Shown piece by piece: positions 1 through 64,000 of a stretch of DNA of 64,000 nucleotides. The DNA is from a virus. Both the position numbers and the translations under genes were made by a program. The stretch's first letter is position 1. The number at the start of each line of letters is the position of its first letter. The stretch spans positions 1 through 64,000 of the IMG/VR virus record IMGVR_UViG_3300047510_000533; one strand, written 5' to 3'. The notes under the pieces are model-generated. The model was not told the origin of the DNA. It did not search any database and was given only the letters and a program-made list of their open reading frames with translations.

Positions 1-763
1 GAGTAAGAGCTTCCTTAATCATTTCGTCTTTTTGTTTTTTGCTCTTGGCTGCTTTTTCTGCTTTGGCAATCTTTTCTGCGGCTTCGTCAATCTCATCCTT
101 AACACGGATGCTGGCCACAGTCCAACCTGGATTATCACGCTTCATACGATCACGTACTTCACCTTGACTTTCGCCTTCGTCGGCAACAGTGGTAACGCCA
201 CGAGTTTTGTTATCTTTTTCAAGTTTGACAAAGTATTGTTTACGTTCTGATTTTTCTACTTTGCCTTTTTTCTTATCGCTGGCTCGAACACCGCTGGCTT
301 CTATTTTGGCTTCGTCTAAATCTTCTTCTTTTTTGTCTTCGGCTTTTTTGCCTTTAACGTTTTTCTTAACAGCACCTTCTAATAGTGCCTGAAGTTTTTG
401 TTCGTATGTTGTCATAGATTCATCTACCTTTTTATCATTTAATTCTTCTTCATCGTCCATGTCCGAGATTGTATCTGTTTTCACTACTTCATCATCTGCT
501 TCATCGGTGATATCTTCAATACTTGATGCGGTAGTTCCACCGCCAAATTTCATTTGATATTCCATATAGTGATAAACAGAATCGAGATAATCAGCAGATT
601 TAGTAATCTTAGCCTGTACCCATCCTTCAAGGTCTTGGTTTTCGTCAATCATCTGAAATAACTTCATAGAGTACTTTGCGGCTCTATAAAGCTCAGATTT
701 TGCCATTTGACCTTCATGATCATCTACGGGTCTTGGCACTATTGGTTTAATCTCGTCATGCAT
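1..763 (-). CDS. Virion-associated protein, C-terminus cut by window edge
   Basis: The reading frame opens at an ATG (761-763) preceded by AGGAG nine bases upstream and stays open for 254 codons to the window edge, so the C-terminus is missing. Residues 20-73 form a helical module with AKSELYRAAKYSMKLF and LEGWVQAKITKSADYL, which I recognise as recurrent in T4-like marine phage structural proteins. The rest is highly charged and low complexity: an acidic stretch (81-115) then lysine-rich, probably coiled, sequence. LLE-G at 127-130 fits the T4 gp21 prohead protease rule (L/I-x-E before A/G/S). It has its own late promoter (785-791). A head core or virion role is likely, but the exact function is unknown. 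Confidence 0.75.
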   Translation of the reverse strand, partial: MHDEIKPIVPRPVDDHEGQMAKSELYRAAKYSMKLFQMIDENQDLEGWVQAKITKSADYLDSVYHYMEYQMKFGGGTTASSIEDITDEADDEVVKTDTISDMDDEEELNDKKVDESMTTYEQKLQALLEGAVKKNVKGKKAEDKKEEDLDEAKIEASGVRASDKKKGKVEKSERKQYFVKLEKDNKTRGVTTVADEGESQGEVRDRMKRDNPGWTVASIRVKDEIDEAAEKIAKAEKAAKSKKQKDEMIKEALT

Positions 764-784
764 GGTTAAAATCTCCTGATACTG

Positions 785-791
785 TATTTAT
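785..791 (-). promoter_or_regulatory. T4-type late promoter (ATAAATA)
   Basis: Minus-strand GATAAATAC lies 21 bp upstream of the ATG at 763 and overlaps the stop codon of the M23 peptidase gene (TAA at 788-790). It matches the T4 late -10 element TATAAATA in seven of eight positions. Confidence 0.7.
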
Positions 792-2212
792 CGTTTAATG
801 CTTCCGCCGGTCAGTAGATTTGCTCCTTTAACATCTAGAGCATTTTTAGCAGTACCGTCTTTATTTTTAAAGGTTTTTCCAGGTTTGTTTTTATATACCG
901 CACCTACTCCTACACTGGCAGCACTAGTAGCGCCAGCAGTGGCAGTTTCGTCAAACTTTTCAATACCGCGGCTCTGTACCCCACCTTTTTTACGTTTAGC
1001 AGCCAATTCTTCTAAACCGTGACGTACTTGTTCTAAGTTCTGTTCTAAACCCATAAACATTCCGCCTTTGGCTAATTTAGTAATCTGTAACCACATGCCT
1101 AAATCATCGCTTTCGGCCATCTGTGCTAGTTCTTGTAACTGCTTACGTGTTTGTAAAATACGTCCTTTTAGTGTCATAGGATTGGCTTTTTCGTGTCCAT
1201 GTATCATAGGATCCATAGGATCGTCTGTGGCAGCAATAGGTGTTTCTTTAACAGATTGTTGAGATTTTTTATCTTTAGGATAAGCAGTATCTCCGTATTT
1301 AACTTTATCATTAACTGGACTTTGTCCCTTAAATGCCGCTTTAATTTTTTCTAACGTTCCTGAACTATTGTCTTGTTGTTCGTGGGTAAGTTGATCAGCA
1401 ACAGTTTCTTGCATTTGTCCCATTTGTACGGCTTGAGCAGCCAATCTAGGAGGAATACCCTGTTTAACTAATTCTGCTTGAACTTGTTGTTCGCTCATAC
1501 CTTTGTCAAGTAAGGCTTTAGCACGTTTTGCCAGAGCCATCATATCTATTGCGCCACCTTCTGCTAGAGGATCTAATTGTCTTCCGCTGGCATATTTTTC
1601 CCAGTGTAAATGAGGCCCTGTACTAAATCCAGTACTACCAACATCACCGACACGCTCTCCTTTTTTAACTTCGTCGCCAGGTTTAACTGCTATTCTAGAC
1701 AAATGCATAAATTTATGTTTTATTCCAGCAGTTGTAACTAGTTCAACTGTATTACCTGCCGAGCCCAACATTCCGGCAAATGTTATTTTGCCATCGTTAG
1801 TGGCAACTACAGGAGTACCTGTAGGTGCGGCAATGTCAACTCCAGGATGGGGTATCCTATTACCTTTCGGACCAGTAACAATTCTACCATAGGGGCCGCT
1901 AATTCTGCCCTTAGTTGGCATTATTTCGCTGGAACTAGATGCTGTATCTTTACTAGTAGCGTCTTTGCTAGTAGTGTCTTTGCTAGTAGTGGTAGCATCT
2001 TTACCGGGACTATCTTTACTAGGTTCTTTATCTCCAAGTGAGATTCCGCTGGTATCTGCTGTATATTTTTTAATAGCGGCTCGAGTAAATGGTCCCATAA
2101 AACCGTCTGCTCCGGTAGGACCTAAATTATAGCCTTTAGATATTAAAAATTTCTGTATTTTTTGAGTTGCTAAATTAAATAAACCTTCATTAATTATATC
2201 TAGTACTTTCAT
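788..2212 (-). CDS. M23 (LytM) peptidase with peptidoglycan-binding domain
   Basis: A 474-aa protein. Residues 1-10 (MKVLDIINEG) form a leader with INE-G, a fit to the T4 prohead protease rule. Residues 14-52 resemble a peptidoglycan-binding domain. A Ser/Thr/Lys/Asp linker (61-97) leads to an M23 metalloendopeptidase domain (about 100-220) with the zinc motif H122xxxD126, H170, and H201-L-H203. M23 enzymes cut peptide cross-bridges in peptidoglycan. The C-terminal half (about 220-474) is not recognised. It overlaps the upstream gene by ATGA. Because it is in a late virion block rather than the lysis cassette, I infer a virion-borne wall-opening enzyme, or a capsid-packaged one if the leader works. 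Confidence 0.88.
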   Translation of the reverse strand: MKVLDIINEGLFNLATQKIQKFLISKGYNLGPTGADGFMGPFTRAAIKKYTADTSGISLGDKEPSKDSPGKDATTTSKDTTSKDATSKDTASSSSEIMPTKGRISGPYGRIVTGPKGNRIPHPGVDIAAPTGTPVVATNDGKITFAGMLGSAGNTVELVTTAGIKHKFMHLSRIAVKPGDEVKKGERVGDVGSTGFSTGPHLHWEKYASGRQLDPLAEGGAIDMMALAKRAKALLDKGMSEQQVQAELVKQGIPPRLAAQAVQMGQMQETVADQLTHEQQDNSSGTLEKIKAAFKGQSPVNDKVKYGDTAYPKDKKSQQSVKETPIAATDDPMDPMIHGHEKANPMTLKGRILQTRKQLQELAQMAESDDLGMWLQITKLAKGGMFMGLEQNLEQVRHGLEELAAKRKKGGVQSRGIEKFDETATAGATSAASVGVGAVYKNKPGKTFKNKDGTAKNALDVKGANLLTGGSIKR

Positions 2213-3903
2213 TTCTTTTTTCCTTGACGCATGTTAATCTGCCAGTGTGCTAGTTGTTTCTTACGTGGACTAGCACTGTCACTGCTACGTATCTTCTTTA
2301 ACTGTGCTATACTCATACCTTTACTAATGCCGTGACGCTTACTATCTCCCTTATCTTGAGGATTTTTTCCATCAGCAAAGTTTTCATCTACATTATATGT
2401 TGGATCAACTTTTTGACGTCTCATACCCTTAGGCTGTTTAGGATCAACAGGATCTATATCTGTAGTGGTAAGTCCAGTTTTCATCAAAGCATCGATGTAT
2501 TTGTGTTCTTCTTCCTCGCTGCCAAACGAGATAATTGTGCTCGGAGGTCCTTTTCCAAAATCGTGTTTACCTAACCCTTTAAGATTGCTAATGTGCATTC
2601 CTAATTTGTACCAGTCATAGACATCACTGACATCTACTTTTACAGTACCTTTTGGCATTGTAGGTTTAAATTCTGGACCATACGGAGGATCATTTACATG
2701 ACGATCTTCTTCTTTTTTCTTTCCTTGACAATGAGCACGTTGACTAAATCCTTTAGGATTGTTACAGTCAATACTACGTTTATATTTGTCACTCCATCCT
2801 TCATTAAATTGATCAGGGTGTTTTCTTCCCCACCAACGTAATAATACACCTGCTAGAGCATTTGCTTCATTTTCATCTGGACTACCAGTTTCACCATTAA
2901 GTTCACGTGCTTCGTTTTGTTTGCGGTGTACTAGTTCGTGCGCCAGTGTACGCATGATGTCCATTTGATGACGATCTTTAACGGTAACAACAATGTTCTG
3001 TGTTTCTGGATCAAAATAACCTAACGCACTAGTCCCACTATCGGAAACTAGTTTAATACGTGGAGCCTGCTCTATTTCTAATAGTTTGATTGCCCATAGA
3101 GCAAATTCTTTAATACGTTGTTTTTTATCAGAAGTCCATGCTTCGTTGATTTGTTCTCCAACACCACCACCGTCGCCACTACCACCTTCTCCAGATGATG
3201 CTCCAATAGCACTGCTGTACCCAGTATTCACTCCGTACAGTCCATAAGGACCGGGCCCCCATGCCGCACCATATACACGTTTAGATTTACGCTTTTTCTT
3301 TTTACGTTCTTCTAATGCCGATACATCACCGTTTCCTGTAATGTGATAGGCATCAAATGTTACATCGGGATATTCTTGTTCTAATTCTTTGAATACACGC
3401 AGGTTAGTCATGGAATCGTCGTAAAGACTTACTTGATTAAATTTTCCAGTATCTAAATAACGTCTTACCCATACTGCTTTCTTTTCAGCAGGACCCCCCT
3501 TGCCAGGCAAATTGCCTGCTCGGTGTACATGAATCTTGCTCATGTCTATGCCGTGATCGGCAAATGTCTGTAGGAAAGTTTCTTTATCGTCAAAGTCTGC
3601 TCGGGCAGTTAACATGATAACCTTGCCGCGAGTATGATCTAATATTGTTTTTAATTCGTCAAGCATAGGACCAATTGGCTCACTTTCTTGACGAAACTTT
3701 TCAGCATTGCGGAACTCGCCAAAATCGTAGTCTTCGCCGTCTTGAAGTTCGTAGTTATTAAATTCTTGGTTAGTTAGAGAGCGCACAACTTCGCCATCTT
3801 TAACAACATTAATTTTAGCAGTCGTGTGGAACAGTGTATCGTCTATATCAAATATAGTTAAGATACCTTTTGGCCTATCTTTGACAAAATCACTTGCTCT
3901 CAT
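2209..3903 (-). CDS. HAD-phosphatase / zinc metallopeptidase fusion protein
   Basis: A 564-aa multidomain protein. Residues 15-190 are HAD-like: D19-I-D21-D-T23 (DxDxT nucleophile motif), MLTAR at 97-101, and YDDS at 161-164. A Gly-rich linker (about 212-250) follows, then a domain with H322-E-L-V-H326 and a downstream Glu (344 or 346), the HExxH...E pattern of zinc peptidases. Residues 375-395 carry the Cys-containing SIDCNNPKGFSQRAHC motif. The tail has an RHGISKGMS...KKQLAHWQINMR motif that I recognise from marine T4-like virion proteins. INE-A at 252-255, between the two enzymatic domains, fits the prohead protease rule, so the product may be split. Substrates are unknown. Confidence 0.8.
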   Translation of the reverse strand: MRASDFVKDRPKGILTIFDIDDTLFHTTAKINVVKDGEVVRSLTNQEFNNYELQDGEDYDFGEFRNAEKFRQESEPIGPMLDELKTILDHTRGKVIMLTARADFDDKETFLQTFADHGIDMSKIHVHRAGNLPGKGGPAEKKAVWVRRYLDTGKFNQVSLYDDSMTNLRVFKELEQEYPDVTFDAYHITGNGDVSALEERKKKKRKSKRVYGAAWGPGPYGLYGVNTGYSSAIGASSGEGGSGDGGGVGEQINEAWTSDKKQRIKEFALWAIKLLEIEQAPRIKLVSDSGTSALGYFDPETQNIVVTVKDRHQMDIMRTLAHELVHRKQNEARELNGETGSPDENEANALAGVLLRWWGRKHPDQFNEGWSDKYKRSIDCNNPKGFSQRAHCQGKKKEEDRHVNDPPYGPEFKPTMPKGTVKVDVSDVYDWYKLGMHISNLKGLGKHDFGKGPPSTIISFGSEEEEHKYIDALMKTGLTTTDIDPVDPKQPKGMRRQKVDPTYNVDENFADGKNPQDKGDSKRHGISKGMSIAQLKKIRSSDSASPRKKQLAHWQINMRQGKKK

Positions 3904-4105
3904 TTTTTCCTACCGGTGGTTCACCTGTTAAGTACGGTTTACTAAACCATAATTGGAACCACTCATCTGTTCCAGGTTTAATGTTATGCTTCTTTTCTAA
4001 TTCTCTTTTTTCTGTGCCTGTAATACTTATGTTACTGCCGCCGTAAGGCTGGTAACCTTTAAATTCTGAAATGCCTGCTAAACGTTTAAGATCTTCTATG
4101 TTCAT
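3890..4105 (-). CDS. Small conserved virion-block protein
   Basis: A 71-aa protein overlapping its downstream neighbour by 14 bp and its upstream neighbour by 20 bp, so it is translated within the block. It begins MNIEDLKRLAGISE, an amphipathic leader ending in ISE, and ends with a conserved-looking WFQLWFSKPYLTGEPP segment that I associate with T4-like marine phages. There are no cysteines, no transmembrane segment and no known catalytic motif. Function unknown; co-location suggests the same virion-associated role as its neighbours. Confidence 0.7.
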   Translation of the reverse strand: MNIEDLKRLAGISEFKGYQPYGGSNISITGTEKRELEKKHNIKPGTDEWFQLWFSKPYLTGEPPVGKNESK

Positions 4106-5222
4106 TATCTTTATTTCTATGCTGTCTATATGGGTTTATAAAATCTTCTTCCCATGTACCTTCTTTAACTGCCCAGGCAAAATCTATAATGCGCCCTAGG
4201 CCGCCACCTATTTCACCAAACAAATCATCAAGATGTAACACTTCGTCAAATGTAGCACCAGTACCTTCCATTATTAAACTAACAATCCAGTCGTTATCGC
4301 TGTTATCAATGGCTTCGTCGTATTTGGACCAAAGTTTGGGATTCTCTACAATGCGTTCGCCTAATCTACCTAACTTTTTAACTAAAGAAAATTCACGATC
4401 CATGGGCTCGGCGTCTTCCGTCAAACCATATTTTTTCATTAGAGCATATATTGGGCTACCTGGCGCAGGATTTTTTCCTGACTTTAAAAAAGCATTGATC
4501 ATTCCCAATTCATGTTTCTTACGCTCAGCATCTTCTCCAATGTCGTCATTGGATTTTTTCTGTTTGACTTCGCCCTTCTTTTCAGAACGTTTGGCTTCTT
4601 TTTCTGCTTTTGCTCTGTCTCTTTCTTGTTGTTTTCTTAATTTTTCTTCTTCGGCCTGCATGTAAGGTAACATATATTCTCGAACAAGATCAAAATAAGG
4701 ACGACCAGCAACTGTAGTATCTGCGGGTACACCGGAAAATTTTTCAAAGTCTTGAGGATTGTTTTCTTTAACTGCTTTGCGAACTAGACTTGCTTCACTC
4801 TTACGATCTGCTTTTTCCCATTCTATTCCGGCAAATTTATAATAACCGTGAGGACCTTCAATGCCATTTTGTTTTTGTATCATTGGTACGTAAATGTTTT
4901 TATCCTCAGGATCTGTAACTATACGTAAAATTGTGTTTTCACTGTGTTCCTTAAAAACCATAACAGCCAATGTAAACCAACTCTGTTCCGCAACTAAATG
5001 TCCTTCTATTTCAGGATACACAGTTTTCATTGCTTCAATTTTAATTTCAAAAGGTAATGGATCTTTAGGACCTTCGGTACTTTGGTTAGTGCCAATATAC
5101 CAATGGGGAAACTTAGAAGCAACTATCCAAGCATCTCGATGACCATAGTGAGGAGGATTAAACCTACCAAACATAATAGCAACATCATTGTTTTTATTTT
5201 CAAATAATTGTCTTAATCTCAT
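4086..5222 (-). CDS. NMNAT/cytidylyltransferase-fold nucleotidyltransferase
   Basis: A 378-aa protein. Residues 13-200 have the HIGH-superfamily nucleotidyltransferase signature G19-R-F-N-P-P-H-Y-G-H28, with SEASLVR (142-148) in the place of the ISSTxxR motif. This family transfers a nucleotidyl group to a phosphorylated acceptor (NAD, CDP-alcohol or sugar synthesis); the acceptor is not evident here. Residues 190-225 are a Lys/Glu-rich coiled coil, followed by a C-terminal region of about 150 aa with no recognised motif. The N-terminus MRLRQLFEN is very like those of the next two enzyme genes and ends in LFE, a possible prohead protease site. The enzymatic fold is well supported; the leader function is inferred. 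Confidence 0.82.
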   Translation of the reverse strand: MRLRQLFENKNNDVAIMFGRFNPPHYGHRDAWIVASKFPHWYIGTNQSTEGPKDPLPFEIKIEAMKTVYPEIEGHLVAEQSWFTLAVMVFKEHSENTILRIVTDPEDKNIYVPMIQKQNGIEGPHGYYKFAGIEWEKADRKSEASLVRKAVKENNPQDFEKFSGVPADTTVAGRPYFDLVREYMLPYMQAEEEKLRKQQERDRAKAEKEAKRSEKKGEVKQKKSNDDIGEDAERKKHELGMINAFLKSGKNPAPGSPIYALMKKYGLTEDAEPMDREFSLVKKLGRLGERIVENPKLWSKYDEAIDNSDNDWIVSLIMEGTGATFDEVLHLDDLFGEIGGGLGRIIDFAWAVKEGTWEEDFINPYRQHRNKDNEHRRS

Positions 5223-5223
5223 A

Positions 5224-6369
5224 TTATTCCCCAGGGGTCCATCGTTTTCTAGGTACTAGTTTTACATTACCAAATCTTTTATCACTGCCAGCATAGCGAA
5301 CGCGACCTTCTCCTTCGGTGTCCCAAATATCCCCTTGTTCTCCTTCAATCTGATCGATAATATCATCTTTCATATCTTGTATCATTTTCACCAGTGTAAA
5401 TATTGCGCTAAGGGAGCCGTTGTATTGGGTGTTAAGAGTTTGTATTTTTTGTTGTTTAGGTTCACTGACTTTGCTAGTAGTGAGCCAATTAAAAAACATC
5501 TGTTCACTAATATTATCTAATTGTTTGGCTTTAGCAGTTTGATTTACAAACTTATATAAGATTTCTTTTAAATCACTAAGTCCTGCTTGCGGTTGTAGGA
5601 AGCCGTCAATTTGTTTGCCATGTTGTTTTAGATATTTTTCTACATCTGTAACAGCATTGGTATCTACTGATATTGGTTTCTTATTGTATATTGGACCTAA
5701 TACAATCAAGTTGCCTGTTTTATTAAATTCTTCAAAACTATCTTTAGGTTTTTGTTCTGAGTCTGGCGCACCAAAGCGATCAAACTCAGCATGTCCAACA
5801 ACCATAACTTCTGCTTTGGCAATTTTCTTTCCTAATTCACTGTTCTTACGAACATGATAGCAGGTTTTTGATTTTGGATTAGGACAAAAAGTATAAACAC
5901 CTTCTGAATCTAATTGTGGCGGATCTAAAAATAATCCGTCAGCATAAACGAATCCTACAAAATCTTTCGGTGTGGCTTGATCAAACAGCGGATATAAACT
6001 AGAAAACTTTTCAGCAAATTGATCTCTCTGAGCTTTTTCTTCAGGAGTTTTAGGATTTCCACTTTGATTAGAAATAAAATCTTTAACTTCTTCTGGGCTA
6101 GTACTTTTAGCACCTCGAGCCCAACCATTGTGTCCTGCTAAGATAAGAGGACCACCTTTGGTTTCACGTCCCCAATAAATTTGAGGATTACCGTCCCACT
6201 TCATGCGAATACTTTCAGCACCTTGTTGGGTAGCAAAGTCTTTGATGTGCGATAATGCTTCCATGGTGCCCTCGCTACCATAAAAGAATACTAGATCTTC
6301 TAGGTGATTAAATGTCCGACCTAATTGTTTAGTGGCGGTTGATTCTCTAAATAGTTCTCTAAGCCTCAT
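5224..6369 (-). CDS. Ligase-like KxDG protein of T4-like phages, function unknown
   Basis: A 381-aa protein of a family common in T4-like marine phages and usually left unnamed. Residues 57-60 are KWDG within RMKWDGNPQIYWGR, matching the KxDG lysine motif of covalent nucleotidyltransferases (DNA/RNA ligases, capping enzymes). FVYADGLFL (139-147) and SEGVYTF (155-161) could be motifs III and IV; these are weaker. The C-terminal third is helical and charged. The N-terminus MRLRELFRES resembles the leaders of neighbouring genes. The start shares one base with the stop of the upstream Pol-beta-like gene (TAATG, 6367-6371), so the two are translationally coupled. Ligase activity is a hypothesis. 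Confidence 0.7.
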   Translation of the reverse strand: MRLRELFRESTATKQLGRTFNHLEDLVFFYGSEGTMEALSHIKDFATQQGAESIRMKWDGNPQIYWGRETKGGPLILAGHNGWARGAKSTSPEEVKDFISNQSGNPKTPEEKAQRDQFAEKFSSLYPLFDQATPKDFVGFVYADGLFLDPPQLDSEGVYTFCPNPKSKTCYHVRKNSELGKKIAKAEVMVVGHAEFDRFGAPDSEQKPKDSFEEFNKTGNLIVLGPIYNKKPISVDTNAVTDVEKYLKQHGKQIDGFLQPQAGLSDLKEILYKFVNQTAKAKQLDNISEQMFFNWLTTSKVSEPKQQKIQTLNTQYNGSLSAIFTLVKMIQDMKDDIIDQIEGEQGDIWDTEGEGRVRYAGSDKRFGNVKLVPRKRWTPGE

Positions 6370-7208
6370 TACGTATTCCTTGATTGCTTAGGATTTTTAC
6401 GATCTTTCCACCGTTTGTCAGTAGAACACCAGTAACGTCCGTGATTGCCTTCAATGAGGCCTCTCATGTATGAAAACCAATCCACTGTGTTTAATTGGTT
6501 AACATCTTCTTTTTTAATAGTATCAACTTTCCAATTTGGGTCTTCTTCTGCTCTAGCCAACAATGCCTCTGATTCGTCTTGCGGTAAAGCAGTAAGTACA
6601 CTTTCTACACTGCTTAGGTCTTCAGCATTGCTATTGTCACCGATAAGAAGTTTTGCAATTTCGTCAAGATCGTCTGTGACAAAATCTCCCTTTTTACCTT
6701 CTGCGTTTCTGCTAAACAATCCCTGCCACGCAGACCACATGTAACCTTTGCTTTTAGCCAATAGGGCTAGAATTAATTGTTTATGAACTCCCTTGTATGG
6801 ACTGTCGTTGGGAATACGATGTGTATGAAACTTAGAAATTTTTTCAGCATTAGGAGTTACCATAATATCAACTTGGTGGAATTCGTCGCCTACTGGCACT
6901 CGAACGTGAACATTAATTCCACTCTGTGTTGTATCTAATCCTTTTCCGGAAATGTAATCTTTTAATGCTCGACGACCTTCTTTGGCATCTTTGGCTTTAA
7001 AATATTCTAATACAGATTTTTCATCTACAATGACATCCATGTCTCCACTTTGTTTACCTGGAGTTGGAGTGGCAGCACTGCCTACAGGAATAATAGTAAT
7101 ACCTGTTCCTTCTAAAGCACCATTAACAACATTGGTAATTTTAGGAACATTTTTATGATCAAAAGGTGTTACATCTGGAAAGGCATTACCGCCTTCTACT
7201 AAAATCAT
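6369..7208 (-). CDS. Pol-beta superfamily nucleotidyltransferase
   Basis: A 279-aa protein with the Pol-beta nucleotidyltransferase signature: G43-S44, then D56-M-D58 after a 12-residue loop (GSAATPTPGKQSGDMDV), and a third acidic residue D114 in HQVDIMV. The three carboxylates would bind two metals. Family members add nucleotides to DNA, RNA, proteins or antibiotics, so the substrate is open. The C-terminal 150 aa are helical and probably bind substrate. MILVEG at the N-terminus fits the prohead protease rule (LVE before G). It overlaps its upstream neighbour by 4 bp and its downstream neighbour by one base. Confidence 0.8.
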   Translation of the reverse strand: MILVEGGNAFPDVTPFDHKNVPKITNVVNGALEGTGITIIPVGSAATPTPGKQSGDMDVIVDEKSVLEYFKAKDAKEGRRALKDYISGKGLDTTQSGINVHVRVPVGDEFHQVDIMVTPNAEKISKFHTHRIPNDSPYKGVHKQLILALLAKSKGYMWSAWQGLFSRNAEGKKGDFVTDDLDEIAKLLIGDNSNAEDLSSVESVLTALPQDESEALLARAEEDPNWKVDTIKKEDVNQLNTVDWFSYMRGLIEGNHGRYWCSTDKRWKDRKNPKQSRNT

Positions 7209-7549
7209 TTATCACTCCTATCGTAGGTGCCTTTTTCTATTCTTTCTTTTTCATTATGAAACATCTTTTCGGCTAATTCTTTGATTTCAGCATCAGAAAA
7301 AATATCTTTAGGATTTTTTCTAATTTTAAATTTTTTACAGTATGAATCAATTCCTTTTTTAATACAACCGTGAAAGTGATCTTGTTGACAACCTTGTCCA
7401 CTTTTTAATTTATGTTTCATATCCGATATAGCAGGATATAGAATTTTTCTATAAAACAAAGGATCGTTATTCATAAAGAACTGTAAGTCGTCAACTACAT
7501 TAACGTCTTTAAGTTCATCAATTTTATCTGAAATTTCTTTTAATAGCAT
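7205..7549 (-). CDS. Conserved small T4-like phage protein
   Basis: Start chosen at ATG 7547-7549 (MLLKEISDKIDEL), one base after the stop of the upstream gene; a longer frame to 7621 would lie inside that gene. The 114-aa product has a conserved-looking FFMNNDPLFYRKILYP segment and a Cys/His cluster (GQGCQQDHFHGC, then SYC), which might bind a metal. The C-terminus is highly charged and helical. I have seen this type of protein in T4-like marine phages without a known function. It sits within the late virion block. Confidence 0.72.
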   Translation of the reverse strand: MLLKEISDKIDELKDVNVVDDLQFFMNNDPLFYRKILYPAISDMKHKLKSGQGCQQDHFHGCIKKGIDSYCKKFKIRKNPKDIFSDAEIKELAEKMFHNEKERIEKGTYDRSDK

Positions 7550-7550
7550 T

Positions 7551-7907
7551 TTACCATTTCCTACATGACCAGTATCTTGCTTTAGTGCGTGGACCCGGAT
7601 TGTCACAATTATGACGAGCACGGAAACTGCGTCTACGAGCAGGATTAGATTTTTTGATTTTCATATTTGGGTCGCCAAAATTTACTTTGACGATGTTACC
7701 CCGAGGATTACGAACATAGACTTTGAACTTTTTAACATCGCCCTGCATGGGTTTTCCAAGAGGTACTTTTCGTCCGCGATACTCTGCTTCTTCCAATGTT
7801 TCTTCTACATTGCCGTAAAGCAGATAAAAATCATCACCGTGGTAGGTTTCTTCTAGCCAATTTGTTACGGCACTTAGAGATTCAAATAGTTCTTTAAAGG
7901 TTTTCAT
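7551..7907 (-). CDS. Capsid-targeting-leader protein, first gene of virion enzyme block
   Basis: A 118-aa protein and the first gene behind the late promoter at 7931-7937. Its N-terminus MKTFKELFES is strikingly like the T4 internal-protein leader MKTYQEFIAE, and LFE-S fits the gp21 cleavage rule. The rest contains KVYVRNPRGNIVKVNFGDPN, NPARRRSFRARHNCD and a C-terminal TKARYWSCRKW, a basic Cys-containing module that is common in marine T4-like phages. I infer a protein that enters the prohead, is trimmed, and may bind nucleic acid through its Arg-rich C-terminal half. The RBS is weak (GAG). Function unproven. Confidence 0.78.
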   Translation of the reverse strand: MKTFKELFESLSAVTNWLEETYHGDDFYLLYGNVEETLEEAEYRGRKVPLGKPMQGDVKKFKVYVRNPRGNIVKVNFGDPNMKIKKSNPARRRSFRARHNCDNPGPRTKARYWSCRKW

Positions 7908-7930
7908 AGCGTAAACACTCGTTTATAGAG

Positions 7931-7937
7931 TATTTAT
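7931..7937 (-). promoter_or_regulatory. T4-type late promoter for the virion enzyme block
   Basis: Minus-strand CATAAATACTC starts 30 bp upstream of the ATG at 7907. No other late promoter was seen inside the next 7 kb until 785-791, so it may drive the whole run of overlapping genes down to 788. Confidence 0.7.
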
Positions 7938-7954
7938 GCTATTTTACACGACTG

Positions 7955-8605
7955 TTAAATTTCACTGTGGGTCACTAATTCTTCAACTTTTACTACTTTA
8001 TTGCCTAAATAAAGGCGGCAAATGCTGAGAGTTTTAGCATCTGCTACATAAATGTACCCACCGTATCTATAAGTACTTGCGTTTATTTTTATCTTAGACA
8101 TCTTTTCAGCCCACTCTCTAAATACTGATTCGTCATTGAGCGGCTTTAAAGTAACCTTGTATTTGTGGGTATAGTCTTTTCTAATTATTATCTTAGGTCT
8201 ACTAAGCAGTAATTCTTTAGTGGTTACGTTTTCTGGTTTAGAAATTTCTCGCAGTGTAATATTGTTAATGGAAGAAATTTTATCTACAATTTCTTCATTG
8301 TTAACATATACTCCTAGTATTGAACCTTCTACTCTCAGCGTATAATCATCTACTGTAGTTAGTAATTCAATTATTTTACCAGCAACTATAACGTCACCAA
8401 CAACAGCATATTTTTTGCTCCAAGTAAAGCCAACCCTAATCTTTCCTTCCATATCTGAGTCAAACTTATTACTCAACTCAGTCAAGGATCGTTGGGTATC
8501 GACTAGTTTTTTTCCTCTAAAAAAGGTTGCTACAGGCGTCAGTATTGACACCTTGTACGCATACCTATCAAAGAATAATTTATTAGTTTTCTTCAAGAAT
8601 GGCAT
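7955..8605 (-). CDS. Unknown protein following clpA
   Basis: A 216-aa protein whose start (MPFLKKTNKLFFDRY) lies 23 bp inside the end of clpA, so it should be co-translated with it. Predicted beta-rich N-terminal half and mixed C-terminal half; no signal peptide, transmembrane helix or known motif. The C-terminal segment (YGGYIYVADAKTLSICRLYLG) looks like a compact conserved domain. It is the last gene of the dnaJ-def-clpA operon. A role as a ClpA adaptor or substrate is only suggested by position. Confidence 0.65.
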   Translation of the reverse strand: MPFLKKTNKLFFDRYAYKVSILTPVATFFRGKKLVDTQRSLTELSNKFDSDMEGKIRVGFTWSKKYAVVGDVIVAGKIIELLTTVDDYTLRVEGSILGVYVNNEEIVDKISSINNITLREISKPENVTTKELLLSRPKIIIRKDYTHKYKVTLKPLNDESVFREWAEKMSKIKINASTYRYGGYIYVADAKTLSICRLYLGNKVVKVEELVTHSEI

Positions 8606-10820
8606 TTTCTTGTGCTTTTACAATTATTTCGTTATCAGCAACATCGATTGACACCTTGCCGCCATCCTTAAGTCCGCCAAACAACATTAGTTTAGACAGT
8701 GGACGTTTAATGTCTTTATCAATAACACGTTGTAAAGGACGAGCACCCATCTTGGGATCAAAACCTTTTTCAACAAGGTAGTCAATGGCTTCATTACTAA
8801 GTGTAATCTTAATGCCTTTGTCTTTGACCTGTGTTTTTAACTCAACTAAGAACTTACCAACAATTTTAATCATTGTTTCTTTGCTGAGTTTACCAAAGGT
8901 AATTATGCCGTCTAAACGATTGCGGAACTCTGGAGCAAAGAATTTCTTAAGTTCTTTATCTTCGTACCCGCTGTCTTGTGGACCAAAACCAATTGCGTTT
9001 CTATCTGCCTCGGCAGCACCCAAGTTTGTAGTCATAATCAACACAACATTACGAGCATCTGCTTCTTTACCGTTGCTACCAGTAACCTTACCGTTGTCCA
9101 TTAATTGTAGAAGGATAGTAGAAACATCGGGATGTGACTTTTCGACTTCGTCTAGTAATAATACACAATGTGGATGTTCTTGTAGTTTAGTAATCAGTAG
9201 GCCAGCATTTTCTTCAAAGCCAACATAACCTGGAGGCGATCCAATTAACTTACTAACACTGTGTTTCTCTTGATATTCACTCATATCAAAGCGGATCATA
9301 GGAATGCCTAATTGTTTAGCCAACTGTTTGGCAGTTTCTGTTTTACCTGTACCAGTTGGGCCCATGAATACAAAACTACCTACGGGTTTGTTTTCACTCT
9401 TTAATCCTGCTTGTGCTACAAGAATCTTATCGACAATTTCTGTAATTGCTTCATCTTGTCCGTAAACCTCTCCTTTGAGATTCTTTTCAAGATTAACAAG
9501 ATTTGAACTTTCTTTTTCTTTGATAGTGTCCTCTGGAAGATTTACCATCTTACTAAGTTCAAATTGAATACCAGGTACATCAACAATTTTATCTTCTTTA
9601 GAATTAATATTAAATCGCGAGCAAGCAACATCAATAAGGTCAATTGCTTTATCGGGTAATTTTTTATCTGTCATATAACGCACAGACAATTTAACTGCGG
9701 CCTCAATGGCTTCGTCGGTGATAGTAGCACCGTGATGTTTTTCGTAATATTTTTTAACACCTTTGAGAATATCTACAGCCATTTCTGGAGTAGGCTCATC
9801 AACAGTAACACGTTGGAATCGGCGCATTAGGGCACGATCCTTTTCGAAGTACTTGCGATATTCTTCCCATGTTGTACTGGCAACTACTTTAATATTGCCC
9901 TTGCTTAGAGCAGGCTTCATCATGTTAGCAAGGTCGTTGCTATTTTGACTGCCACCAGCACCCGCACCGTTGATCATGTGTGCTTCGTCAATAAACAATA
10001 CAGTCTTGCCTCTGCTTTGTAAGGCTTTAAGAACAAGTTTAAATCTTTCTTCAAAGTCTCCGCGATACTTACTACCAGCCAACATACTGCTGATATCAAG
10101 ATTAAAAACAGTATATTCTTTTAAGAAATTTGGAACATGGTCGTGAATAATGTTATAGGCCAAACCTTCTGCGATGGCAGTTTTACCAACTCCGGGATCG
10201 CCTACAAGCAGAATGTTGTTTTTATTTCTACGTCCTAGTCCTAGCGCAATTTGCTCTAATTCTTCAACTCGTCCAATTACTGGATCAATCTTATGCTTCT
10301 TGACCTGTTCATTAAGGTTGGTAGTAAATGATTTTAAAGCCTTTTCACTTTGAGCATCAGTGACCTGTTCTTCTTCCTCGTCGATCTCGCTGTTGACAAA
10401 GTCAGCAAACTTTTCACGATCAACACCACCTTTGGTAATATAGTAAACAGCAAAACTGCGCTTTTCACTCAAGGCACTTAGGAATACGTCTACAAGTTCG
10501 ATACTTTGACGGCCACTGAACAATACCTGTGTAAACGCACGATTAAGTACACGCTCAACTGTTTGTGTTTTTTTAGGTTTAAATCCTTTTGGAATAGGAT
10601 CAACTTTAATTTCGTCTAGTTTATTTTTGAGATAGTGTTCTAAATTTGTTTTGATATAGTCACAGTCTGCTCCATAGTTAGATAGCAGATCAAAAAACTT
10701 TTCTTCGCAAAGCATAGCGAATACGAGATGTTCTAAAGTTACATACTCGTGACCCAGTTTCTTACAATCTGAAACTGCTTTTTCAAAAACTATTTGTAAT
10801 TGATCACTTGGTTCTACCAT
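8583..10820 (-). CDS. clpA: ClpA-like AAA+ unfoldase
   Basis: A 745-aa protein close to the length of bacterial ClpA. A Clp N domain (1-145) is followed by D1 with Walker A GDPGVGKT (207-214) and Walker B VLFIDEA (274-280), and D2 with Walker A GPTGTGKT (487-494) and Walker B VLLLDE (553-558). There is no long middle coiled coil, which argues against ClpB. IGF at 610-612 sits where ClpA/ClpX carry the IGL/IGF loop that docks onto ClpP. The phage also encodes ClpP (46951-47544), so a phage ClpAP machine is plausible. It overlaps def by 17 bp and the downstream gene by 23 bp. Confidence 0.95.
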   Translation of the reverse strand: MVEPSDQLQIVFEKAVSDCKKLGHEYVTLEHLVFAMLCEEKFFDLLSNYGADCDYIKTNLEHYLKNKLDEIKVDPIPKGFKPKKTQTVERVLNRAFTQVLFSGRQSIELVDVFLSALSEKRSFAVYYITKGGVDREKFADFVNSEIDEEEEQVTDAQSEKALKSFTTNLNEQVKKHKIDPVIGRVEELEQIALGLGRRNKNNILLVGDPGVGKTAIAEGLAYNIIHDHVPNFLKEYTVFNLDISSMLAGSKYRGDFEERFKLVLKALQSRGKTVLFIDEAHMINGAGAGGSQNSNDLANMMKPALSKGNIKVVASTTWEEYRKYFEKDRALMRRFQRVTVDEPTPEMAVDILKGVKKYYEKHHGATITDEAIEAAVKLSVRYMTDKKLPDKAIDLIDVACSRFNINSKEDKIVDVPGIQFELSKMVNLPEDTIKEKESSNLVNLEKNLKGEVYGQDEAITEIVDKILVAQAGLKSENKPVGSFVFMGPTGTGKTETAKQLAKQLGIPMIRFDMSEYQEKHSVSKLIGSPPGYVGFEENAGLLITKLQEHPHCVLLLDEVEKSHPDVSTILLQLMDNGKVTGSNGKEADARNVVLIMTTNLGAAEADRNAIGFGPQDSGYEDKELKKFFAPEFRNRLDGIITFGKLSKETMIKIVGKFLVELKTQVKDKGIKITLSNEAIDYLVEKGFDPKMGARPLQRVIDKDIKRPLSKLMLFGGLKDGGKVSIDVADNEIIVKAQENAILEEN

Positions 10821-11310
10821 TTAATTTCCTTTGTTTTTTAACAGCAAGATCTAATTTTAATTTGCTTACTTTTTTAGTAAACGTAATTCCGTCTAAATGA
10901 TCTATCTCATGTTGGACACACTTCGCATCGTATCCTGATAGTGTCATTATACACTCTTTATTGTCTGTGTCAAGATATTTTACAGTCACTGAGTTTGGTC
11001 TGTTTACTTTAATAAAAAGATTTGGAAAACTAAGACAGCCCTCTTCGTCAACCGTTTCTATTTCAGCATTAACTACTTCTGGGTTAAACATAGCAAATGC
11101 CGCTTGACCTTTTGGTTTAATTACAATAACTCGACGATTAAATCCCACTTGATTAGCACTAATGCCTATGCCAAACTCGTCTTCCATTATGGCAGTCATT
11201 ACTCTTTCAATTTCTTTAGGATCTAAGTCGCAGTTAAAATCAAACGGTTCTAATTTTGTGTAAAGTATTGGATCTGGATCTATTCTAAGTTGAAACTCAC
11301 TAATTAGCAT
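10804..11310 (-). CDS. def: Peptide deformylase
   Basis: A 168-aa full-length peptide deformylase, which removes the formyl group from nascent N-termini at the ribosome. The three motifs are intact: GIGISANQ (47-54), EGCLS (90-94, with metal ligand Cys92), and H134-E-I-D-H138. Unlike many phage deformylases, which are shortened, it keeps a basic C-terminal tail ([11 protein letters not shown]) that could contact the ribosome. It overlaps dnaJ upstream by 11 bp and clpA downstream by 17 bp. Phage deformylases are known from marine cyanophages. Confidence 0.95.
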
Positions 11311-12115
11311 ACCGTTTAGATAATTCCTCTACAATTAATTTGTCTTCGGTGAAAATATTCTTTGGAATTGATACTTTGATCTGTAAAAATAAATGACCAC
11401 GACGTACATCATTAAATCCGGGTAACCCGTATCCGTCGCATTTAATCATTTGATCTGGTTGAATTCCTGCCGGTATGTTAACATCCAATTGACGATTATC
11501 GATAGTGTTGACTCTTATAGTTTTTCCTAATACTGCGTCAAAGGCGGTAATTTTATATTCCATATATAAATCTTTACCGTTTCTTGTAAAAATATGATGC
11601 GGAATTTCTATAATTTGAGCTATAAGGTCGCCCCTAGGGATCCCAGGTATACTATCGTCTCCCATACCTCTAAATTTTATAGTGTCTCCAGTTACTACTC
11701 CGGGGGGAATGTTTAGATTAATAGTTTCGTCTCGACCACTCATTAATCTAATGTTCCCAACTACTTCTTTACCTTTAAAAATTTCTTCTAGAGTCATCTC
11801 TACACGAATGTTTATACTACGATTTCTATTGTTTCGTGCTTGCCTAAATCCATTAAATGGACCGCCACTGAACATAGCGCCAAATATGTCATCCATGTTT
11901 CCAGTATGGAACGCAAACTGTGGTTGTGGATTATCGTACTGAGAACGTTTTTGGTCGTCTCCAAGTACAGCATAAGCCTCTTGAATTTTTTGGAAATAGG
12001 AATTATCACCACCTCGGTCTGGATGATGTTTCATTGCTAATTTTCTATAGGCTTTCTTAATGTCATCCTGGGACGCATTTCGAGGTACACCTAAAATTTG
12101 ATAATAATCTGTCAT
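11300..12115 (-). CDS. dnaJ: DnaJ-type co-chaperone without zinc finger (CbpA-like)
   Basis: A 271-aa J-domain protein: J domain at 1-65 with H31-P32-D33, a Gly/Phe-rich stretch (about 66-95), and the two beta-barrel substrate-binding domains (about 100-268). The CxxCxGxG zinc-finger repeats are absent, so it is a class B (CbpA-like) Hsp40. It would stimulate host DnaK. It is the first gene of a four-gene operon with deformylase and ClpA. Its promoter is merged with a terminator hairpin (12125-12168), and the predicted 5' leader is only about 18 nt and has no clear ribosome binding site. Confidence 0.93.
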
Positions 12116-12124
12116 ATTGGTAAA

Positions 12125-12156
12125 AAAAGGTATAGTAAAATTATACTATACCTTTT
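12125..12156 (-). terminator. Terminator hairpin overlapping the dnaJ promoter
   Basis: Perfect 13-bp inverted repeat (12125-12137 with 12144-12156, 6-nt loop). On the minus strand it ends in seven T residues, a rho-independent terminator for the lysis genes upstream. The -10 box of the dnaJ promoter lies in the loop and the base of one arm. Confidence 0.8.
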
Positions 12157-12168
12157 AATTTATGTCAA
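12140..12168 (-). promoter_or_regulatory. Consensus sigma70 early promoter for dnaJ operon
   Basis: Minus-strand TTGACA (12163-12168), 17-bp spacer, TATAAT (12140-12145). Both boxes are perfect. The -35 box begins 6 bp after the stop of the preceding gene, and the -10 box falls in the terminator hairpin loop. Confidence 0.85.
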
Positions 12169-12174
12169 GTCCAA

Positions 12175-12417
12175 TTATTTTTTGGCTGGTTCAGACTTTT
12201 TCTTATCATCCTTTTTAGCAGGAGCCTTGTCTGGAACTTTGGTTCCTTCGTGCTTTTTATGGATTTTAACTGTCTTACAAACTTCTTTGTCCTTACCAGT
12301 CTTAGCGTCTTTCTGCGTTACACAGACTTTTTTAGTTTCTGGTTTGTCTCCGTCGGCAGCATAAGTTGGGTATGATACTGCTAGAGCTAGACCTGCTGCA
12401 AAAATTAAATGTTTCAT
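12175..12417 (-). CDS. Small exported Lys-rich protein
   Basis: An 80-aa protein with a signal peptide (MKHLIFAAGLALAVSYPTYA, likely cut after AYA) and a mature part of about 60 residues that is very Lys-rich, with two cysteines (VCVTQ and EVCKT) that could form a disulfide in the periplasm. Its RBS is AAAGGAAAAG. It is the last gene of the lysis cassette and ends just before a terminator. Function unknown; a periplasmic or envelope role during lysis or superinfection control fits the location. Confidence 0.7.
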   Translation of the reverse strand: MKHLIFAAGLALAVSYPTYAADGDKPETKKVCVTQKDAKTGKDKEVCKTVKIHKKHEGTKVPDKAPAKKDDKKKSEPAKK

Positions 12418-12428
12418 AATCTTTTCCT

Positions 12429-12935
12429 TTATAGTTCTGGTTGTTCTGGTTGTACCGGCATTGGTTTACCTGAACTTGAAAACGCTGTAGGCGCAGGTGA
12501 ACCAAAACTTGGTGTTGGTGCTGGTTTAGCAGCCGGAGCACTAAAACTTGGTGCTGGTGTTGGAGCACTAAAACTTGGTGCTGGGCTTGGCGCACTAAAA
12601 CTTGGAGTTGGAGTTGCCGAAGGTAAATTTAAACCACCGTTGTTGGCTCCAGCCATCTTTTCTTGTGTACGTCCGTAAGCGGCAATACCAAGTATAGCAC
12701 CCATAGCAATATGGAATAATCCAGCGCCTTGTAGGGTAATAGGAACCCATTGTGCTTTAACTTCTCCACCACCGTGAACTTGTACAATACTCCATAGAAT
12801 TGGAAATACAACAAAGTCTGCCATACAGACTACCATGTACATCCAACCCATCATTGGACGCCATTTATTATTCATCCAATCTTCTTTTTTCTTTTCGCTG
12901 TCACTCATTTTTGCGTATTCTTCTGCTGTTGCCAT
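12429..12935 (-). CDS. Holin-like membrane protein
   Basis: A 168-aa protein. Residues 22-95 contain WRPMMGWMYMVV, a long hydrophobic stretch and PITLQGAGLFHIAMGAILG, matching the RP-x-IGW pattern of three-helix phage/GTA-type holins. The C-terminal 70 residues are a soluble Pro/Ser/Ala tail with a repeated PSFSAP motif (five or so copies), presumably cytoplasmic. The SD is AAAGGAG. It follows the spanin pair and endolysin, which supports a role in timing lysis by permeabilising the inner membrane. Holin assignment is by family pattern and context. Confidence 0.8.
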   Translation of the reverse strand: MATAEEYAKMSDSEKKKEDWMNNKWRPMMGWMYMVVCMADFVVFPILWSIVQVHGGGEVKAQWVPITLQGAGLFHIAMGAILGIAAYGRTQEKMAGANNGGLNLPSATPTPSFSAPSPAPSFSAPTPAPSFSAPAAKPAPTPSFGSPAPTAFSSSGKPMPVQPEQPEL

Positions 12936-12967
12936 TCTTTGCGCTCCTTTCGGCTAAAATAATACTA

Positions 12968-13228
12968 CTATTTAACTGCTTTGTTATAAATTTCTTTCTG
13001 CTGTTTATGCCACTCGATAAAAGCATCGATTTTAACACGGCATTCGTAGTAAGTTCCATAGTTTTGAACTACAGTGTCTAACAGTTTGCTTAGTTCTGGT
13101 GATTTTTCTGCTTCTTTAAGATCCGGACAGCTCTGCGCTATATCGGCAGGTATATCTGGAAACTTAGGAGCAGTAGTTAAACATCCTGTTAAGAATATTA
13201 TAGGAACTAACAATAACAATTTTTTCAT
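12968..13228 (-). CDS. Outer-membrane lipoprotein spanin (o-spanin, Rz1-like)
   Basis: An 86-aa protein with a lipoprotein signal (MKKLLLLVPIIFLTGC; lipobox LTGC, lipid on Cys16) and a short periplasmic domain (about 70 residues) that has two further cysteines and an amphipathic C-terminal helix. It starts by ATGA overlap with the end of the i-spanin gene. Together the two would span the periplasm and fuse inner and outer membranes at the end of lysis, which requires a Gram-negative host. Assignment rests on lipobox, size and pairing, not on sequence identity. Confidence 0.78.
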   Translation of the reverse strand: MKKLLLLVPIIFLTGCLTTAPKFPDIPADIAQSCPDLKEAEKSPELSKLLDTVVQNYGTYYECRVKIDAFIEWHKQQKEIYNKAVK

Positions 13229-13695
13229 TTGTTAGGCTCCATTTTTTTATTTTTTGCGGCATTATTAAGAATATCTATCGCCTCCGGTGCGACTTTGCAC
13301 TCTTGATTAATAATTTTTTCTACTTCTTTTATCTTATCTTGATATACAATAACGTTTTCTTTAACTGTTTTAACTCTGTCACGATATTGAATAACAATTT
13401 TTTCATTAACTACCTTGGCTTGCTCTTCAGCAATCCTTGCTTTTTCTTCTGCTACTCTAAGTTTCTCTCTCCAACTGGCTTCTGTATCATATCCGCCTCT
13501 GAAATAAACACCAGCAACTAGTAACGCTATACTGATTATTTGAATTAAGAGGTGATATGGAGCCAATGCTGGAAACCATCTTACAATTCGATGTAGCAAA
13601 AAGAATGAAAGTAAAGACCCAACGATACCCATGAGCAGTATAACATTGACTGCCCACAGAAGAAAACTGTCAGGTATAAAACTTAACATCCACAT
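13225..13695 (-). CDS. Inner-membrane spanin (i-spanin, Rz-like)
   Basis: A 156-aa protein with two hydrophobic segments (about 10-35 and 45-65) and a periplasmic coiled coil (about 72-130) rich in Ala/Glu/Lys with heptad spacing (REKLRVAEEKARIAEEQAK). A Cys near residue 133 could link dimers. It follows the endolysin by 2 bp and overlaps the o-spanin start by 4 bp, the classic Rz/Rz1 arrangement. Two transmembrane segments are unusual for an i-spanin, which normally has one. Confidence 0.75.
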   Translation of the reverse strand: MWMLSFIPDSFLLWAVNVILLMGIVGSLLSFFLLHRIVRWFPALAPYHLLIQIISIALLVAGVYFRGGYDTEASWREKLRVAEEKARIAEEQAKVVNEKIVIQYRDRVKTVKENVIVYQDKIKEVEKIINQECKVAPEAIDILNNAAKNKKMEPNK

Positions 13696-13697
13696 TA

Positions 13698-14327
13698 TTA
13701 ATGTGCTCCAAGAACATGTAGTGCGTGATTATAATGTTTGATGCGATCCTCTAGGCCAATAGTACCGCCGTTAATACGTTTAGTCAATGTTAGGATGTCG
13801 CCCTTGTCTGCCCATTGATTTAGGTTATTAGTTTCCCAGAACCAGCAGGCACTTTGTACAGCGCCTTCAAATGTTTCTAGATATTCCGATGCTTCCTCGA
13901 CCGAGATTTCAAGACTAGCGGCAAACCAACTATAATTTTCTTTGCCGGTAAGTTGGATAAGACCTCTACCGCAGTAACGGAATCCGTCACCGGAATCTTC
14001 TGGTCCGTTACCCATGCGATTGCCATAAATTCTGTTAGCGATTTTTGCTGGTTGTTTTTCATATGCTCTTGCTTCGTCTAATGTTTTAAAATATTTTGGA
14101 AACACTTTAAGTAGACTTTCTGCTTTATAGTTTAAATTTTCTTTTAGAAATTTAAATCCACCACTCTCGTGGGCACATTGTGCAATAAAAGCCGCTAGTC
14201 TATGTGGAGTATTAATCTCATACTCGGGACAAATTTCACAGATTGCGTCATACCACTGATCAATATAAGGATTACCTTTTATTAATTCTGTTAGATCCGA
14301 TTTAGTAAAGTTAAATGTAAAACTCAT
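13698..14327 (-). CDS. GH19 endolysin (chitinase-like muramidase)
   Basis: Start chosen at ATG 14325-14327 (MSFTFNFTKS), which has GGAG eight bases upstream; a longer frame to 14384 lacks an RBS and lies further inside the upstream gene. The 209-aa product is a GH19 lysozyme-like domain: AHESGGF (general acid Glu54), KVFPKYF (75-81), and DGFRYCGRGLIQLTG (114-128). It would cleave the glycan backbone of peptidoglycan. No signal peptide is visible, so it needs the holin to cross the membrane. It is the first gene of the lysis cassette. Confidence 0.92.
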   Translation of the reverse strand: MSFTFNFTKSDLTELIKGNPYIDQWYDAICEICPEYEINTPHRLAAFIAQCAHESGGFKFLKENLNYKAESLLKVFPKYFKTLDEARAYEKQPAKIANRIYGNRMGNGPEDSGDGFRYCGRGLIQLTGKENYSWFAASLEISVEEASEYLETFEGAVQSACWFWETNNLNQWADKGDILTLTKRINGGTIGLEDRIKHYNHALHVLGAH

Positions 14328-15069
14328 TAATTTTCTCCAAAATAATCGCATGTCCTTTATTTTCGAACATGAATTTGTTACCAAGTTTGGTAATATTAAA
14401 GTTTCCTATGTACTTGGTTAGGAACATAACGTCAGCCATATCTTTCATGCCAACGGCTATGCGATCTTCTACACTTTCTAATATTGCTCTAGTTTCGCCC
14501 GATTTAATATATCTAAATTTCAATGGCTGAGCATAGATTTTCTTAAACTCAATAATATCATCGCTCATTTTGATACTTTCCATCATAGTGTTACTAAAGA
14601 AATTTTCATAGTTATTCATTTGTTTTTCTTCCATACGAGAAACATACTCGTTGGGATTTCTGGGAATAACTTCTTCCAATTGTTCTTTAACAGCATCAAG
14701 ACTATCAAAACTCTTATGATATCTAAATTTAAAATCATCAATACCTGTGAGCTTAGAGATTCCATACAACATTTCAGAAATTTGTTCTGAAACTTTACTT
14801 GTTCTTTGTAATTCAACAAATACACGATATTTACCATCTTCCAATTCACCTGGGCTCATATCCGCATCTAAAACAAAGTTATAACCTTTTTCTACAAAAC
14901 TTACTAAATCCTCAGCAGGAGCACGGCTTTCTACCGTAAAACTCAAAACGACAACATCAGCATCGTCTCCCATTTTAGATTTAAAATTATCTACTTCAAA
15001 AATTTTATTAACCAAGTGAATAAGATCACCGGCTTTTAAACTGTCTTCATTAAGCGGCTGGTGCTGCAT
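14311..15069 (-). CDS. Conserved T4-like phage protein, unknown function
   Basis: A 252-aa soluble protein, with no signal peptide or transmembrane segment. It has alternating beta and acidic helical segments (VVVLSFTVESRAP, FVLDADMSPGELEDGKYRVFVELQR). Its start is coupled to the end of the upstream gene (20-bp overlap, GGAG seven bases before ATG) and its end overlaps the endolysin start by 17 bp. I recognise it only as a type of protein found in T4-like marine phages. Late expression is likely from the promoter at 15628-15634. Confidence 0.65.
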   Translation of the reverse strand: MQHQPLNEDSLKAGDLIHLVNKIFEVDNFKSKMGDDADVVVLSFTVESRAPAEDLVSFVEKGYNFVLDADMSPGELEDGKYRVFVELQRTSKVSEQISEMLYGISKLTGIDDFKFRYHKSFDSLDAVKEQLEEVIPRNPNEYVSRMEEKQMNNYENFFSNTMMESIKMSDDIIEFKKIYAQPLKFRYIKSGETRAILESVEDRIAVGMKDMADVMFLTKYIGNFNITKLGNKFMFENKGHAIILEKINEFYI

Positions 15070-15604
15070 TAGGTGCTCCTTCGGCTGGTGGTGCTCCTGC
15101 TCCTGCGGCTATTGCTTCGCCTGCTGGTGGAGGTTGTAATTCTGGGGCTCGTTGGTCGTTGGCTGGCTCAATCTCAGCATCGAGTTGATTCTTGTACCCT
15201 CTAAAAATATCAAACATTAATTTTTTAGGCATCATAACTTCAACAACCCAAATTGGGTGCTCGTCTAGTTTTCCTAATTTAGTACCTGGACGAATATCGT
15301 CGGGCTCTTTAATTTGACGAGGTTTAACAAGTATGTCTCGTTGATACTTTACTCTACAGCCATACTCTAATAATCTTTTTCCTGCTTGGGGATTGGGCAT
15401 CTTTTCTTTAGGCCACATAAAACTAACGGTAACCCAGTGACGATCCATTCTAGGTCCGTCTACTAGTTCCCCATCACGCCAGTTTTCAAAAACATACATA
15501 TCGAGCTCATCAAACACACGCTCAAAGTCTTTGAGCACAGCAAGGCTTGAGTTGCTGTTATAGATAGTGTCAATGTTCTCAATAATTTCTAAAATATCAC
15601 GCAT
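15050..15604 (-). CDS. Conserved T4-like phage protein with Pro/Ala-rich tail
   Basis: Start chosen at ATG 15602-15604 (MRDILEIIENIDTIY) with AAGGATGA upstream; the in-frame ATG at 15643 lies upstream of the late promoter and would not be on that transcript. The 184-aa protein has a central domain with ENWRDGELVDGP, RHWVTVSFMWP and HPIWVVEVMMP, and a C-terminal low-complexity Pro/Ala/Gly tail (about 150-184). Function unknown; the family is shared among T4-like marine phages, and the late promoter suggests a virion or assembly role. Confidence 0.68.
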   Translation of the reverse strand: MRDILEIIENIDTIYNSNSSLAVLKDFERVFDELDMYVFENWRDGELVDGPRMDRHWVTVSFMWPKEKMPNPQAGKRLLEYGCRVKYQRDILVKPRQIKEPDDIRPGTKLGKLDEHPIWVVEVMMPKKLMFDIFRGYKNQLDAEIEPANDQRAPELQPPPAGEAIAAGAGAPPAEGAPNAAPAA

Positions 15605-15627
15605 TTGTAAGTCATCCTTTGACGAAG

Positions 15628-15634
15628 TATTTAT
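15628..15634 (-). promoter_or_regulatory. T4-type late promoter
   Basis: Minus-strand GATAAATACTT lies 23 bp upstream of the ATG at 15604, with a ribosome binding site in between. It probably drives the two unknown genes and the lysis cassette. Confidence 0.68.
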
Positions 15635-15762
15635 CTTGATCATTTTTATATCTTATCAGTTCTGTTTTTTTGTAGATTGTTAAATATTTTGGTAGGACCT
15701 CTCGCAGTTTGTCCTACACAGTGTAGACAAGCGACGTCCTACGCTCATAAGGAGAGCAGTTA

Positions 15763-16497
15763 ATGACGACAAAACGAGCCAAAAAGCGTTTTCATAACGA
15801 AAATGTTATTGAGTTTACACAGTTCAATCACACAGTCCCACAAAACCTTCCACAGAAAAAACAGCGAGTACACGTAGTCCCTCGCAACAGAAACCAAGAA
15901 GAATATTTACTTAAATTAATTGATCCAGCGAAAAACATAGTTTTCGCTCTGGGTCCCGCTGGCACGGGCAAAACATTAATAGCGTGTCAAGTCGGTATTA
16001 AACTTTTCAAAGAAAAGTTGGTAGATAAGATCGTGGTAACTCGCCCAGCAGTTTCTGTAGATGAAGAGCACGGATTTCTTCCAGGTACCCTAGAGCAAAA
16101 AATGGCTCCATGGACTAGACCAATATTTGATGTCTTATCCGAGTACTATTACGCCAGGGATATTGAGAATATGATTCGTGAGGGTGTAATTGAAATTAGT
16201 CCGTTAGCATTTATGAGAGGTCGAACATTTAAGAACGCATACATTATTGCTGATGAAATGCAAAATGCTACGCAGAATCAAATGAAAATGCTACTAACGC
16301 GACTAGGTGAAGGCTCTAAAATGGTCGTAACAGGAGATTTAAGGCAAGCCGATAGATTGGAGGATAACGGCTTGATCGACTTCTGCCAGAGACTACAAGA
16401 CAAAAATTTAGAACATTTAGATCTTGTTCAGTTCGGTATGAAAGACATCGAACGTCACGAGGCAGTGAAGGAGGTATTATCGATATACGGTGATTAG
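15763..16497 (+). CDS. phoH: PhoH-like ATPase
   Basis: A 244-aa PhoH-family P-loop ATPase. Walker A is GPAGTGKT (64-71), the family motif VVTRPAVSVDEEHGFLPG follows, and Walker B is YIIADE with a nearby GDLRQAD sensor motif. PhoH-like proteins are extremely common in marine phages; related bacterial proteins are linked to RNA metabolism, but the phage role is unsettled. The RBS AAGGAG is strong. It is the only + strand gene in the first 35 kb and is divergent from the late operon. The 119-bp intergenic region holds a CTACACAGTGTAG palindrome but no clear sigma70 or late promoter. Confidence 0.95.
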   Translation: MTTKRAKKRFHNENVIEFTQFNHTVPQNLPQKKQRVHVVPRNRNQEEYLLKLIDPAKNIVFALGPAGTGKTLIACQVGIKLFKEKLVDKIVVTRPAVSVDEEHGFLPGTLEQKMAPWTRPIFDVLSEYYYARDIENMIREGVIEISPLAFMRGRTFKNAYIIADEMQNATQNQMKMLLTRLGEGSKMVVTGDLRQADRLEDNGLIDFCQRLQDKNLEHLDLVQFGMKDIERHEAVKEVLSIYGD

Positions 16498-17033
16498 TTT
16501 TGAGGAAGGCTTAGCCCTTCCTCAACTTTGGTGACTTGGACCCCAGATTGTTTGAGGAATCTGATTCCCGCATCATCTCTATAGTCTTTACCATAGTAAA
16601 CACGATTAATCCCAGACTGATAGATAAGTTTGGCGCAATCGAGGCAAGGGCTATGAGTAACAAAAAGATCGGCACCAACGCCAGACTCAGTACTACGAGC
16701 CAATTTTGCGATAGCATTTGTTTCGGCATGTAACACCTCCGGTTTAGTTTTTAAACGATACCTTTTAGTAAATCCTTGGTCGGTATCACTCCATTCAGTA
16801 AAAGGCCACTGCTCTTCAATTTCGTCTGGATTTAACCAACCTCCTGCTCCTCGATCCATATACTCTCGATCTTCACAGTTGTTTTCCCAACCGGCCGGCA
16901 TACCATTGTAACCCATTGACACGACTCTATCGTCTTTTACAATCACAGCGCCAACTTGTAATCGTTGGGCGTGACTCATTTTTGCCACTCGACTAGCAAA
17001 GTCGTTGTATAATTGTATAAACTTTTGTTTCAT
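16494..17033 (-). CDS. dCMP deaminase
   Basis: A 179-aa zinc deaminase with H102-A-E104 and P129-C130-L-D-C133, the zinc and proton-shuttle residues of the dCMP/cytidine deaminase family, and GAVIVKDDRVVSMGYNG near the N-terminus. It would convert dCMP to dUMP for thymidylate synthesis, as T4 gpcd does. It overlaps the upstream ferredoxin gene by 4 bp and its stop converges with that of phoH (4-bp overlap). A 10-bp hairpin at 16500-16525 lies within its last codons. Confidence 0.92.
   Translation of the reverse strand: MKQKFIQLYNDFASRVAKMSHAQRLQVGAVIVKDDRVVSMGYNGMPAGWENNCEDREYMDRGAGGWLNPDEIEEQWPFTEWSDTDQGFTKRYRLKTKPEVLHAETNAIAKLARSTESGVGADLFVTHSPCLDCAKLIYQSGINRVYYGKDYRDDAGIRFLKQSGVQVTKVEEGLSLPQN
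16500..16525. terminator. Stem-loop at convergent gene ends
   Basis: A 10-bp perfect inverted repeat (16500-16509 with 16516-16525, 6-nt loop) sits just after the phoH stop and inside the last codons of the deaminase gene. No T-tract follows on either strand, so terminator strength is uncertain. Confidence 0.45.
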
Positions 17034-17353
17034 TCTTCTAGCATGGCTCTTTTGTTAGGTACATCTTTCCATGATTCGGCACTGACCATTGCTTGTTTTT
17101 TAACGGTAATAACTGGCCAATTCTTACTCAACCGAGCGTTGAGGTCAATCCACTCTTGTAAATTTGGATAATCATCATCGTCCGCTACAATAGCATTTAC
17201 TGGACAGGCATCGACACAGACATGACAGTCAATACATTCGTCGGGATTAATTGCTAAGAAATTTGGACCTTCATGGAACGCATCAACTGGACATACCTCT
17301 ACACAGTCAGTATGCTTACATCTAATACAATTTTCTGTGACAACGTAGGTCAT
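17030..17353 (-). CDS. Seven-iron-type (FdxA-like) ferredoxin
   Basis: A 107-aa ferredoxin with CIRCKHTDCVEVCP and CIDCHVCVDACP. The first motif has the CxxCxxxxCxxxCP spacing of 3Fe-4S/4Fe-4S proteins and the second the standard CxxCxxCxxxCP. The C-terminal extension (NARLSKNWPVITVKK) matches proteobacterial FdxA-like ferredoxins. It donates single electrons; the partner enzyme is not in the window. It sits between the clamp loader and dCMP deaminase genes, overlapping both, so it is made early with replication and nucleotide genes. Confidence 0.93.
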   Translation of the reverse strand: MTYVVTENCIRCKHTDCVEVCPVDAFHEGPNFLAINPDECIDCHVCVDACPVNAIVADDDDYPNLQEWIDLNARLSKNWPVITVKKQAMVSAESWKDVPNKRAMLEE

Positions 17354-18276
17354 TATTGTAATCTTGACAATCTAATCAATGTAGCGGCTAAGTTAATTTC
17401 GGCATCTGCTACAGAAATGTGATCAACTAAACCTTGTTTAATGATAAGAACAGCATTGTCTTGTAATTCTTCTGTGCCACCAAATAAATTAATATTGTCA
17501 TACATCCAACGATAGATATCTTCCATTTCCTCTGGGCGAGCTTGGCTACACAATAATTTACGTGCCTCTCCTATTTTTCCCTTCTTGAACAGTTCTACCA
17601 TCTCAATTCTATAATCAGTACTAGCATCGTTGACTTCTGGAGCATGAAGTTTTCCATCTAAACTGTTCATTTGAATGTTATTAATACACTTACGCAGATC
17701 TGGATATGTACCTTTGACATAGGTATCTAAAGTATCTAAGTCAAATTCAACATTTTCCTCTACAAGAATAGTTGCCACACGGGCAGTAAACTCTGTTAGA
17801 TCAGTTTTTTCAATATGTACCTGTTGGCAACGACTGTGTAGTGCTGGAATAATTCTATTAGGATAGTTACAAGTAAGAATAAATCTTACGCTGTGACTGT
17901 ATTCTTCCATAAGATTACGCAGTGCTGGCTGTACTGACTGCGGATTCAAATAATCAGCCTCATCTAAGATAACAACTTTAAATTCGCCAAACGGCATAGT
18001 TTGACAAAATCCTGTTAGTTTATCGTTAAGCCATTCAATCTTACGACCTTCTTTACTAGCGTTGGCTAATAAAACGTCAGTATCTTGAACATCTAACTCG
18101 TTAACTAAAATTTTTGCCAGAGTAGTTTTACCAACACCTGCGTTACCACTGAACAGTAGATGTGGAATACTACCGTCTTTGACCCACTGGTCAATTTGAC
18201 TTTTTTGACGTTCGTCTTTAAACACATAACCATCCAGTGTGCTAGGACGATACTTTTCTACCCATAATTCTTTCAT
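17353..18276 (-). CDS. 44: Sliding-clamp loader ATPase (T4 gp44-like)
   Basis: A 307-aa AAA+ clamp loader subunit of the T4 gp44/RFC small-subunit type. It starts with the RFC-box-like WVEKYRPSTLDGYV, has Walker A GNAGVGKT (44-51), Walker B VVILDEAD, and the arginine-finger SRC motif (HSRCQQ). It would load the sliding clamp for the phage polymerase. It overlaps the small zinc-finger gene by ATGA upstream and shares one base with the ferredoxin start. Its usual partner (gp62) was not seen in this window. Confidence 0.93.
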   Translation of the reverse strand: MKELWVEKYRPSTLDGYVFKDERQKSQIDQWVKDGSIPHLLFSGNAGVGKTTLAKILVNELDVQDTDVLLANASKEGRKIEWLNDKLTGFCQTMPFGEFKVVILDEADYLNPQSVQPALRNLMEEYSHSVRFILTCNYPNRIIPALHSRCQQVHIEKTDLTEFTARVATILVEENVEFDLDTLDTYVKGTYPDLRKCINNIQMNSLDGKLHAPEVNDASTDYRIEMVELFKKGKIGEARKLLCSQARPEEMEDIYRWMYDNINLFGGTEELQDNAVLIIKQGLVDHISVADAEINLAATLIRLSRLQ

Positions 18277-18425
18277 TGTTTGCCCTTAAAGAGATTTTTA
18301 ATAGATTTAAATAAATTTAGATACCTAAAGTGGTAATCAGTTAGCATTGGAGTAACATGCGGACAACGTCCCTGTCTCCAATCGCAATTTGGTTTTATTT
18401 CTTCTTTACAGATTTCGCATTTCAT
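18273..18425 (-). CDS. 50-aa zinc-finger-like protein
   Basis: A short frame (ATG 18423-18425, stop TGA 18273-18275) fitting exactly between two genes with ATGA overlaps on both sides. The 50-aa product begins MKCEICKEEIKPNCDW and continues to RCPHV, giving Cys3, Cys6, Cys14, Cys21 and His23 as likely zinc ligands, followed by a basic amphipathic C-terminus. I recognise similar small Cys-rich proteins in T4-like marine phages. It may bind nucleic acid or the clamp loader; this is inferred from position. Confidence 0.78.
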   Translation of the reverse strand: MKCEICKEEIKPNCDWRQGRCPHVTPMLTDYHFRYLNLFKSIKNLFKGKQ

Positions 18426-18835
18426 TTTTTAGCCTCTGCGTCTACTACACGCTGTCTTAATTCGGTTGTTGAGAAACTGTGTTTACGTTGATTAAAATAA
18501 TAGTCCATAGCAATATCATGTCCAGTAAATTCTTTGCCTGCGTATTCTTCACCTAATATTCTAACATTAATAGGAAAAGAAAGCAAGATGTCTCGAAGTT
18601 CTCGTTCTGTTGAATACGGAACAATTTGATCTACAAATTTACAGGCCTTTAATTGAGCCCATCGTTCAAATACACCCTGAACTGGTTTATTTTTAGTATT
18701 TGGTCTGTCAATAGTAGGGTCAGTTTGCAACCCAACTATTAAAAAATCACATTGCGTTTTTGCTTCTTCAAGCATCATAACATGTCCGGCATGAAACAAA
18801 TCAAATGTCGAACAAGTAAAACCAACTTTCATCAA
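18422..18835 (-). CDS. TagD-like cytidylyltransferase
   Basis: A 137-aa small nucleotidyltransferase of the glycerol-3-phosphate cytidylyltransferase type. It has FTCSTFDLFHAGH (H15-A-G-H18) and the C-terminal FSTTELRQR motif (ISTTxxR equivalent), and it covers the single-domain family length. It would transfer CMP or another nucleotidyl group to a phospho-alcohol or sugar-phosphate. It overlaps the upstream cupin gene by 4 bp, so the two probably act together, for example in making an activated small molecule or DNA/glycan modification precursor. The substrate is unknown. Confidence 0.85.
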   Translation of the reverse strand: MMKVGFTCSTFDLFHAGHVMMLEEAKTQCDFLIVGLQTDPTIDRPNTKNKPVQGVFERWAQLKACKFVDQIVPYSTERELRDILLSFPINVRILGEEYAGKEFTGHDIAMDYYFNQRKHSFSTTELRQRVVDAEAKK

Positions 18836-19161
18836 TGATTCCTTTTACCGTCGAATACACAGTTAAACACTAAATCGGACTCTCCAGTATTCCAAACTTT
18901 GTGAAACAATCCGTCTGGAATTAATACAATGTCCCCACCTTCGACTTCATATAAGTCGTCACCGACTTGAATACTGCCACGACCATACATAAAAAAATAA
19001 ACTTCTTCTTGGCCTTGGTGATAGTGTCCGTTTGTATTTTGTCCTACATGTAAAATAGTTTGACTCAATACAAGATTTTTAAGTGTCTTATTATCTCGTA
19101 GCGTATAAACAGCATTAGCCTTAATGATGTCTCCGCCGATATTATTGGTGTTTACTTTCAT
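18832..19161 (-). CDS. Cupin protein, probably read from a leaderless mRNA
   Basis: A 109-aa single-domain cupin. The metal-binding half-motif GHYHQGQEEVYFFMYGRG is followed by GDIVLIPDGLFHKVWN, giving two His, one Glu and a later His as ligands. Similar small cupins include sugar-phosphate isomerases and regulators, so the reaction is not defined. The start codon begins 7 nt after the -10 box of a perfect sigma70 promoter (19168-19196), leaving no room for a ribosome binding site. It is the first gene of the operon running to 16494. Confidence 0.85.
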   Translation of the reverse strand: MKVNTNNIGGDIIKANAVYTLRDNKTLKNLVLSQTILHVGQNTNGHYHQGQEEVYFFMYGRGSIQVGDDLYEVEGGDIVLIPDGLFHKVWNTGESDLVFNCVFDGKRNH

Positions 19162-19167
19162 CTTTAC

Positions 19168-19196
19168 ATTATAAAGATAAAAAAAGGGTCTGTCAA
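19168..19196 (-). promoter_or_regulatory. Consensus sigma70 promoter, leaderless geometry
   Basis: Minus-strand TTGACA (19191-19196), 17-bp spacer, TATAAT (19168-19173), then six bases and ATG. The -35 box is exactly the 6-nt loop of the terminator hairpin at 19183-19204. Confidence 0.88.
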
Positions 19197-19204
19197 GACC
19201 CTTT
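19179..19204 (-). terminator. Terminator whose loop is a -35 box
   Basis: An 8-bp stem (AAAGGGTC, 19183-19190, with 19197-19204) and a 6-nt loop; on the minus strand it ends in seven T residues. It begins four bases after the stop of the MazG-like gene and ends that transcript. The loop reads TTGACA and serves the cupin promoter. Confidence 0.85.
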
Positions 19205-19208
19205 GGTG

Positions 19209-19574
19209 TTATTTAACAAACGGTTTTAAATCGGGCGGTGTCCACCCTACAGGTTTGAGAACCTTACCATCTTCACGTTTACGAACTTTACCTGTATCTT
19301 TGTCAATTTTGGCAAAGTTAGTACGCATAACTTCTTTCCAAGCACCTTCTGCGTCGGCACCCATACTATGAACAGCACCTATAGTAACAACCAAAATATC
19401 AATCAACGCATCTAATGTTTCTACTTTATCGTTGTTTGTAATAGCATCAATGAGTTCATTACATTCCTCATTGATTAGTTTTACGTATAGTTCAAACTGT
19501 GCGGAGTTAACATCATCTACGGACTGATCACATGCCCGCATGAACTTTTCTTGATCTCTAAACGGATTGGTCAT
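19209..19574 (-). CDS. MazG-like nucleotide pyrophosphohydrolase
   Basis: A 121-aa all-alpha NTP pyrophosphatase-like protein with the EECNE metal motif (ExxE) and a second ETLDALID helix (ExxD). The family hydrolyses NTPs or phosphoribosyl-ATP to monophosphates; marine phages often carry MazG-like members. The C-terminal 35 residues (VRKREDGKVLKPVGWTPPDL) are typical of phage forms. It overlaps the GroES-like gene by 4 bp and is followed directly by a terminator. The exact nucleotide substrate cannot be read from sequence. Confidence 0.82.
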   Translation of the reverse strand: MTNPFRDQEKFMRACDQSVDDVNSAQFELYVKLINEECNELIDAITNNDKVETLDALIDILVVTIGAVHSMGADAEGAWKEVMRTNFAKIDKDTGKVRKREDGKVLKPVGWTPPDLKPFVK

Positions 19575-19912
19575 AGCAGTCCAATCTGAGCGTCTTTGGG
19601 CTGTTCAGGATCCCAGAGCATCACACAATCTGTGTCAATAAGACGGATTGTCTTTTTCTCTCCAGAATCTTCTTCAATTTCGATACCTCTACTCCAGCGA
19701 CCATGTTCTACTAAGACCCAGTCTCCAACGCCGTATACTTCGTTGTGATTTGGACCTACAGCATATACCCGAGCCCAACGAGGATGTATACCATGATCCT
19801 TGCCATCGTCGCTCATAAGAAAAATTCCACTTTTGGTTTGTTGTTCACCAAAGTTCATATCACTTACCAATACTTTATCTCGTAATGGTTTGATTTTACC
19901 TCGAACAGCCAT
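19571..19912 (-). CDS. GroES-like co-chaperonin
   Basis: A 113-aa GroES-fold co-chaperonin. The N-terminal KIKPLRDKVLVSDMNFGEQQTKSGIFLM contains the GroES beta-barrel start and mobile loop (GEQQTKSGIFL), the loop that docks to GroEL. VYAVGPN and the C-terminal CVMLW match the barrel ends. T4 gp31 has the analogous role of helping host GroEL fold the capsid protein. The SD is AAGGAG. It lies in the same early operon as the 71-aa and DnaE-like genes. Confidence 0.88.
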   Translation of the reverse strand: MAVRGKIKPLRDKVLVSDMNFGEQQTKSGIFLMSDDGKDHGIHPRWARVYAVGPNHNEVYGVGDWVLVEHGRWSRGIEIEEDSGEKKTIRLIDTDCVMLWDPEQPKDAQIGLL

Positions 19913-19921
19913 TAGCTCTCC

Positions 19922-20137
19922 TTATTTTTTATTTTCAGATTGCTCGTAAAAGTCTTTAAGAATATCTTCTCTTTTACGAACGATTTTACCACCTGCTCCT
20001 AATTGGTCACCGCGAGCATTTACACGAGCGTTTCCGACAGCAGGTGTAAGTTCGTTGCGTTGACGAAGCAGATCCATGTCAATGGTTTTACCATTGGCAG
20101 TTCTATATACTTTTTTTGGTGTTGGTTTTTGTGGCAT
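19922..20137 (-). CDS. Conserved 71-aa T4-like phage protein
   Basis: A basic 71-aa protein with a very strong SD (AGGAGGT). The segments TANGKTIDMDLLRQRNELTPAVGN and GGKIVRKREDILKDFYE are familiar from many T4-like marine phages. There is no catalytic motif and no transmembrane helix; the C-terminal half is a charged helix. Function unknown. A TATAAT-like box is present upstream (20152-20157), but there is no matching -35, so I do not call a promoter. Confidence 0.72.
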   Translation of the reverse strand: MPQKPTPKKVYRTANGKTIDMDLLRQRNELTPAVGNARVNARGDQLGAGGKIVRKREDILKDFYEQSENKK

Positions 20138-20164
20138 TTTAGTACCTCCTAATTATATATGTAC

Positions 20165-20665
20165 TTATCTCAAAAATTCTCGCCAGTCTAGATTATATTT
20201 TATGCTGTCTATTCGATGTACTCCTATTAAGAAAAGTACATAACTGGCCACACTAGATCCTCTGCCCACACCCCAAATAACTTGATTTTTCTTACAAGTG
20301 TCAACAAAGTATTTTAACCAGCGTAACAGATCTAGCATATTTCTATCTCTAAATTCTTGGAGTTCTTCAATAAGTCGCTGGTAGTTTTCTTTTGGACAAA
20401 CATTGACTAAAAAGCCTTCTATGTCCATATTTTGATACTCGTCGGGCATGAACCAAGTTTTCTGTAAAGACTGATCAAAGTCTTCAATAGAGATGTCTAA
20501 CTCTTGGTAAATTTTAAGTGGAGTGTTAGATACGGAATTGTATTTTTGAATATGACTGTCGTCATCGACTAAAATATTTTGAAGAATATCCGATTTACCT
20601 TTGTAAATAATTTCTACAATTTCATCGGAAGAGTATACAGGAATACCAAATTTATCTAGTCTCAT
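20165..20665 (-). CDS. DnaE-like fragment ending before the catalytic Asp motif
   Basis: A 166-aa protein. Residues 105-166 match the DnaE (Pol III alpha) region leading into the palm: LLRWLKYFVDTCKKN, VIWGVGRGSSVASYVLFLIG (family GPGRGS motif) and YNLDWREFLR (family LxFERFL). The frame stops where bacterial DnaE continues with the PDxDxDF catalytic aspartates, so it cannot be a polymerase. No PHP domain precedes it. Stable small size and a dedicated promoter with leaderless geometry (ATG 7 nt after the -10 box) argue for a functional reduced protein rather than decay. Confidence 0.78.
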   Translation of the reverse strand: MRLDKFGIPVYSSDEIVEIIYKGKSDILQNILVDDDSHIQKYNSVSNTPLKIYQELDISIEDFDQSLQKTWFMPDEYQNMDIEGFLVNVCPKENYQRLIEELQEFRDRNMLDLLRWLKYFVDTCKKNQVIWGVGRGSSVASYVLFLIGVHRIDSIKYNLDWREFLR

Positions 20666-20671
20666 AGGACT

Positions 20672-20700
20672 ATTTTAATTGACATTAATTAAATTGTCAA
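20672..20700 (-). promoter_or_regulatory. Sigma70 promoter, leaderless geometry (DnaE-like gene)
   Basis: Minus-strand TTGACA (20695-20700), 17-bp spacer, TAAAAT (20672-20677), six bases, ATG. It lies in the last codons and stop of the upstream gene. An inverted TTGACA/TGTCAA pair, 10 bp apart, covers the -35 side. Confidence 0.83.
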
Positions 20701-20908
20701 GATCTGTATCGCGTTTTTGACTAATTTCTTCCCACATTTTAGATCGACGTACTGCCAATTCTTCTTTATATGACTCTAACATTACCAGCACTTGGTGTTG
20801 AAGTGCTGGATTTCTAGCCGCTTGGAAATATTTTCTTGAAAGTTCTTGTATCTTAGTTTCAAGTTCAGAGTCTTTGAGACTCTTAGTATTTTCCATTAAT
20901 GGATGCAT
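20675..20908 (-). CDS. Conserved 77-aa helical T4-like phage protein
   Basis: A 77-aa, almost entirely helical protein (LKDSELETKIQELSRKYFQAARNP...). I recognise the type from T4-like marine phages, where it is unnamed. The start ATG (20906-20908) lies two bases after the stop of the structural gene upstream; a later in-frame Met (residue 5) is possible. Its last codons contain the promoter of the DnaE-like gene. Function unknown. Confidence 0.68.
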   Translation of the reverse strand: MHPLMENTKSLKDSELETKIQELSRKYFQAARNPALQHQVLVMLESYKEELAVRRSKMWEEISQKRDTDLDNLINVN

Positions 20909-20909
20909 A

Positions 20910-21527
20910 TTAACTCGCTACTAGAGTAAATTGTCCAAGGTATCGTGCGTAAATGTTAACACCGCCGTCGAATGTCCAAAACTCAAAAATTTTAGCATCT
21001 GTAGAGTCTACACTAAGAATGGTTTCAATGTCCATTCCGTCTCTTGGCCATGCTTCGTCGTATAAGAAATTTAAACCAGATGGATAGACAAATTCAAAGT
21101 ATTGAGTAGATCCTAATTGAGAAGTAATTTGAACTCTCAAAGGACCATATCTACCGGCCTCTGGCCAGTTATCAAATCTCAATACCTGAGGATTTGAAGA
21201 ACTAGTTCCTGTTTTGTTTAGTGCAAAACTTTGATAAGGACCGTTAGAAAAATCAATTGGCTGACCTTCTGGATCATTATTGTTTACGCCAGTTAAATCA
21301 AAAGAATCATACGACACATTTCCTAAATTAACATTAGAAATAGTATTGCCGTTTAAATTTCCGCCTTCTGTGCGGCTAAGAGTTGTTCCTTGTAGGCTTT
21401 CAATGTCTGTTTTAGCCTGGGCTAAACTATCTTTAATAGAAGCAAAGTTATCACGAAAACCCTGGCTTTCGTTATCAATTCCTGCTACGGGGAATTGAGC
21501 ATCAATTTCTGTTACGCGATATGGCAT
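20910..21527 (-). CDS. Baseplate/fibre structural protein
   Basis: A 205-aa protein. The N-terminal 45 residues (FPVAGIDNESQGFRDNFASIKDSL) are the short helix-forming start typical of marine T4-like fibre or baseplate proteins and resemble the starts of the two proteins at 25957 and 26545. A Gly/Asn-rich segment (GNLNGNTISNVNLGNV) and beta-rich C-terminus follow. Late promoter (21551-21557) and SD AAGGATA. It is the last gene of the structural block. Role inferred from neighbourhood and composition. Confidence 0.75.
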   Translation of the reverse strand: MPYRVTEIDAQFPVAGIDNESQGFRDNFASIKDSLAQAKTDIESLQGTTLSRTEGGNLNGNTISNVNLGNVSYDSFDLTGVNNNDPEGQPIDFSNGPYQSFALNKTGTSSSNPQVLRFDNWPEAGRYGPLRVQITSQLGSTQYFEFVYPSGLNFLYDEAWPRDGMDIETILSVDSTDAKIFEFWTFDGGVNIYARYLGQFTLVAS

Positions 21528-21550
21528 TTGTTAGGTATCCTTATATCCGA

Positions 21551-21557
21551 TATTTAT
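21551..21557 (-). promoter_or_regulatory. T4-type late promoter
   Basis: Minus-strand GATAAATATC lies 23 bp upstream of ATG 21527 and abuts the stop codon of the 1051-aa structural gene. Confidence 0.7.
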
Positions 21558-24500
21558 CATATGTTATACTTGAAATCCACAAATTTTAGATATTTTTCTT
21601 GGACTTCGTTTAAGTCTGAATCTATGATAAATCTATCAATTTCAAAATCTAATTGTCTAAAATCAAAATTACTGTTGGTAATATTTTCTAAAATAAATGT
21701 TCCTTCTCCCGGCAAGCAGTAACAAATAGGAATGGCTTTAACAAATCCAGTGGCCGCTGTGCGGTTATCCTGAGGAGTAACCATCCATAACGGTAAAAAG
21801 TCATTTTCGGTAATTCCTACTTCGCTGATATTTTTTCTAATATTTTTAATGCTACTTGGGTAAACATATTCTAAATCGTCACCGCTGATTTTAATATTTC
21901 GGCTGTCAATAGTTACTGGAGTACGTATTGGGTCAAATCTATCATAGGCCTGTTCATTCATTTTGTCGTTAACAAATGAATTTTCATAGGTAACTGCGCC
22001 GTTAGATACAGTGCCTAATTTTCCAGTTACTGGATCTCTTTTTGTTTGATTAATTTTTACAGGACTATTAGTATCATTAGATAATTTGATTCTATTAGAC
22101 ACACTGCCCTTGGCAGTTTCGTAACCATCCATGACTTCAAGATAAATCACTTCGTAGAGTATTTCATTGGATCCTTGTTGTTTTGCTATGGCTTTTTTAG
22201 TTCCGCCTATTTTAAATCGTTTCCTCTTAGCATTCTTTGAGATGGCCCCAATATAATTTGCCATTTCTTTACTTTCTATACCTGCGTAGATTAACATTTT
22301 TAAATCAGTTTGAATACCGTATTCAGGGTCACCGAGTCGATATATCTTGTCTGGAGTAAAAATAGTAGTATCGTTGATAAAGTTATAAAAGAGATCTCGT
22401 TTTTCTTTCTTTGGTAAAGGTTTAGTATAGATATTACTGTATAGTGTTAGATCGTTGGCTCCTACTCTTAATAAAAATTCTCTGTTCACTGAGCTAAATC
22501 TAAACTGGTCTTGTGCGTTAATGGTAAATTTATAAACTCGATCAAAGGTGGTAGTATTGCCGTCAAAGGTAGTAACGCCGTCACTATAATCAAATAAGGT
22601 AAATCCTGAGATCGAATTTGATCTAAACTGATTAATTTTCCCAATAATATTTCCAGTTTCGGATAATGTTAATCCTGATGGAAGATTACCGTCAACTAAA
22701 GAATATCTTAAAATAGCATTAGGTACAGTAGTTCTTGCTTCTACTTTTAAAATACTTGGGTAACTTGGTCTAATATCACCTAGGTCAGCATCTGTTAAGA
22801 AATTAATAACACTGTCAACTTCACCAAGAATTGCTATGTCAAAAGTTTTAGCACTGCGTTGAGTTGAAAACTCTTCAGACACTGGCTGAAAATAAGACTT
22901 ACGTATTTCGTACCCGTCAATAATATTTGTAATTAAATTTTCTTTGAGTTTTAATTCTGCGTAGTCACCACCTAGAATATCTTCACTGATGTAACCGTCT
23001 ATAGTATATACTGTGGGTCCAATACGAATTGTGTCACCTATTAAAAATGAAGGGTCTTCTGAAGGTAACGGAAGTATTCTTAGAAAATTTTGTCCCACAG
23101 GAGCATCTGCGGCAACAACAATAATAATTTCTATCTCAGTTAGATCTTCTTTGTCGTACTTGATAGCATCTATGGTAAATTTAAAATTCTTAGTAATTGC
23201 TGGTTGATATGGAATAAAACCAAAAATTTCTCCAGTATTCGTATCTAAAAATAAACCATCTGGTAAACGACTAGCAGTTAAATCTGGATTAATTGTTCTA
23301 AGACTGTAAGTAACAGGACCAATAGCCGGATTAGGATCAAATGTATCTAATGAAATAGTAATGTAGTTATTTGCTCTACGTAGACCTAGGTTAGAAGCAC
23401 TTAACCATATAGGAGCTCTTAGATATGTTGCGTCGCCAGTAAATGCGGAATTACCTATTTGTACTATGGTATTATCAGATCTTAAAAAGTCATCTCCAAC
23501 TACAAATATTCTAAATCTTCTTTTTGACACAGTTTCGCCGTCAGTGACACTGACAATAAATTCATAATTGCGATTTAGTTTACGGGGAGTAACTACATTT
23601 AGATAATTAGGATCGGATATATTTGGTCTTGTTCCGAAGTCGTATGGGTAAGCATCAAATAAGTTTGTGTCATAAAATCCTTCTCGAGCCGTTAAATCTA
23701 AATTTAAAATAGGATCTACAATACCATAAATTCTTCCGTTGGTGTCTAAGGTTAGTCCTGGAGGTAAATCGCCGTCACCATCTGCGATAAAGTATTCTAA
23801 AATTTGTCCAGAAGATAGATCGTTATCAATAGCCTGTAATTGAAAATCTACAAGACTGTTGTCCAACACAAAAGTTAAAGGTTGATTTTTTAATGTAACA
23901 GTACCTATGGATGATTTTAACGGAGTATCGGCACCCGGTCTTCTATACACTATTTCGGTGCGTAATCGTTGGTTATAAGTTTCTTCAGAGTCTCCAGGAT
24001 TAACTTCTGGTTGTAACAGTTCAGCCCCGTTGATATTAAAAGTTCCATCGCTACAAATAATGTCTACACGATTGCCGTATAAAAAATTATGGGGTATTTC
24101 TGTAATCGCAGTACAGATATTACTTGTTCTTTTTACTTGAACAATATTAGATATTCTAGCAGTATAAGGACCTACTGGCAGTTGACCAGAAGGCTGTGTA
24201 AATGTTTCGTAATATTCTAAATTAGGCGGAGTAATACCGGTGGCTGTTTTTATCACTAGATATTCTTTATTATTATATCTAATTACAGCACCTGGATTAA
24301 ATGTTTGCGTTGGTGAGTAATCTCTAACAGATATACTAGGATCTTGACCTGGTGTAACCCACTGTGGTGAATCAGGACCTGCTACAGTAATAGCAAAGGT
24401 TCGATCGCTGACTTCGTTATCTTTTTTAGCCCGTATTACAAACGTACTTTTAACACTTCTAGAAACTTCAAAAGTGGATCCTACGATCAACCATTTTTCT

Positions 24501-24712
24501 TGAACAGTGTTATAAACTAATCTCAACCCGCCGGGCAATTTTCCTGAAATTATAGAAAAAGTAACACCCGTAAGATCGGCCAGCGGATCAATAGGTAAAT
24601 CTATATCAAGAGATGTTCTTTCAGGAAATTCTAAGGTAGTTTTAGTTACACCGTTTTCTTGATAGGTGTAGATGAATTCGTAACCGGACGGTTGATTCCA
24701 TATATTAAGCAT
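21557..24712 (-). CDS. Large baseplate/fibre protein with Ig-like repeats
   Basis: A 1051-aa beta-rich virion protein. At least four repeats carry the putative-Ig signature L-P-x-G-L-x-L...G-x-I-x-G: KLPGGLRL, DLPPGLTLDTNGRIYG, RLPDGLFLDTNTGEIFG and NLPSGLTLSETGNIIG. The C-terminal 200 residues (FLPLWMVTPQDNRTAATGFVKAIPICYCLPGEG) are a module I recognise from T4-like marine phage structural proteins. Such proteins are usually part of the baseplate periphery or side fibres. Late promoter (24732-24738) and SD GGGGAT. Confidence 0.85.
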   Translation of the reverse strand: MLNIWNQPSGYEFIYTYQENGVTKTTLEFPERTSLDIDLPIDPLADLTGVTFSIISGKLPGGLRLVYNTVQEKWLIVGSTFEVSRSVKSTFVIRAKKDNEVSDRTFAITVAGPDSPQWVTPGQDPSISVRDYSPTQTFNPGAVIRYNNKEYLVIKTATGITPPNLEYYETFTQPSGQLPVGPYTARISNIVQVKRTSNICTAITEIPHNFLYGNRVDIICSDGTFNINGAELLQPEVNPGDSEETYNQRLRTEIVYRRPGADTPLKSSIGTVTLKNQPLTFVLDNSLVDFQLQAIDNDLSSGQILEYFIADGDGDLPPGLTLDTNGRIYGIVDPILNLDLTAREGFYDTNLFDAYPYDFGTRPNISDPNYLNVVTPRKLNRNYEFIVSVTDGETVSKRRFRIFVVGDDFLRSDNTIVQIGNSAFTGDATYLRAPIWLSASNLGLRRANNYITISLDTFDPNPAIGPVTYSLRTINPDLTASRLPDGLFLDTNTGEIFGFIPYQPAITKNFKFTIDAIKYDKEDLTEIEIIIVVAADAPVGQNFLRILPLPSEDPSFLIGDTIRIGPTVYTIDGYISEDILGGDYAELKLKENLITNIIDGYEIRKSYFQPVSEEFSTQRSAKTFDIAILGEVDSVINFLTDADLGDIRPSYPSILKVEARTTVPNAILRYSLVDGNLPSGLTLSETGNIIGKINQFRSNSISGFTLFDYSDGVTTFDGNTTTFDRVYKFTINAQDQFRFSSVNREFLLRVGANDLTLYSNIYTKPLPKKEKRDLFYNFINDTTIFTPDKIYRLGDPEYGIQTDLKMLIYAGIESKEMANYIGAISKNAKRKRFKIGGTKKAIAKQQGSNEILYEVIYLEVMDGYETAKGSVSNRIKLSNDTNSPVKINQTKRDPVTGKLGTVSNGAVTYENSFVNDKMNEQAYDRFDPIRTPVTIDSRNIKISGDDLEYVYPSSIKNIRKNISEVGITENDFLPLWMVTPQDNRTAATGFVKAIPICYCLPGEGTFILENITNSNFDFRQLDFEIDRFIIDSDLNEVQEKYLKFVDFKYNI

Positions 24713-24731
24713 TGTTTAATCCCCGATACTG

Positions 24732-24738
24732 TATTTAT
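24732..24738 (-). promoter_or_regulatory. T4-type late promoter within a small hairpin
   Basis: Minus-strand GATAAATAC lies 19 bp upstream of ATG 24712. It is flanked by a CCGATA/TATCGG inverted repeat (24723-24728 with 24736-24741). Confidence 0.68.
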
Positions 24739-24759
24739 CGGCATCGGGCGATTAAAAAA

Positions 24760-25944
24760 TTACCAAGTAGTTTCGTTAAATGCTACTCGTACCCAGATAT
24801 CAGGCTGAGGATCTGGACTAGCATCAGTCCATGTAGCAACACAACGATATATGTACTCGTTAGTAATAATTACCGCTCCTTCTTCGTCGCCGTCTTGTCC
24901 TATTGATGAGGTAGGAGCAGAACCAGTACTTACAAACAGTTGATTATTTAGGTTAATAGTACCATTGACTGTAACACCACCACCGTCAGCAACTAACGGA
25001 GTTACGTCGTATGATTCGCTTAGAGAATTATAAACTTTGACGTTAAATCCTGGCTTATCTGATAATGTGCTCTGAGAATATGCTTCGACTTTAACTAAGT
25101 TTTCAGTGATAGTTCCGTTGTTTACTTTAAATTCAATTCCTGAACCCGAAAAGGCAAAATCAAGAGCCTTAGTGTCAATGACTAGACCAATACCTCGAGC
25201 GCCTGTGGTCAACTCGTCGTTGACATTAACTGTCATTGGAGAGCCAACTAAAGTGTTGACTGTGGCAACTCCGGCTACTGTGACATTTTTAAATGTCGAT
25301 TCGCCGTTAGTTACGTCGATGCCATTTGAAAAATTCGTATTTGGGGTTACGGTTAAGTCGCCTGATGTTGTAGTGATAGAAGCAGTAGTTATATCACCAG
25401 TAAAACTTGATCCAGTAATAGCGCCAGTGACTGCTAAACTAGTCAGTGTTCCTAACGAAGTAATAGCAGTCTGTGCCGCACCTGTAACAGTAGCCGCAGT
25501 GCCGCTGACGTTTCCTGTTACGTTGCCAGTTAATGGACCACTAAATGAAGTAGCAGTTACAGTACCTGTGATATTAATATCACCTGTTCCTGTGATATCA
25601 TTAGTGTTAAGATCTAAATCACCACCTAACTGCGGAGTTGTATCTTCAACTACGTTTAATAAACCACCGTCTAATACAACGGATGCATTAATTCTGTTAG
25701 CACCGTCTTGTGTTTCACCATACGTAAAGGTGATATTTGAATTGGTACTATTACCAGCAACCAAGGCTGCGCCTATCGCATCTACTGCGTTTTCATCGGT
25801 ATAAGCAGTAACAGGAATTCCTCCAGGTGTAGTACCATTGCCAACAAACACTTGATTTAGTGTTGCGTCAAAAATAATTTCTCCTGGTAAAAAGGTAATT
25901 GCTAGTCTTTCTGCGGTAGTTCCTCTACGGATCTGTAATGCCAT
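24760..25944 (-). CDS. Tail fibre protein with MTD-like N-terminus
   Basis: A 394-aa protein. Residues 1-42 (MALQIRRGTTAERLAIT...GEIIFD...VFVGNGTTPGG) match the short trimerising N-terminal module found in many tail fibres, including the Mtd type. The central 130-230 region is Thr/Gly-rich repetitive beta (TGTVTATSFSGPL, GNVTGNVSG), as in triple-beta-helix shafts. The C-terminal domain (about 300-394) ends in WVRVAFNETTW. SD AAGGAG; it follows the 191-aa gene by 12 bp. A fibre role is strongly suggested. Confidence 0.85.
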   Translation of the reverse strand: MALQIRRGTTAERLAITFLPGEIIFDATLNQVFVGNGTTPGGIPVTAYTDENAVDAIGAALVAGNSTNSNITFTYGETQDGANRINASVVLDGGLLNVVEDTTPQLGGDLDLNTNDITGTGDINITGTVTATSFSGPLTGNVTGNVSGTAATVTGAAQTAITSLGTLTSLAVTGAITGSSFTGDITTASITTTSGDLTVTPNTNFSNGIDVTNGESTFKNVTVAGVATVNTLVGSPMTVNVNDELTTGARGIGLVIDTKALDFAFSGSGIEFKVNNGTITENLVKVEAYSQSTLSDKPGFNVKVYNSLSESYDVTPLVADGGGVTVNGTINLNNQLFVSTGSAPTSSIGQDGDEEGAVIITNEYIYRCVATWTDASPDPQPDIWVRVAFNETTW

Positions 25945-25956
25945 TCTATTATCTCC

Positions 25957-26532
25957 TTATATGGGTGGAAGTTGTCCAGCGTCAATACTCACTGGGCTAG
26001 GGTTTGTAAAAGTCCCCATATCTGTGCCTATTTCAAATAACAAGTAAGAAATAGGGTCAGTAAACGTTGGACGCATTGCCCCATAATCAAATGTATTTAC
26101 CTGTCTATTCAAAACACTGACATTCACTGGTTGGCTACCAAGTAATTCGTTAGGTCCTGTAACAGTACCTATAAGATTGCCCTCGACATTTCCAATTAAT
26201 GTTCCAATATTGACTATATCTTGCTCATTAAAATCCACTGAACTTTCTGGGTAAAAATCTAAAGAAATAGATTGATCAGGATTAACTACTAACCTAATTG
26301 GATCTACATCTTGAATACTTCTAAATCTAAAAACATCGTTAACTTTATTAATAAACAGGCCCTGCCCTGCTCCAATGTTCTGTCCTGATGTTGGCGCTAG
26401 GCCGTTGTTAAAAAGGAATTCAACGCTGTCTTTGACTTTACGGAACGCTTCTCGAAGGTCATCCCCAGTACCGTCATTGACTACGTTGCCTAAATTAATT
26501 TCTTCTATATTTGAACCATCATAAATTGGCAT
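25957..26532 (-). CDS. Baseplate/fibre adaptor-like protein
   Basis: A 191-aa protein. Its N-terminus LGNVVNDGTGDDLREAFRKVKDSVEFLFN is a close match to the first 35 residues of the 3087-aa protein encoded just upstream ([19 protein letters not shown]), pointing to a shared attachment or oligomerisation motif. The rest is beta-rich. It follows the giant gene by 12 bp with SD AAAGGA. Likely a minor fibre or baseplate component. Confidence 0.77.
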   Translation of the reverse strand: MPIYDGSNIEEINLGNVVNDGTGDDLREAFRKVKDSVEFLFNNGLAPTSGQNIGAGQGLFINKVNDVFRFRSIQDVDPIRLVVNPDQSISLDFYPESSVDFNEQDIVNIGTLIGNVEGNLIGTVTGPNELLGSQPVNVSVLNRQVNTFDYGAMRPTFTDPISYLLFEIGTDMGTFTNPSPVSIDAGQLPPI

Positions 26533-26544
26533 AATATTTTTCCT

Positions 26545-29500
26545 TTAGAATCTTCCTACAACAACTTCAATAACGCCTTCATTGAAATCATCTTTATCTT
26601 GTACTGCTTTTCCAACGATTGTACCTGACTCAGGTGAGTTATTAACTGTAGCATATCCTTGTTTAGCACTGGTCACTAGTATATCACCTTTGCTGACTTT
26701 TCCTACAACCTTACAAGGTACGCGACCTGTTAAGCCTAGCGCAACTACATTTTCACCTGTTAAGTTAGCGTTCATCAAATGCGCTGGATTAGTAGATACT
26801 ACACCTGCTACTCTAGTATCACCTTTAGTGCTAGTTACAGTAACTTCGTTAGCGCCACCAAATACTAACACAGTTCCTGGTTCGTACTGCGCATCTGCTT
26901 GATAGTTTTCTGCTAAGTCAGCATAACGAGCACTGGTAGCAGTACCGTTATAGATACCACTGTTGTCAATCCATGATACATCTGAACCGCCTCTGCGGAA
27001 ACGTACAACTTCGGTAGAATCATTACCAACGTTAACGTACCAACGATTGCTGTGATATTCAAGTTTACCAGTGCCAGCGGCCGCATCGCCGGTCCAAGTA
27101 GTAGTGTTCTGTCTAATACTAGAACTAGCGTTCATAGTTAACTGACTAGTAAAAGTCAAAGAACCTATTGATGATCCACTTAAGAATGTTGCTACCTGTT
27201 GACCCGATGCTGTACGATAGAAGTTATCACCCTTCTTAGTCATTACACCAGTAACTGCGGCAGCAGTAGATGTATCATCAGAAGAATTAAAATATGTAGC
27301 ATTGCTGTATCTAGCGTTGGTATCACCGTTGCTGTCACGCAATACAATTCTATCACCAGTTGCGGATGTTGTGGCAGCAATAGTTGCCGAGTTGGCCTGA
27401 CTAGTAATTGTAGCCGCATTTCCTGAAATACTACCTTGAATAGTATTTGTAACAGTTAAGTCTAAAGTACTAATTCGACCACTTACGCCAACACCGCCAG
27501 TAACTACTAGCGTACCACTTGTAGTATTTGTTGAAGCGGCATTCTGTGTAAACGTTACAGCGTTATTAGCAGTTAATGTTGTAAATGCTCCACTACCTCT
27601 AGTAGTACCACCGATGTTTATGTTGTTAATAGTACCAGTTGACGCAGGTGCTATAGTTACAGAACCTGTGCCAGTTGGACTTAATGTAACATTAGCATTA
27701 GCAGGACTAAATGTAGCGGCCGCTGCCGATGTAATAGCATTGACACTTAGAGTACCTGTGGTAGTTATTGTTGAAGTTGAATCAGTATTACCTGATGCTT
27801 GTAAGAATTTAACACCACCAGGAGTAAACATATCTAAGGTAGTACCAGTTGTGTCTAAAGTTTTATAACCGTCAACCTCTAACTGTGCCACGTCAACAAC
27901 ACCTGATCCGTCTGATTTGATTAAACTGCTGGCTTGACCTGTTGTAGAAATGTTTATAGTGCTGTATGTATTAGGAGTTATCGCAGTCATTATTAATGCG
28001 CGACCTTCACCGCCTACAGAGCCTGGCGCAAAACTAGCATTTTTAATACCATCACCGTCAGTGACTACCTGTCCAGGAGTAATTTCGTATGGAGTTCTTG
28101 ATGATCCGCTTCTATTACCTAAAACTGATCCAGTGCCTATCTGTTGAATGTTATCTAACCTAACACCGTCAGCAATGGCTGTTATACTAGTAGTACTCAC
28201 AGTTTGGCTGGTACTTACAGTATAAGTTCCTGCTCCGCCTGATCCAGTACCAAACGCAATAATTCTAGTACCGCCAATGACACTGGTACCTGATATTATC
28301 TGTCCAATAGCAATAGTACCAATGCTTGGAGCACTGGCAGTTAATGTAGTACCGCTGATACTACCTGAAAATACTGTGCTAGATGTTGTTTGTAATCTTA
28401 CAAAACCATCTATGGCTGTAAACTGTGTCCAATCAAATGCTGATAAACCTTTATTTGCCTGTGTTATGCCACTGGCACTTGAGCGTACTGTGGCATCGCT
28501 CATAGCCAATTTACTTTGTTCTATACCAGCACTGGCATTTACATCAATGTTAAGTATGGCTCCAGGTTTAATATTCAACGCTAAGTTCTTACCACTTAGG
28601 CTTGTTTGTATGTCGCCTGTGGTAATTGTTTCAGCGTTGACCCATTTAGTTCCATTATAGACTAATAAGTTATTAAGAGTTCTTGCTGGACTAGTTGAAG
28701 TGTCTACACGTAGATTAGATAACTCTTGAACATCAACATAAGATCTAGTAGCCGCATCGCTGTCTGTTGTAGGATCTTGTAAGTTAGCAATTCTGAAACC
28801 GCCCATGTTTAATGGATCTGGACCAGTAAACGCTAGAATACCTGATCGATCCATGTACCCTGGACCAATTAATTGACTAGAGTCAAGTACCACATTGGTT
28901 CTATCCATGCCAAGACGTCTGTCAATATAACCCTGAACAGCCGCCTCAGTTGGTAGCGCATCGTTGGCACCGTCAGTAAATCTGTCATCGTTTGAGAATT
29001 CACTGACTGTAACACCGCGCTTAAATCCTAAGCCGTCTAAGTTTGATAACGCAATACTTGCCGCAAATGTTACACGACCAGTACCTTGGTCAACTGTAAA
29101 GAATCGACCTACACGGAAAATACCGTCTTGGTCTGTGGTTACATAGAAACAGCGTCCTCTTGTACGTTCTTGAACTTCACGTGCTTGGTTAGGCTCTTTA
29201 GGAGCACCATAGATCTTAGCAGGATAGTTTGTACTGTTGTATCCACCAGTACCGATATCTAAGAAGTCATGACCAGTAACACGACATGTTGAAATTCTAA
29301 CAATAATTTCTACAGGTTCTGTAGATGCTAAACCAGCACGTAATGTTGGAGGCTCAGCAATGTCTAAGTTAGTTAAAGGATCAACTGGAGTGTTAATACC
29401 ACTTGGCGTAGTTCCTGATAGACTTTTTTCAGTTACATCTGCTAATCTAATAATAGCATAACCGGCTAACAATCCTAAGTCTTGATAACTTAAGATTCTA

Positions 29501-32500
29501 TGTACCTTTCCGTCCCAGGCCATGATCATTTCGCCTGAGTTTAGTCTGTCCTCTACTGATACCTCATTAACTCGAGCAACTGCCAGTGAAGTATCACCGA
29601 TGCTGTATCCTAATGTTTTTGCCGGGTCAGTTGGATCAACATTACTAGTATACTCTCCTTCGACTAATAATTTAATATAATCGTAGGTTGTATCAAATCC
29701 TAGAACAGATTCGTCAAGCGCCAAATCTTCATTTAATGGACCTTTATTACCGTAGGCCAATACTCGATAAACAATAGCATCAGTAGCGTTTGGATCTCCC
29801 ACAAATGTTAATGCTGTACTTGGGCGAACTGGATTAGTATCATCAATTTCGTAGTATTTGAAGTTTTGATTACCACGTATAACAATTGGTTGATCATCGA
29901 TTAAGTCTACTGCTAAACCGTTGGCAGCAGTGTCGTTGTTTCCGCCTGTGTTAATATTAAGTCTTAGAATGTTTCCTCTACCCCAAATAGTTGGTGTACC
30001 ACCGGTTACCCAGTTACCAGGATTTGTTGGGTATTCTAATGTCACGGAAGTAGTAGTTGATGCTGTGGCTCTATAAGTTCCGTTAAAAGCTCCCACAGTT
30101 GAACCAATCACTGTATAGACATCTAATCTTGGAGTATATGGTACTGCGGTAAATGAATATGTTACATAATATTTTCCGCCTGTTGGTCCTGTTTTTACAG
30201 GAGTACCTGTGATACTACTAGGTAAAGTGCTGGATACATCAGTAACAGATGCTACTTCATAACGAGCAATACCGTTTCCAATAACAGTATCAACAGCAAT
30301 ACTAAATCCACCTCCGGTGCCACCAATGTTAGAAGCACTAACACTGATAGAATCTGTATCTTTGTATCTAAATCCTCCGCTAACTAGGGCAACTGTAGTA
30401 ACAGCGCCGCCGGAAACAACAATGTTAACTAATGCGCCAGTGCCTGTTCCGCCTGTAACAGGAACGTTAATATAGGTACCATTGGTATATCCACTGCCGC
30501 CAATTAATGTTGATTGATCTAATTCAGTAATAACTCCCGAACCGTGATTAATTTCAACTTCGGACACGTTGTAAGGAGCATAATCATGTTGATAAAAATA
30601 AACTGCTAGATCGTCTTTGTTGTTGTCTGTAGAATATAAATCTTTTTTGTAAACACGAGCCACTTGGATCATATTATCAGATAAGAAAGCCTTGTCTGGA
30701 ACTTCCAACGGATCTGAACCTTCCGAAATAATACCAAACTCGCCGTGTGCGTTAGAACCGTTCAATGAACGAATCTGTCCACCGTTGTTGGCATAGTAAG
30801 CAGTCCAGCAGTAGTAACTGAAAACAGAAACAGTTTCAATTAAACCGATGTTTGTAGCAATCAATCCATAACCAAGGTCATTGATCTGCGTAAAGTCATT
30901 TGAACACATACTGGTGTTACCGGCACTTAATAACATAATTGAACTGATATATTCAATCTTAGTAGTTCCGCCACCGAATGATCCTGGATCGCTTGGGTAA
31001 CGGAATGTCATAGTATTAACAGTTGATGCCACGCACTCTACTGAATCACTGTTATAGTCAGTGTTTAGATTACCATAAATCCTATATCGAGTCTTAGTTA
31101 GAGGATTCGGAGTATGCGGAGTAATACTTAATACGACATCCCATGAACCGTCACCAACTCCTGAGTCTGCTTTACTGACAAAACCTGTGACACTAAATTC
31201 TAAAGGATTAGTAATAGGTGTTGTGTCAGATAATGTTAGTCTATAGACTGGATAAACAATAGGTTTGGCTCCAGCCAATACGCTGTCGTAATCAACATTA
31301 GGATCTTGTATAACTTCTACAATAAGATCCATTAAGTTACCTAATTGAACAATTTGACTAGTTCCATCTAAATCAGCATCAAATGTTTGTGTAATTGGAT
31401 TAGTTACACTGTTTGCTTCTTGGAAATTAATTAATGGTGCTTCTTGTCTAAGAACCTGCTGAGCAACATATTTGGCATAGTTAATAGCATCAACGGTTTC
31501 CTGTAACTGTTCGTTAATAACAACTCTTGAACTTACCGAGCCAACAAAATATCTCTGAGCCGCACGTATGGTCAAGTATGTTCCACCGTAGAGCAAATCA
31601 GATGATACGTTTGATACAATAAATCCAACGTCACGACGACAAATTTCTTCGTTATAGACAAAATCGTTTCCGTAGTTGTCGTTAATAAATGTTGTAACCT
31701 GTGTACCTAACGAAGTTTTATCTGTTTCTAAAGTGTTTCTTAATGTTACCAAAGTAGAGCTTACCCAAGTAGTACTTGGCTCAATGGTACTAGGAATAGA
31801 TCCAAGACCATCATCAATGATATCTATAATTTCTTGTATTCTTGTTCCAGCAAATGCTGACGCACTAACAGAGCCCGCGGCACCTCTAATTTGTGGTACA
31901 ATAACTTGTAATGGACTTATAGTTGAATCAATGGCAATCTGTTCAACTAGTGATTTTAAATATCCATAGGTTGCTAATGTAGCGGCCTTTTCGCTAAGAG
32001 CAACTTGTAATGTTGCGCCTACATAATAAGCAACACCGGCAATTAATGTCTGTAAATTACCTTCATATGTTAAATCATATTGCAAGGCATCCAAAATATA
32101 ATCAATATCTCGACGACATAGTTCTGGATCATATGAAAGACCAGGATAGTTATTTGTGATATACTGTATTAATTCTGCTTTGATAAATGATCTATTTTGT
32201 TCAATTAAATTACGAGCATTTTGATATCCTAAAGAATAACCAGTTGGACTAGGAATAACATAAGTTGGAACTTCGTCTTCACCATAGGTAATAATATCTA
32301 TGATAGTATTCATGTTATTAGTCACAGACGATAATGCTGTAGTATTGCTACTTACTAATGCTGTAACTAGTGTCTTGAGATAATTAAAGGCATCAATAGT
32401 AGCGGCCTTTTGACGTCCAACTGCGACGCTGGCATTACCTCGATAATATGATCTTCCAGCAACTATAGAAGCAAAGTTACTGCCAAACATTAGATCGTAG

Positions 32501-35500
32501 CCTAGAGCTTCAACGGTATAACGAATATCTCGTTGACACTTGGCTTCGTCATATTCAAAACTTACATATTTGTTATTAAGATAAGCAATAGTTTCAGCCT
32601 GTATAAATTCTCTGTTGGCTGTTAATAATGCTCTAGCATCTCTGGCTACAGTTGGAGGATTACCCAACACATCAAACATTTCATCAAACAACTCGTCAAT
32701 TCTTGGCTGTGCCGCAAGACCGTCGGTATATTGTGTATCAATAAATTGTAATACAGCCTGTTGATATCTCACTGATGGAGACTCATTTTTGACCACCGAT
32801 TTAATTACAGTTTTGATATAATCAATGGCCGCTAGTGTATTTTCAAGTTGAGAATCAATGACAATCTTAGAACTAGCACTGGCATTAAAATAAGATATTG
32901 CCGCCTGTACAGTTTTTAAATTTCCGCCATAATAGATATCATGGGCGATCGCTTCTGCGATATACCCTGTGTCTCTAGCGCAGGTATTTTGATTGTAACT
33001 GTATCGTTGATCTAAATATAGAATAGTGTTTGCTTTAAGACTTTCTTTTCTTGACAATAATAAATTTCTACTGTCTAATATACTGCTGTCAACACCGCTG
33101 AATCCTGGATATTGGAATGCCGGTGCGGCAGTTCTACCACCTAAAATGATTGTATTAATAGAACTCATTAAGGTAGCAATTCTTGAAGCCTCGGTAGGAC
33201 TTCCCGGATTGTCCAAATCAAATACCTGTGTTACTACGCCAGCGCCTTCTCCTTGCTTAGGAAATTCGATTTCAGTATTAGTAACCACTGCCTGGGCAAC
33301 CTGACTAGCATAACCTAACGCGGCAGTAGTTTGTAAAGTTTGTCCAGGAATTAAAAGGTTTCCATTGCCGTCATAGTATTGTAATCCTGCTTCAACGGTA
33401 GCACTGTTACCACCATAAAGGATATCATAGATTACAGAATAGACAATATATTCTGTGTCTCGGCGACATTTATCTTCGTCATAGATAAAATCTGGATATA
33501 GATCTGAGATAAACGCAATGGTTTCTTCTTTGATAAATTCTAAGTTATCTAACAATAGGTCTTTTGAATTTACTTTAGTAGTTGCTGTACCAGCCGGAAT
33601 ACCCCAAGTGATCTCATCGCTTGATTCTATGCCATTATCGATAATATCTAAAATTTCATCAAAACTATTTTCTGCTCTAGTTCTGGCAACGCTGTTGGCT
33701 ACTAAAATTTCACTGATTAAACTCTTAGTATAGAGTAAAGCATCGATGGTCTGTGTTTTCTGATCTGGCAGTGTATCATATTGTGTGCCGCGATAATATG
33801 CTTGCCCGGCACGTATAGCATTAAAATTTGTACCTAATGTTAAGTCGTAACTTAAAGCATCAACTATTAATCCAACGTCTCTAGCGCAGGTAGTTCTATT
33901 AAATTCAAATTGAGGACTTAGCTCGGTGTTAATATAACCAATAACCTCTGCTTTGATAAATTCAATGTTTCTACGAATTAACTGTCTTGAGCCCCCGTAG
34001 CCATTGCCATCATCGGTATATGCGTCAATTTTAAAAGTTCTACCGTCGACTACAAACGAACAAGGCACTGTTGGAGCACGTTCGGAACCAGTTACTAATA
34101 AAACAGTGTCTGTAACTTTCTGATTTACTCTCATTGGAATGTTACCAGCAAAGCCGTCAACAAACTGTCCGCCAGCAAATCTTTGTTTGTTTAGTGATCC
34201 AGAAAATGAACCAGACTGCTGAATGTAAGCAGACTTGGTTAAAATTTGACCTTCGGGATCAAGAACCATCATAAATCCGCCGTGACCTTGACAGGTTATT
34301 TGACGAATAATAATAGCATCATTACATAAGAATACGTCGATGTCTCTGTTGTTTTTTGGTTCGCTTAGTGGATCGCTAGGATCTGTTAGATAATGATATC
34401 CGTACTCTGTGCTGGCTAACGTTAAACCATCAAATGTTTTATCTCTACGGAACCATACGTCAACCCACGGACTGCGACTTGGACGATCTGCTGGTCGAAT
34501 AATACATCTACGTAATTCGTCACCAACAATGGCAACGTTGGCTGGTATTCGGATTGGATAATCTTCTTCGTAGATACCTGATTCTACAATAATACTGATC
34601 TGTATTTTTTTAACTGCTTGATCAAATTCTAAGTTTTCGCCTTCAACAAACTCACCTTCGACGTCATATAAATCAAAATAGTCTTCACCAATAACTGAGG
34701 TACCATCTGCTCCGTAGTACTGATAAACAAATCCTCGAGCACCACTGATACGTCCAACTACAATTTTTCCTGAGACAATATCTGGTTTTGGTAGTTGGCC
34801 TTGGTCAACTCGATTTCCACCAAAGTTAGTAAAAAATACTCTAGTAGTGCCACTGACACCGGACTCAATTCTAGTTACTTCTGAAAATGCCGCACCATCG
34901 TTATAAGCAATTAACTGTCTATAAGGACCAGTTTCCCATGGCGCCGCATTGACTAATTCTTCTGCTTTTTGACAGGCCTTGTTGATACTGCGATACGAGT
35001 AAGAACGATCGCGTCCTTCTTTTCCTAACGGTGTTCTTGATTGATTGTCATCTCCCTGTGTAGTAACAAACAAATTAACTTGACTCGAATACGAAGCATT
35101 ATCAACATAGTATTTTGTTGCGGCTTGTAAATCGTCTGGACCGTTTGGTGTTCCTTGACCTGCTAGTTGTCCAGGATGGTCAGCAAGATTTAATATACCC
35201 TGCATATTTCCGCCAGTTTTTAATACAACTTCACTGGCACGTGGTACTTGAGTTCCTGTGGCGTTTGCTGGAACATTTAAATGTCCGGACATTGTGTCGC
35301 CGTTGACGTTTACATATTTGTTATCAGCATAGCCTTTGTTAATAGCAAAACTGTCAATGCTATAATTAGAACTATGTCTTGAATTAAAATCGTTTACGGC
35401 TGTAATAAATTCTGTGTTGTTAGTTGGAGAACGTAGTCCACCAATTAATTGATTCTGGGCACTTAAAGAATATTGTAATTTTGGTAACGGATCGTCTACT

Positions 35501-35808
35501 AAACGAGATGCTAATGTATCAATTCTAATAGAATTAGCGTCTTGTGTAATAGCAATAGTGCCGCTGGGGCTAGTAAATGCTTTAAACACTAAACTAGTTC
35601 CCAGTGAGTTAACCACCGGAACTTTGTTACCTTGTCCTGTTAACGTATCTGGAGTATCACTAAGGTCGGTAAATTTTAAGAAACCACCTTGACCAAAAAC
35701 AGCGTAGAGTTCTTGGAAGTTTTCGTTCGTTTTTCTAAACGCTTCGCGAATACTATCGCCTGTACCATCATTACCGGTTACGCCGATGTCAACTATTTTA
35801 CGTGCCAT
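26545..35808 (-). CDS. Giant 3087-aa baseplate/fibre protein with six helical repeats
   Basis: Start chosen at ATG 35806-35808 ([18 protein letters not shown]) with TGGAG upstream. After the [14 protein letters not shown] leader and a beta-rich region with a pectate-lyase-like stretch, residues about 605-1450 hold six copies of a roughly 140-aa helical unit, each with IKAExIxYI, a C-(A/R/Q)-R-D motif, YDLxxGxN and AGxxYY. Beta-rich, Thr/Gly-rich fibre segments follow. The C-terminal 110 residues ([24 protein letters not shown] to VVVGRF) resemble fibre C-terminal chaperone-type domains. This is a known but unnamed class in T4-like marine phages. Confidence 0.88.
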
Positions 35809-35837
35809 TGAATGCTCCAAAAAAGACTTTCTAGCAT

Positions 35838-35844
35838 TATTTAG
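35838..35844 (-). promoter_or_regulatory. Late promoter variant (CTAAATA)
   Basis: Minus-strand GCTAAATAATG lies about 30 bp upstream of ATG 35808. It differs from ATAAATA at one base. It would start the structural operon down to 24760. Confidence 0.55.
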
Positions 35845-35878
35845 CCGAAAAAAAACATAAGCCTAATGTAAATACAAG

Positions 35879-36166
35879 ATGTTTATTGAAACTAAAATTA
35901 TATCTACGGAACATAGTCGACCTAGTAAACTTGGTCGAATGTATAAATTTTTAAGAAAAAAAACAGTGGCGGTATTTCGATGTGATAATTGTAATGAATT
36001 ATTTTCTAGAGATTTAAAATGTGTATCTAGAAAGAGATTAAGCAATAATTATTTTCACTGTTGTACTAATTGTGATAGTAAAAGATTTGCTCAAAAGAAA
36101 GGCGCAGAACGTAAAATCATATGGGATAAGACTGTTTCTAGCCTGGATGATATAAGCAAGTTATAA
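35879..36166 (+). CDS. Small zinc-ribbon-like protein
   Basis: A 95-aa basic protein with FRCDNCNELFSRD (CxxC) and HCCTNCDSKRFAQKKG (CCxxC), a probable four-cysteine zinc ribbon, followed by ERKIIWDKTVSS. I recognise similar small proteins in T4-like phages, unnamed. On the + strand, divergent from the giant structural gene. A TGTAAATA late-like box (35867-35874) sits too close to the first ATG for normal spacing, so either the mRNA is leaderless or the real start is Met21 (35939). Function unknown. Confidence 0.68.
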   Translation: MFIETKIISTEHSRPSKLGRMYKFLRKKTVAVFRCDNCNELFSRDLKCVSRKRLSNNYFHCCTNCDSKRFAQKKGAERKIIWDKTVSSLDDISKL

Positions 36167-36169
36167 ATA
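36162..36169 (+). promoter_or_regulatory. Perfect T4 late promoter (TATAAATA)
   Basis: TATAAATA overlaps the stop codon of the zinc-ribbon gene, 22 bp before ATG 36192, with SD GGAGG in between. Confidence 0.75.
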
Positions 36170-36191
36170 TTTGCTCATGGAGGACACTATA

Positions 36192-36428
36192 ATGTTGTCA
36201 TTATTAAGAAAACTTTTTGGCGGTAAAGCAGAAGAAACTAAGGCAGCAGAAGCGCCTTATAAGATTGAAACACCTGCTCCAACACCTGTAGCAGAACAAG
36301 CGACTCAGGCAGTAGTTGAGTCGATTGCCCCAAAGGCAGAACCAGTCAAGAAAAAGCCAGCACCTAAAAAGGCACCGGCTAAAGCAACTGCTAAAAAAGC
36401 CCCTGCTAAAAAAGCCCCTAAGAAGTAA
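36192..36428 (+). CDS. Lys/Ala/Pro-rich basic protein (histone H1-like tail)
   Basis: Start chosen at ATG 36192-36194 behind GGAGG; an upstream TTG at 36171 overlaps the promoter and is unlikely. The 78-aa product has an amphipathic N-terminus (MLSLLRKLFGGKAEE), an acidic/neutral middle and a C-terminal 30 residues of PAKK/APKK repeats (KKAPAKATAKKAPAKKAPKK), like eukaryotic histone H1 and bacterial AlgP/HctB tails. It has its own perfect late promoter. Binding of packaged or virion DNA is plausible but inferred from composition. It ends by overlapping the convergent UV endonuclease gene by 11 bp. Confidence 0.75.
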   Translation: MLSLLRKLFGGKAEETKAAEAPYKIETPAPTPVAEQATQAVVESIAPKAEPVKKKPAPKKAPAKATAKKAPAKKAPKK

Positions 36429-37443
36429 TAGTCTTAGCCTGTTCATATAGTGCAAAACTAGCAAGGTTCTTTCCTTTGCTTTCGCACATAATATCGGACT
36501 GATCCCAAAAACTCAGTGCCCATTCATTCACTGCTGTGTTCCAGTAGAAATTTGAGTGTGCTCTGAGTTTTGCTTTTTTGTGCCCGCTCTCTATCAGCGT
36601 ATTAAGGGAGGGAACGGTGTCTGTGGGATGGTTAGTAAGATGCTCTTCCCGTGAAACACTATAATGTATAACAGGCCTAACACCACGCCAACTATCAATA
36701 ATCCTTTTAACACGGTCGTCATTTGCTTCAATATATTCTCCTGAGTGTATCCAATGATGGTGTATGTCTAGCACCAAAGCGAGATCCTTGGCAAGTTCGA
36801 GGCTTGCGTCAATTCCCCAACTGATTTCGTCGTTTTCGATGGTGATGCAGTTTCTTGCTTCGGGGGTAAGTCTCTTGAGGGCACTTTTAATACCGGCTGG
36901 ACCGGCTCTACCGGCAATGTGGACATTGATCTTAAAGTCCTGATATCTTTCACCGTACCCCATCCATCTCGCCATATCCGCATGATATTCAAACTCCTCT
37001 ATACTACGCTGAACAATATCAGGGCTGTCAGATGCCAGCACAGTAAATTGACCAGGATGAAAACTGAGACGAACGTTGCGGGCACGAGCAAGATCTCCCA
37101 CTTGTTTAAAATGTTTTTGGGCGTATGCCTGTACATCAGTCTTGCCCCAAAAATAGCGCCAAGTAGACTCAGTATAAACAGGAAGGATATCACTGCTAAG
37201 GCGGACCATACGTAAGTGCTCATCTTGTTCTCCCACTTTGGTTACAAGTTTATTTACAGATTCAATATTTTGGACCATTAGGTCCCACAGTTTTTGTTCT
37301 GCTACATCTCGTGTTTGACGATTAAGCCACGCTACAGTAGTAGAACCAGTATTGTATTGTTTACAATCATCTTTGGGTTTGATACCGTTCACTTGATCAG
37401 GTCGGTCAATCCATTTACAGGCAAAGCCAATTCGTTTAGTCAT
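36418..37443 (-). CDS. uvsE: UV damage endonuclease (UvdE/UVDE)
   Basis: Start chosen at ATG 37441-37443 (MTKRIGFACKW). The 341-aa TIM-barrel endonuclease matches the UVDE family throughout: VRLSSDILP, RNVRLSFHPGQFTVLAS, INVHIAGRAG, CITIENDEISWG, LVLDIHHHWIH and LRAHSNFYWN provide the metal-binding His/Glu/Asp set. The enzyme nicks 5' to UV photoproducts, an alternative to the T4 DenV route. It has its own sigma70 promoter, and the transcript probably begins with a 9-codon upstream frame that overlaps its start (37436-37465). Confidence 0.95.
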   Translation of the reverse strand: MTKRIGFACKWIDRPDQVNGIKPKDDCKQYNTGSTTVAWLNRQTRDVAEQKLWDLMVQNIESVNKLVTKVGEQDEHLRMVRLSSDILPVYTESTWRYFWGKTDVQAYAQKHFKQVGDLARARNVRLSFHPGQFTVLASDSPDIVQRSIEEFEYHADMARWMGYGERYQDFKINVHIAGRAGPAGIKSALKRLTPEARNCITIENDEISWGIDASLELAKDLALVLDIHHHWIHSGEYIEANDDRVKRIIDSWRGVRPVIHYSVSREEHLTNHPTDTVPSLNTLIESGHKKAKLRAHSNFYWNTAVNEWALSFWDQSDIMCESKGKNLASFALYEQAKTITS

Positions 37444-37465
37444 AGCAGTCAAATAAAAAGGACAT
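37436..37465 (-). CDS. Candidate 9-aa leaderless upstream ORF before uvsE
   Basis: ATG at 37463-37465 begins exactly 7 nt after the -10 box, encodes MSFLFDCYD and stops within the first codons of uvsE (overlap of eight bases). Leaderless initiation here followed by reinitiation would couple uvsE translation to it. Seen in sequence; the function is inferred. Confidence 0.4.
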   Translation of the reverse strand: MSFLFDCYD

Positions 37466-37471
37466 AATGCT

Positions 37472-37500
37472 ATTATAGCATCTATGCCCTAGATTGTCTA
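37472..37500 (-). promoter_or_regulatory. Sigma70 promoter for uvsE
   Basis: Minus-strand TAGACA (37495-37500), 17-bp spacer, perfect TATAAT (37472-37477), six bases, then ATG of the upstream ORF. Confidence 0.82.
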
Positions 37501-37505
37501 CTATT

Positions 37506-38030
37506 TTATCCTTCGTAGACTGCCGAATTTCCTAAATGTTCAAACACTTCTGCAGATTTGAGCCTTACACCTGAACCTACAGGATAACGTGCTTCAAATG
37601 TCTGTCCATTAGGACAGTAGTAAGTATTTCCTGTTTTGAAAATGTGTAAAATAGTAGCCATTTCTTTGTATACTAATTCTGCAAATTTTTCACAGCCTAC
37701 ACCTTGTACTACTCTAAGATCACAGACACCGCCTTTGTCTTGTAATCCTAGTTCTGCCATTTTCTCAAACATAGCTCTATGGGGATCGTCTTCTGCTACA
37801 ACTAGAGTATGATCAAACATGTACTCTGCCCATTCTTTGAATGCTTTGAGTCCGCCAAAGTCCATGACCCAATTACGATCATCTAGGGTTTCGGATTCAA
37901 AAATTAGTTTGATGCCAATGGAGTAACCATGTAGCAGTGAGCAATGGCTATGTGTTGAACGCCATTGTCTAAAACAGCATGACAGCCCTCTGTCGTTACC
38001 GTAGGTTTTTGTTGATAGATATTTTGCCAT
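37506..38030 (-). CDS. queD: 6-carboxy/pyruvoyl-tetrahydropterin synthase family (QueD-like)
   Basis: A 174-aa T-fold enzyme. THSHCSLLHGYSIGIKLIFE holds the zinc-binding His residues; CCFRQWRST is near the expected catalytic Cys; NWVMDFGGLK and FDHTLVV are the family's WxxDFxxLK and LDHxxLN equivalents. QueD makes 6-carboxy-tetrahydropterin on the way to preQ0/queuosine; phages use such genes for 7-deazaguanine DNA modification or tRNA. No queC, queE or folE is in the window, so the pathway cannot be confirmed. SD AAGGAG, dual promoters and an 80-nt leader. Confidence 0.88.
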   Translation of the reverse strand: MAKYLSTKTYGNDRGLSCCFRQWRSTHSHCSLLHGYSIGIKLIFESETLDDRNWVMDFGGLKAFKEWAEYMFDHTLVVAEDDPHRAMFEKMAELGLQDKGGVCDLRVVQGVGCEKFAELVYKEMATILHIFKTGNTYYCPNGQTFEARYPVGSGVRLKSAEVFEHLGNSAVYEG

Positions 38031-38074
38031 CTCTAGTCTCCTTTGTTAAGTAGCAAGTTTGATGACATGCAGAG

Positions 38075-38081
38075 TATTTAG
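38075..38081 (-). promoter_or_regulatory. Late promoter variant (CTAAATA) upstream of queD
   Basis: Minus-strand CTCTAAATACTC, 44 bp upstream of ATG 38030 and downstream of the sigma70 promoter, so queD could be expressed both early and late. Confidence 0.45.
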
Positions 38082-38116
38082 AGTGGGATGAACGCCATAA
38101 AGTCCACTATTGATAT

Positions 38117-38145
38117 AGTATAATTAAAAACATTGACAATGTCAA
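38117..38145 (-). promoter_or_regulatory. Sigma70 promoter for queD with palindromic -35
   Basis: Minus-strand TTGACA (38140-38145), 17-bp spacer, TATACT (38117-38122). The -35 box is half of a perfect TTGACA-T-TGTCAA palindrome, a possible operator. Expected 5' leader is about 80 nt. Confidence 0.8.
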
Positions 38146-38167
38146 GTATTTTGAACTACAAAGATAT

Positions 38168-38503
38168 TTATTTTTCTGTTTTTGAGCGAACGTCTTTCTT
38201 GAGCTTACGGAACTCAATCAACACATCCATCAATTTTTTTTGACTTTCTTTTATATATTTTACTGTGAGAGCAATTTTATGTATGGCCCAATACCACCAA
38301 ATAATACAGATAAGAGCAAATGCTACGGCAGTTATTTCTAAAATTAATTCCACAGCAGAATTCCATTTGAAGAAATAACAAATTGATACTATTGCTAGAA
38401 CAAGTAAGGGTAGAATTCTTGCGGCCCATTCCCAAGCAGTTACTTCACGGACCGTTTTATTTTCAAATTGTTCTAATTTTTCAAAGTTTTCTTGTTCATT
38501 CAT
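38168..38503 (-). CDS. Small two-helix membrane protein
   Basis: A 111-aa protein with a soluble N-terminus (about 1-28), two adjacent hydrophobic segments (about 29-46 ILPLLVLAIVSICYFF, and 52-72), and a basic C-terminal coiled coil (IKESQKKLMDVLIEFRKLKK). It overlaps the fibre gene upstream by 4 bp. Both ends probably face the cytoplasm. Unknown function; membrane topology plus coiled coil could suit an anti-holin, superinfection exclusion or host-envelope role, none of which is demonstrated. Confidence 0.68.
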   Translation of the reverse strand: MNEQENFEKLEQFENKTVREVTAWEWAARILPLLVLAIVSICYFFKWNSAVELILEITAVAFALICIIWWYWAIHKIALTVKYIKESQKKLMDVLIEFRKLKKDVRSKTEK

Positions 38504-40122
38504 TTAGCGCCAATGTATCCAAAAGGTTTCCACGTACCTGGAGTTCCAGTCATAGTGCAGACCCAGCCAATATAACTAGTCTCCTGCGGATTGGTATTCC
38601 AAACGATGTCACCCTTAGACCATGTACCGCTAAGTGGTTCTTGATTGCTATTGATAAATTTCTTACCGTTGATTATTACCAACCCATCTACAGAAAAAGA
38701 TGCTTCAGGTAATGGATTGGTTATGTTAACAGCCAATTTACCGTATGCGTTAATTACTCTATCGGTTTGATTTTGATTACCTATTTGTATGCGATCATCG
38801 GTTATTTCTAGGTCTGTATTATCCTGTCTTACAATTTGAAAATTGTCTGCTTCAATGCCCGCACTGGATAATCTTAAATTTCCATGACCGCTGTTAATAC
38901 TAATCGAATTAGAAAACTCAACTCTATTTTCTTTTATTTTTAGTGATGGAAAATCTACATCACCTGTTACTGTTAATCCTGTAAGTTCGCCAAGTGTTTT
39001 TAAACTAGAATTAACAACAGTTTCTCCTAGGCCATCGGCAGATAACACTGTCTTTCTATTAATACAATAAGTTTTATTCACTGCTAGATCGATGGCTTCA
39101 CTTGAGTAAAGTCTATCTGGATTAGGCATCATAAACAGTTGTCTATTATTGCCTTCTCCTACCCACATTAATCCTTTGCCAAAGATTGAATTATCTTTAC
39201 TAGCACGGAACTCAATTGGATGTGTTCTTTCTACTCTAGAATCGGAAACTATACTGTCAACTTCTAAAGTACCATAAATTTTTACCACAGCATTTTTGCT
39301 ATTAGCATTGCCAAATTCTGTAGTTGCTCCCTTAAGAGTAATTCTTTGTGTGTTGTCAGTTACAATACTAAATGCGTTAACACTGTAAGTTCCAACAAAC
39401 CCTGTACCGTCTTCGTTGGCTCCTAATACTACTTCGGTATTATTATCAACTACACTGATGGCCGCATTAGGTTGCTCGGTGTTTATACCCAAACGCCCAA
39501 ATGCTCCATTAACAAATACTGTGTCAGAGAGTGTAACATCTCCTGAAACATTTAATTTTTCTAAAGTGCCAACTGTTTTTAATCTTGAATCTCTTATAGA
39601 ATTACCTAATCTTGTTTCTTCTACCACGCTAACACCATTAATGTAGTAAGAAGAAGAACTCATTAGATCGATGCTTTCAGTTGAAAACAATCTTCTAGGT
39701 TCTGCTCTGTAAATAAACTGTCTTGTTAGGTCGCCTTCATTCCATAATAGTCCTTTACCGTCAAGTTCTTTTGGACTATCGGCAGCAAATGTAATAGACT
39801 TGCTGTAAGTTTCTATGCTTTGATCAGTTAAGATTTTTTTAACTTGAAGAGAATCGGCTTCTAATTTACCAGTAACTTTTAAATTACTAAACTCACTTTT
39901 ACCGCTGGCTACCACTCTATTTGTTAAAACATCTCCAGAAACTGTTAAATTTCCAGAAACTCGTTCAACAGATAGTATTCCGGTTTGTACTCCGGCATCT
40001 GTGATTATTAATTGTTCTCTAGTTGCACTGTCAGTAATACCAGCAGTTTTTATAGAACCGTTGGTGTTTGCTTTCAATGCTTCAGCAAGATCTTGAAGGA
40101 TTTTATCGATGTTTGAGCTCAT
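38500..40122 (-). CDS. Fibre/baseplate protein with internal duplication
   Basis: A 540-aa beta-rich protein. After an N-terminal helix (MSSNIDKILQDLAEALKAN), two related halves each contain GKGLLW/GKGLMW, RxLFSTESIDL/DRLYSSEAIDL, YxIN and a SGDVTLSD/TGDVDF element (residues about 105-200 and 300-400), indicating a duplication. The C-terminal 70 residues (KKFINSNQEPLSGTWSKGDIVWNT...TPGTWKPFGYIG) resemble fibre tip modules. The start codon lies only 7 nt from a perfect late promoter, so the transcript is nearly leaderless. Confidence 0.8.
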   Translation of the reverse strand: MSSNIDKILQDLAEALKANTNGSIKTAGITDSATREQLIITDAGVQTGILSVERVSGNLTVSGDVLTNRVVASGKSEFSNLKVTGKLEADSLQVKKILTDQSIETYSKSITFAADSPKELDGKGLLWNEGDLTRQFIYRAEPRRLFSTESIDLMSSSSYYINGVSVVEETRLGNSIRDSRLKTVGTLEKLNVSGDVTLSDTVFVNGAFGRLGINTEQPNAAISVVDNNTEVVLGANEDGTGFVGTYSVNAFSIVTDNTQRITLKGATTEFGNANSKNAVVKIYGTLEVDSIVSDSRVERTHPIEFRASKDNSIFGKGLMWVGEGNNRQLFMMPNPDRLYSSEAIDLAVNKTYCINRKTVLSADGLGETVVNSSLKTLGELTGLTVTGDVDFPSLKIKENRVEFSNSISINSGHGNLRLSSAGIEADNFQIVRQDNTDLEITDDRIQIGNQNQTDRVINAYGKLAVNITNPLPEASFSVDGLVIINGKKFINSNQEPLSGTWSKGDIVWNTNPQETSYIGWVCTMTGTPGTWKPFGYIGAK

Positions 40123-40129
40123 AGTGTAG

Positions 40130-40137
40130 TATTTATA
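40130..40137 (-). promoter_or_regulatory. Perfect T4 late promoter (TATAAATA), almost leaderless
   Basis: Minus-strand TATAAATA is followed by seven bases and ATG 40122. With T4-like start-site spacing the leader would be only one or two bases, and no ribosome binding site is possible. Confidence 0.75.
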
Positions 40138-40172
40138 AAAAAATTTTGAGTTAAACCTAGATAGTAAAAGGA

Positions 40173-40180
40173 AATAAATA
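40173..40180 (+). promoter_or_regulatory. Late promoter (AATAAATA) for + strand adhesins
   Basis: AATAAATATT, 21 bp before ATG 40202, with AGGA as a weak ribosome binding site. It is back to back with the minus-strand late promoter at 40130-40137. Confidence 0.65.
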
Positions 40181-40201
40181 TTGATATAACAGGATTACGA
40201 C

Positions 40202-42496
40202 ATGACAGCCTACTACGATTTTTTTAGAAAAATAAGATTTTTACCAGGAACTCCAACCACTGCTACTTCTGCTGTGCTGTTAAACAGCAGTATTTCGGGA
40301 ACTACTTTAACTGTGGGTACGTTACAGTCTGGTACAATCTCGGTGGGCATGACATTAACAGGTTCGGGTGTTTCTCCGGGGACCTATGTAGTTGCCCATA
40401 TTTCGGGCAGTGAAAACGGCTCGACATGGGAAGTAAATCAAACTCAGACAGTTTTATCAACAACCGTAACTGGAACATTAAACGCTATACCCGTTGCTAC
40501 AACTATTGAAGCAGATACAGTTACAGATACTGCCACAGTTATTGCTGGTAAAAATATTACATTCAGCGTAAAAGATACTATAGATCCGTCGGGGCTAGAT
40601 GGTAATTCAGACTTCACCATAGACACTGTGGTCATCAATGGTCCTGATTATCAAACATATATTCCCCTAGGAACAACTAAACTTAGATTAGAAAAAGATC
40701 TAGGATCGGATACCAGCGATATAGAATTTATACCAGATCCAGCAAGCTCTATAACAATTAATAGAATTTCAAGTAACGTTCTTGAGATTGGCTCAACTAG
40801 TCCGACTATTCCTTTTAGTCAAGAACAAATTCAAGATCTTGCCGCCGACCTATTGCTAAACGGCACACACGATGAAATTACAGTGACTTATCAAGATGCC
40901 GGAGAGTTTCCAAATAGTTTAATACCAGATCAAACATCTGGGTCAGGTATAGGAGCAATTTTTGATATTTGGGTTATTAACAATCAATATAATGCTAGAG
41001 TTACCACTCCTGGAAGCGGATACAACGTAGGCGAAACTGTTACATTCTTTGGTACAAATTTTCCTAGCGGTACTGCTCCTACAAATAATTTAGTTTTGAG
41101 TATTGGCAGTGTAACTGGCAGTAATGGTATATCTACAATTAGCGTTATTTCTGGAACACCTGCTCTGGCGGATAATATTGATCTAGTAATAACATCAACA
41201 CTATCGGATGTAACAGGTCGCGGCGCATCTACTTCAGATGCTATCACTATTAGCAATGCTACTGGTTCTAGCAATACATCAACTGGTGCTTTAAAAATTA
41301 CAGCAGGCGGTCTAGCAGTTTTTGAAAACGCTAACGTGGGCGGTTATGTAAAAGCCACAACATTTGAAAGTACACAGGCAACTGGTACTGCTCCGTTCAC
41401 AGTGGCTAGCACTACAGCAGTGGCTAACCTACAAGCCGCTACAGCCAGTAAATGGCACACTGCTCGAACAGTTACATTCACAGGTGATGTAACAGGATCA
41501 TTTAGTATAGATGGTTCAGCAGACGTAACCAGTGTAGCACTAACAGTTGGCGCAGATAAAGTTGAACTGGGCACAGATACCACAGGCAACTATGTTGCTA
41601 CAGCCAGTGTAAGTGGTAACGGACTATCGGGTAGTTCTAGCACAGAAGGTGGAACATTTACAGTCAGTTCAAATGCCACATCAGTTAACACAGGCGAAAC
41701 GATTGTATTTAGAGACACTAGCGGAAACTTTAGTGCCGGTACAATCACAGCCAGTTTGACCGGCGCGGCAAGTTTAAACGTCCTACGAGCCGGTGACACT
41801 ATGACTGGAAGTCTATATACTCGTGGTGCGTTTGGTATGAGATCTTCGACTATCGCCGGAAATCCGATAATGTACGATGTACAAGATCAAGCCGGAGCAA
41901 CAGTATTAGAAATTGGTAGAGCAGACAATGTGGCCGCAACTACCGCTATAGATATTCATACAGGTTCTACTTCAGTAGATTATGACACCCGTCTAGAGTT
42001 TACCGGCGGTAATGGAACTACTGGCAACGGTACAATGACTATCAGAGCAGCCTCTGTAATATTACAAAGTGCCGGAATATTCAATAGTACCGCAACACTT
42101 GGAGCCAGTACAATTGAAGCAGTTAATGTAGTAGGTAGTGCTTTAACAGGAGCAGTTACCTTAGACGTAAAAACTAATGCTATACATTATTATACAGCCA
42201 ATGCTGCCGCAAATTGGACACTGAATTTCAGAGGCAACGCTTCTACTACAATGAATACTTTCTTAAGTACAGGACAGGCTGTAACAGTTGTTCTGTTAGC
42301 CACGCAAGGCGGCGCAGCCTTTTATCCAACAGCATTTACTATTGATGGAACAGCAGTAGGTGTAACAGTAGACTGGTTAGGTGGTTCAGCGCCAACAGGT
42401 GGCAACGCTTCTAGTATAGACTCATATTCATTTACAATTATTAAAACAGCCGCAAGTGTATACACTATATTAGCCAGCCAGGCTAGATTTGCCTAA
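40202..42496 (+). CDS. Tail fibre protein
   Basis: A 764-aa Thr/Ser/Gly/Ala-rich beta protein. An N-terminal segment with SGTTLTVGTLQSGTISVGMTLTGSGV repeats a motif also found in the 3087-aa protein ([23 protein letters not shown]). The middle region (about 390-560) is repetitive beta, such as VTGSFSIDGSADVTSVALTV, and the C-terminal 130 residues (TLDVKTNAIHYYTANAAANWTLNFRGN ...) form a globular tip-like domain. It is on the + strand under a late promoter and is followed by an adhesin gene after 9 bp. Likely receptor-binding fibre. Confidence 0.8.
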   Translation: MTAYYDFFRKIRFLPGTPTTATSAVLLNSSISGTTLTVGTLQSGTISVGMTLTGSGVSPGTYVVAHISGSENGSTWEVNQTQTVLSTTVTGTLNAIPVATTIEADTVTDTATVIAGKNITFSVKDTIDPSGLDGNSDFTIDTVVINGPDYQTYIPLGTTKLRLEKDLGSDTSDIEFIPDPASSITINRISSNVLEIGSTSPTIPFSQEQIQDLAADLLLNGTHDEITVTYQDAGEFPNSLIPDQTSGSGIGAIFDIWVINNQYNARVTTPGSGYNVGETVTFFGTNFPSGTAPTNNLVLSIGSVTGSNGISTISVISGTPALADNIDLVITSTLSDVTGRGASTSDAITISNATGSSNTSTGALKITAGGLAVFENANVGGYVKATTFESTQATGTAPFTVASTTAVANLQAATASKWHTARTVTFTGDVTGSFSIDGSADVTSVALTVGADKVELGTDTTGNYVATASVSGNGLSGSSSTEGGTFTVSSNATSVNTGETIVFRDTSGNFSAGTITASLTGAASLNVLRAGDTMTGSLYTRGAFGMRSSTIAGNPIMYDVQDQAGATVLEIGRADNVAATTAIDIHTGSTSVDYDTRLEFTGGNGTTGNGTMTIRAASVILQSAGIFNSTATLGASTIEAVNVVGSALTGAVTLDVKTNAIHYYTANAAANWTLNFRGNASTTMNTFLSTGQAVTVVLLATQGGAAFYPTAFTIDGTAVGVTVDWLGGSAPTGGNASSIDSYSFTIIKTAASVYTILASQARFA

Positions 42497-42505
42497 GGGA
42501 TAACA

Positions 42506-44563
42506 ATGCCATTAATTAGTACATTAGGTAATTCAGGAAGTCAGTCCTACGGTAATCGAGGCCTAATAACAGGCAGTGCGTTTTATGATTCTGTAAATGA
42601 TTATCTTCAAGTGCCTGCTGGCACAGCATTTCAATACGGCACAGGAGACTTTACTATTGAAATGTGGATTTATCCCACAACAAATAATGGTCCTGCTGGC
42701 TATGGTGTTACACTATTTGTTCAACGCGGCGGCGATTATAGAACTCAGCGTTACTTATTTTTATTTTTATGGCCCACAAATCAAATATTTTTACAAGTTC
42801 CAGGTAATGATTTCTTTGTTGGTACACAGAATACTGTTACATTAAACGCATGGAATCACGTTGCGCTAGTTAGAAGATCGGGAAGTATGAGAATATTTTT
42901 AAATGGGTATGCTAATAACGCTAGAGCGAACACAGCAAATTATTCAGACACTTCGTACCCGCCAGGATTTGGAAATCTAGTTTTTAATAACCAATATACA
43001 TTTCAAGGAAACATTACTAATATTCGTATAGCAAAAAGTGCCTACTATACTGCAACATTTGAACCATCTAGAACTCCTTTTACACGAACAAGCCAAGGTG
43101 CTACTAATGTACAACTATTATTAAATTGCGAAACTGCTTCTAGTCTAGCAAGAGATTCTAGTGCTAATAACATTACGGTTACTAATAGTTCAGTTACATT
43201 TAGTAATCTGTCACCGTTTAGAGTTCCATACGTATTACCGCCAACTGTAACTCCTATTTCTGCTACCGTAACTCCTTCTACATTGTCTCCGGGCGAAGGC
43301 AGTACTGTTACATTTACTGTGGCTGGAACAAACACACCAAACGGAACTTACTACTATACTATAGAACAGGCCACTGGAGAAACAGCAATTGCAGCATCTG
43401 ATTTTACTCTGGGAGCGTTAAACGGAACCTTTACAATGACTGGTAACAGTGGATCATTTAATTTAACCATTGTCAAAGATCTGTTCACAGAAGGCACTGA
43501 AACTTTTTATGTATCAGTAAGAACAACCTCAATCTCGGGTCAGGTTATCGGGGCCACAGACGAAATCAACATAACTGATGTATCGATAACACCAGCATTT
43601 ACTGTAACACCAGCATCGATTGGCGAAGGAAGCGCAGGATCATTTACTGTGGCCAATATTGGACCAAACGGTACATACTTCTGGACTATATTAAACAGCA
43701 CGTCAGTTAACGCAGACTTTAGTGCTACCAGCGGTTCATTTACCGTAAGTGGAAGTACAGGAGGTATTGATAATGGTACAGGTACATTCTCAGTAACACC
43801 AATTAAAGATCTAAGCACAGAAGGAACTGAAACTTTCCAAGTACAAGTTCGTAGTGGTAGTACATCAGGAACAGTGATTATAACAAGCGCCAGTGTGTCA
43901 ATCACTGATGTATCATTAACACCGTCAGTAACACCTGCCGCAGGTTCTGTGAACGAAGGTGCTTCATTATCGTTTACCGCAGTTAATCTTGGACCAAACG
44001 GCACTTACTTCTGGAGTATTAATCACGGCTCAACAGCAGCCGCAGACTTCACTGCTGAAAATGGATCGTTTACTATTTCAGGTGGTGGCGCACAGGACAA
44101 CGGCACTGGATCATTCTCTGTAACTACTGTAAATGATTATGCTACAGAAGGTGCTCAAACATTTACAGTCAGCGTAAGAAGCGGTAGTGTTTCAGGCACA
44201 GTATTAGCAACCAGTTCAACTGTAACAGTTAACGACACTTCAACAACGGTATCAGCCAGCGGCAGTCCAACATCATTTAATGAAGGCGCCAGCACAACCA
44301 TTACTGCCAGTGCTACTGGATTCCCAAATGGAACTTATTTCTGGACTATACTTAACGGAACAACCACTAACGCAGACTTCACAGCCTCTAGTGGATCGTT
44401 TACTGTTAGCAACGGCACATCGGGCGCATTTACTGTTACTGCCGCTACATTAGGCGGAGCAGAAGCCGCTGAAACATTCCAAGTTGAAATTAGAAGAGAT
44501 AGTACCAGCGGTACTGTATTAGCAACCACTGGTACTCTAACAATTAACGCTAACGCTACTTAA
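42506..44563 (+). CDS. Adhesin with LamG-like domain and Calx-beta-type repeats
   Basis: A 685-aa protein. Residues about 20-230 form a concanavalin/LamG-like domain (DFTIEMWIYP, WNHVALVRRSGSMRIFLNG, FQGNITNIRIAKSAYY), likely to bind glycans. Residues about 245-685 are four tandem repeats of roughly 105-115 aa of Calx-beta type, each with EGS/EGA...FTV, PNGTYxW(T/S)I, DF...GSF and ExxETFxVxVR. The domain order suggests a rod with a sugar-binding head. It ends overlapping the convergent early gene by 4 bp. Probable receptor-binding or decoration protein. Confidence 0.83.
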   Translation: MPLISTLGNSGSQSYGNRGLITGSAFYDSVNDYLQVPAGTAFQYGTGDFTIEMWIYPTTNNGPAGYGVTLFVQRGGDYRTQRYLFLFLWPTNQIFLQVPGNDFFVGTQNTVTLNAWNHVALVRRSGSMRIFLNGYANNARANTANYSDTSYPPGFGNLVFNNQYTFQGNITNIRIAKSAYYTATFEPSRTPFTRTSQGATNVQLLLNCETASSLARDSSANNITVTNSSVTFSNLSPFRVPYVLPPTVTPISATVTPSTLSPGEGSTVTFTVAGTNTPNGTYYYTIEQATGETAIAASDFTLGALNGTFTMTGNSGSFNLTIVKDLFTEGTETFYVSVRTTSISGQVIGATDEINITDVSITPAFTVTPASIGEGSAGSFTVANIGPNGTYFWTILNSTSVNADFSATSGSFTVSGSTGGIDNGTGTFSVTPIKDLSTEGTETFQVQVRSGSTSGTVIITSASVSITDVSLTPSVTPAAGSVNEGASLSFTAVNLGPNGTYFWSINHGSTAAADFTAENGSFTISGGGAQDNGTGSFSVTTVNDYATEGAQTFTVSVRSGSVSGTVLATSSTVTVNDTSTTVSASGSPTSFNEGASTTITASATGFPNGTYFWTILNGTTTNADFTASSGSFTVSNGTSGAFTVTAATLGGAEAAETFQVEIRRDSTSGTVLATTGTLTINANAT

Positions 44564-45753
44564 GAACTTGCTTTGAGAAGAATAATTTCTTCGTTGATGC
44601 GTCCGTTCATTCTTGCTTCAGTGGCATTAATATCATCTAAGAACTTACGCAACTGTACCTTACCTGCGGCTTTGAACTCTTTGAGTTTGTCTTCGGGCTT
44701 ACGAACAGTTTTCATAACGCTCTGACTTTCGTTGAAGCCGGTGATTGAAGTTCCCTTAATGCCCAATTCCATGTACTCGTTGGCCACATACTTGCCCAAC
44801 TTACGACTCTTGGTATTATAAACCCACAGTTCCTTGCTACCAATAATGTCAGTAGGATTAATTGACACAAGTTTCAAAGGTTCGTCACTCTTCTTGTACT
44901 TGAGTTTGGCAACAAGTTTATCTACACTCACAGCCTTCTTAGCACGTGGCTTGCGATTAACTTTGGCTTCTTGTGCCAACATATCACAGGCACTCATAAT
45001 CTCTTGATAAAACGCAATCAAGTTCTTAATCTGCTTCTTGCTACGATGACTGTAACCTTCACGCAACTGCTCGTCTGCTTTTCCGCTAGCCAATTCTTCT
45101 AGTTCAGCCAAATCGCGTTCGTAGAAGCTCTTAATCAATCTTGCGTGTGCGGCTTTAACATCTTTGCCTTTGAGCAGGTTAAGAACTTTAAATGCTTTTG
45201 GATCAAAGTTTTCTGGATCAATTTGGAATCCTTCAATAGCATCTTCCAATTCTTCTGTCATACGAACTGCGGCTTCACGCATACGTTCTTGGATGCTGGG
45301 AACATAGACATCCTTTTTAACTTCGACCTTTTCTTCGCCTTCAGTGTCCAATTTACCAGCGGCAATGGACTCAACAATCGCATTACGCAACCATTCGGCG
45401 CTGTCTTTGCCACCGTTAAAGTCACTGCGTTTTGGAGTCATTCCACGAAGCAGACAACTGGCAATGGCACCCATTGTAGTATTGATACGGAAATCTTTAA
45501 GACGTTTGACAGCAAGAATGTCTTGTTTGGCGCAACCTACACTCTCCATCCATTTAATTACCACAGGTTTATAAGTTTTGAGTTCGCATTCAAGACGGTA
45601 CCAATCCATAGCACGACGGAAATGGCTGTAAAACTGATCAGCGCCCCAATTCTCACAGCCTTCCCAATTTGGACTAGTATCTTTAACCGCTTTGGTACGA
45701 TGAGCAATTACTTGCTTTTTTGTTACACGAGTTTTGGTTGCTGTTTTAGCCAT
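44560..45753 (-). CDS. Conserved T4-like phage protein, unknown function
   Basis: A 397-aa basic, mainly helical protein. It starts with an Arg/Lys/Thr-rich tail (MAKTATKTRVTKKQVIAHR) and includes a C-terminal domain with PTDIIGSKELWVYNTKSRKLGKYVA and GTSITGFNESQSVMKTVRKP, which I recognise from T4-like marine phages without a name. Perfect sigma70 promoter and an AGGAG SD, so it is an abundant early product. DNA binding is suggested by charge only. Confidence 0.75.
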   Translation of the reverse strand: MAKTATKTRVTKKQVIAHRTKAVKDTSPNWEGCENWGADQFYSHFRRAMDWYRLECELKTYKPVVIKWMESVGCAKQDILAVKRLKDFRINTTMGAIASCLLRGMTPKRSDFNGGKDSAEWLRNAIVESIAAGKLDTEGEEKVEVKKDVYVPSIQERMREAAVRMTEELEDAIEGFQIDPENFDPKAFKVLNLLKGKDVKAAHARLIKSFYERDLAELEELASGKADEQLREGYSHRSKKQIKNLIAFYQEIMSACDMLAQEAKVNRKPRAKKAVSVDKLVAKLKYKKSDEPLKLVSINPTDIIGSKELWVYNTKSRKLGKYVANEYMELGIKGTSITGFNESQSVMKTVRKPEDKLKEFKAAGKVQLRKFLDDINATEARMNGRINEEIILLKASS

Positions 45754-45787
45754 TTAGTATGCTCCTGTTAATTAACTCAATAAACAT

Positions 45788-45816
45788 ATTATATAGTCAC
45801 TCAGCCGAAATGTCAA
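45788..45816 (-). promoter_or_regulatory. Perfect consensus sigma70 promoter
   Basis: Minus-strand TTGACA (45811-45816), 17-bp spacer, TATAAT (45788-45793). Predicted leader of about 30 nt carries AGGAG before ATG 45753. Confidence 0.88.
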
Positions 45817-46087
45817 CCCCGCTCCAATGCAGTACAAACCAGTCCAAATCACGCTTATTTTTGAACCAAAATTCATTAAAACTCATACGTCGAGCCCGTT
45901 TTGGCCATAACCAAGTCTTTAATACTGAGTAAATCCAATCTTGCATTTTTCGATAATCTTCTTCAGAAAATGGTTCCTCAAACCCGTCCCATTCTGAAAA
46001 TAAGTCGCCCTGCCCAGATTGGGTAATGTAAAATACTTCTAAAGTCCAGTATCCGTCTCGTTGATCTACTCGAAACTGCGGTTTCAT
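45797..46087 (-). CDS. Hypothetical 96-aa protein
   Basis: A 96-aa protein rich in aromatic residues (YWTLEVFYITQSGQGDLFSEWDGF, LKTWLWPKRARRMSFNEFWF). No motif recognised. It shares one base with the stop of the upstream gene (46087), so the two are coupled, and its last part spans the promoter of the next gene. Early expression is expected. Confidence 0.62.
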   Translation of the reverse strand: MKPQFRVDQRDGYWTLEVFYITQSGQGDLFSEWDGFEEPFSEEDYRKMQDWIYSVLKTWLWPKRARRMSFNEFWFKNKRDLDWFVLHWSGVDISAE

Positions 46088-46392
46088 TAAAGAGTAAAGT
46101 TTATCTGTTTAATATTTTCAAATTTAAAACTGCGCCACTGATTTACTTCTAAATCCCAAACCGTACAAAGTGTATCAGAAGTTTTTGGATTTTCTACCAA
46201 CGGAATAATTCCTTCTTTTAGAGTACATTTCATTTCTCTAATGGTTCCGTCGGTTTTTTTAAACATTACTTCTACGGTACTGTGCATTTTTAAAACTCCT
46301 AGTAACCAGGATCTAAATGTAGCACGTTCTCCATCGTCGGCAGTAGAGTACCATGTTTCATCAAATTCAACTAAATCATTTACATCTGTCAT
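46087..46392 (-). CDS. Small SH3/Sm-fold WYL-like protein
   Basis: Start chosen at ATG 46390-46392 (MTDVNDLVEFDETWYS) one base after the upstream stop, with TGGAG as RBS. The 101-aa product has TVEVMFKKTDGTIREMKCTL, VWDLEVNQWRSFKFENI, a small beta-barrel pattern seen in phage WYL/Sm-like proteins that typically bind ligands or nucleic acid. Function in phages is unknown. Confidence 0.7.
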   Translation of the reverse strand: MTDVNDLVEFDETWYSTADDGERATFRSWLLGVLKMHSTVEVMFKKTDGTIREMKCTLKEGIIPLVENPKTSDTLCTVWDLEVNQWRSFKFENIKQINFTL

Positions 46393-46393
46393 T

Positions 46394-46951
46394 TTAAAAC
46401 TCCATGTCTGCTGCCAACACATATCTATATTCTTTGCTTTGTGGTGGCATTGGTCTGTGATATATTTTTCCAGGATAGATTAACCAATTATCTTTTTTAG
46501 GACTCATTATTAGTCTGTCAGAATTTTCAACCCCATTTGGAGCAAACTCTGTTCCTGATTGATCCCAAACAGCATCACTAGGTATATGAAGATACCAAAT
46601 ACCGGATATAGTAGTTTTGCCGTCTGTGTAATGATGTGTATGCCAGAGGTTGTCTCTGTTTTCATCAATTTCGTTATTTGTCATAAAACTCCATGCTTGG
46701 AGATTATGTATGCTAACTTCTTTTCCAAGATACATAAAAACGCTAAAGATAAAACTCATTCTAAATTTCATCCATAGCGGATCTTTTAATCCAAAAAGAT
46801 TTACTTGAGTTTGATATTTAGGACTGTTTTTAAAATACTGTCCAGAATCAATAATTTGAGTTATTTCTTTAATCGCAGATTTTTGATCGTTATCTGTGAT
46901 CACAGAACTAAAATCAAAACTATCAAATTGTCCTTTATGGTCTATGTACAT
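46394..46951 (-). CDS. 2-oxoglutarate/Fe(II)-type oxygenase-like protein
   Basis: A 185-aa protein with the double-stranded beta-helix signature of 2OG-Fe(II) oxygenases: NLWHTHHYTDGK (HxH/D-type first ligands), ISGIWYLHIPSD, and YPGKIYHRPMPPQSKEYRYVLAADM, where the distal His and Arg would bind iron and 2-oxoglutarate. The family hydroxylates proteins, nucleic acids or small molecules; such genes are common in marine T4-like phages with unknown targets. It shares one base with clpP upstream. Confidence 0.75.
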   Translation of the reverse strand: MYIDHKGQFDSFDFSSVITDNDQKSAIKEITQIIDSGQYFKNSPKYQTQVNLFGLKDPLWMKFRMSFIFSVFMYLGKEVSIHNLQAWSFMTNNEIDENRDNLWHTHHYTDGKTTISGIWYLHIPSDAVWDQSGTEFAPNGVENSDRLIMSPKKDNWLIYPGKIYHRPMPPQSKEYRYVLAADMEF

Positions 46952-47544
46952 TATTCACGTTTTTCGATAACCTTATCACAAAGACCATATGCTAGTGCGG
47001 CTTCTGCGCTCATAAATGTATCACGGTCCATGTCACGTTCAAAGTCGGCATAGGTCTTGCCTGCGGTATTATGTTTAACATATAATTCAGTGAGGCGTTT
47101 TTTCCAATACATAATCTCGTTATATGAAATCTCAATATCTGAAGCCATACCTCTAGCACCACCTGACGGTTGGTGAATCATATGTCGAGCGTTGGGCAAT
47201 ATCCAACGTTTACCAGGTGCTCCAGCCTGTGCTAGAAAACTGCCCATTGAACAGGCTTGACCCATAACAATGGTACAGACATCGGGCTTAATAAATCGCA
47301 TAGTATCATAGATAGCCATACCAGCAGTAATAACACCGCCAGGACTGTTAATATAAAAGTAAATGTCCTTGTTTGGATCTTCACTTTCTAAAAACAACAT
47401 CTGTGCTACAATAAGACTGGCACTGTGTTCGTTGACATCTGTGTCTAACATTACAACACGATCCTTTAACAGTCGGCTATAAATGTCATAGGCACGTTCA
47501 CCTTTGTTAGTTGATTCTACAACCATTGGCACTAAGTTTGGCAT
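46951..47544 (-). CDS. clpP: ClpP serine protease subunit
   Basis: A 197-aa ClpP with the full catalytic triad: Ser99 in [11 protein letters not shown], His124 in HMIHQPSGG, and an Asp in [12 protein letters not shown]. The N-terminal residues [10 protein letters not shown] resemble mature bacterial ClpP, with little propeptide. It would form the 14-mer protease barrel and work with the phage ClpA-like unfoldase (8583-10820) or host ClpX/A. It sits in an early operon, far from clpA. SD is weak (GAGAG). Confidence 0.95.
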
Positions 47545-47545
47545 A

Positions 47546-47830
47546 TTATTCTACTCTCTCGTATGTTTGTTCAAAAATATCTGGTTTACAGGCATAAAAC
47601 TCTCCCTGGATGCCTTTGATGATCCAATCACCTTCTGTGGCAATATGTTTGACAGTTAAGTGAACGCCGTCTTCTAATGTGCGTATTTCTGCTTCAGCCG
47701 GGTCACTGTTATGTTCTTTACGAATATTGCCCAGTGACTCTCCGCAGAATAATTCTAATTCAGCGATACAATCATCATTGAAAAAGAATTGGACTGCCTC
47801 AATTACTACAGGCTTCTTGCGAAATTTCAT
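47546..47830 (-). CDS. Widespread phage protein, unknown function
   Basis: A 94-aa protein with [16 protein letters not shown] at the N-terminus and [25 protein letters not shown] at the C-terminus. This arrangement is common to small proteins of many unrelated phages; the biochemical role is unknown. SD TAGGAAA. It lies one base upstream of the clpP start. Confidence 0.75.
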
Positions 47831-47831
47831 T

Positions 47832-48539
47832 TTATTTCCTAACTAATGTAAAATTGAAAAGTTTATAAAAATACATTTGATCTATTCTGTCAACATTATA
47901 GTTAGTGTCGAATGTAATTTCTGTATCTTCAGTAATTAATTGTTTGAACATTTCCAGCAACGGATTATCGTTAGCCACTTCAATGTTATAGAGATACTGA
48001 TTGTCTGTAAACCAGAAACGATTAATATTTCGTTTCTGTTGTCTGCTAGAAGTAGTTTTTAAATATTTCAATACTAATTGACTTTTAACAGGCTTGTTTT
48101 GAAACCCACCGCGTACTAGATGTGGTACATCTGTGGTATTGTATTGTTTTTTGAAATCGTCGTATACCATATCTTCTTCATAAAAGTAAGGAAGTTTATA
48201 ATATATACCTACGTCTTTTCCTTCGCAGACATGAATACGATTTTCTAATAGGTAGCAAACTCGTCCCCTAAAGTCACTGATTTGTCTAGTATTAGTAAGA
48301 TTAGTCCAAAAATATTTTTTACCATAATATTTTCTAATCTGTTCAGCCAGTGTTCTAGTATCATCTTTGATATTGTTTAATACACGGTCATCCTCTAAAG
48401 AGTAAAAGGCTCCAAAATTATGTTCCATTAATTCTTTTAGACTTACAGATAGAACTAACGGATCTTCCTTAAAATTGATTGATTTTTCTTTATACTCGGC
48501 GGAAAAAATATTATCAAATTCTGTAACTGTAATATTCAT
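47832..48539 (-). CDS. Hypothetical 235-aa protein
   Basis: A soluble protein rich in Tyr, Phe, Asn and Lys (GKKYFWTNLTNTRQISDFRGRV, KRNINRFWFTDNQYLYNIEVAND). No recognised domain, signal peptide or membrane segment. It shares one base with its upstream neighbour and leaves a single base before the downstream gene, so it belongs to the early clpP operon. Confidence 0.62.
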   Translation of the reverse strand: MNITVTEFDNIFSAEYKEKSINFKEDPLVLSVSLKELMEHNFGAFYSLEDDRVLNNIKDDTRTLAEQIRKYYGKKYFWTNLTNTRQISDFRGRVCYLLENRIHVCEGKDVGIYYKLPYFYEEDMVYDDFKKQYNTTDVPHLVRGGFQNKPVKSQLVLKYLKTTSSRQQKRNINRFWFTDNQYLYNIEVANDNPLLEMFKQLITEDTEITFDTNYNVDRIDQMYFYKLFNFTLVRK

Positions 48540-48775
48540 TATCTACCCTCTGTATATTTTTGACCTTTTGGCCCGTTGCTAACAAAATCCATACCAGCCA
48601 TGCGACCTTCGTAGACGCGACCATTCCAATTCATTAATAGTTTAACACTCTTATTCATAACCACAGTTAAGTTACGACCTTCATTAAAAGCCATAACCTC
48701 TGCTTGAGCAATTCTACCAGAACTTTCTTGACGCACTTCACAGGTTGAATCGTATCTTACTTTAACATTACTCAT
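48539..48775 (-). CDS. Hypothetical 78-aa protein
   Basis: A 78-aa beta-rich basic protein (NVKVRYDSTCEVRQESSGRIAQAEV, NLTVVMNKSVKLLMNWNGRVYEG). It overlaps the upstream gene by ATGA and shares one base with the downstream gene. I have seen similar small proteins in marine phages; no function known. Confidence 0.65.
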   Translation of the reverse strand: MSNVKVRYDSTCEVRQESSGRIAQAEVMAFNEGRNLTVVMNKSVKLLMNWNGRVYEGRMAGMDFVSNGPKGQKYTEGR

Positions 48776-49170
48776 GGACTTGCTTGTACCTCCATCATTT
48801 CGCCAGCACTGTCATTGTGCTCTTTGGCAATCGATTCTAGTAAATCAAAGTTTTCTTCTGCTCGTTTGATTGCTTCATAGGCTTTCTTCAGCGCAGGATT
48901 ATTTGCCACGGCCTGTTCTCTAGCCTGTTGTTTACTGCGTTCTTTACGAGCCCATTCAAACAGACTTTCTGCTTCAGGTGTAAGTTCAACAGTGGCATAA
49001 CTTGTACTAAAACTTTTCCAACTCATGCCGTCATTGACTTCCATACAGTTCATATTCGGATTCCAACGAACCATGCCAGCACCTGCCGCTCCTGGACTTA
49101 TATACGGATCACTGGCGGCCCCTCCACTAACAGTGATATATCTTCCCGAACTGTTAATACCTTTAATCAT
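48772..49170 (-). CDS. Conserved phage protein with coiled-coil tail
   Basis: A 132-aa protein. The N-terminal part has a GAAGAGMVRWNPNMNCMEVNDG motif typical of a small beta domain seen near fibre proteins in T4-like marine phages; residues about 60-125 form a long charged helix (ESLFEWARKERSKQQAREQAVA...). It overlaps both neighbours by 4 bp in an early-type operon, which is odd for a structural protein. Function unknown. Confidence 0.66.
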   Translation of the reverse strand: MIKGINSSGRYITVSGGAASDPYISPGAAGAGMVRWNPNMNCMEVNDGMSWKSFSTSYATVELTPEAESLFEWARKERSKQQAREQAVANNPALKKAYEAIKRAEENFDLLESIAKEHNDSAGEMMEVQASP

Positions 49171-49613
49171 TTGTACTCCTTGTCTAAATCTACATTAGTC
49201 AGTCCTGCGACCATTTGAAACTTATCCCAAGCGGCTTTGGCCGATGGGTTCTTTTCTAATTCTGAACTAGGCAGAACTGTTTCCAGCCAAATCTCTGGAC
49301 GCCGACTAGGATGTGCGCCAAACTGTCGAGGCTGATGAAACTTGCCTGACTCCCAAAGTTCAATACTTACGCTACGGAAGCGATCCTCGTCTTCGTCCTT
49401 ATAGCCGTACCATTCTGGATTGCTACCGCCAAAGAATCCTCGCATCATGCTGGCATCACTGCCGCCAGCATATCCTTGCCAAATGCCTTGCCATTGTTCG
49501 TCATCGCGGGGATCGAAGTTTGTACGAGCAATAATAACTAAAACATCGTTGATGTCTACTACACCATCGACTATGTCACGAACACATCGACTATAACTAA
49601 GTCCAATTTTCAT
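49167..49613 (-). CDS. Conserved phage protein, unknown function
   Basis: A 148-aa acidic protein. MKIGLSYSRCVRDIVDGVVDI and SIELWESGKFHQPRQFGAHPSRRPEIWLE are strongly conserved-looking blocks that I recognise from several marine phages. Its central part contains a Gly/Trp-rich segment (WQGIWQGYAGGSD). No catalytic motif is clear. It shares one base with the upstream phosphoesterase and overlaps its downstream neighbour by 4 bp. Confidence 0.7.
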   Translation of the reverse strand: MKIGLSYSRCVRDIVDGVVDINDVLVIIARTNFDPRDDEQWQGIWQGYAGGSDASMMRGFFGGSNPEWYGYKDEDEDRFRSVSIELWESGKFHQPRQFGAHPSRRPEIWLETVLPSSELEKNPSAKAAWDKFQMVAGLTNVDLDKEYK

Positions 49614-50473
49614 TATACTTCCAATACTATGTTAGGGTTCCAGCCAGTGTCCTCGCTGTAACCATCGTTTTCGTAACCACGTGGGTTACAGACAATTCTA
49701 GCCTCGCCAATCACATAATCAAATGGATGATGTGTGTGACCATGTGTCCACAGTTTAATCTGTGGGTGATCCAAAATGAACTCACTTAGGTCACTGTGAT
49801 AAGCACCATTCATTATACTTTCATGAGCGTACTGAGGATGAACACTTTGATGACTTGGACTGTGATGTCCAACTACAACAAACTTCCTATCAGGACGCTC
49901 TGTGATCGCGTGTTTGATATACTGTAGTGTTTCTCTATGACGTATGGCAGTGTCTATGGGCTTAAGGTTAGTATAGCCTTTTTCATCATTTTTAATGATA
50001 CGGAAATCGTTCATCATATCACGAACGGCATGAAGTGTCAAAGGGTCTCCTTTGTTCATGTCAGTCCAAAGTGTTCCACCTACAAAAGTCACATCCTCTA
50101 AATCAAAACAATCTCTTTCAAGAAAATGTACATTGGGAAACTTGGCACACTCGTCTCTAAGGTACTGAATTCCCTTAACCCATTTACCATGATAAAATTC
50201 ATGATTGCCAGCGATATAAATTACATGCGGAAATTGAAATGAGCAACGCTTTAAAAAGTCGCGAAATCTCTGGGCGGCCATTTGTCTACGACCTAGGCCG
50301 GTACCATTGGCAATGGCCATTTGCTCCGCTGTGTTATTTGGCTCAGGGTGGTCGTGTAGATCTTCAGCAACCATAATGTCGCCGCCTAGAATTAGAACCT
50401 CACAGCCTTCATCGTTTTTGATATTGATGTCTGAGAATTCTAAATGGAGATCTGATACAAGTTTGATTTTCAT
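49613..50473 (-). CDS. Calcineurin-like metallophosphoesterase, leaderless mRNA
   Basis: A 286-aa metallophosphoesterase with all family motifs: SDLHLEF (7-13), GGDIM, AGNHEFYHG, VGHHSPSH and HGHTHHPFDY. These coordinate two metals for phosphoester hydrolysis; the substrate (nucleotide, nucleic acid or protein) is unknown. The ATG begins 7 nt after the -10 box (50480-50508), so the mRNA should be leaderless. It heads an early operon that may run through clpP to 45797. Confidence 0.9.
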   Translation of the reverse strand: MKIKLVSDLHLEFSDINIKNDEGCEVLILGGDIMVAEDLHDHPEPNNTAEQMAIANGTGLGRRQMAAQRFRDFLKRCSFQFPHVIYIAGNHEFYHGKWVKGIQYLRDECAKFPNVHFLERDCFDLEDVTFVGGTLWTDMNKGDPLTLHAVRDMMNDFRIIKNDEKGYTNLKPIDTAIRHRETLQYIKHAITERPDRKFVVVGHHSPSHQSVHPQYAHESIMNGAYHSDLSEFILDHPQIKLWTHGHTHHPFDYVIGEARIVCNPRGYENDGYSEDTGWNPNIVLEV

Positions 50474-50479
50474 GTATGT

Positions 50480-50508
50480 ATTTTACAGTCATCGTATAGG
50501 TTTGTCAA
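50480..50508 (-). promoter_or_regulatory. Sigma70 promoter, leaderless geometry
   Basis: Minus-strand TTGACA (50503-50508), 17-bp spacer, TAAAAT (50480-50485), six bases, ATG 50473. It overlaps the last codons and stop of the upstream gene. Confidence 0.84.
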
Positions 50509-50869
50509 CGTCATCGCCCCACTTTAAAGTCCAGTAGGTATAATCTTTGGCTGTTAGTTTGGCAGTAACAGCATAGGTATAATGATAGTTCATTGGTATT
50601 TGTTGTCTATGCCACATTGGAGTTTCCACAGCATGACTCATGACCCACTTGCCCATTTCACTGTTTTGCCACTTTAACAAGGGCTCCGCGGCATACAAGT
50701 CAGGATCTTCTACATCGCCCATGTTAAATCGATGTACGATGACGTTTTTTATTTCAAAGACCTTGTCGCCAAAAACTTGATATTGATGTTTATATGTTCC
50801 GCTGGGTTTAGTTTGATAATCCTGTGTTGGCATGTCTCCAGAGAAATCTTCAAAAAAACTCTTAGACAT
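50489..50869 (-). CDS. Hypothetical 126-aa protein
   Basis: A 126-aa protein with a disordered start (MSKSFFEDFSGDMPTQDYQTK) and a beta-rich, aromatic C-terminal half (MNYHYTYAVTAKLTAKDYTYWTLKWGDD). No motif recognised. It overlaps its upstream neighbour by 8 bp; its end holds the -35 box of the next promoter. Confidence 0.62.
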   Translation of the reverse strand: MSKSFFEDFSGDMPTQDYQTKPSGTYKHQYQVFGDKVFEIKNVIVHRFNMGDVEDPDLYAAEPLLKWQNSEMGKWVMSHAVETPMWHRQQIPMNYHYTYAVTAKLTAKDYTYWTLKWGDDVDKPIR

Positions 50870-51368
50870 CGTCTGGTTTCGGGTTATCGATACTCCAAGG
50901 CCAACTGGTTCTAGGATCTGGTCTTGGTTTTAGTTTAACGTTTTCTTCAATAACAGTACCATCTTCATCACACAGGTCTACTTGATATGGCGCAATAATG
51001 TGTACCGCAGTGTCTTCTTCTTGCCAATCGTGATCACCGTCAAACAGCCAACCAGCATTGCCTTCGTAATAGGCTTGCCGAATTTCTTCTTGTTCTGCTT
51101 CGGTAATATCGTCACTGAATTCAATTTCAATGTTGATGCTGTCATCAAACTCACAACCCCACCCACAATCTGCTCGAGCATAGGCAACATCGTCGCCCTC
51201 CCAGGGAAGATTACAATCTAGATCACCTTCAACAAATCCTTGACCCCAGCGATAAGTTTCGTCAATGTTAAACCAACTAATACTACCATCGGCATTTTCT
51301 CGAAACATCTCTACATGATAGACAATGCTTTTCTTATGCAACGGTTTAATTACATATACTTGACTCAT
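50862..51368 (-). CDS. Conserved acidic phage protein
   Basis: A 168-aa strongly acidic protein. The blocks YRWGQGFVEGDLDCNLP, DSINIEIEFSDDITEAEQEEI and AYYEGNAGWLFDGDHDWQEED recur in marine phage proteins that I know only as hypothetical. High negative charge could reflect DNA mimicry or metal binding; this is speculative. TAATG coupling with the 40-aa gene upstream. Confidence 0.68.
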   Translation of the reverse strand: MSQVYVIKPLHKKSIVYHVEMFRENADGSISWFNIDETYRWGQGFVEGDLDCNLPWEGDDVAYARADCGWGCEFDDSINIEIEFSDDITEAEQEEIRQAYYEGNAGWLFDGDHDWQEEDTAVHIIAPYQVDLCDEDGTVIEENVKLKPRPDPRTSWPWSIDNPKPDDV

Positions 51369-51490
51369 TACTCATCTCCGTAATCGTATAATATTCGCCA
51401 GTCAGTGGCAGTAAATTTATACATTCCAAAACGCTTGCCGCTAGGAAATTTTTTACCACCATTCAAATAATACAATAATTTAGGTTTCAT
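51368..51490 (-). CDS. 40-aa basic small protein
   Basis: A short frame (ATG 51488-51490, stop TAA 51368-51370) that exactly fills the gap between two genes: 4-bp overlap upstream and TAATG overlap downstream. The product is basic and aromatic (MKPKLLYYLNGGKKFPSGKR...FTATDWRILYDYGDE). Precise packing between neighbours supports a real gene. Function unknown. Confidence 0.65.
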   Translation of the reverse strand: MKPKLLYYLNGGKKFPSGKRFGMYKFTATDWRILYDYGDE

Positions 51491-51930
51491 TCTTCAAATC
51501 CTGAATTTTTCATTTCTCTAGCACGAATACGTTCTTGATAAGATTCTTCGTGTACATCGCACAACGTACGAACCCAACCTCCACCGTGGCGTTCACCAGG
51601 GTTTCCACATTCCTCGCAAGTAACTCCGCTCATTGCTTCGGCCATACTAACTAGTCCACTGATATATTCATCACCGCCTGTGTAGTAGAAACGTAGTGTA
51701 CCAAACTTTTCTTTAACTTGATCCAGTGTCACCTGTGGCACTGGTTTTCCTTGTTTTTCTTTCCAGTCAATATGATGTTGGATATTGTTCATAAGTTGAT
51801 TCAAAATGTTGAACCAACCATCTCCACATTCAAACCCCCAACACATGGCTGTTTCGGTCATGGGCTTGTTACGATTAATCAGCATCTTTGGATACTTCTC
51901 ACACAACAATTTATCTAGTTCTTCTCTCAT
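51487..51930 (-). CDS. Conserved phage protein with CxxC zinc-like motif
   Basis: A 147-aa protein with VTCEECGNPGERHGG and TLCDVHEESY, giving Cys-x2-Cys and Cys-x2-His as possible zinc ligands, and a middle FGTLRFYYTGGDEYISGLV block. It is of a type found in many phages without assigned function. SD AGGAG; overlaps the DNA ligase gene by 4 bp. It could act with the ligase, but position is the only evidence. Confidence 0.72.
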   Translation of the reverse strand: MREELDKLLCEKYPKMLINRNKPMTETAMCWGFECGDGWFNILNQLMNNIQHHIDWKEKQGKPVPQVTLDQVKEKFGTLRFYYTGGDEYISGLVSMAEAMSGVTCEECGNPGERHGGGWVRTLCDVHEESYQERIRAREMKNSGFEE

Positions 51931-53246
51931 ATTTTTTCTCCTGGTACAAAACCGCGGAATCCTTTAAACCTTGGAAAGCGCAGACTGTAAGAACCGTCTT
52001 GGTTTTGTGTAATAGCATCGGCACGTACTTCCACTATTTGCTCCAATAATTCAGAACGTGAATTCCAAAATATATCACGGTCACTGTCAGTAAAACCGGA
52101 ACCGACATTAACGACAATATCTTTTCCATCGTCTGTGCCGCCGCAGACAAAGGCGCCGAGACGGCCTTGATTGCGTCCGGTGCCTTCCTCGACATCCAAT
52201 ACACTAAGGGAAACTTCAATAAACGGTTTAAGTTTAAGCCACGCAACACTTCTTTTACATTCATAAGGCGCATTTGGATCCTTTATCATAATACCTTCGT
52301 AACCGCCAGCGATTGCTTTAGCATTAATTTCTTTAAAACGACGCTGACCTTCTTCTGTGTCTAATTCTACTTCTTCGTTTTGTAAGTATGTAACATTAGG
52401 CAAATCTTCCTGATGTTTCTCTACCCATGCTCGAACAAATTTACTGCGAGTATCTTGATCCTTGTCCCAGTATCCTTCTTGGAACTTATCTAATGGACAC
52501 AAGTCAAATAAATGAAGAACAGCGTCATTGGCGGCCACATCACTTTTGCGATGTACCTGTTTCATTAGATCTTGAAAACTAGATGACATAATTTCACCGT
52601 CAAGAACAAGATCATACTTGGGCGGATCCTTCTTAACCACAGCACTAATCTGTTTAGTAATATGTTCAAAGTTTACTAGTTCTTTACCGTTACGACTGAA
52701 CTGATCCACACGCCCATCGGTGCGAACAATAGTGATAACACGAACACCGTCTAGTTTAACTTCGATAAGTTTGCGACCCCCAACTTTAGATTCATGATTG
52801 GCACTGTCGTGTGCCAGTTGACAACTGAAAATAGGCACTGAGTATTCAGGCCATTTCTTTTCTACAACTTTATTAACAGTTTTTACATCAAAACCTGCCC
52901 GCATGTCTTTGATAAGAATTCGGCGATACCAATCGTTCCACTGTACTTGAGTCGAAGCACTGAGACATAATTCAACTGCTTTCTTAGCATCATTACCAGT
53001 GAGTTCACGTTTAGATAATTGATCCGCTAATTTAGCAAACGCTTCCCAGGGAAGACCTTGACCGTCAGGTCCACCGTGACTAGGAACTTTCTTAACACCA
53101 AATGTAATCATCGAATCTAATGCTAGTCTAAGACCAGTAAACAATTCAGAATTAGAATTTTGAGCTTCTCTACTAAGAATAGATTCTTTAGCCAAGCGAC
53201 TATTGTCCGATTCTAATTCAGTAATAATTTCCCAAGGTCTGCGCAT
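51927..53246 (-). CDS. lig: ATP-dependent DNA ligase
   Basis: A 439-aa ATP-dependent ligase. The nucleotidyl-acceptor motif I is IEVKLDGVR with Lys164; DLVLDGEIMS is motif III, EGIMIKDPNAPYECKRS motif IV, and AWLKLKPFIE motif V. An N-terminal helical DNA-binding region (about 1-130) and C-terminal OB fold (about 340-439) complete a T4 gp30-type enzyme. It seals nicks during replication and repair. It has its own sigma70 promoter and an AGGAG SD. Confidence 0.95.
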   Translation of the reverse strand: MRRPWEIITELESDNSRLAKESILSREAQNSNSELFTGLRLALDSMITFGVKKVPSHGGPDGQGLPWEAFAKLADQLSKRELTGNDAKKAVELCLSASTQVQWNDWYRRILIKDMRAGFDVKTVNKVVEKKWPEYSVPIFSCQLAHDSANHESKVGGRKLIEVKLDGVRVITIVRTDGRVDQFSRNGKELVNFEHITKQISAVVKKDPPKYDLVLDGEIMSSSFQDLMKQVHRKSDVAANDAVLHLFDLCPLDKFQEGYWDKDQDTRSKFVRAWVEKHQEDLPNVTYLQNEEVELDTEEGQRRFKEINAKAIAGGYEGIMIKDPNAPYECKRSVAWLKLKPFIEVSLSVLDVEEGTGRNQGRLGAFVCGGTDDGKDIVVNVGSGFTDSDRDIFWNSRSELLEQIVEVRADAITQNQDGSYSLRFPRFKGFRGFVPGEKI

Positions 53247-53272
53247 ATATACTCCTGATTTACAATACTGTT

Positions 53273-53301
53273 ATTTTACTGCCAAACCAAAACATTGTCA
53301 A
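53273..53301 (-). promoter_or_regulatory. Sigma70 promoter for DNA ligase
   Basis: Minus-strand TTGACA (53296-53301), 17-bp spacer, TAAAAT (53273-53278), with AGGAG in the short leader before ATG 53246. The promoter overlaps the end of the upstream gene. Confidence 0.83.
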
Positions 53302-53992
53302 CTACTTTTACATAATTTAGTTGAGTCTCTGGTGTTTTGGATAGATAGTTAACGGTGTGCTTTTTTATACGGGCTCGAATCTTTTGTTGAGTTCCTGCCT
53401 TACCTAATTCAATTTTGTTTAAAAAACTAATTAAATGATTGGTATCTGTAATGGCTTCGTGACTATAACAGTTCAATTGAGGAATAAATTTAGTTTTAAT
53501 ATAACGAATACTTAGAGTAATAGTTTCACCTTCTTTACCTAAATATTCTTTAACAGTATCTTTAATTTGTTCTTTGATTTCTTTGGCAGTTATTTCTTTA
53601 TCGTAGACCTGTGGAACACTGGCTAATACTCCAATATCTGATAGACCTACATTTTCTATTTGTGTGACTTGAAATACCCTACTCATATAATCGTTGAGAT
53701 TATCACCGATTACTCCAAATGTAAGTCTTCGAAAATGTTTAATTATAGCGTCGGCCTGTTCTTGGTCTTCGGTGGTTGGATTGAAGTGTAAAAGATATCC
53801 ACTATTAGCCAATGTTGGAAACAACTGATATGTGACCATGTCTTTATTGGTCCATCTTTGACTGCCATTGGGATCTTCAGAAAGATACGTGCTGGTACTG
53901 GTATATCCTTTTTGTCGATATACGCAACAGGCTATGGCTAGCACTGATTTTGTAGGAAATTTTTGATCAGATATTTTAGTTTGATTACTCAT
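53276..53992 (-). CDS. Hypothetical 238-aa early protein
   Basis: Start chosen at ATG 53990-53992 (MSNQTKISDQKFPTKSVLAIA), overlapping the upstream stop by 8 bp; the longer frame to 54049 would extend inside the upstream gene. The product is soluble, mixed alpha/beta and basic at the C-terminus (TQQKIRARIKKHTVNYLS). GYTSTSTYLSEDPNGSQRWTNKD and HEAITDTNHLISFL appear conserved in marine phages. No catalytic motif recognised. Confidence 0.66.
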   Translation of the reverse strand: MSNQTKISDQKFPTKSVLAIACCVYRQKGYTSTSTYLSEDPNGSQRWTNKDMVTYQLFPTLANSGYLLHFNPTTEDQEQADAIIKHFRRLTFGVIGDNLNDYMSRVFQVTQIENVGLSDIGVLASVPQVYDKEITAKEIKEQIKDTVKEYLGKEGETITLSIRYIKTKFIPQLNCYSHEAITDTNHLISFLNKIELGKAGTQQKIRARIKKHTVNYLSKTPETQLNYVKVVDNVLVWQ

Positions 53993-54230
53993 AGCCGGAG
54001 ATTTGTTGATGTTGAAAAAGAATATTTTTACCAATTTCAAACAGACCAACGCCTCCGAGTGAATCTTTTACGCAGACGTGTATCTGTACTTCGCCATCTA
54101 TGCCTATGCTAGATATAACGAATTCGTCAACTTGACCTTCTTCAATTTGGGAACGAAGATTATCAAGGACTTCTAAAAGATCCTCTTTTCTTTTTTTAGT
54201 ACTACGCTCATTGATATTAATTACCTGCAT
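53985..54230 (-). CDS. Conserved 81-aa early protein
   Basis: An 81-aa protein: an N-terminal charged helix (RSTKKRKEDLLEVLDNLRSQIEE) and a beta-hairpin domain (DEFVISSIGIDGEVQIHVCVKD). I recognise the type from marine T4-like phages, unnamed. SD GAAGGATTGAA. It has its own perfect promoter; interestingly, the predicted transcript begins with an ATG that opens a 3-codon frame (54253-54255). Confidence 0.68.
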   Translation of the reverse strand: MQVININERSTKKRKEDLLEVLDNLRSQIEEGQVDEFVISSIGIDGEVQIHVCVKDSLGGVGLFEIGKNILFQHQQISGYE

Positions 54231-54261
54231 TTCAATCCTTCGATTAAAAACTCATAAAACA

Positions 54262-54290
54262 ATTATAGTTTCATTAGGTAATTTTGTCAA
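54262..54290 (-). promoter_or_regulatory. Perfect consensus sigma70 promoter
   Basis: Minus-strand TTGACA (54285-54290), 17-bp spacer, TATAAT (54262-54267), six bases, then ATG-AGT-TTT-TAA. The real gene start is at 54230 behind its own RBS. Confidence 0.87.
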
Positions 54291-54291
54291 C

Positions 54292-54507
54292 CTACAGTCG
54301 ATAGGTTATTCTGCCTTTGGATAGATCGTAGACGGATATTTCCGTTTTGACTCGATCCCCGAGAATGATTTTGATTTTATTTTGGCGCAATCGGCCGTTG
54401 GTATAACAGATAATTTCTGATCCGGTTTCCAATTTAACACGAAACATGCTATTTGGTAAAACTTCAGAAACGGTACCCTCTAATTCTAGTAAACCGTCTT
54501 TGCTCAT
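54292..54507 (-). CDS. infA: Translation initiation factor IF-1
   Basis: A 71-aa protein that is the full length of bacterial IF-1 and matches it along its length: [23 protein letters not shown], the OB-fold [17 protein letters not shown], and the C-terminal [14 protein letters not shown]-1 binds the ribosomal A site with IF-2 and IF-3 and tunes start-codon selection. A phage-encoded copy could bias initiation toward phage messages. It is co-transcribed with the AbrB-like gene (ATGA overlap) from a leaderless promoter. Confidence 0.93.
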
Positions 54508-54677
54508 ACTTTAGTTAAGGTAATGACACCGTCCTCGGCTGTAACGTGTATTTTATCGCCTTCTTTCCAACCCATTTGTTCGCAGATATCTGGTGGAATC
54601 TGCATTATAACATTTTCTGGATCGTCTGGAATTGGTTTGAAGATTTCGTTTACTTTATAAGTTTTTGGTTCGGTCAT
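54504..54677 (-). CDS. AbrB/SpoVT-like small DNA-binding protein, leaderless mRNA
   Basis: ATG at 54675-54677, stop TGA at 54504-54506, overlapping infA by ATGA. The 57-aa product has [31 protein letters not shown], the swapped-hairpin AbrB/MazE pattern (I-P-x-x-x-x-x-x-G-x-x-x-G-D-x-I). Such proteins bind DNA as dimers and often autoregulate. The start codon begins 7 nt after the -10 box of a perfect sigma70 promoter. It may control this promoter and so IF-1 levels. Confidence 0.83.
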
Positions 54678-54683
54678 ATGAAT

Positions 54684-54712
54684 ATTATATTAGAAACTAA
54701 TTTTATTGTCAA
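54684..54712 (-). promoter_or_regulatory. Perfect consensus sigma70 promoter, leaderless geometry
   Basis: Minus-strand TTGACA (54707-54712), 17-bp spacer, TATAAT (54684-54689), six bases, ATG 54677. The -35 box lies at the very end of the upstream protease gene. Confidence 0.88.
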
Positions 54713-56913
54713 CGATATTGAAAGCCAATATTTTGGAAAGTTAAAGGTCCAACTACACGACCTGTTTCGTCTTGATAAAATGGATTGTATAACATTCTAT
54801 TGTTACTGCCTTGAATTGATCTACTGTTAGTATAATCATTAGTTAGAGTAGTGTCGTATATTGCCGCCTTGCTGGCTTTGAACATCTTTTCTCTAAGTTG
54901 TGCTGGAGTTAATTTTGGTTCTAATTGTAAAAACAATGCTCCAACTCCGCATACCTGCGGGCTGGCCATGCTAGTACCGCTGATGTTTACCTGTTTAAAA
55001 GGATTGCTGGCCACAGCGGCAAAGGCGTAGAAAGTAAAAGGGACGCCATAATTATAAACTGTATCATCGGCTGATCCAGAAAAGATAGTAGTCATTCCTG
55101 TTGCGCCCTTGACTGTGGTAGTAACCCCGTTTACTAATGTGTATACACCTCCTACTAGACTTACACTGGAATTATCGTTAAATGTCCAAGTTAATCCATC
55201 TGTAGAAGTAAACACACAACTTCTTGGAGTTGCTCCTGCTCCTTGTAAAGAAGTTGGGGTTCCAAATGCTGTAGAAAATGCTCCACCAGTAACGTCAGAT
55301 CCTGATTCATTTCTTAATGCCCAATCAGAACCTACAGTGTTATTGTCGTGTCTTTCAACAACTAATTCAATCCAGTTGTTGTCATAAAATGTAACTTCCC
55401 AACGTAGTACAGTGGTATTAAGAGAATAGTTACTCCAACCGTCAAATCTAATACGATATGACTTACCACTGTTTTCAGTGGCACCATAAAGACCAATAAC
55501 TCTAGAGTCTCTAGCGCCAATAGTAAGACTGGCTCCTAGGCCACTAAAGCCCGATAGAATGTTTGTTAATGAATTAAACGTTATGTAACTGTTTGAACCA
55601 ACAACTCGAGATGACGTACCATCACCTAAGTTATTTCTTCCTCCAGTCTCGGGTGGAGTATAAAATGCGTATGACGGACCACCGTAGGCGTTGGTATTAC
55701 TACAGGCACTCATAACATTAGATCCTGGCGCCCAAATATTAACACCTGGGCCGCACTCGCTAAATGTAGATTTTTGATCTAACGCTGAATTAAAAACAGT
55801 TGAATCGATGCTGCCAACAATAAATGCTTCGTCGTCGTGTGGACTACTGCCTCGGTGATAGTAGTTAGGATTTTGTCCGTTGAATCTTCCGCCAATATAG
55901 TAATTATTGTAATCAACACCACCTACTACATCAATCTTACAAGAATAGTTTCCAGCGGCAATACAGACATGTATACCAGCATCAATCATTTCTTGAATGC
56001 TGACATCAATTGACGAATATCTAGCCCCGTGACGATTAAAACTGTTACCTATCATTCCATAGGCAGTTTGTTTAGTTGTTCCAGTCCAAGGTGTTCCACG
56101 ATAGTTGCCACCGTTAATATTTTCAAAGATATCTCCATATCCCCAACTCATATTAACAATAGTCGGACGCTTAACACCAGTATTGGGATCTATAGGTTTA
56201 TTATTGTGCCAGCCTATGATAACATCAAAGCAATCTGGGCTGTTAAGTCCACCACCTTCGCCACCGTCGAGTCCTGCAACCTTAACAGAAAAAATTCTAG
56301 AATTTTTGGCCCAGCCGTAGGTCTTGCCGGCAGCAATGCCAGCAACGTGTGTTCCGTGACCGTCCGTGTCTCGATAGTGTGTTGCTGAATTAAATGTTCC
56401 TGGTACCCCACTAACTGCGTACCAATCGTGTGCTATTACTCTACTGTTGCCGTTGGCATCTTGAAATTCTGGATGATCAATTTGTAGTCCACTGTCTTGT
56501 ATTACAACATCTACTCCAGTGCCATCAAGGCTGTATGTGTAGTCTCCAACTACGGCTGAACTAGTTCCATATACATTGTTTGGATCTATACATCGCCTCA
56601 GGCCCCAGTTAATAAATGATCCACTATCGGATGTAGTTTTTGTAAAGTCACCAACCAACCGACCATGCTTAAATGGTTTAAATGGATTAGGCAACTCGAC
56701 ACTATAAATTCTTGGATCTTTTCTAAGAATGTCTGCTTCAACATCTGTGAGAGCATAATGACATTGTCTAAGACTGACTACACGTTCGTTGATTATATCA
56801 ATTCTTCTATCCGGTACAAATGTTAAACCATTTGTTGGATTTTCCATTTCATTCCAAAATTGATCGTAGTCTACATTTCTGTTAAGACAAACAATATATT
56901 CTTTAGTTTCCAT
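54709..56913 (-). CDS. Subtilisin-like serine protease with large beta insertion
   Basis: A 734-aa S8 protease. The catalytic residues are Asp140 (VVIQDSGLQ), His186 (DGHGTHVAG) and a Ser near 648 (SGTSMASPQVCG). AAGNYSCK supplies the oxyanion Asn. The N-terminal 80 residues resemble an inhibitory prodomain (CLNRNVDYDQFW...IYSVEL). About 225 residues of Gly/Ser/Thr-rich beta sequence are inserted between the APGSNVMSAC strand and the catalytic Ser (about 420-640), much longer than in ordinary subtilisins. It lies just after the collagen-like fibre gene, in late orientation, suggesting a virion-associated or maturation protease. Confidence 0.9.
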   Translation of the reverse strand: METKEYIVCLNRNVDYDQFWNEMENPTNGLTFVPDRRIDIINERVVSLRQCHYALTDVEADILRKDPRIYSVELPNPFKPFKHGRLVGDFTKTTSDSGSFINWGLRRCIDPNNVYGTSSAVVGDYTYSLDGTGVDVVIQDSGLQIDHPEFQDANGNSRVIAHDWYAVSGVPGTFNSATHYRDTDGHGTHVAGIAAGKTYGWAKNSRIFSVKVAGLDGGEGGGLNSPDCFDVIIGWHNNKPIDPNTGVKRPTIVNMSWGYGDIFENINGGNYRGTPWTGTTKQTAYGMIGNSFNRHGARYSSIDVSIQEMIDAGIHVCIAAGNYSCKIDVVGGVDYNNYYIGGRFNGQNPNYYHRGSSPHDDEAFIVGSIDSTVFNSALDQKSTFSECGPGVNIWAPGSNVMSACSNTNAYGGPSYAFYTPPETGGRNNLGDGTSSRVVGSNSYITFNSLTNILSGFSGLGASLTIGARDSRVIGLYGATENSGKSYRIRFDGWSNYSLNTTVLRWEVTFYDNNWIELVVERHDNNTVGSDWALRNESGSDVTGGAFSTAFGTPTSLQGAGATPRSCVFTSTDGLTWTFNDNSSVSLVGGVYTLVNGVTTTVKGATGMTTIFSGSADDTVYNYGVPFTFYAFAAVASNPFKQVNISGTSMASPQVCGVGALFLQLEPKLTPAQLREKMFKASKAAIYDTTLTNDYTNSRSIQGSNNRMLYNPFYQDETGRVVGPLTFQNIGFQYR

Positions 56914-56922
56914 TAATAAACC

Positions 56923-59496
56923 TTAGTGTAAATCTACCCAAACCCCATTGGCACAACCTTGGAATTTGTTTGTTGTAGTATTATATATTAAATCACCATT
57001 AACAGCAGTTAGCGTATCTCTAGTTGCTGAGGACATTGATGCTAGACGCAAAGGCGTATCAGCAATAATAACAGCGTTGGCAGCATCTAATGTGATATTT
57101 GTTGAACTGGTTAGTGTAGGTGAACCAGCCGCAGTTGATGTAAAGGATGCTGAAGTAACACTGGCAAAGGTAACACTGTCAGTGGTATTTAAACTTTGAT
57201 CATAAGAGCCACCTCCTCCTAATACTGTTGCCCAACTTAGATTACCAGCACCATCTGTGGTTAAAAATTTTCCACTGTTGCCTGTCTGACTTGGTAATGT
57301 GTCACCAACGTCGGCTCCGGCAATAGTTAGTGTATCTGAACCAGCGTTAGTAGTTAAGGTAATATTATTTCCTGCTACTACAGTTAATGTATTTGTAGAA
57401 GAATCGGCAACTAGACTACTTTGACCTGATACTGCTATGGTACTAAATGAATTACTGTTACCTATAGGTCCCTGTGGTCCAGTAGCGCCTGTAGCACCAG
57501 TAGCACCTGTGGGACCTTGTGGACCAACAAGAGTAGTTCCAGTTGGCCAACTACCACCAGATTTAGGACCAAATATAAAATTAGTAGCAGTATTAATATA
57601 AAAGTCACCGTCAACACCTATCAACGAAGAAGGATTAGTTGAACCATATCTTACGGTTTTCCCATCAACACCCGCAGGGCCAGTTGGTCCTGTAGGTCCG
57701 GTTGGCCCGGTTGGCCCTGTAGGTCCCGCTGGCCCTGTAGGTCCCGCTGGCCCAGTCGGTCCGGGTTCTCCCTGAACACCTTGAGTTCCCTGTGGTCCTG
57801 TAGGTCCTGCTGGTCCAGTTGAACCGTTTGAACCCGCCGGTCCTTGTGATCCTTGTGGTCCTTGTGGTCCAGTTGGTCCTGTAGGCCCAATTGGTCCTCT
57901 AATTGGTCCAGCATTATTCCAACTGTCTCCGTCCCAAACGTATCCGTCTCCTGTGCTAGTTACTAGATACATGTCACCAGGAGTATTTCCTGTACTAGGT
58001 AGGTCAACTACATTGGTTACGCCACCTTGTAACTGTATACTTGTTCCCTGTGGTCCTTGTGGTCCAATTTCACCTTGAATTCCCTGTGGTCCAGTTGGTC
58101 CGGCAACACCTTGAATTCCCTGTGGTCCTGTAGGCCCCTCTGGTCCCTGATCGCCTTGATCACCTTTTGGTCCTGTAGGTCCCGTAGGTCCAGTTGGTCC
58201 TGTAGGTCCCTGTGGTCCTTCTGGTCCAGTTGGTCCAGTTGGTCCCTGTGCGCCTGTTGGGCCAATATCCCCCCTTGGTCCAGAATTACCTGCTGGTCCT
58301 GTAGCACCAATTGGTCCTTGTGGTCCCGGAGGGCCTTGACCTACATCTGTATCTGGATCTGTTTGTTCTTCCAGAACAGGAATTACATTGATTACCTGCC
58401 CAAGTTCAATGTTAAGTTTAATTCCAAACACTATGTAAGCAGGATTATTGGGATCAACTGATGATAGAATTAAATCAGTTTCGGCCCCAGGAACAATATA
58501 AAATAAGTTATCATCAGCAGAGAATGTACCTGCTGCAAAAGCATCTGGTTGAAGGAATGTCGTAACAGTTACTTGTTTTATTCCCTGTAGTTCAACAACA
58601 TTATAGGTCACCGACACAGTGTTATTGTCATCTGGGTGTGTATATGTTGCTGTGTAATTACCTGTAGCAATAGAAGTGACGCTACCTGAAACAGTGAATA
58701 TGTCGTTAATTACCACAGGCTCTAAAGATGGATCTGCGCTTTCAACAAATAGATTATCAGCAGTAGTGTAACCGCTTCCGGGAGTATTAATAGATATTCC
58801 AATTAGTTCATCAACGCCATTGAATATAGGAGTATAAGTAGCGGGCAATGTTCCTGTAGGAGCAGTCTCGCCAATGGTTACCCCTTGTGTAAATGGACCA
58901 GATGGTGGATCAATTTCAATTGAGGTAGGATTTATTTCATCTACATTAAGAGTTCCAGATTCGCCATCGCCTGGAGTATAAAATATTGGTAGCGTAAATG
59001 TAGTACCGCTGATGTTGGCATCTGCTACACTGATAGTATAAGTTTCTGGAGTTACTTGACCGTTAATAACAACAGTAATAACTAATTGACTGCCAGCATC
59101 CGGACTGTCATATAATTCAACAGAAACTGGAAGATCTGTCCCCCAGTTGCTAAACCATATAGATCTTTGTAGTCCTCCTACAACATTATATCGAGCACCT
59201 GCTATTTTTAAAGGACCGCCGAAGATTATTTCTCCGTCCTCGTTGGCTTTGATTTCAACACCGTCAATATCAATAGTTCCGGGCCCTACAAACAGTGTAT
59301 GCCAGCGTTTGGTTGCGCTACCTAAATTGTAAGTGTTATTTGTATCGGGTAAAATATTTTGATTTACTGATGATAGATCAACGTTCTCTACACTAATATA
59401 GAGCTCGCCTAACATTGTATCTATTTTCTTTAAAGAAGCAGAAAGTGCTTCTTTACTTAGGACCTCGTTGCCTAATTTTAACGGATCGTATGCCAT
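56923..59496 (-). CDS. Collagen-like tail fibre protein
   Basis: An 857-aa fibre protein. After an N-terminal virion-attachment region and beta domains, there are three collagen-type Gly-X-Y runs rich in Pro/Thr/Gln (about 387-485, 529-613 and 658-680), which would form triple helices. Between the first two is a small domain ([20 protein letters not shown]). The C-terminal 170 residues are beta-rich and end with [13 protein letters not shown], a common fibre tip ending. Late promoter (CTAAATA) and SD GAGGAA. Likely part of a side fibre or whisker. Confidence 0.88.
57455..57525 (-). repeat. Collagen-type Gly-X-Y repeat, third block
   Basis: About 23 codons of GPQ/GPT/GAT-type triplets within the fibre gene. 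Confidence 0.8.
57655..57910 (-). repeat. Collagen-type Gly-X-Y repeat, second block
   Basis: About 85 codons of GPT/GPA/GPQ-type triplets, nearly uninterrupted. Confidence 0.85.
58040..58340 (-). repeat. Collagen-type Gly-X-Y repeat, first block
   Basis: About 100 codons of GPQ/GPT/GDQ-type triplets, the longest of the three blocks. Confidence 0.85.
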
Positions 59497-59517
59497 GGAA
59501 ATTCCTCGCTTATCACA

Positions 59518-59524
59518 TATTTAG
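59518..59524 (-). promoter_or_regulatory. Late promoter variant (CTAAATA)
   Basis: Minus-strand GCTAAATATG lies 21 bp upstream of ATG 59496. One mismatch from ATAAATA. It would drive the fibre and protease genes. Confidence 0.55.
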
Positions 59525-59550
59525 CGAGTTTTTCATACAGATGCTATAGT

Positions 59551-59578
59551 CAAAAAAATAGCACCCAGAGGGTGCTAT
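59551..59578 (-). terminator. Rho-independent terminator
   Basis: A 9-bp stem (59558-59566 with 59570-59578), 3-nt loop, ending in seven T residues on the minus strand. It closes the early operon whose last gene ends at 59591. Confidence 0.85.
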
Positions 59579-59590
59579 AAAGTCTGTAGT

Positions 59591-60175
59591 TTATTCGTTA
59601 TCCCATGGCACAGGAATCCACCCCAAATTGAATAGATCTTGCTCTATTTCTTCAGTGATAACACCTTCAGGAACATAACCTGTACGCTTAGACCATTCTT
59701 CGTTGGTTTCTTTAGCATCAAACTCCTGATTAAGCCCGCCCATGCCAGAACAGTACCAATCGATGTAGTCACCTTCACGGCGCATATCTGCGATAATACC
59801 TCCAGCATGACGCCAACTAGCACTCCATAAATCTTTGTTTGGATCTTGGCGCAGGTAAGGAAATGTTTCTTTACGTACAAATCGCATATTACACATGGCT
59901 GCATACAAGTTTTGTGCATAGGATTCGCTGGCCCGAGCTTTTGCTAGGATCCAATCAGTTGAGCGTAAATCGTACTCTAGATTATTCTTTTGCCATTCTG
60001 GATCAACTATATTTTCTTCATCTTGTTGTTGGGCTGATTTGTAAAGATTTAGATAATCTTCTCTAGGTTCTTCGCCCTTTTCCTTACATCGTTCAACATA
60101 CGCCTCTGCTTGGAAGGTATGCCGTTCTGAACTTTTAGACACAGTCTCCGTCTTTGTAGATTGGTTGTTGCTCAT
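59591..60175 (-). CDS. Conserved T4-like phage protein, unknown function
   Basis: A 194-aa acidic, soluble protein. NLEYDLRSTDWILAKARASESYAQNLYAAMCN and WSASWRHAGGIIADMRREGDYIDWYCSGMGG are strongly conserved-looking blocks from T4-like marine phages. No catalytic motif is apparent. The start overlaps the upstream gene by 41 bp, and the operon ends right after it at a terminator. Early expression is expected. Confidence 0.75.
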   Translation of the reverse strand: MSNNQSTKTETVSKSSERHTFQAEAYVERCKEKGEEPREDYLNLYKSAQQQDEENIVDPEWQKNNLEYDLRSTDWILAKARASESYAQNLYAAMCNMRFVRKETFPYLRQDPNKDLWSASWRHAGGIIADMRREGDYIDWYCSGMGGLNQEFDAKETNEEWSKRTGYVPEGVITEEIEQDLFNLGWIPVPWDNE

Positions 60176-60593
60176 GTTTTTGTATCTTTCTAAAATCTTT
60201 TACATCTTTAACAGCAGATTTAAGAGTTTCTGCGTAGTTAAGAGCCTGTTGTTCAGTCATAGATATAATGGATTCTGTTTTGACATAACCTTTAGTCCAT
60301 ACAGTCCAAGTAAGTTTTAATCTTGTAATTAAACCATTCCAAATATCTTTTAAGGCCCAGTCTAGTTCTTGTAGATAGGGATTATCAATATCATAACGCT
60401 TCTTGATAGATTCTGACCAATAGTCAGTTTTAACAGTGACAAAAGTGTTTACATTTACACCGGTTTCAGCCGCTTCAACTTCAAAGTCAATGCTGTGGTC
60501 ATCTTGTCCGCAACCACAGACAACCTTATAAAACTTTGAATCACCAAAGTCGCTGGTCTTCATAATTCCTTCTGCTGGGGTTTCTGCTTTCAT
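60135..60593 (-). CDS. Conserved T4-like phage protein with CxC motif
   Basis: A 152-aa protein. EGIMKTSDFGDSKFYKVVCGCGQDDHSI near the N-terminus (Cys-Gly-Cys-Gly) and DWALKDIWNGLITRLKLTWTVWTKGYVKTES in the middle are blocks seen in many T4-like marine phages. The C-terminal helix carries MTEQQALNYAETLK. Unknown function. It overlaps its upstream neighbour by ATGA and its downstream one by 41 bp. Confidence 0.74.
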   Translation of the reverse strand: MKAETPAEGIMKTSDFGDSKFYKVVCGCGQDDHSIDFEVEAAETGVNVNTFVTVKTDYWSESIKKRYDIDNPYLQELDWALKDIWNGLITRLKLTWTVWTKGYVKTESIISMTEQQALNYAETLKSAVKDVKDFRKIQKHEQQPIYKDGDCV

Positions 60594-60796
60594 TGTATAA
60601 CGGGTCCTTGAATAATTTTTACCTGTTCTCTTGCGTCACTGATGCTATCTACCATTTTTTGATATTCTTCTTCTGATAACATAGTTTTATAAATGCTTAG
60701 TCCCTGTGCTATCATGATAGCGGCAATTTCTAATGGCCGATGTGATTCTAACATTTCATTATTAAACAAAACATATTTTTCGTATAGATCTTCCAT
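60590..60796 (-). CDS. Small conserved T4-like phage protein
   Basis: A 68-aa helical protein (EIAAIMIAQGLSIYKTMLSEEEYQKMVDSIS). I recognise the type from T4-like marine phages. It shares one base with the exonuclease stop and overlaps the next gene by ATGA. Function unknown. Confidence 0.7.
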   Translation of the reverse strand: MEDLYEKYVLFNNEMLESHRPLEIAAIMIAQGLSIYKTMLSEEEYQKMVDSISDAREQVKIIQGPVIQ

Positions 60797-61326
60797 TATC
60801 TTCTTCCAGTAAATCCTATTTTACGGAAGCAGTTGCGTACACCAATTGCTTGACGTTTGGCATCTTCTAACGCATTGTGTTTAGAATCCTGAGGCATATC
60901 GGGGTCAGCCAATTCAAACAATGTACGTGTATCACGCATTTCCCAGAAGTTCCAAGGATACGCACGACCTAATTTATCGTAGATGTTTTGTAGAATCATT
61001 AAGTCAAATGTAGCACCGTGACTCCAAAAATGACTACAACCCCATGCCAGTGCGTGAAATTGATTAATAACTTCGTGAATCGGAACACGGTCTCTAGGAT
61101 CAAACGCTTCTTCCATTATGTTGGTATCTTGCTGATTCCACCATTTAAGGGTGTCATCACTAACAGTACAACCTAGAGCATCTTGACTGTCAATCTCTAC
61201 ACGCAAATACAATTCTTTCATAGGTGCGTTGGTAAAGGGATCAAACCTTACTGCGCCCAACGTAAGAATAGTTGCTGAAGTTTTTGTATCTAATGTTTCT
61301 AAGTCTACCATTAAGTGTTGCGCCAT
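60796..61326 (-). CDS. dexA: DexA-like 3'-5' exonuclease
   Basis: A 176-aa DEDDh exonuclease. MVDLETLDTK holds the first Asp and Glu, SHGATFDLMIL the second Asp, and HNALEDAKRQA the His and last Asp. Similar length and motif layout to the catalytic part of T4 DexA (exonuclease A). It would degrade DNA ends or process replication intermediates. It shares one base with its neighbours on either side. Confidence 0.88.
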   Translation of the reverse strand: MAQHLMVDLETLDTKTSATILTLGAVRFDPFTNAPMKELYLRVEIDSQDALGCTVSDDTLKWWNQQDTNIMEEAFDPRDRVPIHEVINQFHALAWGCSHFWSHGATFDLMILQNIYDKLGRAYPWNFWEMRDTRTLFELADPDMPQDSKHNALEDAKRQAIGVRNCFRKIGFTGRR

Positions 61327-61679
61327 TATAATCCAATCATAATTAAAATCAATAAAATGTATGTAAGGTTATGTGCCAGTTGATCTAAGCCAAAGTGTTT
61401 CCAATATTTTTTATCAGTTGAGTCTTTCTCACCATAACGCATTTTAACATAATCGATATGATAATGCAAGAAAAAATCTACCAAACCTAAAAATAATGCT
61501 TGATTTGGTTCTAACCAAATCCAAAATATCAAAGCAGTTAAGGCGCCATGCCAGGCGCTGTGTTCTAAACCTTTTAAATGTCCGTATGTTCCTTTATTTT
61601 GTACGTGCTCAATAGTTTGATGTACAAAGTCTACATAAAAATGTTTAATCAGCAATAGAGATAAAATTATTAATTCCAT
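61326..61679 (-). CDS. Small membrane protein (DUF3307-like)
   Basis: A 117-aa protein with three to four hydrophobic helices and conserved polar motifs inside them: HFYVDFVHQT, LEHSAWHGALTALIFW, FFLHYHIDYVK and FGLDQLAHNLTY. The His/Asp pattern matches the DUF3307 type of membrane protein found in bacteria and T4-like phages. Function unknown. Its leader region contains a 14-codon frame (61681-61725), so translation may be coupled. Confidence 0.75.
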   Translation of the reverse strand: MELIILSLLLIKHFYVDFVHQTIEHVQNKGTYGHLKGLEHSAWHGALTALIFWIWLEPNQALFLGLVDFFLHYHIDYVKMRYGEKDSTDKKYWKHFGLDQLAHNLTYILLILIMIGL

Positions 61680-61725
61680 GTTAATCCCAGCAATTAATTC
61701 CTCCGCTAATTGCTACAATATTCAT

Positions 61726-61863
61726 TTACTTGCCTTGACCTCTATATTTTTTATATCCACGTCTTTTTACCTTGTTCATAGTAGAGGTTTTTAGTTTACC
61801 ATGTCCTATGCTGGTTCTTTTGTGTACTGATGTGTGACTTGAAAGTACTGCGCCCTTTGCCAT
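61726..61863 (-). CDS. 45-aa very basic protein
   Basis: ATG at 61861-61863 preceded by AGGAG, stop TAA at 61726-61728. The 45-aa product (MAKGAVLSSHTSVHKRTSIGHG ... RRGYKKYRGQGK) is rich in Lys/Arg with a C-terminal RGYKKYRGQGK that I recognise from small proteins in marine phages. The composition resembles ribosomal or nucleic-acid-binding proteins. Function unknown. Confidence 0.75.
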   Translation of the reverse strand: MAKGAVLSSHTSVHKRTSIGHGKLKTSTMNKVKRRGYKKYRGQGK

Positions 61864-61891
61864 ATATTATCTCCTAAATGATTATTTACGA

Positions 61892-62302
61892 TTAAACTTC
61901 TAATGCTCTTCTAAAAATTAATTCTTGTTTACTGAATGCTTCAATTTCCCAAGGTTGATTGAGATATTTTGTTTTACGGGTGTAACGCTGGCCTTGCCAA
62001 TAGTTTACACCTTTAACTGTTTTAAGAATCCCTTTGGCCAGTTGTTTGACATGAACCATTTCATGTGCTAAAGTTACTCCCATTCTTTCAAATGGTTGAG
62101 GTTTAATTATAACAACTAAACCACCAATGGGTTTAATATAAGCAGTTTGGCCGTCATTGCCACCTTCAATATCAGACTTGCTTACTTTAATAAACAATGT
62201 TTTACGACTGTTGTTGAGACCTAATTGTGAAATCATAGAAGGCAAAATTCCTTCTATGAATTGTTCAGTCCTTTTACTGCGAGCTTTAATGAAGTATTCC
62301 AT
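61892..62302 (-). CDS. Small zinc metallopeptidase-like protein
   Basis: A 136-aa protein with VTLAHEMVHVKQLAKG (HExxH) and a downstream WEIEAFSKQE that could give the third zinc ligand, the same layout as the peptidase half of the 564-aa fusion at 2209-3903. GQRYTRKTKYLNQPWE is a conserved-looking block. This single-domain form is early, driven by its own sigma70 promoter; no clear RBS is visible in its 27-nt leader. Substrate unknown. Confidence 0.78.
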   Translation of the reverse strand: MEYFIKARSKRTEQFIEGILPSMISQLGLNNSRKTLFIKVSKSDIEGGNDGQTAYIKPIGGLVVIIKPQPFERMGVTLAHEMVHVKQLAKGILKTVKGVNYWQGQRYTRKTKYLNQPWEIEAFSKQELIFRRALEV

Positions 62303-62328
62303 ATTTGATTTTTATTTGGTAGTAATAT

Positions 62329-62357
62329 ATTTTACAGTCAAACAACTGTTATGTCAA
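62329..62357 (-). promoter_or_regulatory. Sigma70 promoter
   Basis: Minus-strand TTGACA (62352-62357), 17-bp spacer, TAAAAT (62329-62334), upstream of ATG 62302. Confidence 0.82.
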
Positions 62358-62377
62358 TGAAATTTTACAGAATAATT

Positions 62378-62842
62378 TCAGATAGCATGCCAAATTTCTT
62401 TAAAACCTTCTTCTTCAGTGGGCATTTGAAAATTTTCAATCATATCTAAAATTACATTTGGTGGTATTTCTTTACCTGGTCGATTGGCTAATCTTCTTGT
62501 TAGTTCTCCATGATCTGGAGTACCAAATACTATAGCAATATGTTCATAGTCCGGTAACATATTAAATTTACGAGCACGACTTTTAACAGTAGTGCTAGTT
62601 TGATCCCAAATAATATCTTGTTTAGAATCTCTTGCTAGTTTAACATGTTCGGCCATAATGTTGACTGCTTTGGGCATGTATTCTTCAAATATTTCAGAAT
62701 ATGTTTTTCCTTGGCGTTTTGCTTCAAGGTCAACCCAAGCATCGGTGCTAATGTAAGCACAATCATTAGTCCATAATTGGTTAGCGACCCAGGTAGATTT
62801 TCCACTACCTGGGACTCCTACTAATTGATAACACCTTGGCAT
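62378..62842 (-). CDS. P-loop kinase (polynucleotide kinase-like)
   Basis: A 154-aa kinase with GVPGSGKSTWVAN (Walker A, about 8-16), STDAWVD and the IIWDQTSTTVKSRARKF motif typical of the 5'-kinase domain of T4 Pnk and similar small kinases. LTRRLANRPGKEIP provides the lid arginines. It lacks the phosphatase half of T4 Pnk. It probably phosphorylates nucleic-acid ends or small molecules. It follows the phosphoesterase gene by one base. Confidence 0.83.
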   Translation of the reverse strand: MPRCYQLVGVPGSGKSTWVANQLWTNDCAYISTDAWVDLEAKRQGKTYSEIFEEYMPKAVNIMAEHVKLARDSKQDIIWDQTSTTVKSRARKFNMLPDYEHIAIVFGTPDHGELTRRLANRPGKEIPPNVILDMIENFQMPTEEEGFKEIWHAI

Positions 62843-62843
62843 A

Positions 62844-63449
62844 TCACATCACCGGTCCATTTCCGTTGCGAAAACCCACTTCACCGCCTTCGGCTTCGAT
62901 ACGCTTGATAACGTCTTCGAACAAGATAGGAGCAAAGTCAGGTGTTTGCTCTACGCATACGCAATGATATCTAGGATCGATCTCATCGCTGTATAATATA
63001 GCGCCTGTCCTAGCATCAACACCTCGAGCCTTCTTAACTCTGTTAGAGTGTAAGTGACCGTGTATATTACAACCAAACCTACCAAGACTTGCTTCGTGGA
63101 CAGGAATATGACTTAAAATAAGTCCATTCATCACGTGGTAGGCACGTAATTCTCTAAAGTACATCCTGTACTCGTCATCGCGGAAGATGTCGTGGTTACC
63201 ACGGATTAAGACCTTGTCACCGTTTAAGCGAGCTAATGTAGACATAGCCTTGCGGTTAATAACTACATCACCTAAATGGTAAACTTTGTCTGTGGGCTTG
63301 ACTCTTTCGTTCCAAGCCTTGATCATTGCTTCGTCCATTTCCGCAGGATCATCCCAAGGACGTAACTTTGTTACACCATCATCTCGAGTGAAACGGCACA
63401 CGCCTGCGTGGCCGAAGTGCGTATCACTCACTAAAAATACGCTAGGCAT
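62844..63449 (-). CDS. Metallophosphoesterase
   Basis: A 201-aa calcineurin-like phosphoesterase with SDTHFGHAG, YHLGDVVIN, IRGNHDIFRD, ILSHIPVHE and NIHGHLHSNR, the full dinuclear-metal motif set. This small form is common in phages; the substrate is unknown. It directly precedes the kinase gene, and a kinase-phosphatase pair may act in end healing, which is inferred. SD AAAGGAGG is strong. Confidence 0.9.
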   Translation of the reverse strand: MPSVFLVSDTHFGHAGVCRFTRDDGVTKLRPWDDPAEMDEAMIKAWNERVKPTDKVYHLGDVVINRKAMSTLARLNGDKVLIRGNHDIFRDDEYRMYFRELRAYHVMNGLILSHIPVHEASLGRFGCNIHGHLHSNRVKKARGVDARTGAILYSDEIDPRYHCVCVEQTPDFAPILFEDVIKRIEAEGGEVGFRNGNGPVM

Positions 63450-63464
63450 AGTGCCCTCCTTTCT

Positions 63465-63773
63465 TTAAGCAATTAACCAATCTAAATCTTCTTTAACTTC
63501 AATACTTTCGCTACCATCGTATTCGTGAATACGAAATAGTGTACCTTCAGAAATCCATTTAACAGTTAGGTCATCTAAACCCCCTGTGTAGATTTCAGGA
63601 TATTTCATGGCTATGTAAGTTTCCAATTTAGCCATATCCTTTTTTTCAACACAATCTACAATCATAGGATCAAAAACAATTTCTGGATGTTCTTGATTCC
63701 AACTGTACCAACCTGCTCCAAAACCTGGAGAAAACAATATAGCAACTTTACCATCACGAATGACTTTTTCCAT
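63465..63773 (-). CDS. Conserved T4-like phage protein
   Basis: Start chosen at ATG 63771-63773 (MEKVIRDGKVAILFSPGFGAGW) by TAATG coupling to the upstream stop. The 102-aa product has ILFSPGFGAGWYSWN at the N-terminus and TVKWISEGTLFRIHEYDGSE near the C-terminus, blocks I recognise from T4-like phages. No function known. Confidence 0.72.
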   Translation of the reverse strand: MEKVIRDGKVAILFSPGFGAGWYSWNQEHPEIVFDPMIVDCVEKKDMAKLETYIAMKYPEIYTGGLDDLTVKWISEGTLFRIHEYDGSESIEVKEDLDWLIA

Positions 63774-63964
63774 TACCACTCCTCCACACCAGAGATTTCA
63801 ATATCAAAAGTTCCGCAATATCCATTTACTTCTTTCATAAATCTAATTGTAGTGATTGAACCAATACCACTAGAATTTTCTTGAAGTAATTCAAAATTTG
63901 CTACTTCGGGAAACTTTGCTAGAACATCCTGAATTTTTTCAAGGTCTTTTCTATTCAAATACAT
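63773..63964 (-). CDS. Hypothetical 63-aa protein
   Basis: A 63-aa protein with an N-terminal helix (LNRKDLEKIQDVLAKFPEVANFELLQ) and a short beta C-terminus (YCGTFDIEISGVEEW). SD GGAAAGGGAT, TAATG coupling to the next gene. No motif recognised. Upstream sequence (63965-64000) is too short to show a promoter. Confidence 0.62.
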   Translation of the reverse strand: MYLNRKDLEKIQDVLAKFPEVANFELLQENSSGIGSITTIRFMKEVNGYCGTFDIEISGVEEW

Positions 63965-64000
63965 TAAATATCCCTTTCCTGTTTTTTGCGGTTGCGACGT

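Follow-up and report, generated by a model that had tools for sequence, protein, structure and literature searches.

A likely late operon of leader-bearing capsid cargo proteins in an uncultured lineage of T4-like phages

Results

Gene content and setting of the operon

The window analysed here is a stretch of 64,000 nucleotides (positions 1 to 64,000 of IMG/VR record IMGVR_UViG_3300047510_000533). A sequence-only reading had placed eight genes behind one late promoter on this stretch, five of them starting with leaders resembling the capsid-targeting leader of T4 internal proteins. All eight open reading frames and the N-termini quoted are present on the minus strand, and five of the eight genes do begin with such a leader (Table 1). 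The gp21-rule fits that it listed (LFE↓S, LVE↓G, and INE↓G, with INE↓A inside a fusion protein; arrows mark cut positions) are all correct, and the two N-termini that it regarded as weaker, MLLKE and MNIEDLKRLAGISE, remain weak. The claim of one late promoter held only in part: the T4-type element ATAAATAC is well placed before the first gene, and all five copies in the window lie on the gene strand, four of them 7-23 nt 5' of a start codon, but the element is no commoner in the window than chance (5 seen vs 5.2 expected). Late expression of the operon, which rests on this element and its chance-level count, is thus inferred from sequence alone.

Genes for a Clp ATPase, peptide deformylase, and DnaJ precede the operon, which is present in ~200 uncultured viral contigs; no DNA-level match was found in cultured phages. 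The contig that holds the window is a 66-kb fragment without gp21 or gp23. Three large relatives having the same operon encode both Peptidase_S77 (gp21) and gp23, which stand in T4 head gene order.

Table 1. Features of the operon and its predicted cut sites (arrow, cut position).
Feature	Position	Strand	Leader or cut	Remarks
T4-type late-promoter-like element ATAAATAC	7930..7937	-		23 nt upstream of first operon start codon
118-aa protein (phrog_7595)	7551..7907	-	MKTFKELFE↓S at 7881-7907	
114-aa protein	7205..7549	-	MLLKE, weak	10% of orthologues meet strict rule
Family X DNA polymerase-like nucleotidyltransferase	6369..7208	-	MILVE↓G (5 aa) at 7194-7208	
DUF6267 protein with ligase-like motifs	5224..6369	-	MRLRELFRE↓S at 6343-6369	
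Cytidylyltransferase/NMNAT-like protein	4086..5222	-	MRLRQLFE↓N at 5199-5222	Homologue in virions of four cyanophages
71-aa protein	3890..4105	-	MNIEDLKRLAGISE↓F	Conserved N-terminus; leader doubtful
Putative cargo polyprotein	2209..3903	-	MRASDFVKD, degenerate	
Predicted inter-module cut, residue 199	3307..3315	-	LEE↓R	Stand-alone relative MRAKDFTNE↓GRKKKK
Predicted inter-module cut, residue 254	3142..3150	-	INE↓A	Stand-alone relative MKVLQILKE↓SSPPDL
Predicted inter-module cut, residue 368	2800..2808	-	FNE↓G	Stand-alone relative MRAFEIITE↓KWSEKYKRS
Predicted inter-module cut, residue 507	2383..2391	-	VDE↓N	Stand-alone relative MRAKEIFE↓NFADGKHP
Putative cargo polyprotein	788..2212	-	MKVLDIINE↓G at 2186-2212	
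Predicted cut directly after M23 domain, residue 218	1559..1567	-	LAE↓G	Stand-alone relative MKIDDLLE↓GVINMMDLAKKAK; E one residue off aligned position
Predicted inter-module cut, residue 323	1244..1252	-	VKE↓T	Stand-alone relative MKINELLTE↓APIDFDPNEPM; E one residue off aligned position
Predicted cut, then gp23-like segment TATAGATSAASVG, residue 422	947..955	-	FDE↓T	Stand-alone relative MKIREILE↓TASAGATSAAN

The enzyme assignments made earlier fared unevenly. That of an M23 peptidase held (E 2e-30): the 788..2212 product contains PG-binding-like and M23 modules followed by three more. For murein-degrading cargo of this type, a role in lysis is the ordinary alternative. The 2209..3903 product combines HAD phosphatase-like, Gly/Lys-rich linker, DUF6782 metallopeptidase-like, and further modules, with the HAD and DUF6782 assignments weak or under curated cut-offs. 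The claim of two nucleotidyltransferases is backed by the cytidylyltransferase/NMNAT-like family of one product and by a Foldseek match of the other (6369-7208) to Pol lambda/beta (E 4e-8, TM about 0.45-0.5). The latter carries a GS...DxD motif in which G43, D56, and D58 are invariant and S44 nearly so; it is predicted from its model to fold like a family X DNA polymerase, with its substrate unknown. In the DUF6267 protein, KxDG, EGxV, and K motifs are invariant or nearly so; comparison with PDB sequences and folds gave no significant match, with ligases only among the non-significant fold hits. The leaders are unfolded in AF2 models (residues 1-17 of the DUF6267 protein, pLDDT <50, and residues 1-6 of the polymerase-like product). 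No PADLOC defence-system family was found among 78 cargo proteins.

Conservation and confinement of the leader

We scored the strict gp21 rule as [LI]xE[AGS] within residues 4-20 of non-redundant orthologues. It was met by 66% of the 4086 family (n=50), 60% of the 5224 family (n=58), 86% of the 6369 family (n=42), and 67% of the 7551 family (n=9), while shuffled sequences of these four families met it at only 3-6%; flanking families did so at 0-10%, with two exceptions (14311 and 15050) at 20%. Several leaders miss the strict rule (FRE↓S, LFE↓N, MLLKE, and VKD↓R). In the degenerate leader of the 2209 product D replaces E, at a place where relatives show INE↓R, LLE↓A, or LFE↓G; distant orthologues in the 7205 family begin with MRIRELLE↓G and MKIQDLFE↓N; and the 3890 family, in which P1' is F or Y, meets the rule at 0% in its strict form and 67% in a relaxed one. 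All four leaderless MGG(N/K)VF orthologues examined start at the predicted mature residue, and a search of the same four for missed upstream starts found no in-frame leader.

The sequence-only reading had proposed searching for the leader pattern beyond the operon. Across the window, a leader regex matched four of nine operon-region genes and none of 68 elsewhere (p=9e-5), a count that is partly circular because the regex was built from these same leaders. Three lines of evidence are independent of it: the orthologue shuffles above; the residue after E, a position that the regex leaves unspecified and that is A/S/G in 56% of cases vs 25% in the background; and the match of the regex, built from the window lineage, to T4 IPII and IPIII. 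By gene position relative to DUF6267, leaders were found in 183/474 genes at 0 to +7 vs 9/606 upstream at -15 to -2. In relatives encoding the gp21 protease and gp23, leaders are concentrated among the genes of the operon and of the head regions.

Leader-bearing homologues in cyanophage virions

In published proteomes, a homologous cytidylyltransferase bearing a leader is present in purified virions of four cultured cyanophages: S-CREM2 (gp154, MKNFSSFLTE↓A), S-SZBM1 (S-SZBM1_140, MRFRQFIIE↓A), S-SM1 (SSM1_190, MKKFSAFLNE↓A), and S-SCSM1 (S-SCSM1_91, the NMNAT, MKSFLQFLKE↓A). P1' in cyanophage leaders is not limited to A/G/S. Five of six motif carriers in S-CREM2 are virion proteins (p=0.003), but the motif was picked only after inspecting that phage, and the authors of that study caution that co-purification of contaminants could account for their enzymes. 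The same motif showed no overall enrichment among the virion proteins of S-SCSM1 (1/5 carriers, p=0.64), though the NMNAT fits; motif counting alone is therefore an unreliable predictor of virion proteins there, and we relied instead on orthologue conservation and junction tests. The leaderless cytidyltransferase CBB_73 is absent from the virion table of CBB, the only Rak2-like phage checked.

These data bear on the possibility that the operon is no more than a set of late genes for lysis, repair, and accessory functions, whose products are not packaged and have helical N-termini that are similar by coincidence. In its favour, enzymes of the M23, lysozyme, and GH19 types commonly serve in lysis, and virion data are lacking for this lineage. 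Against it, the leader is common to at least 36 unrelated cargo clusters concentrated in one operon, and the leader-bearing homologues occur in the four cyanophage virions; we consider this explanation very unlikely.

Retention of cut sites at fusion junctions

Fusions of operon proteins occur in many combinations. Where operon proteins are joined, the leader no longer has its targeting part, but phi-x-E is kept exactly at the predicted cut position of the stand-alone protein: it stands at the aligned position in 44 of 99 junctions vs 5 of 195 controls (p=3e-19), a result replicated in new contigs (42/97 vs 6/169, p=8e-16). E occupies P1 in 55% of junctions vs about 7% of random positions, whereas 28 of the 99 junctions have no phi-x-E within 3 residues. 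In the window, the two largest proteins together hold seven predicted cut sites and resemble polyproteins, an inference from their sequences that the earlier reading had missed. The last of these sites precedes a segment like the cut site of gp23 (YLSE↓SATAGATSAGN). The mature N-terminus motif of gp23 (SATAGATSAGN) is repeated in some 30 operon proteins and in every case comes immediately after E.

A referee might object that junction phi-x-E is merely what a fused leader leaves behind, with no cutting between modules, even if leaders still target the prohead core. Neighbouring operon genes joined in fusions do have leader-bearing stand-alone forms, so a remnant would start out as phi-x-E. Nevertheless, leader-like sequence upstream of the junction is gone in all but 4 of 99 cases, yet phi-x-E persists, and its frequency barely drops with divergence (17/43 pairs, 40%, below 60% identity; 27/56, 48%, above). 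The remnant explanation thus appears unlikely.

Alternatively, the N-terminal motif could dock to another assembly, such as a baseplate, tail, or chaperone (for instance the adjacent Clp/DnaJ), without being a head or protease signal. The operon does come after the Clp ATPase, peptide deformylase, and DnaJ genes, and murein hydrolases, which are tail-located in other phages, are numerous among the cargo proteins. However, the enrichment of A/S/G after E is in line with the gp21 rule, operon proteins repeat the cut-site sequence of gp23, and a docking peptide predicts no phi-x-E at internal junctions; there is very little to recommend this reading.

Discussion

Capsid targeting with prohead-protease cleavage fits the evidence best, given the conservation of the cut rule, the confinement of the leader, the co-occurrence of gp21 and gp23, the phi-x-E at junctions, the reuse of the gp23 site, and the cyanophage proteomes. 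We therefore think it likely that the locus is a late operon encoding capsid cargo in an uncultured lineage of T4-like phages, with packaging, cleavage, and injection inferred. In the proposed mechanism, a leader of 5-10 residues, M-[K/R]-x-x-[E/D]-[L/F/I]-[L/F]-x-E, heads each cargo protein or fused chain and would dock it to the prohead scaffold core, as in T4 internal proteins. The gp21 protease would then cut after phi-x-E and free the enzyme inside the head; where modules are fused, it would also cut after the phi-x-E retained between them, and a single targeting leader would in this way deliver several mature proteins. The freed enzymes would be packaged alongside the DNA, pass into the cell upon infection, and, being already loaded into the particle, be ready once a new cell was infected.

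Sequence evidence supports the leaders and their confinement to the operon and the head regions, as well as the junction sites, the reuse of the gp23 site, and the presence of gp21 and gp23 in relatives. Support from published data, namely leader-bearing enzymes in virions, comes from relatives only; for this lineage there are neither proteomic data nor N-terminal sequences. The earlier proposal of a capsid arsenal is thus supported, with virion presence, the real N-termini, and injection in this lineage only inferred, the last by analogy to T4. Activity of the enzymes in the host is likewise an inference.

The leaders resemble those of T4 IPI, IPII, and IPIII, which are short, N-terminal, end in phi-x-E before A/G/S, and are processed by gp21, and the T4 gp24 start (MAKINELLRE↓S) is close to MKINELLTE↓A of the operon lineage. 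T4 internal proteins are small single proteins, whereas most of the operon cargo consists of multi-domain enzymes that come from many families and are often joined in fusions containing internal cut sites. The T4 ADP-ribosyltransferase Alt, a packaged and injected enzyme, is cut by gp21 after a 6-residue leader (ITE-6) and again near its C-terminus (LTE-619) (PMC5694885), which provides a precedent both for a leader as short as the 5-residue MILVE and for multiple cuts in a single cargo protein; Alt is nevertheless one protein with end propeptides, while the operon fusions are chains of separate modules. Among Kyanoviridae, virion enzymes detected by mass spectrometry (the SAM hydrolase, kinase, and cytidylyltransferase of S-CREM2 and the NMNAT of S-SCSM1) offer a likeness in enzyme family and in bearing the leader, and in S-SM1 and S-SZBM1 the cytidylyltransferase gene adjoins a DUF6267-like gene, as in the operon. 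The bearing sections of those virion papers do not mention the leader, and the papers did not cover polyprotein fusions. The ejection proteins of phiKZ-like phages (SPN3US gp245, A-x-E; phiKZ, S/A/G-x-E) are likewise carried in the capsid, have propeptides that are cleaved after x-x-E, and include enzymes (vRNAP subunits), but they differ in protease specificity, in their long propeptides, and in having no short leader common to many cargo families.

What is new here is the retention of phi-x-E at fusion junctions, the reuse of the gp23 N-terminus, the predicted family X polymerase-like fold of the MILVE↓G protein, and the ligase-like motifs of the DUF6267 protein. A bolder reading, towards which we lean without firm conviction, is that T4-like capsid cargo comprises polyproteins, chains of enzyme and structural modules with one leader and phi-x-E linkers, some copying the gp23 site, that would be cut by the prohead protease, and that the family X polymerase-like, ligase-like, and HAD phosphatase proteins could form a kit for the repair of DNA ends or gaps that travels into the cell together with the genome. 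An operon that was anonymous across ~200 uncultured viral contigs thereby becomes a testable list of putative capsid-delivered enzymes, and its leaders could serve to load proteins into phage capsids.

Leader sequences in the window operon and its relatives

The operon lies on a viral contig totalling 66,227 bases, the first 64,000 of which form the window, and the leaders quoted for five of its eight products in the sequence-only reading held exactly: MKTFKELFE/S, MILVE/G, MRLRELFRE/S, MRLRQLFE/N, and MKVLDIINE/G (slash, predicted gp21 cut). Domain searches identified an M23 peptidase (E 2e-30), a cytidylyltransferase (phrog_3041, E 7e-15), and DUF6267 (E 1e-14), together with weaker HAD/polynucleotide kinase-like and DUF6782 metallopeptidase-like matches in the 2209-3903 product and a Clp ATPase gene upstream of the operon; peptide deformylase-like and DnaJ-like proteins, also upstream, were identified by reading the sequence. 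This trio directly adjoins the cargo operon, accompanies it in relatives, and might conceivably unfold or ready cargo. Giant ORFs, including one with a tail-fibre-like appearance, fill much of the contig.

Coordinates of operon features and of related loci, with predicted cut sites at module boundaries
Feature	Location	Strand	Remarks
ATAAATAC element	window 7930-7937	-	ahead of the eight-ORF operon
Operon of eight ORFs	window 7907 down to 788	-	
Putative polyprotein	window 788-2212	-	LAE/G, VKE/T, FDE/T
Putative polyprotein	window 2209-3903	-	LEE/R, INE/A, FNE/G, VDE/N
ATAAATAC, second copy	window 784-791		before next gene, itself cut off by contig end
Clp ATPase, peptide deformylase-like, DnaJ-like	window 8583-12115		
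Giant ORF	window 26545-35808		3087 aa
S-CREM2 gp12	OR473000 7704-10313		Cas9-like nuclease
Leader-rich block, Methylophilales phage Melnitz (Melnitz-3, L184)	82-1131 and 12203-19789		

Relatives were drawn from IMG/VR by two scans (225 and 63). The strict rule [LI]xE[AGS] within residues 4-20 was met by 66%, 60%, 86%, and 67% of the non-redundant orthologues in families 4086, 5224, 6369, and 7551, respectively (named by lower coordinate; only 9 sequences for 7551), compared with 3-6% of shuffled N-termini. Families 7205 (10%), 3890 (0%), and 2209 (22% of 9) fitted poorly, and flanking families reached 0-10%, with two exceptions at 20%. A looser regex leaving the residue after E unspecified matched 183/474 genes at positions 0 to +7 relative to the DUF6267 gene versus 9/606 genes 2-15 upstream, and in matched leaders A/S/G followed the E in 56% (25% background). 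Across whole contigs, matches concentrate in operon and head regions versus the rest: 4/9 versus 0/68 in the window, and, in large relatives, 7/28 versus 1/158 (G003), 7/31 versus 0/106 (G004), and 3/29 versus 4/259 (G001), where three of the four outliers lie at 21-36 kb amid genes that look late-structural by sequence. The regex was built from these same leaders, which makes the window count partly circular; it also recovers T4 IPII and IPIII, though T4 IPI is unmatched. Four 6369-7208 orthologues (L099 9998, L038 5805, L037 4194, L048 661) begin M-GG(N/K)VF, starting precisely where the mature form is predicted to begin, and no in-frame leader was present in the upstream sequence checked.

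Predicted cut sites at the junctions of putative polyproteins

Modules that stand alone with a leader in one contig appear fused within longer proteins elsewhere. For each leader protein, we matched the mature portion (everything following the leader E) by alignment to internal stretches of other proteins; as the leader and its E were left out of the query, pre-junction residues were unconstrained. Where the upstream sequence was unrelated (99 junctions), E occupied P1 exactly in 55% (3-16% at remaining upstream offsets) and P3 was hydrophobic in 56% (11-26% at remaining offsets). The phi-x-E pattern was exact in 44/99 and within 3 residues in 71/99, compared to exact matches in 5/195 and 5/240 non-leader controls. 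Retention varied little with divergence (17/43 for pairs under 60% identity, 27/56 for closer pairs), and the upstream targeting part was lost, being leader-like in only 4/99. New contigs from a third scan, after dropping contigs already seen and near-identical proteins, replicated this result (42/97 versus 6/169 controls, p=8e-16). All seven module boundaries detected in the window have phi-x-E within 1 residue of the aligned position, and phi-x-E is absent from residues 10-215 of the 788-2212 product (PG-binding and M23 domains).

Head genes and reuse of the gp23 cut site

The window contig lacks gp21 and gp23 genes. Three large relatives encode Peptidase_S77 (gp21) and gp23, arranged as in T4 (portal - small proteins - gp21 - gp22 - gp23), and their gp22 starts MLDALK(Q/S)LFE/N, resembling the window leader MRLRQLFE/N. 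Their gp23 precursors read YLSE/SATAGATSAGNVAT (G003 and G004) and YLSE/SASTGATSAGNVAT (G001), comparable to SFLTE/A in T4. About 20 distinct operon proteins share with gp23 a motif around [ST]A[ST]AGATSA-N; E stands directly before it in every instance, though the search did not demand this, and in 9/9 of the replication set. Possibly the protease reads past P1', or the arm has its own role in the head. Small cyanophage proteins (S-CREM2 gp160, S-SCSM1 gp97, S-SM1 SSM1_197) carry GPxAGYDP, as does the N-terminus of mature gp23; published mass spectrometry places gp160 and gp97 in virions, and all three may likewise mimic the gp23 arm.

Cargo identities and virion data from other phages

The 229 leader proteins fall in at least 36 clusters. 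Profile searches of 78 cargo proteins found cytidylyltransferases (16/78), DUF6267, peptidoglycan-binding, GH19, lysozyme, cell-wall hydrolases, ParB-N, amidoligase, zeta-toxin-like, dCMP deaminase, and 5'-nucleotidase, and no PADLOC families. The 6369-7208 structure model resembles family X DNA polymerases (Pol lambda/beta; E 4e-8, TM about 0.45-0.5), predicting such a fold. DUF6267 retains K57-x-D-G, E354-G-x-V, and K370, as ligases do; given that its fold matches to ligases fall below significance, a ligase-like identity remains a hypothesis resting on motifs. The leader forms a low-confidence N-terminal end in both models.

Cytidylyltransferase/NMNAT homologues appear in four published cyanophage virion proteomes, and we read leaders from their sequences: MKNFSSFLTE/A in S-CREM2 (PMC10665884), MRFRQFIIE/A in S-SZBM1 (PMC9146016), MKKFSAFLNE/A in S-SM1 (PMC3037559), and MKSFLQFLKE/A in S-SCSM1 (PMC9602691). 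In S-SM1 and S-SZBM1 the gene adjoins one for a DUF6267-like protein sharing the KWDG motif. Other non-tail S-CREM2 virion enzymes have leader-like N-termini (SAM hydrolase, MKDFDSFLEE; kinase, MKRFDAFLTE; and the Cas9-like gp12, below). Five of six S-CREM2 motif carriers are virion proteins (p=0.003), the motif having been picked after viewing these proteins; the identical motif shows no virion enrichment in S-SCSM1 (p=0.64). The authors of both studies (PMC10665884, PMC9602691) could not rule out co-purification, and the bearing sections mention no leader. Jumbo phage CBB encodes a related enzyme, CBB_73, that is leaderless and absent from the virion table.

Several separate observations concern similar signals. 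The virion protein S-CREM2 gp12 has leader-like LRFASFMAE/A at residues 17-26 (FASFMAE/A, 19-26) and may travel in the head. The C-terminus of virion protein S-SCSM1 gp93, RTFKEFLEYIE, resembles a leader and is perhaps a C-terminal targeting signal. The Melnitz block encodes a RimK-like ATP-grasp protein (MTQKFSQFITE/E) and a cytidylyltransferase (MKKFSEIIE/A).

Implications

By analogy with T4 (PMC9026906), the leader would dock cargo to the prohead core, gp21 would cleave after phi-x-E, and cargo would enter the cell along with DNA; T4 Alt is cleaved at ITE-6 and LTE-619 (PMC5694885). Cleavage, packaging, and injection in the window lineage are all inferred. The principle of targeting was already established in T4; what appears new is its application, in uncultured T4-like phages where cleavage and packaging are inferred, to numerous families of enzymes, a polyprotein format whose module boundaries hold putative protease sites, and the recurrence of the gp23 cut site in operon proteins, none of which was reported in the open-access literature searched (subscription papers were outside scope). 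M23 and other murein enzymes could aid entry or be lysis enzymes kept in the head, and polymerase-like and ligase-like enzymes sharing one capsid with a phosphatase would possibly suit repair of the incoming genome, both roles being conjectural.
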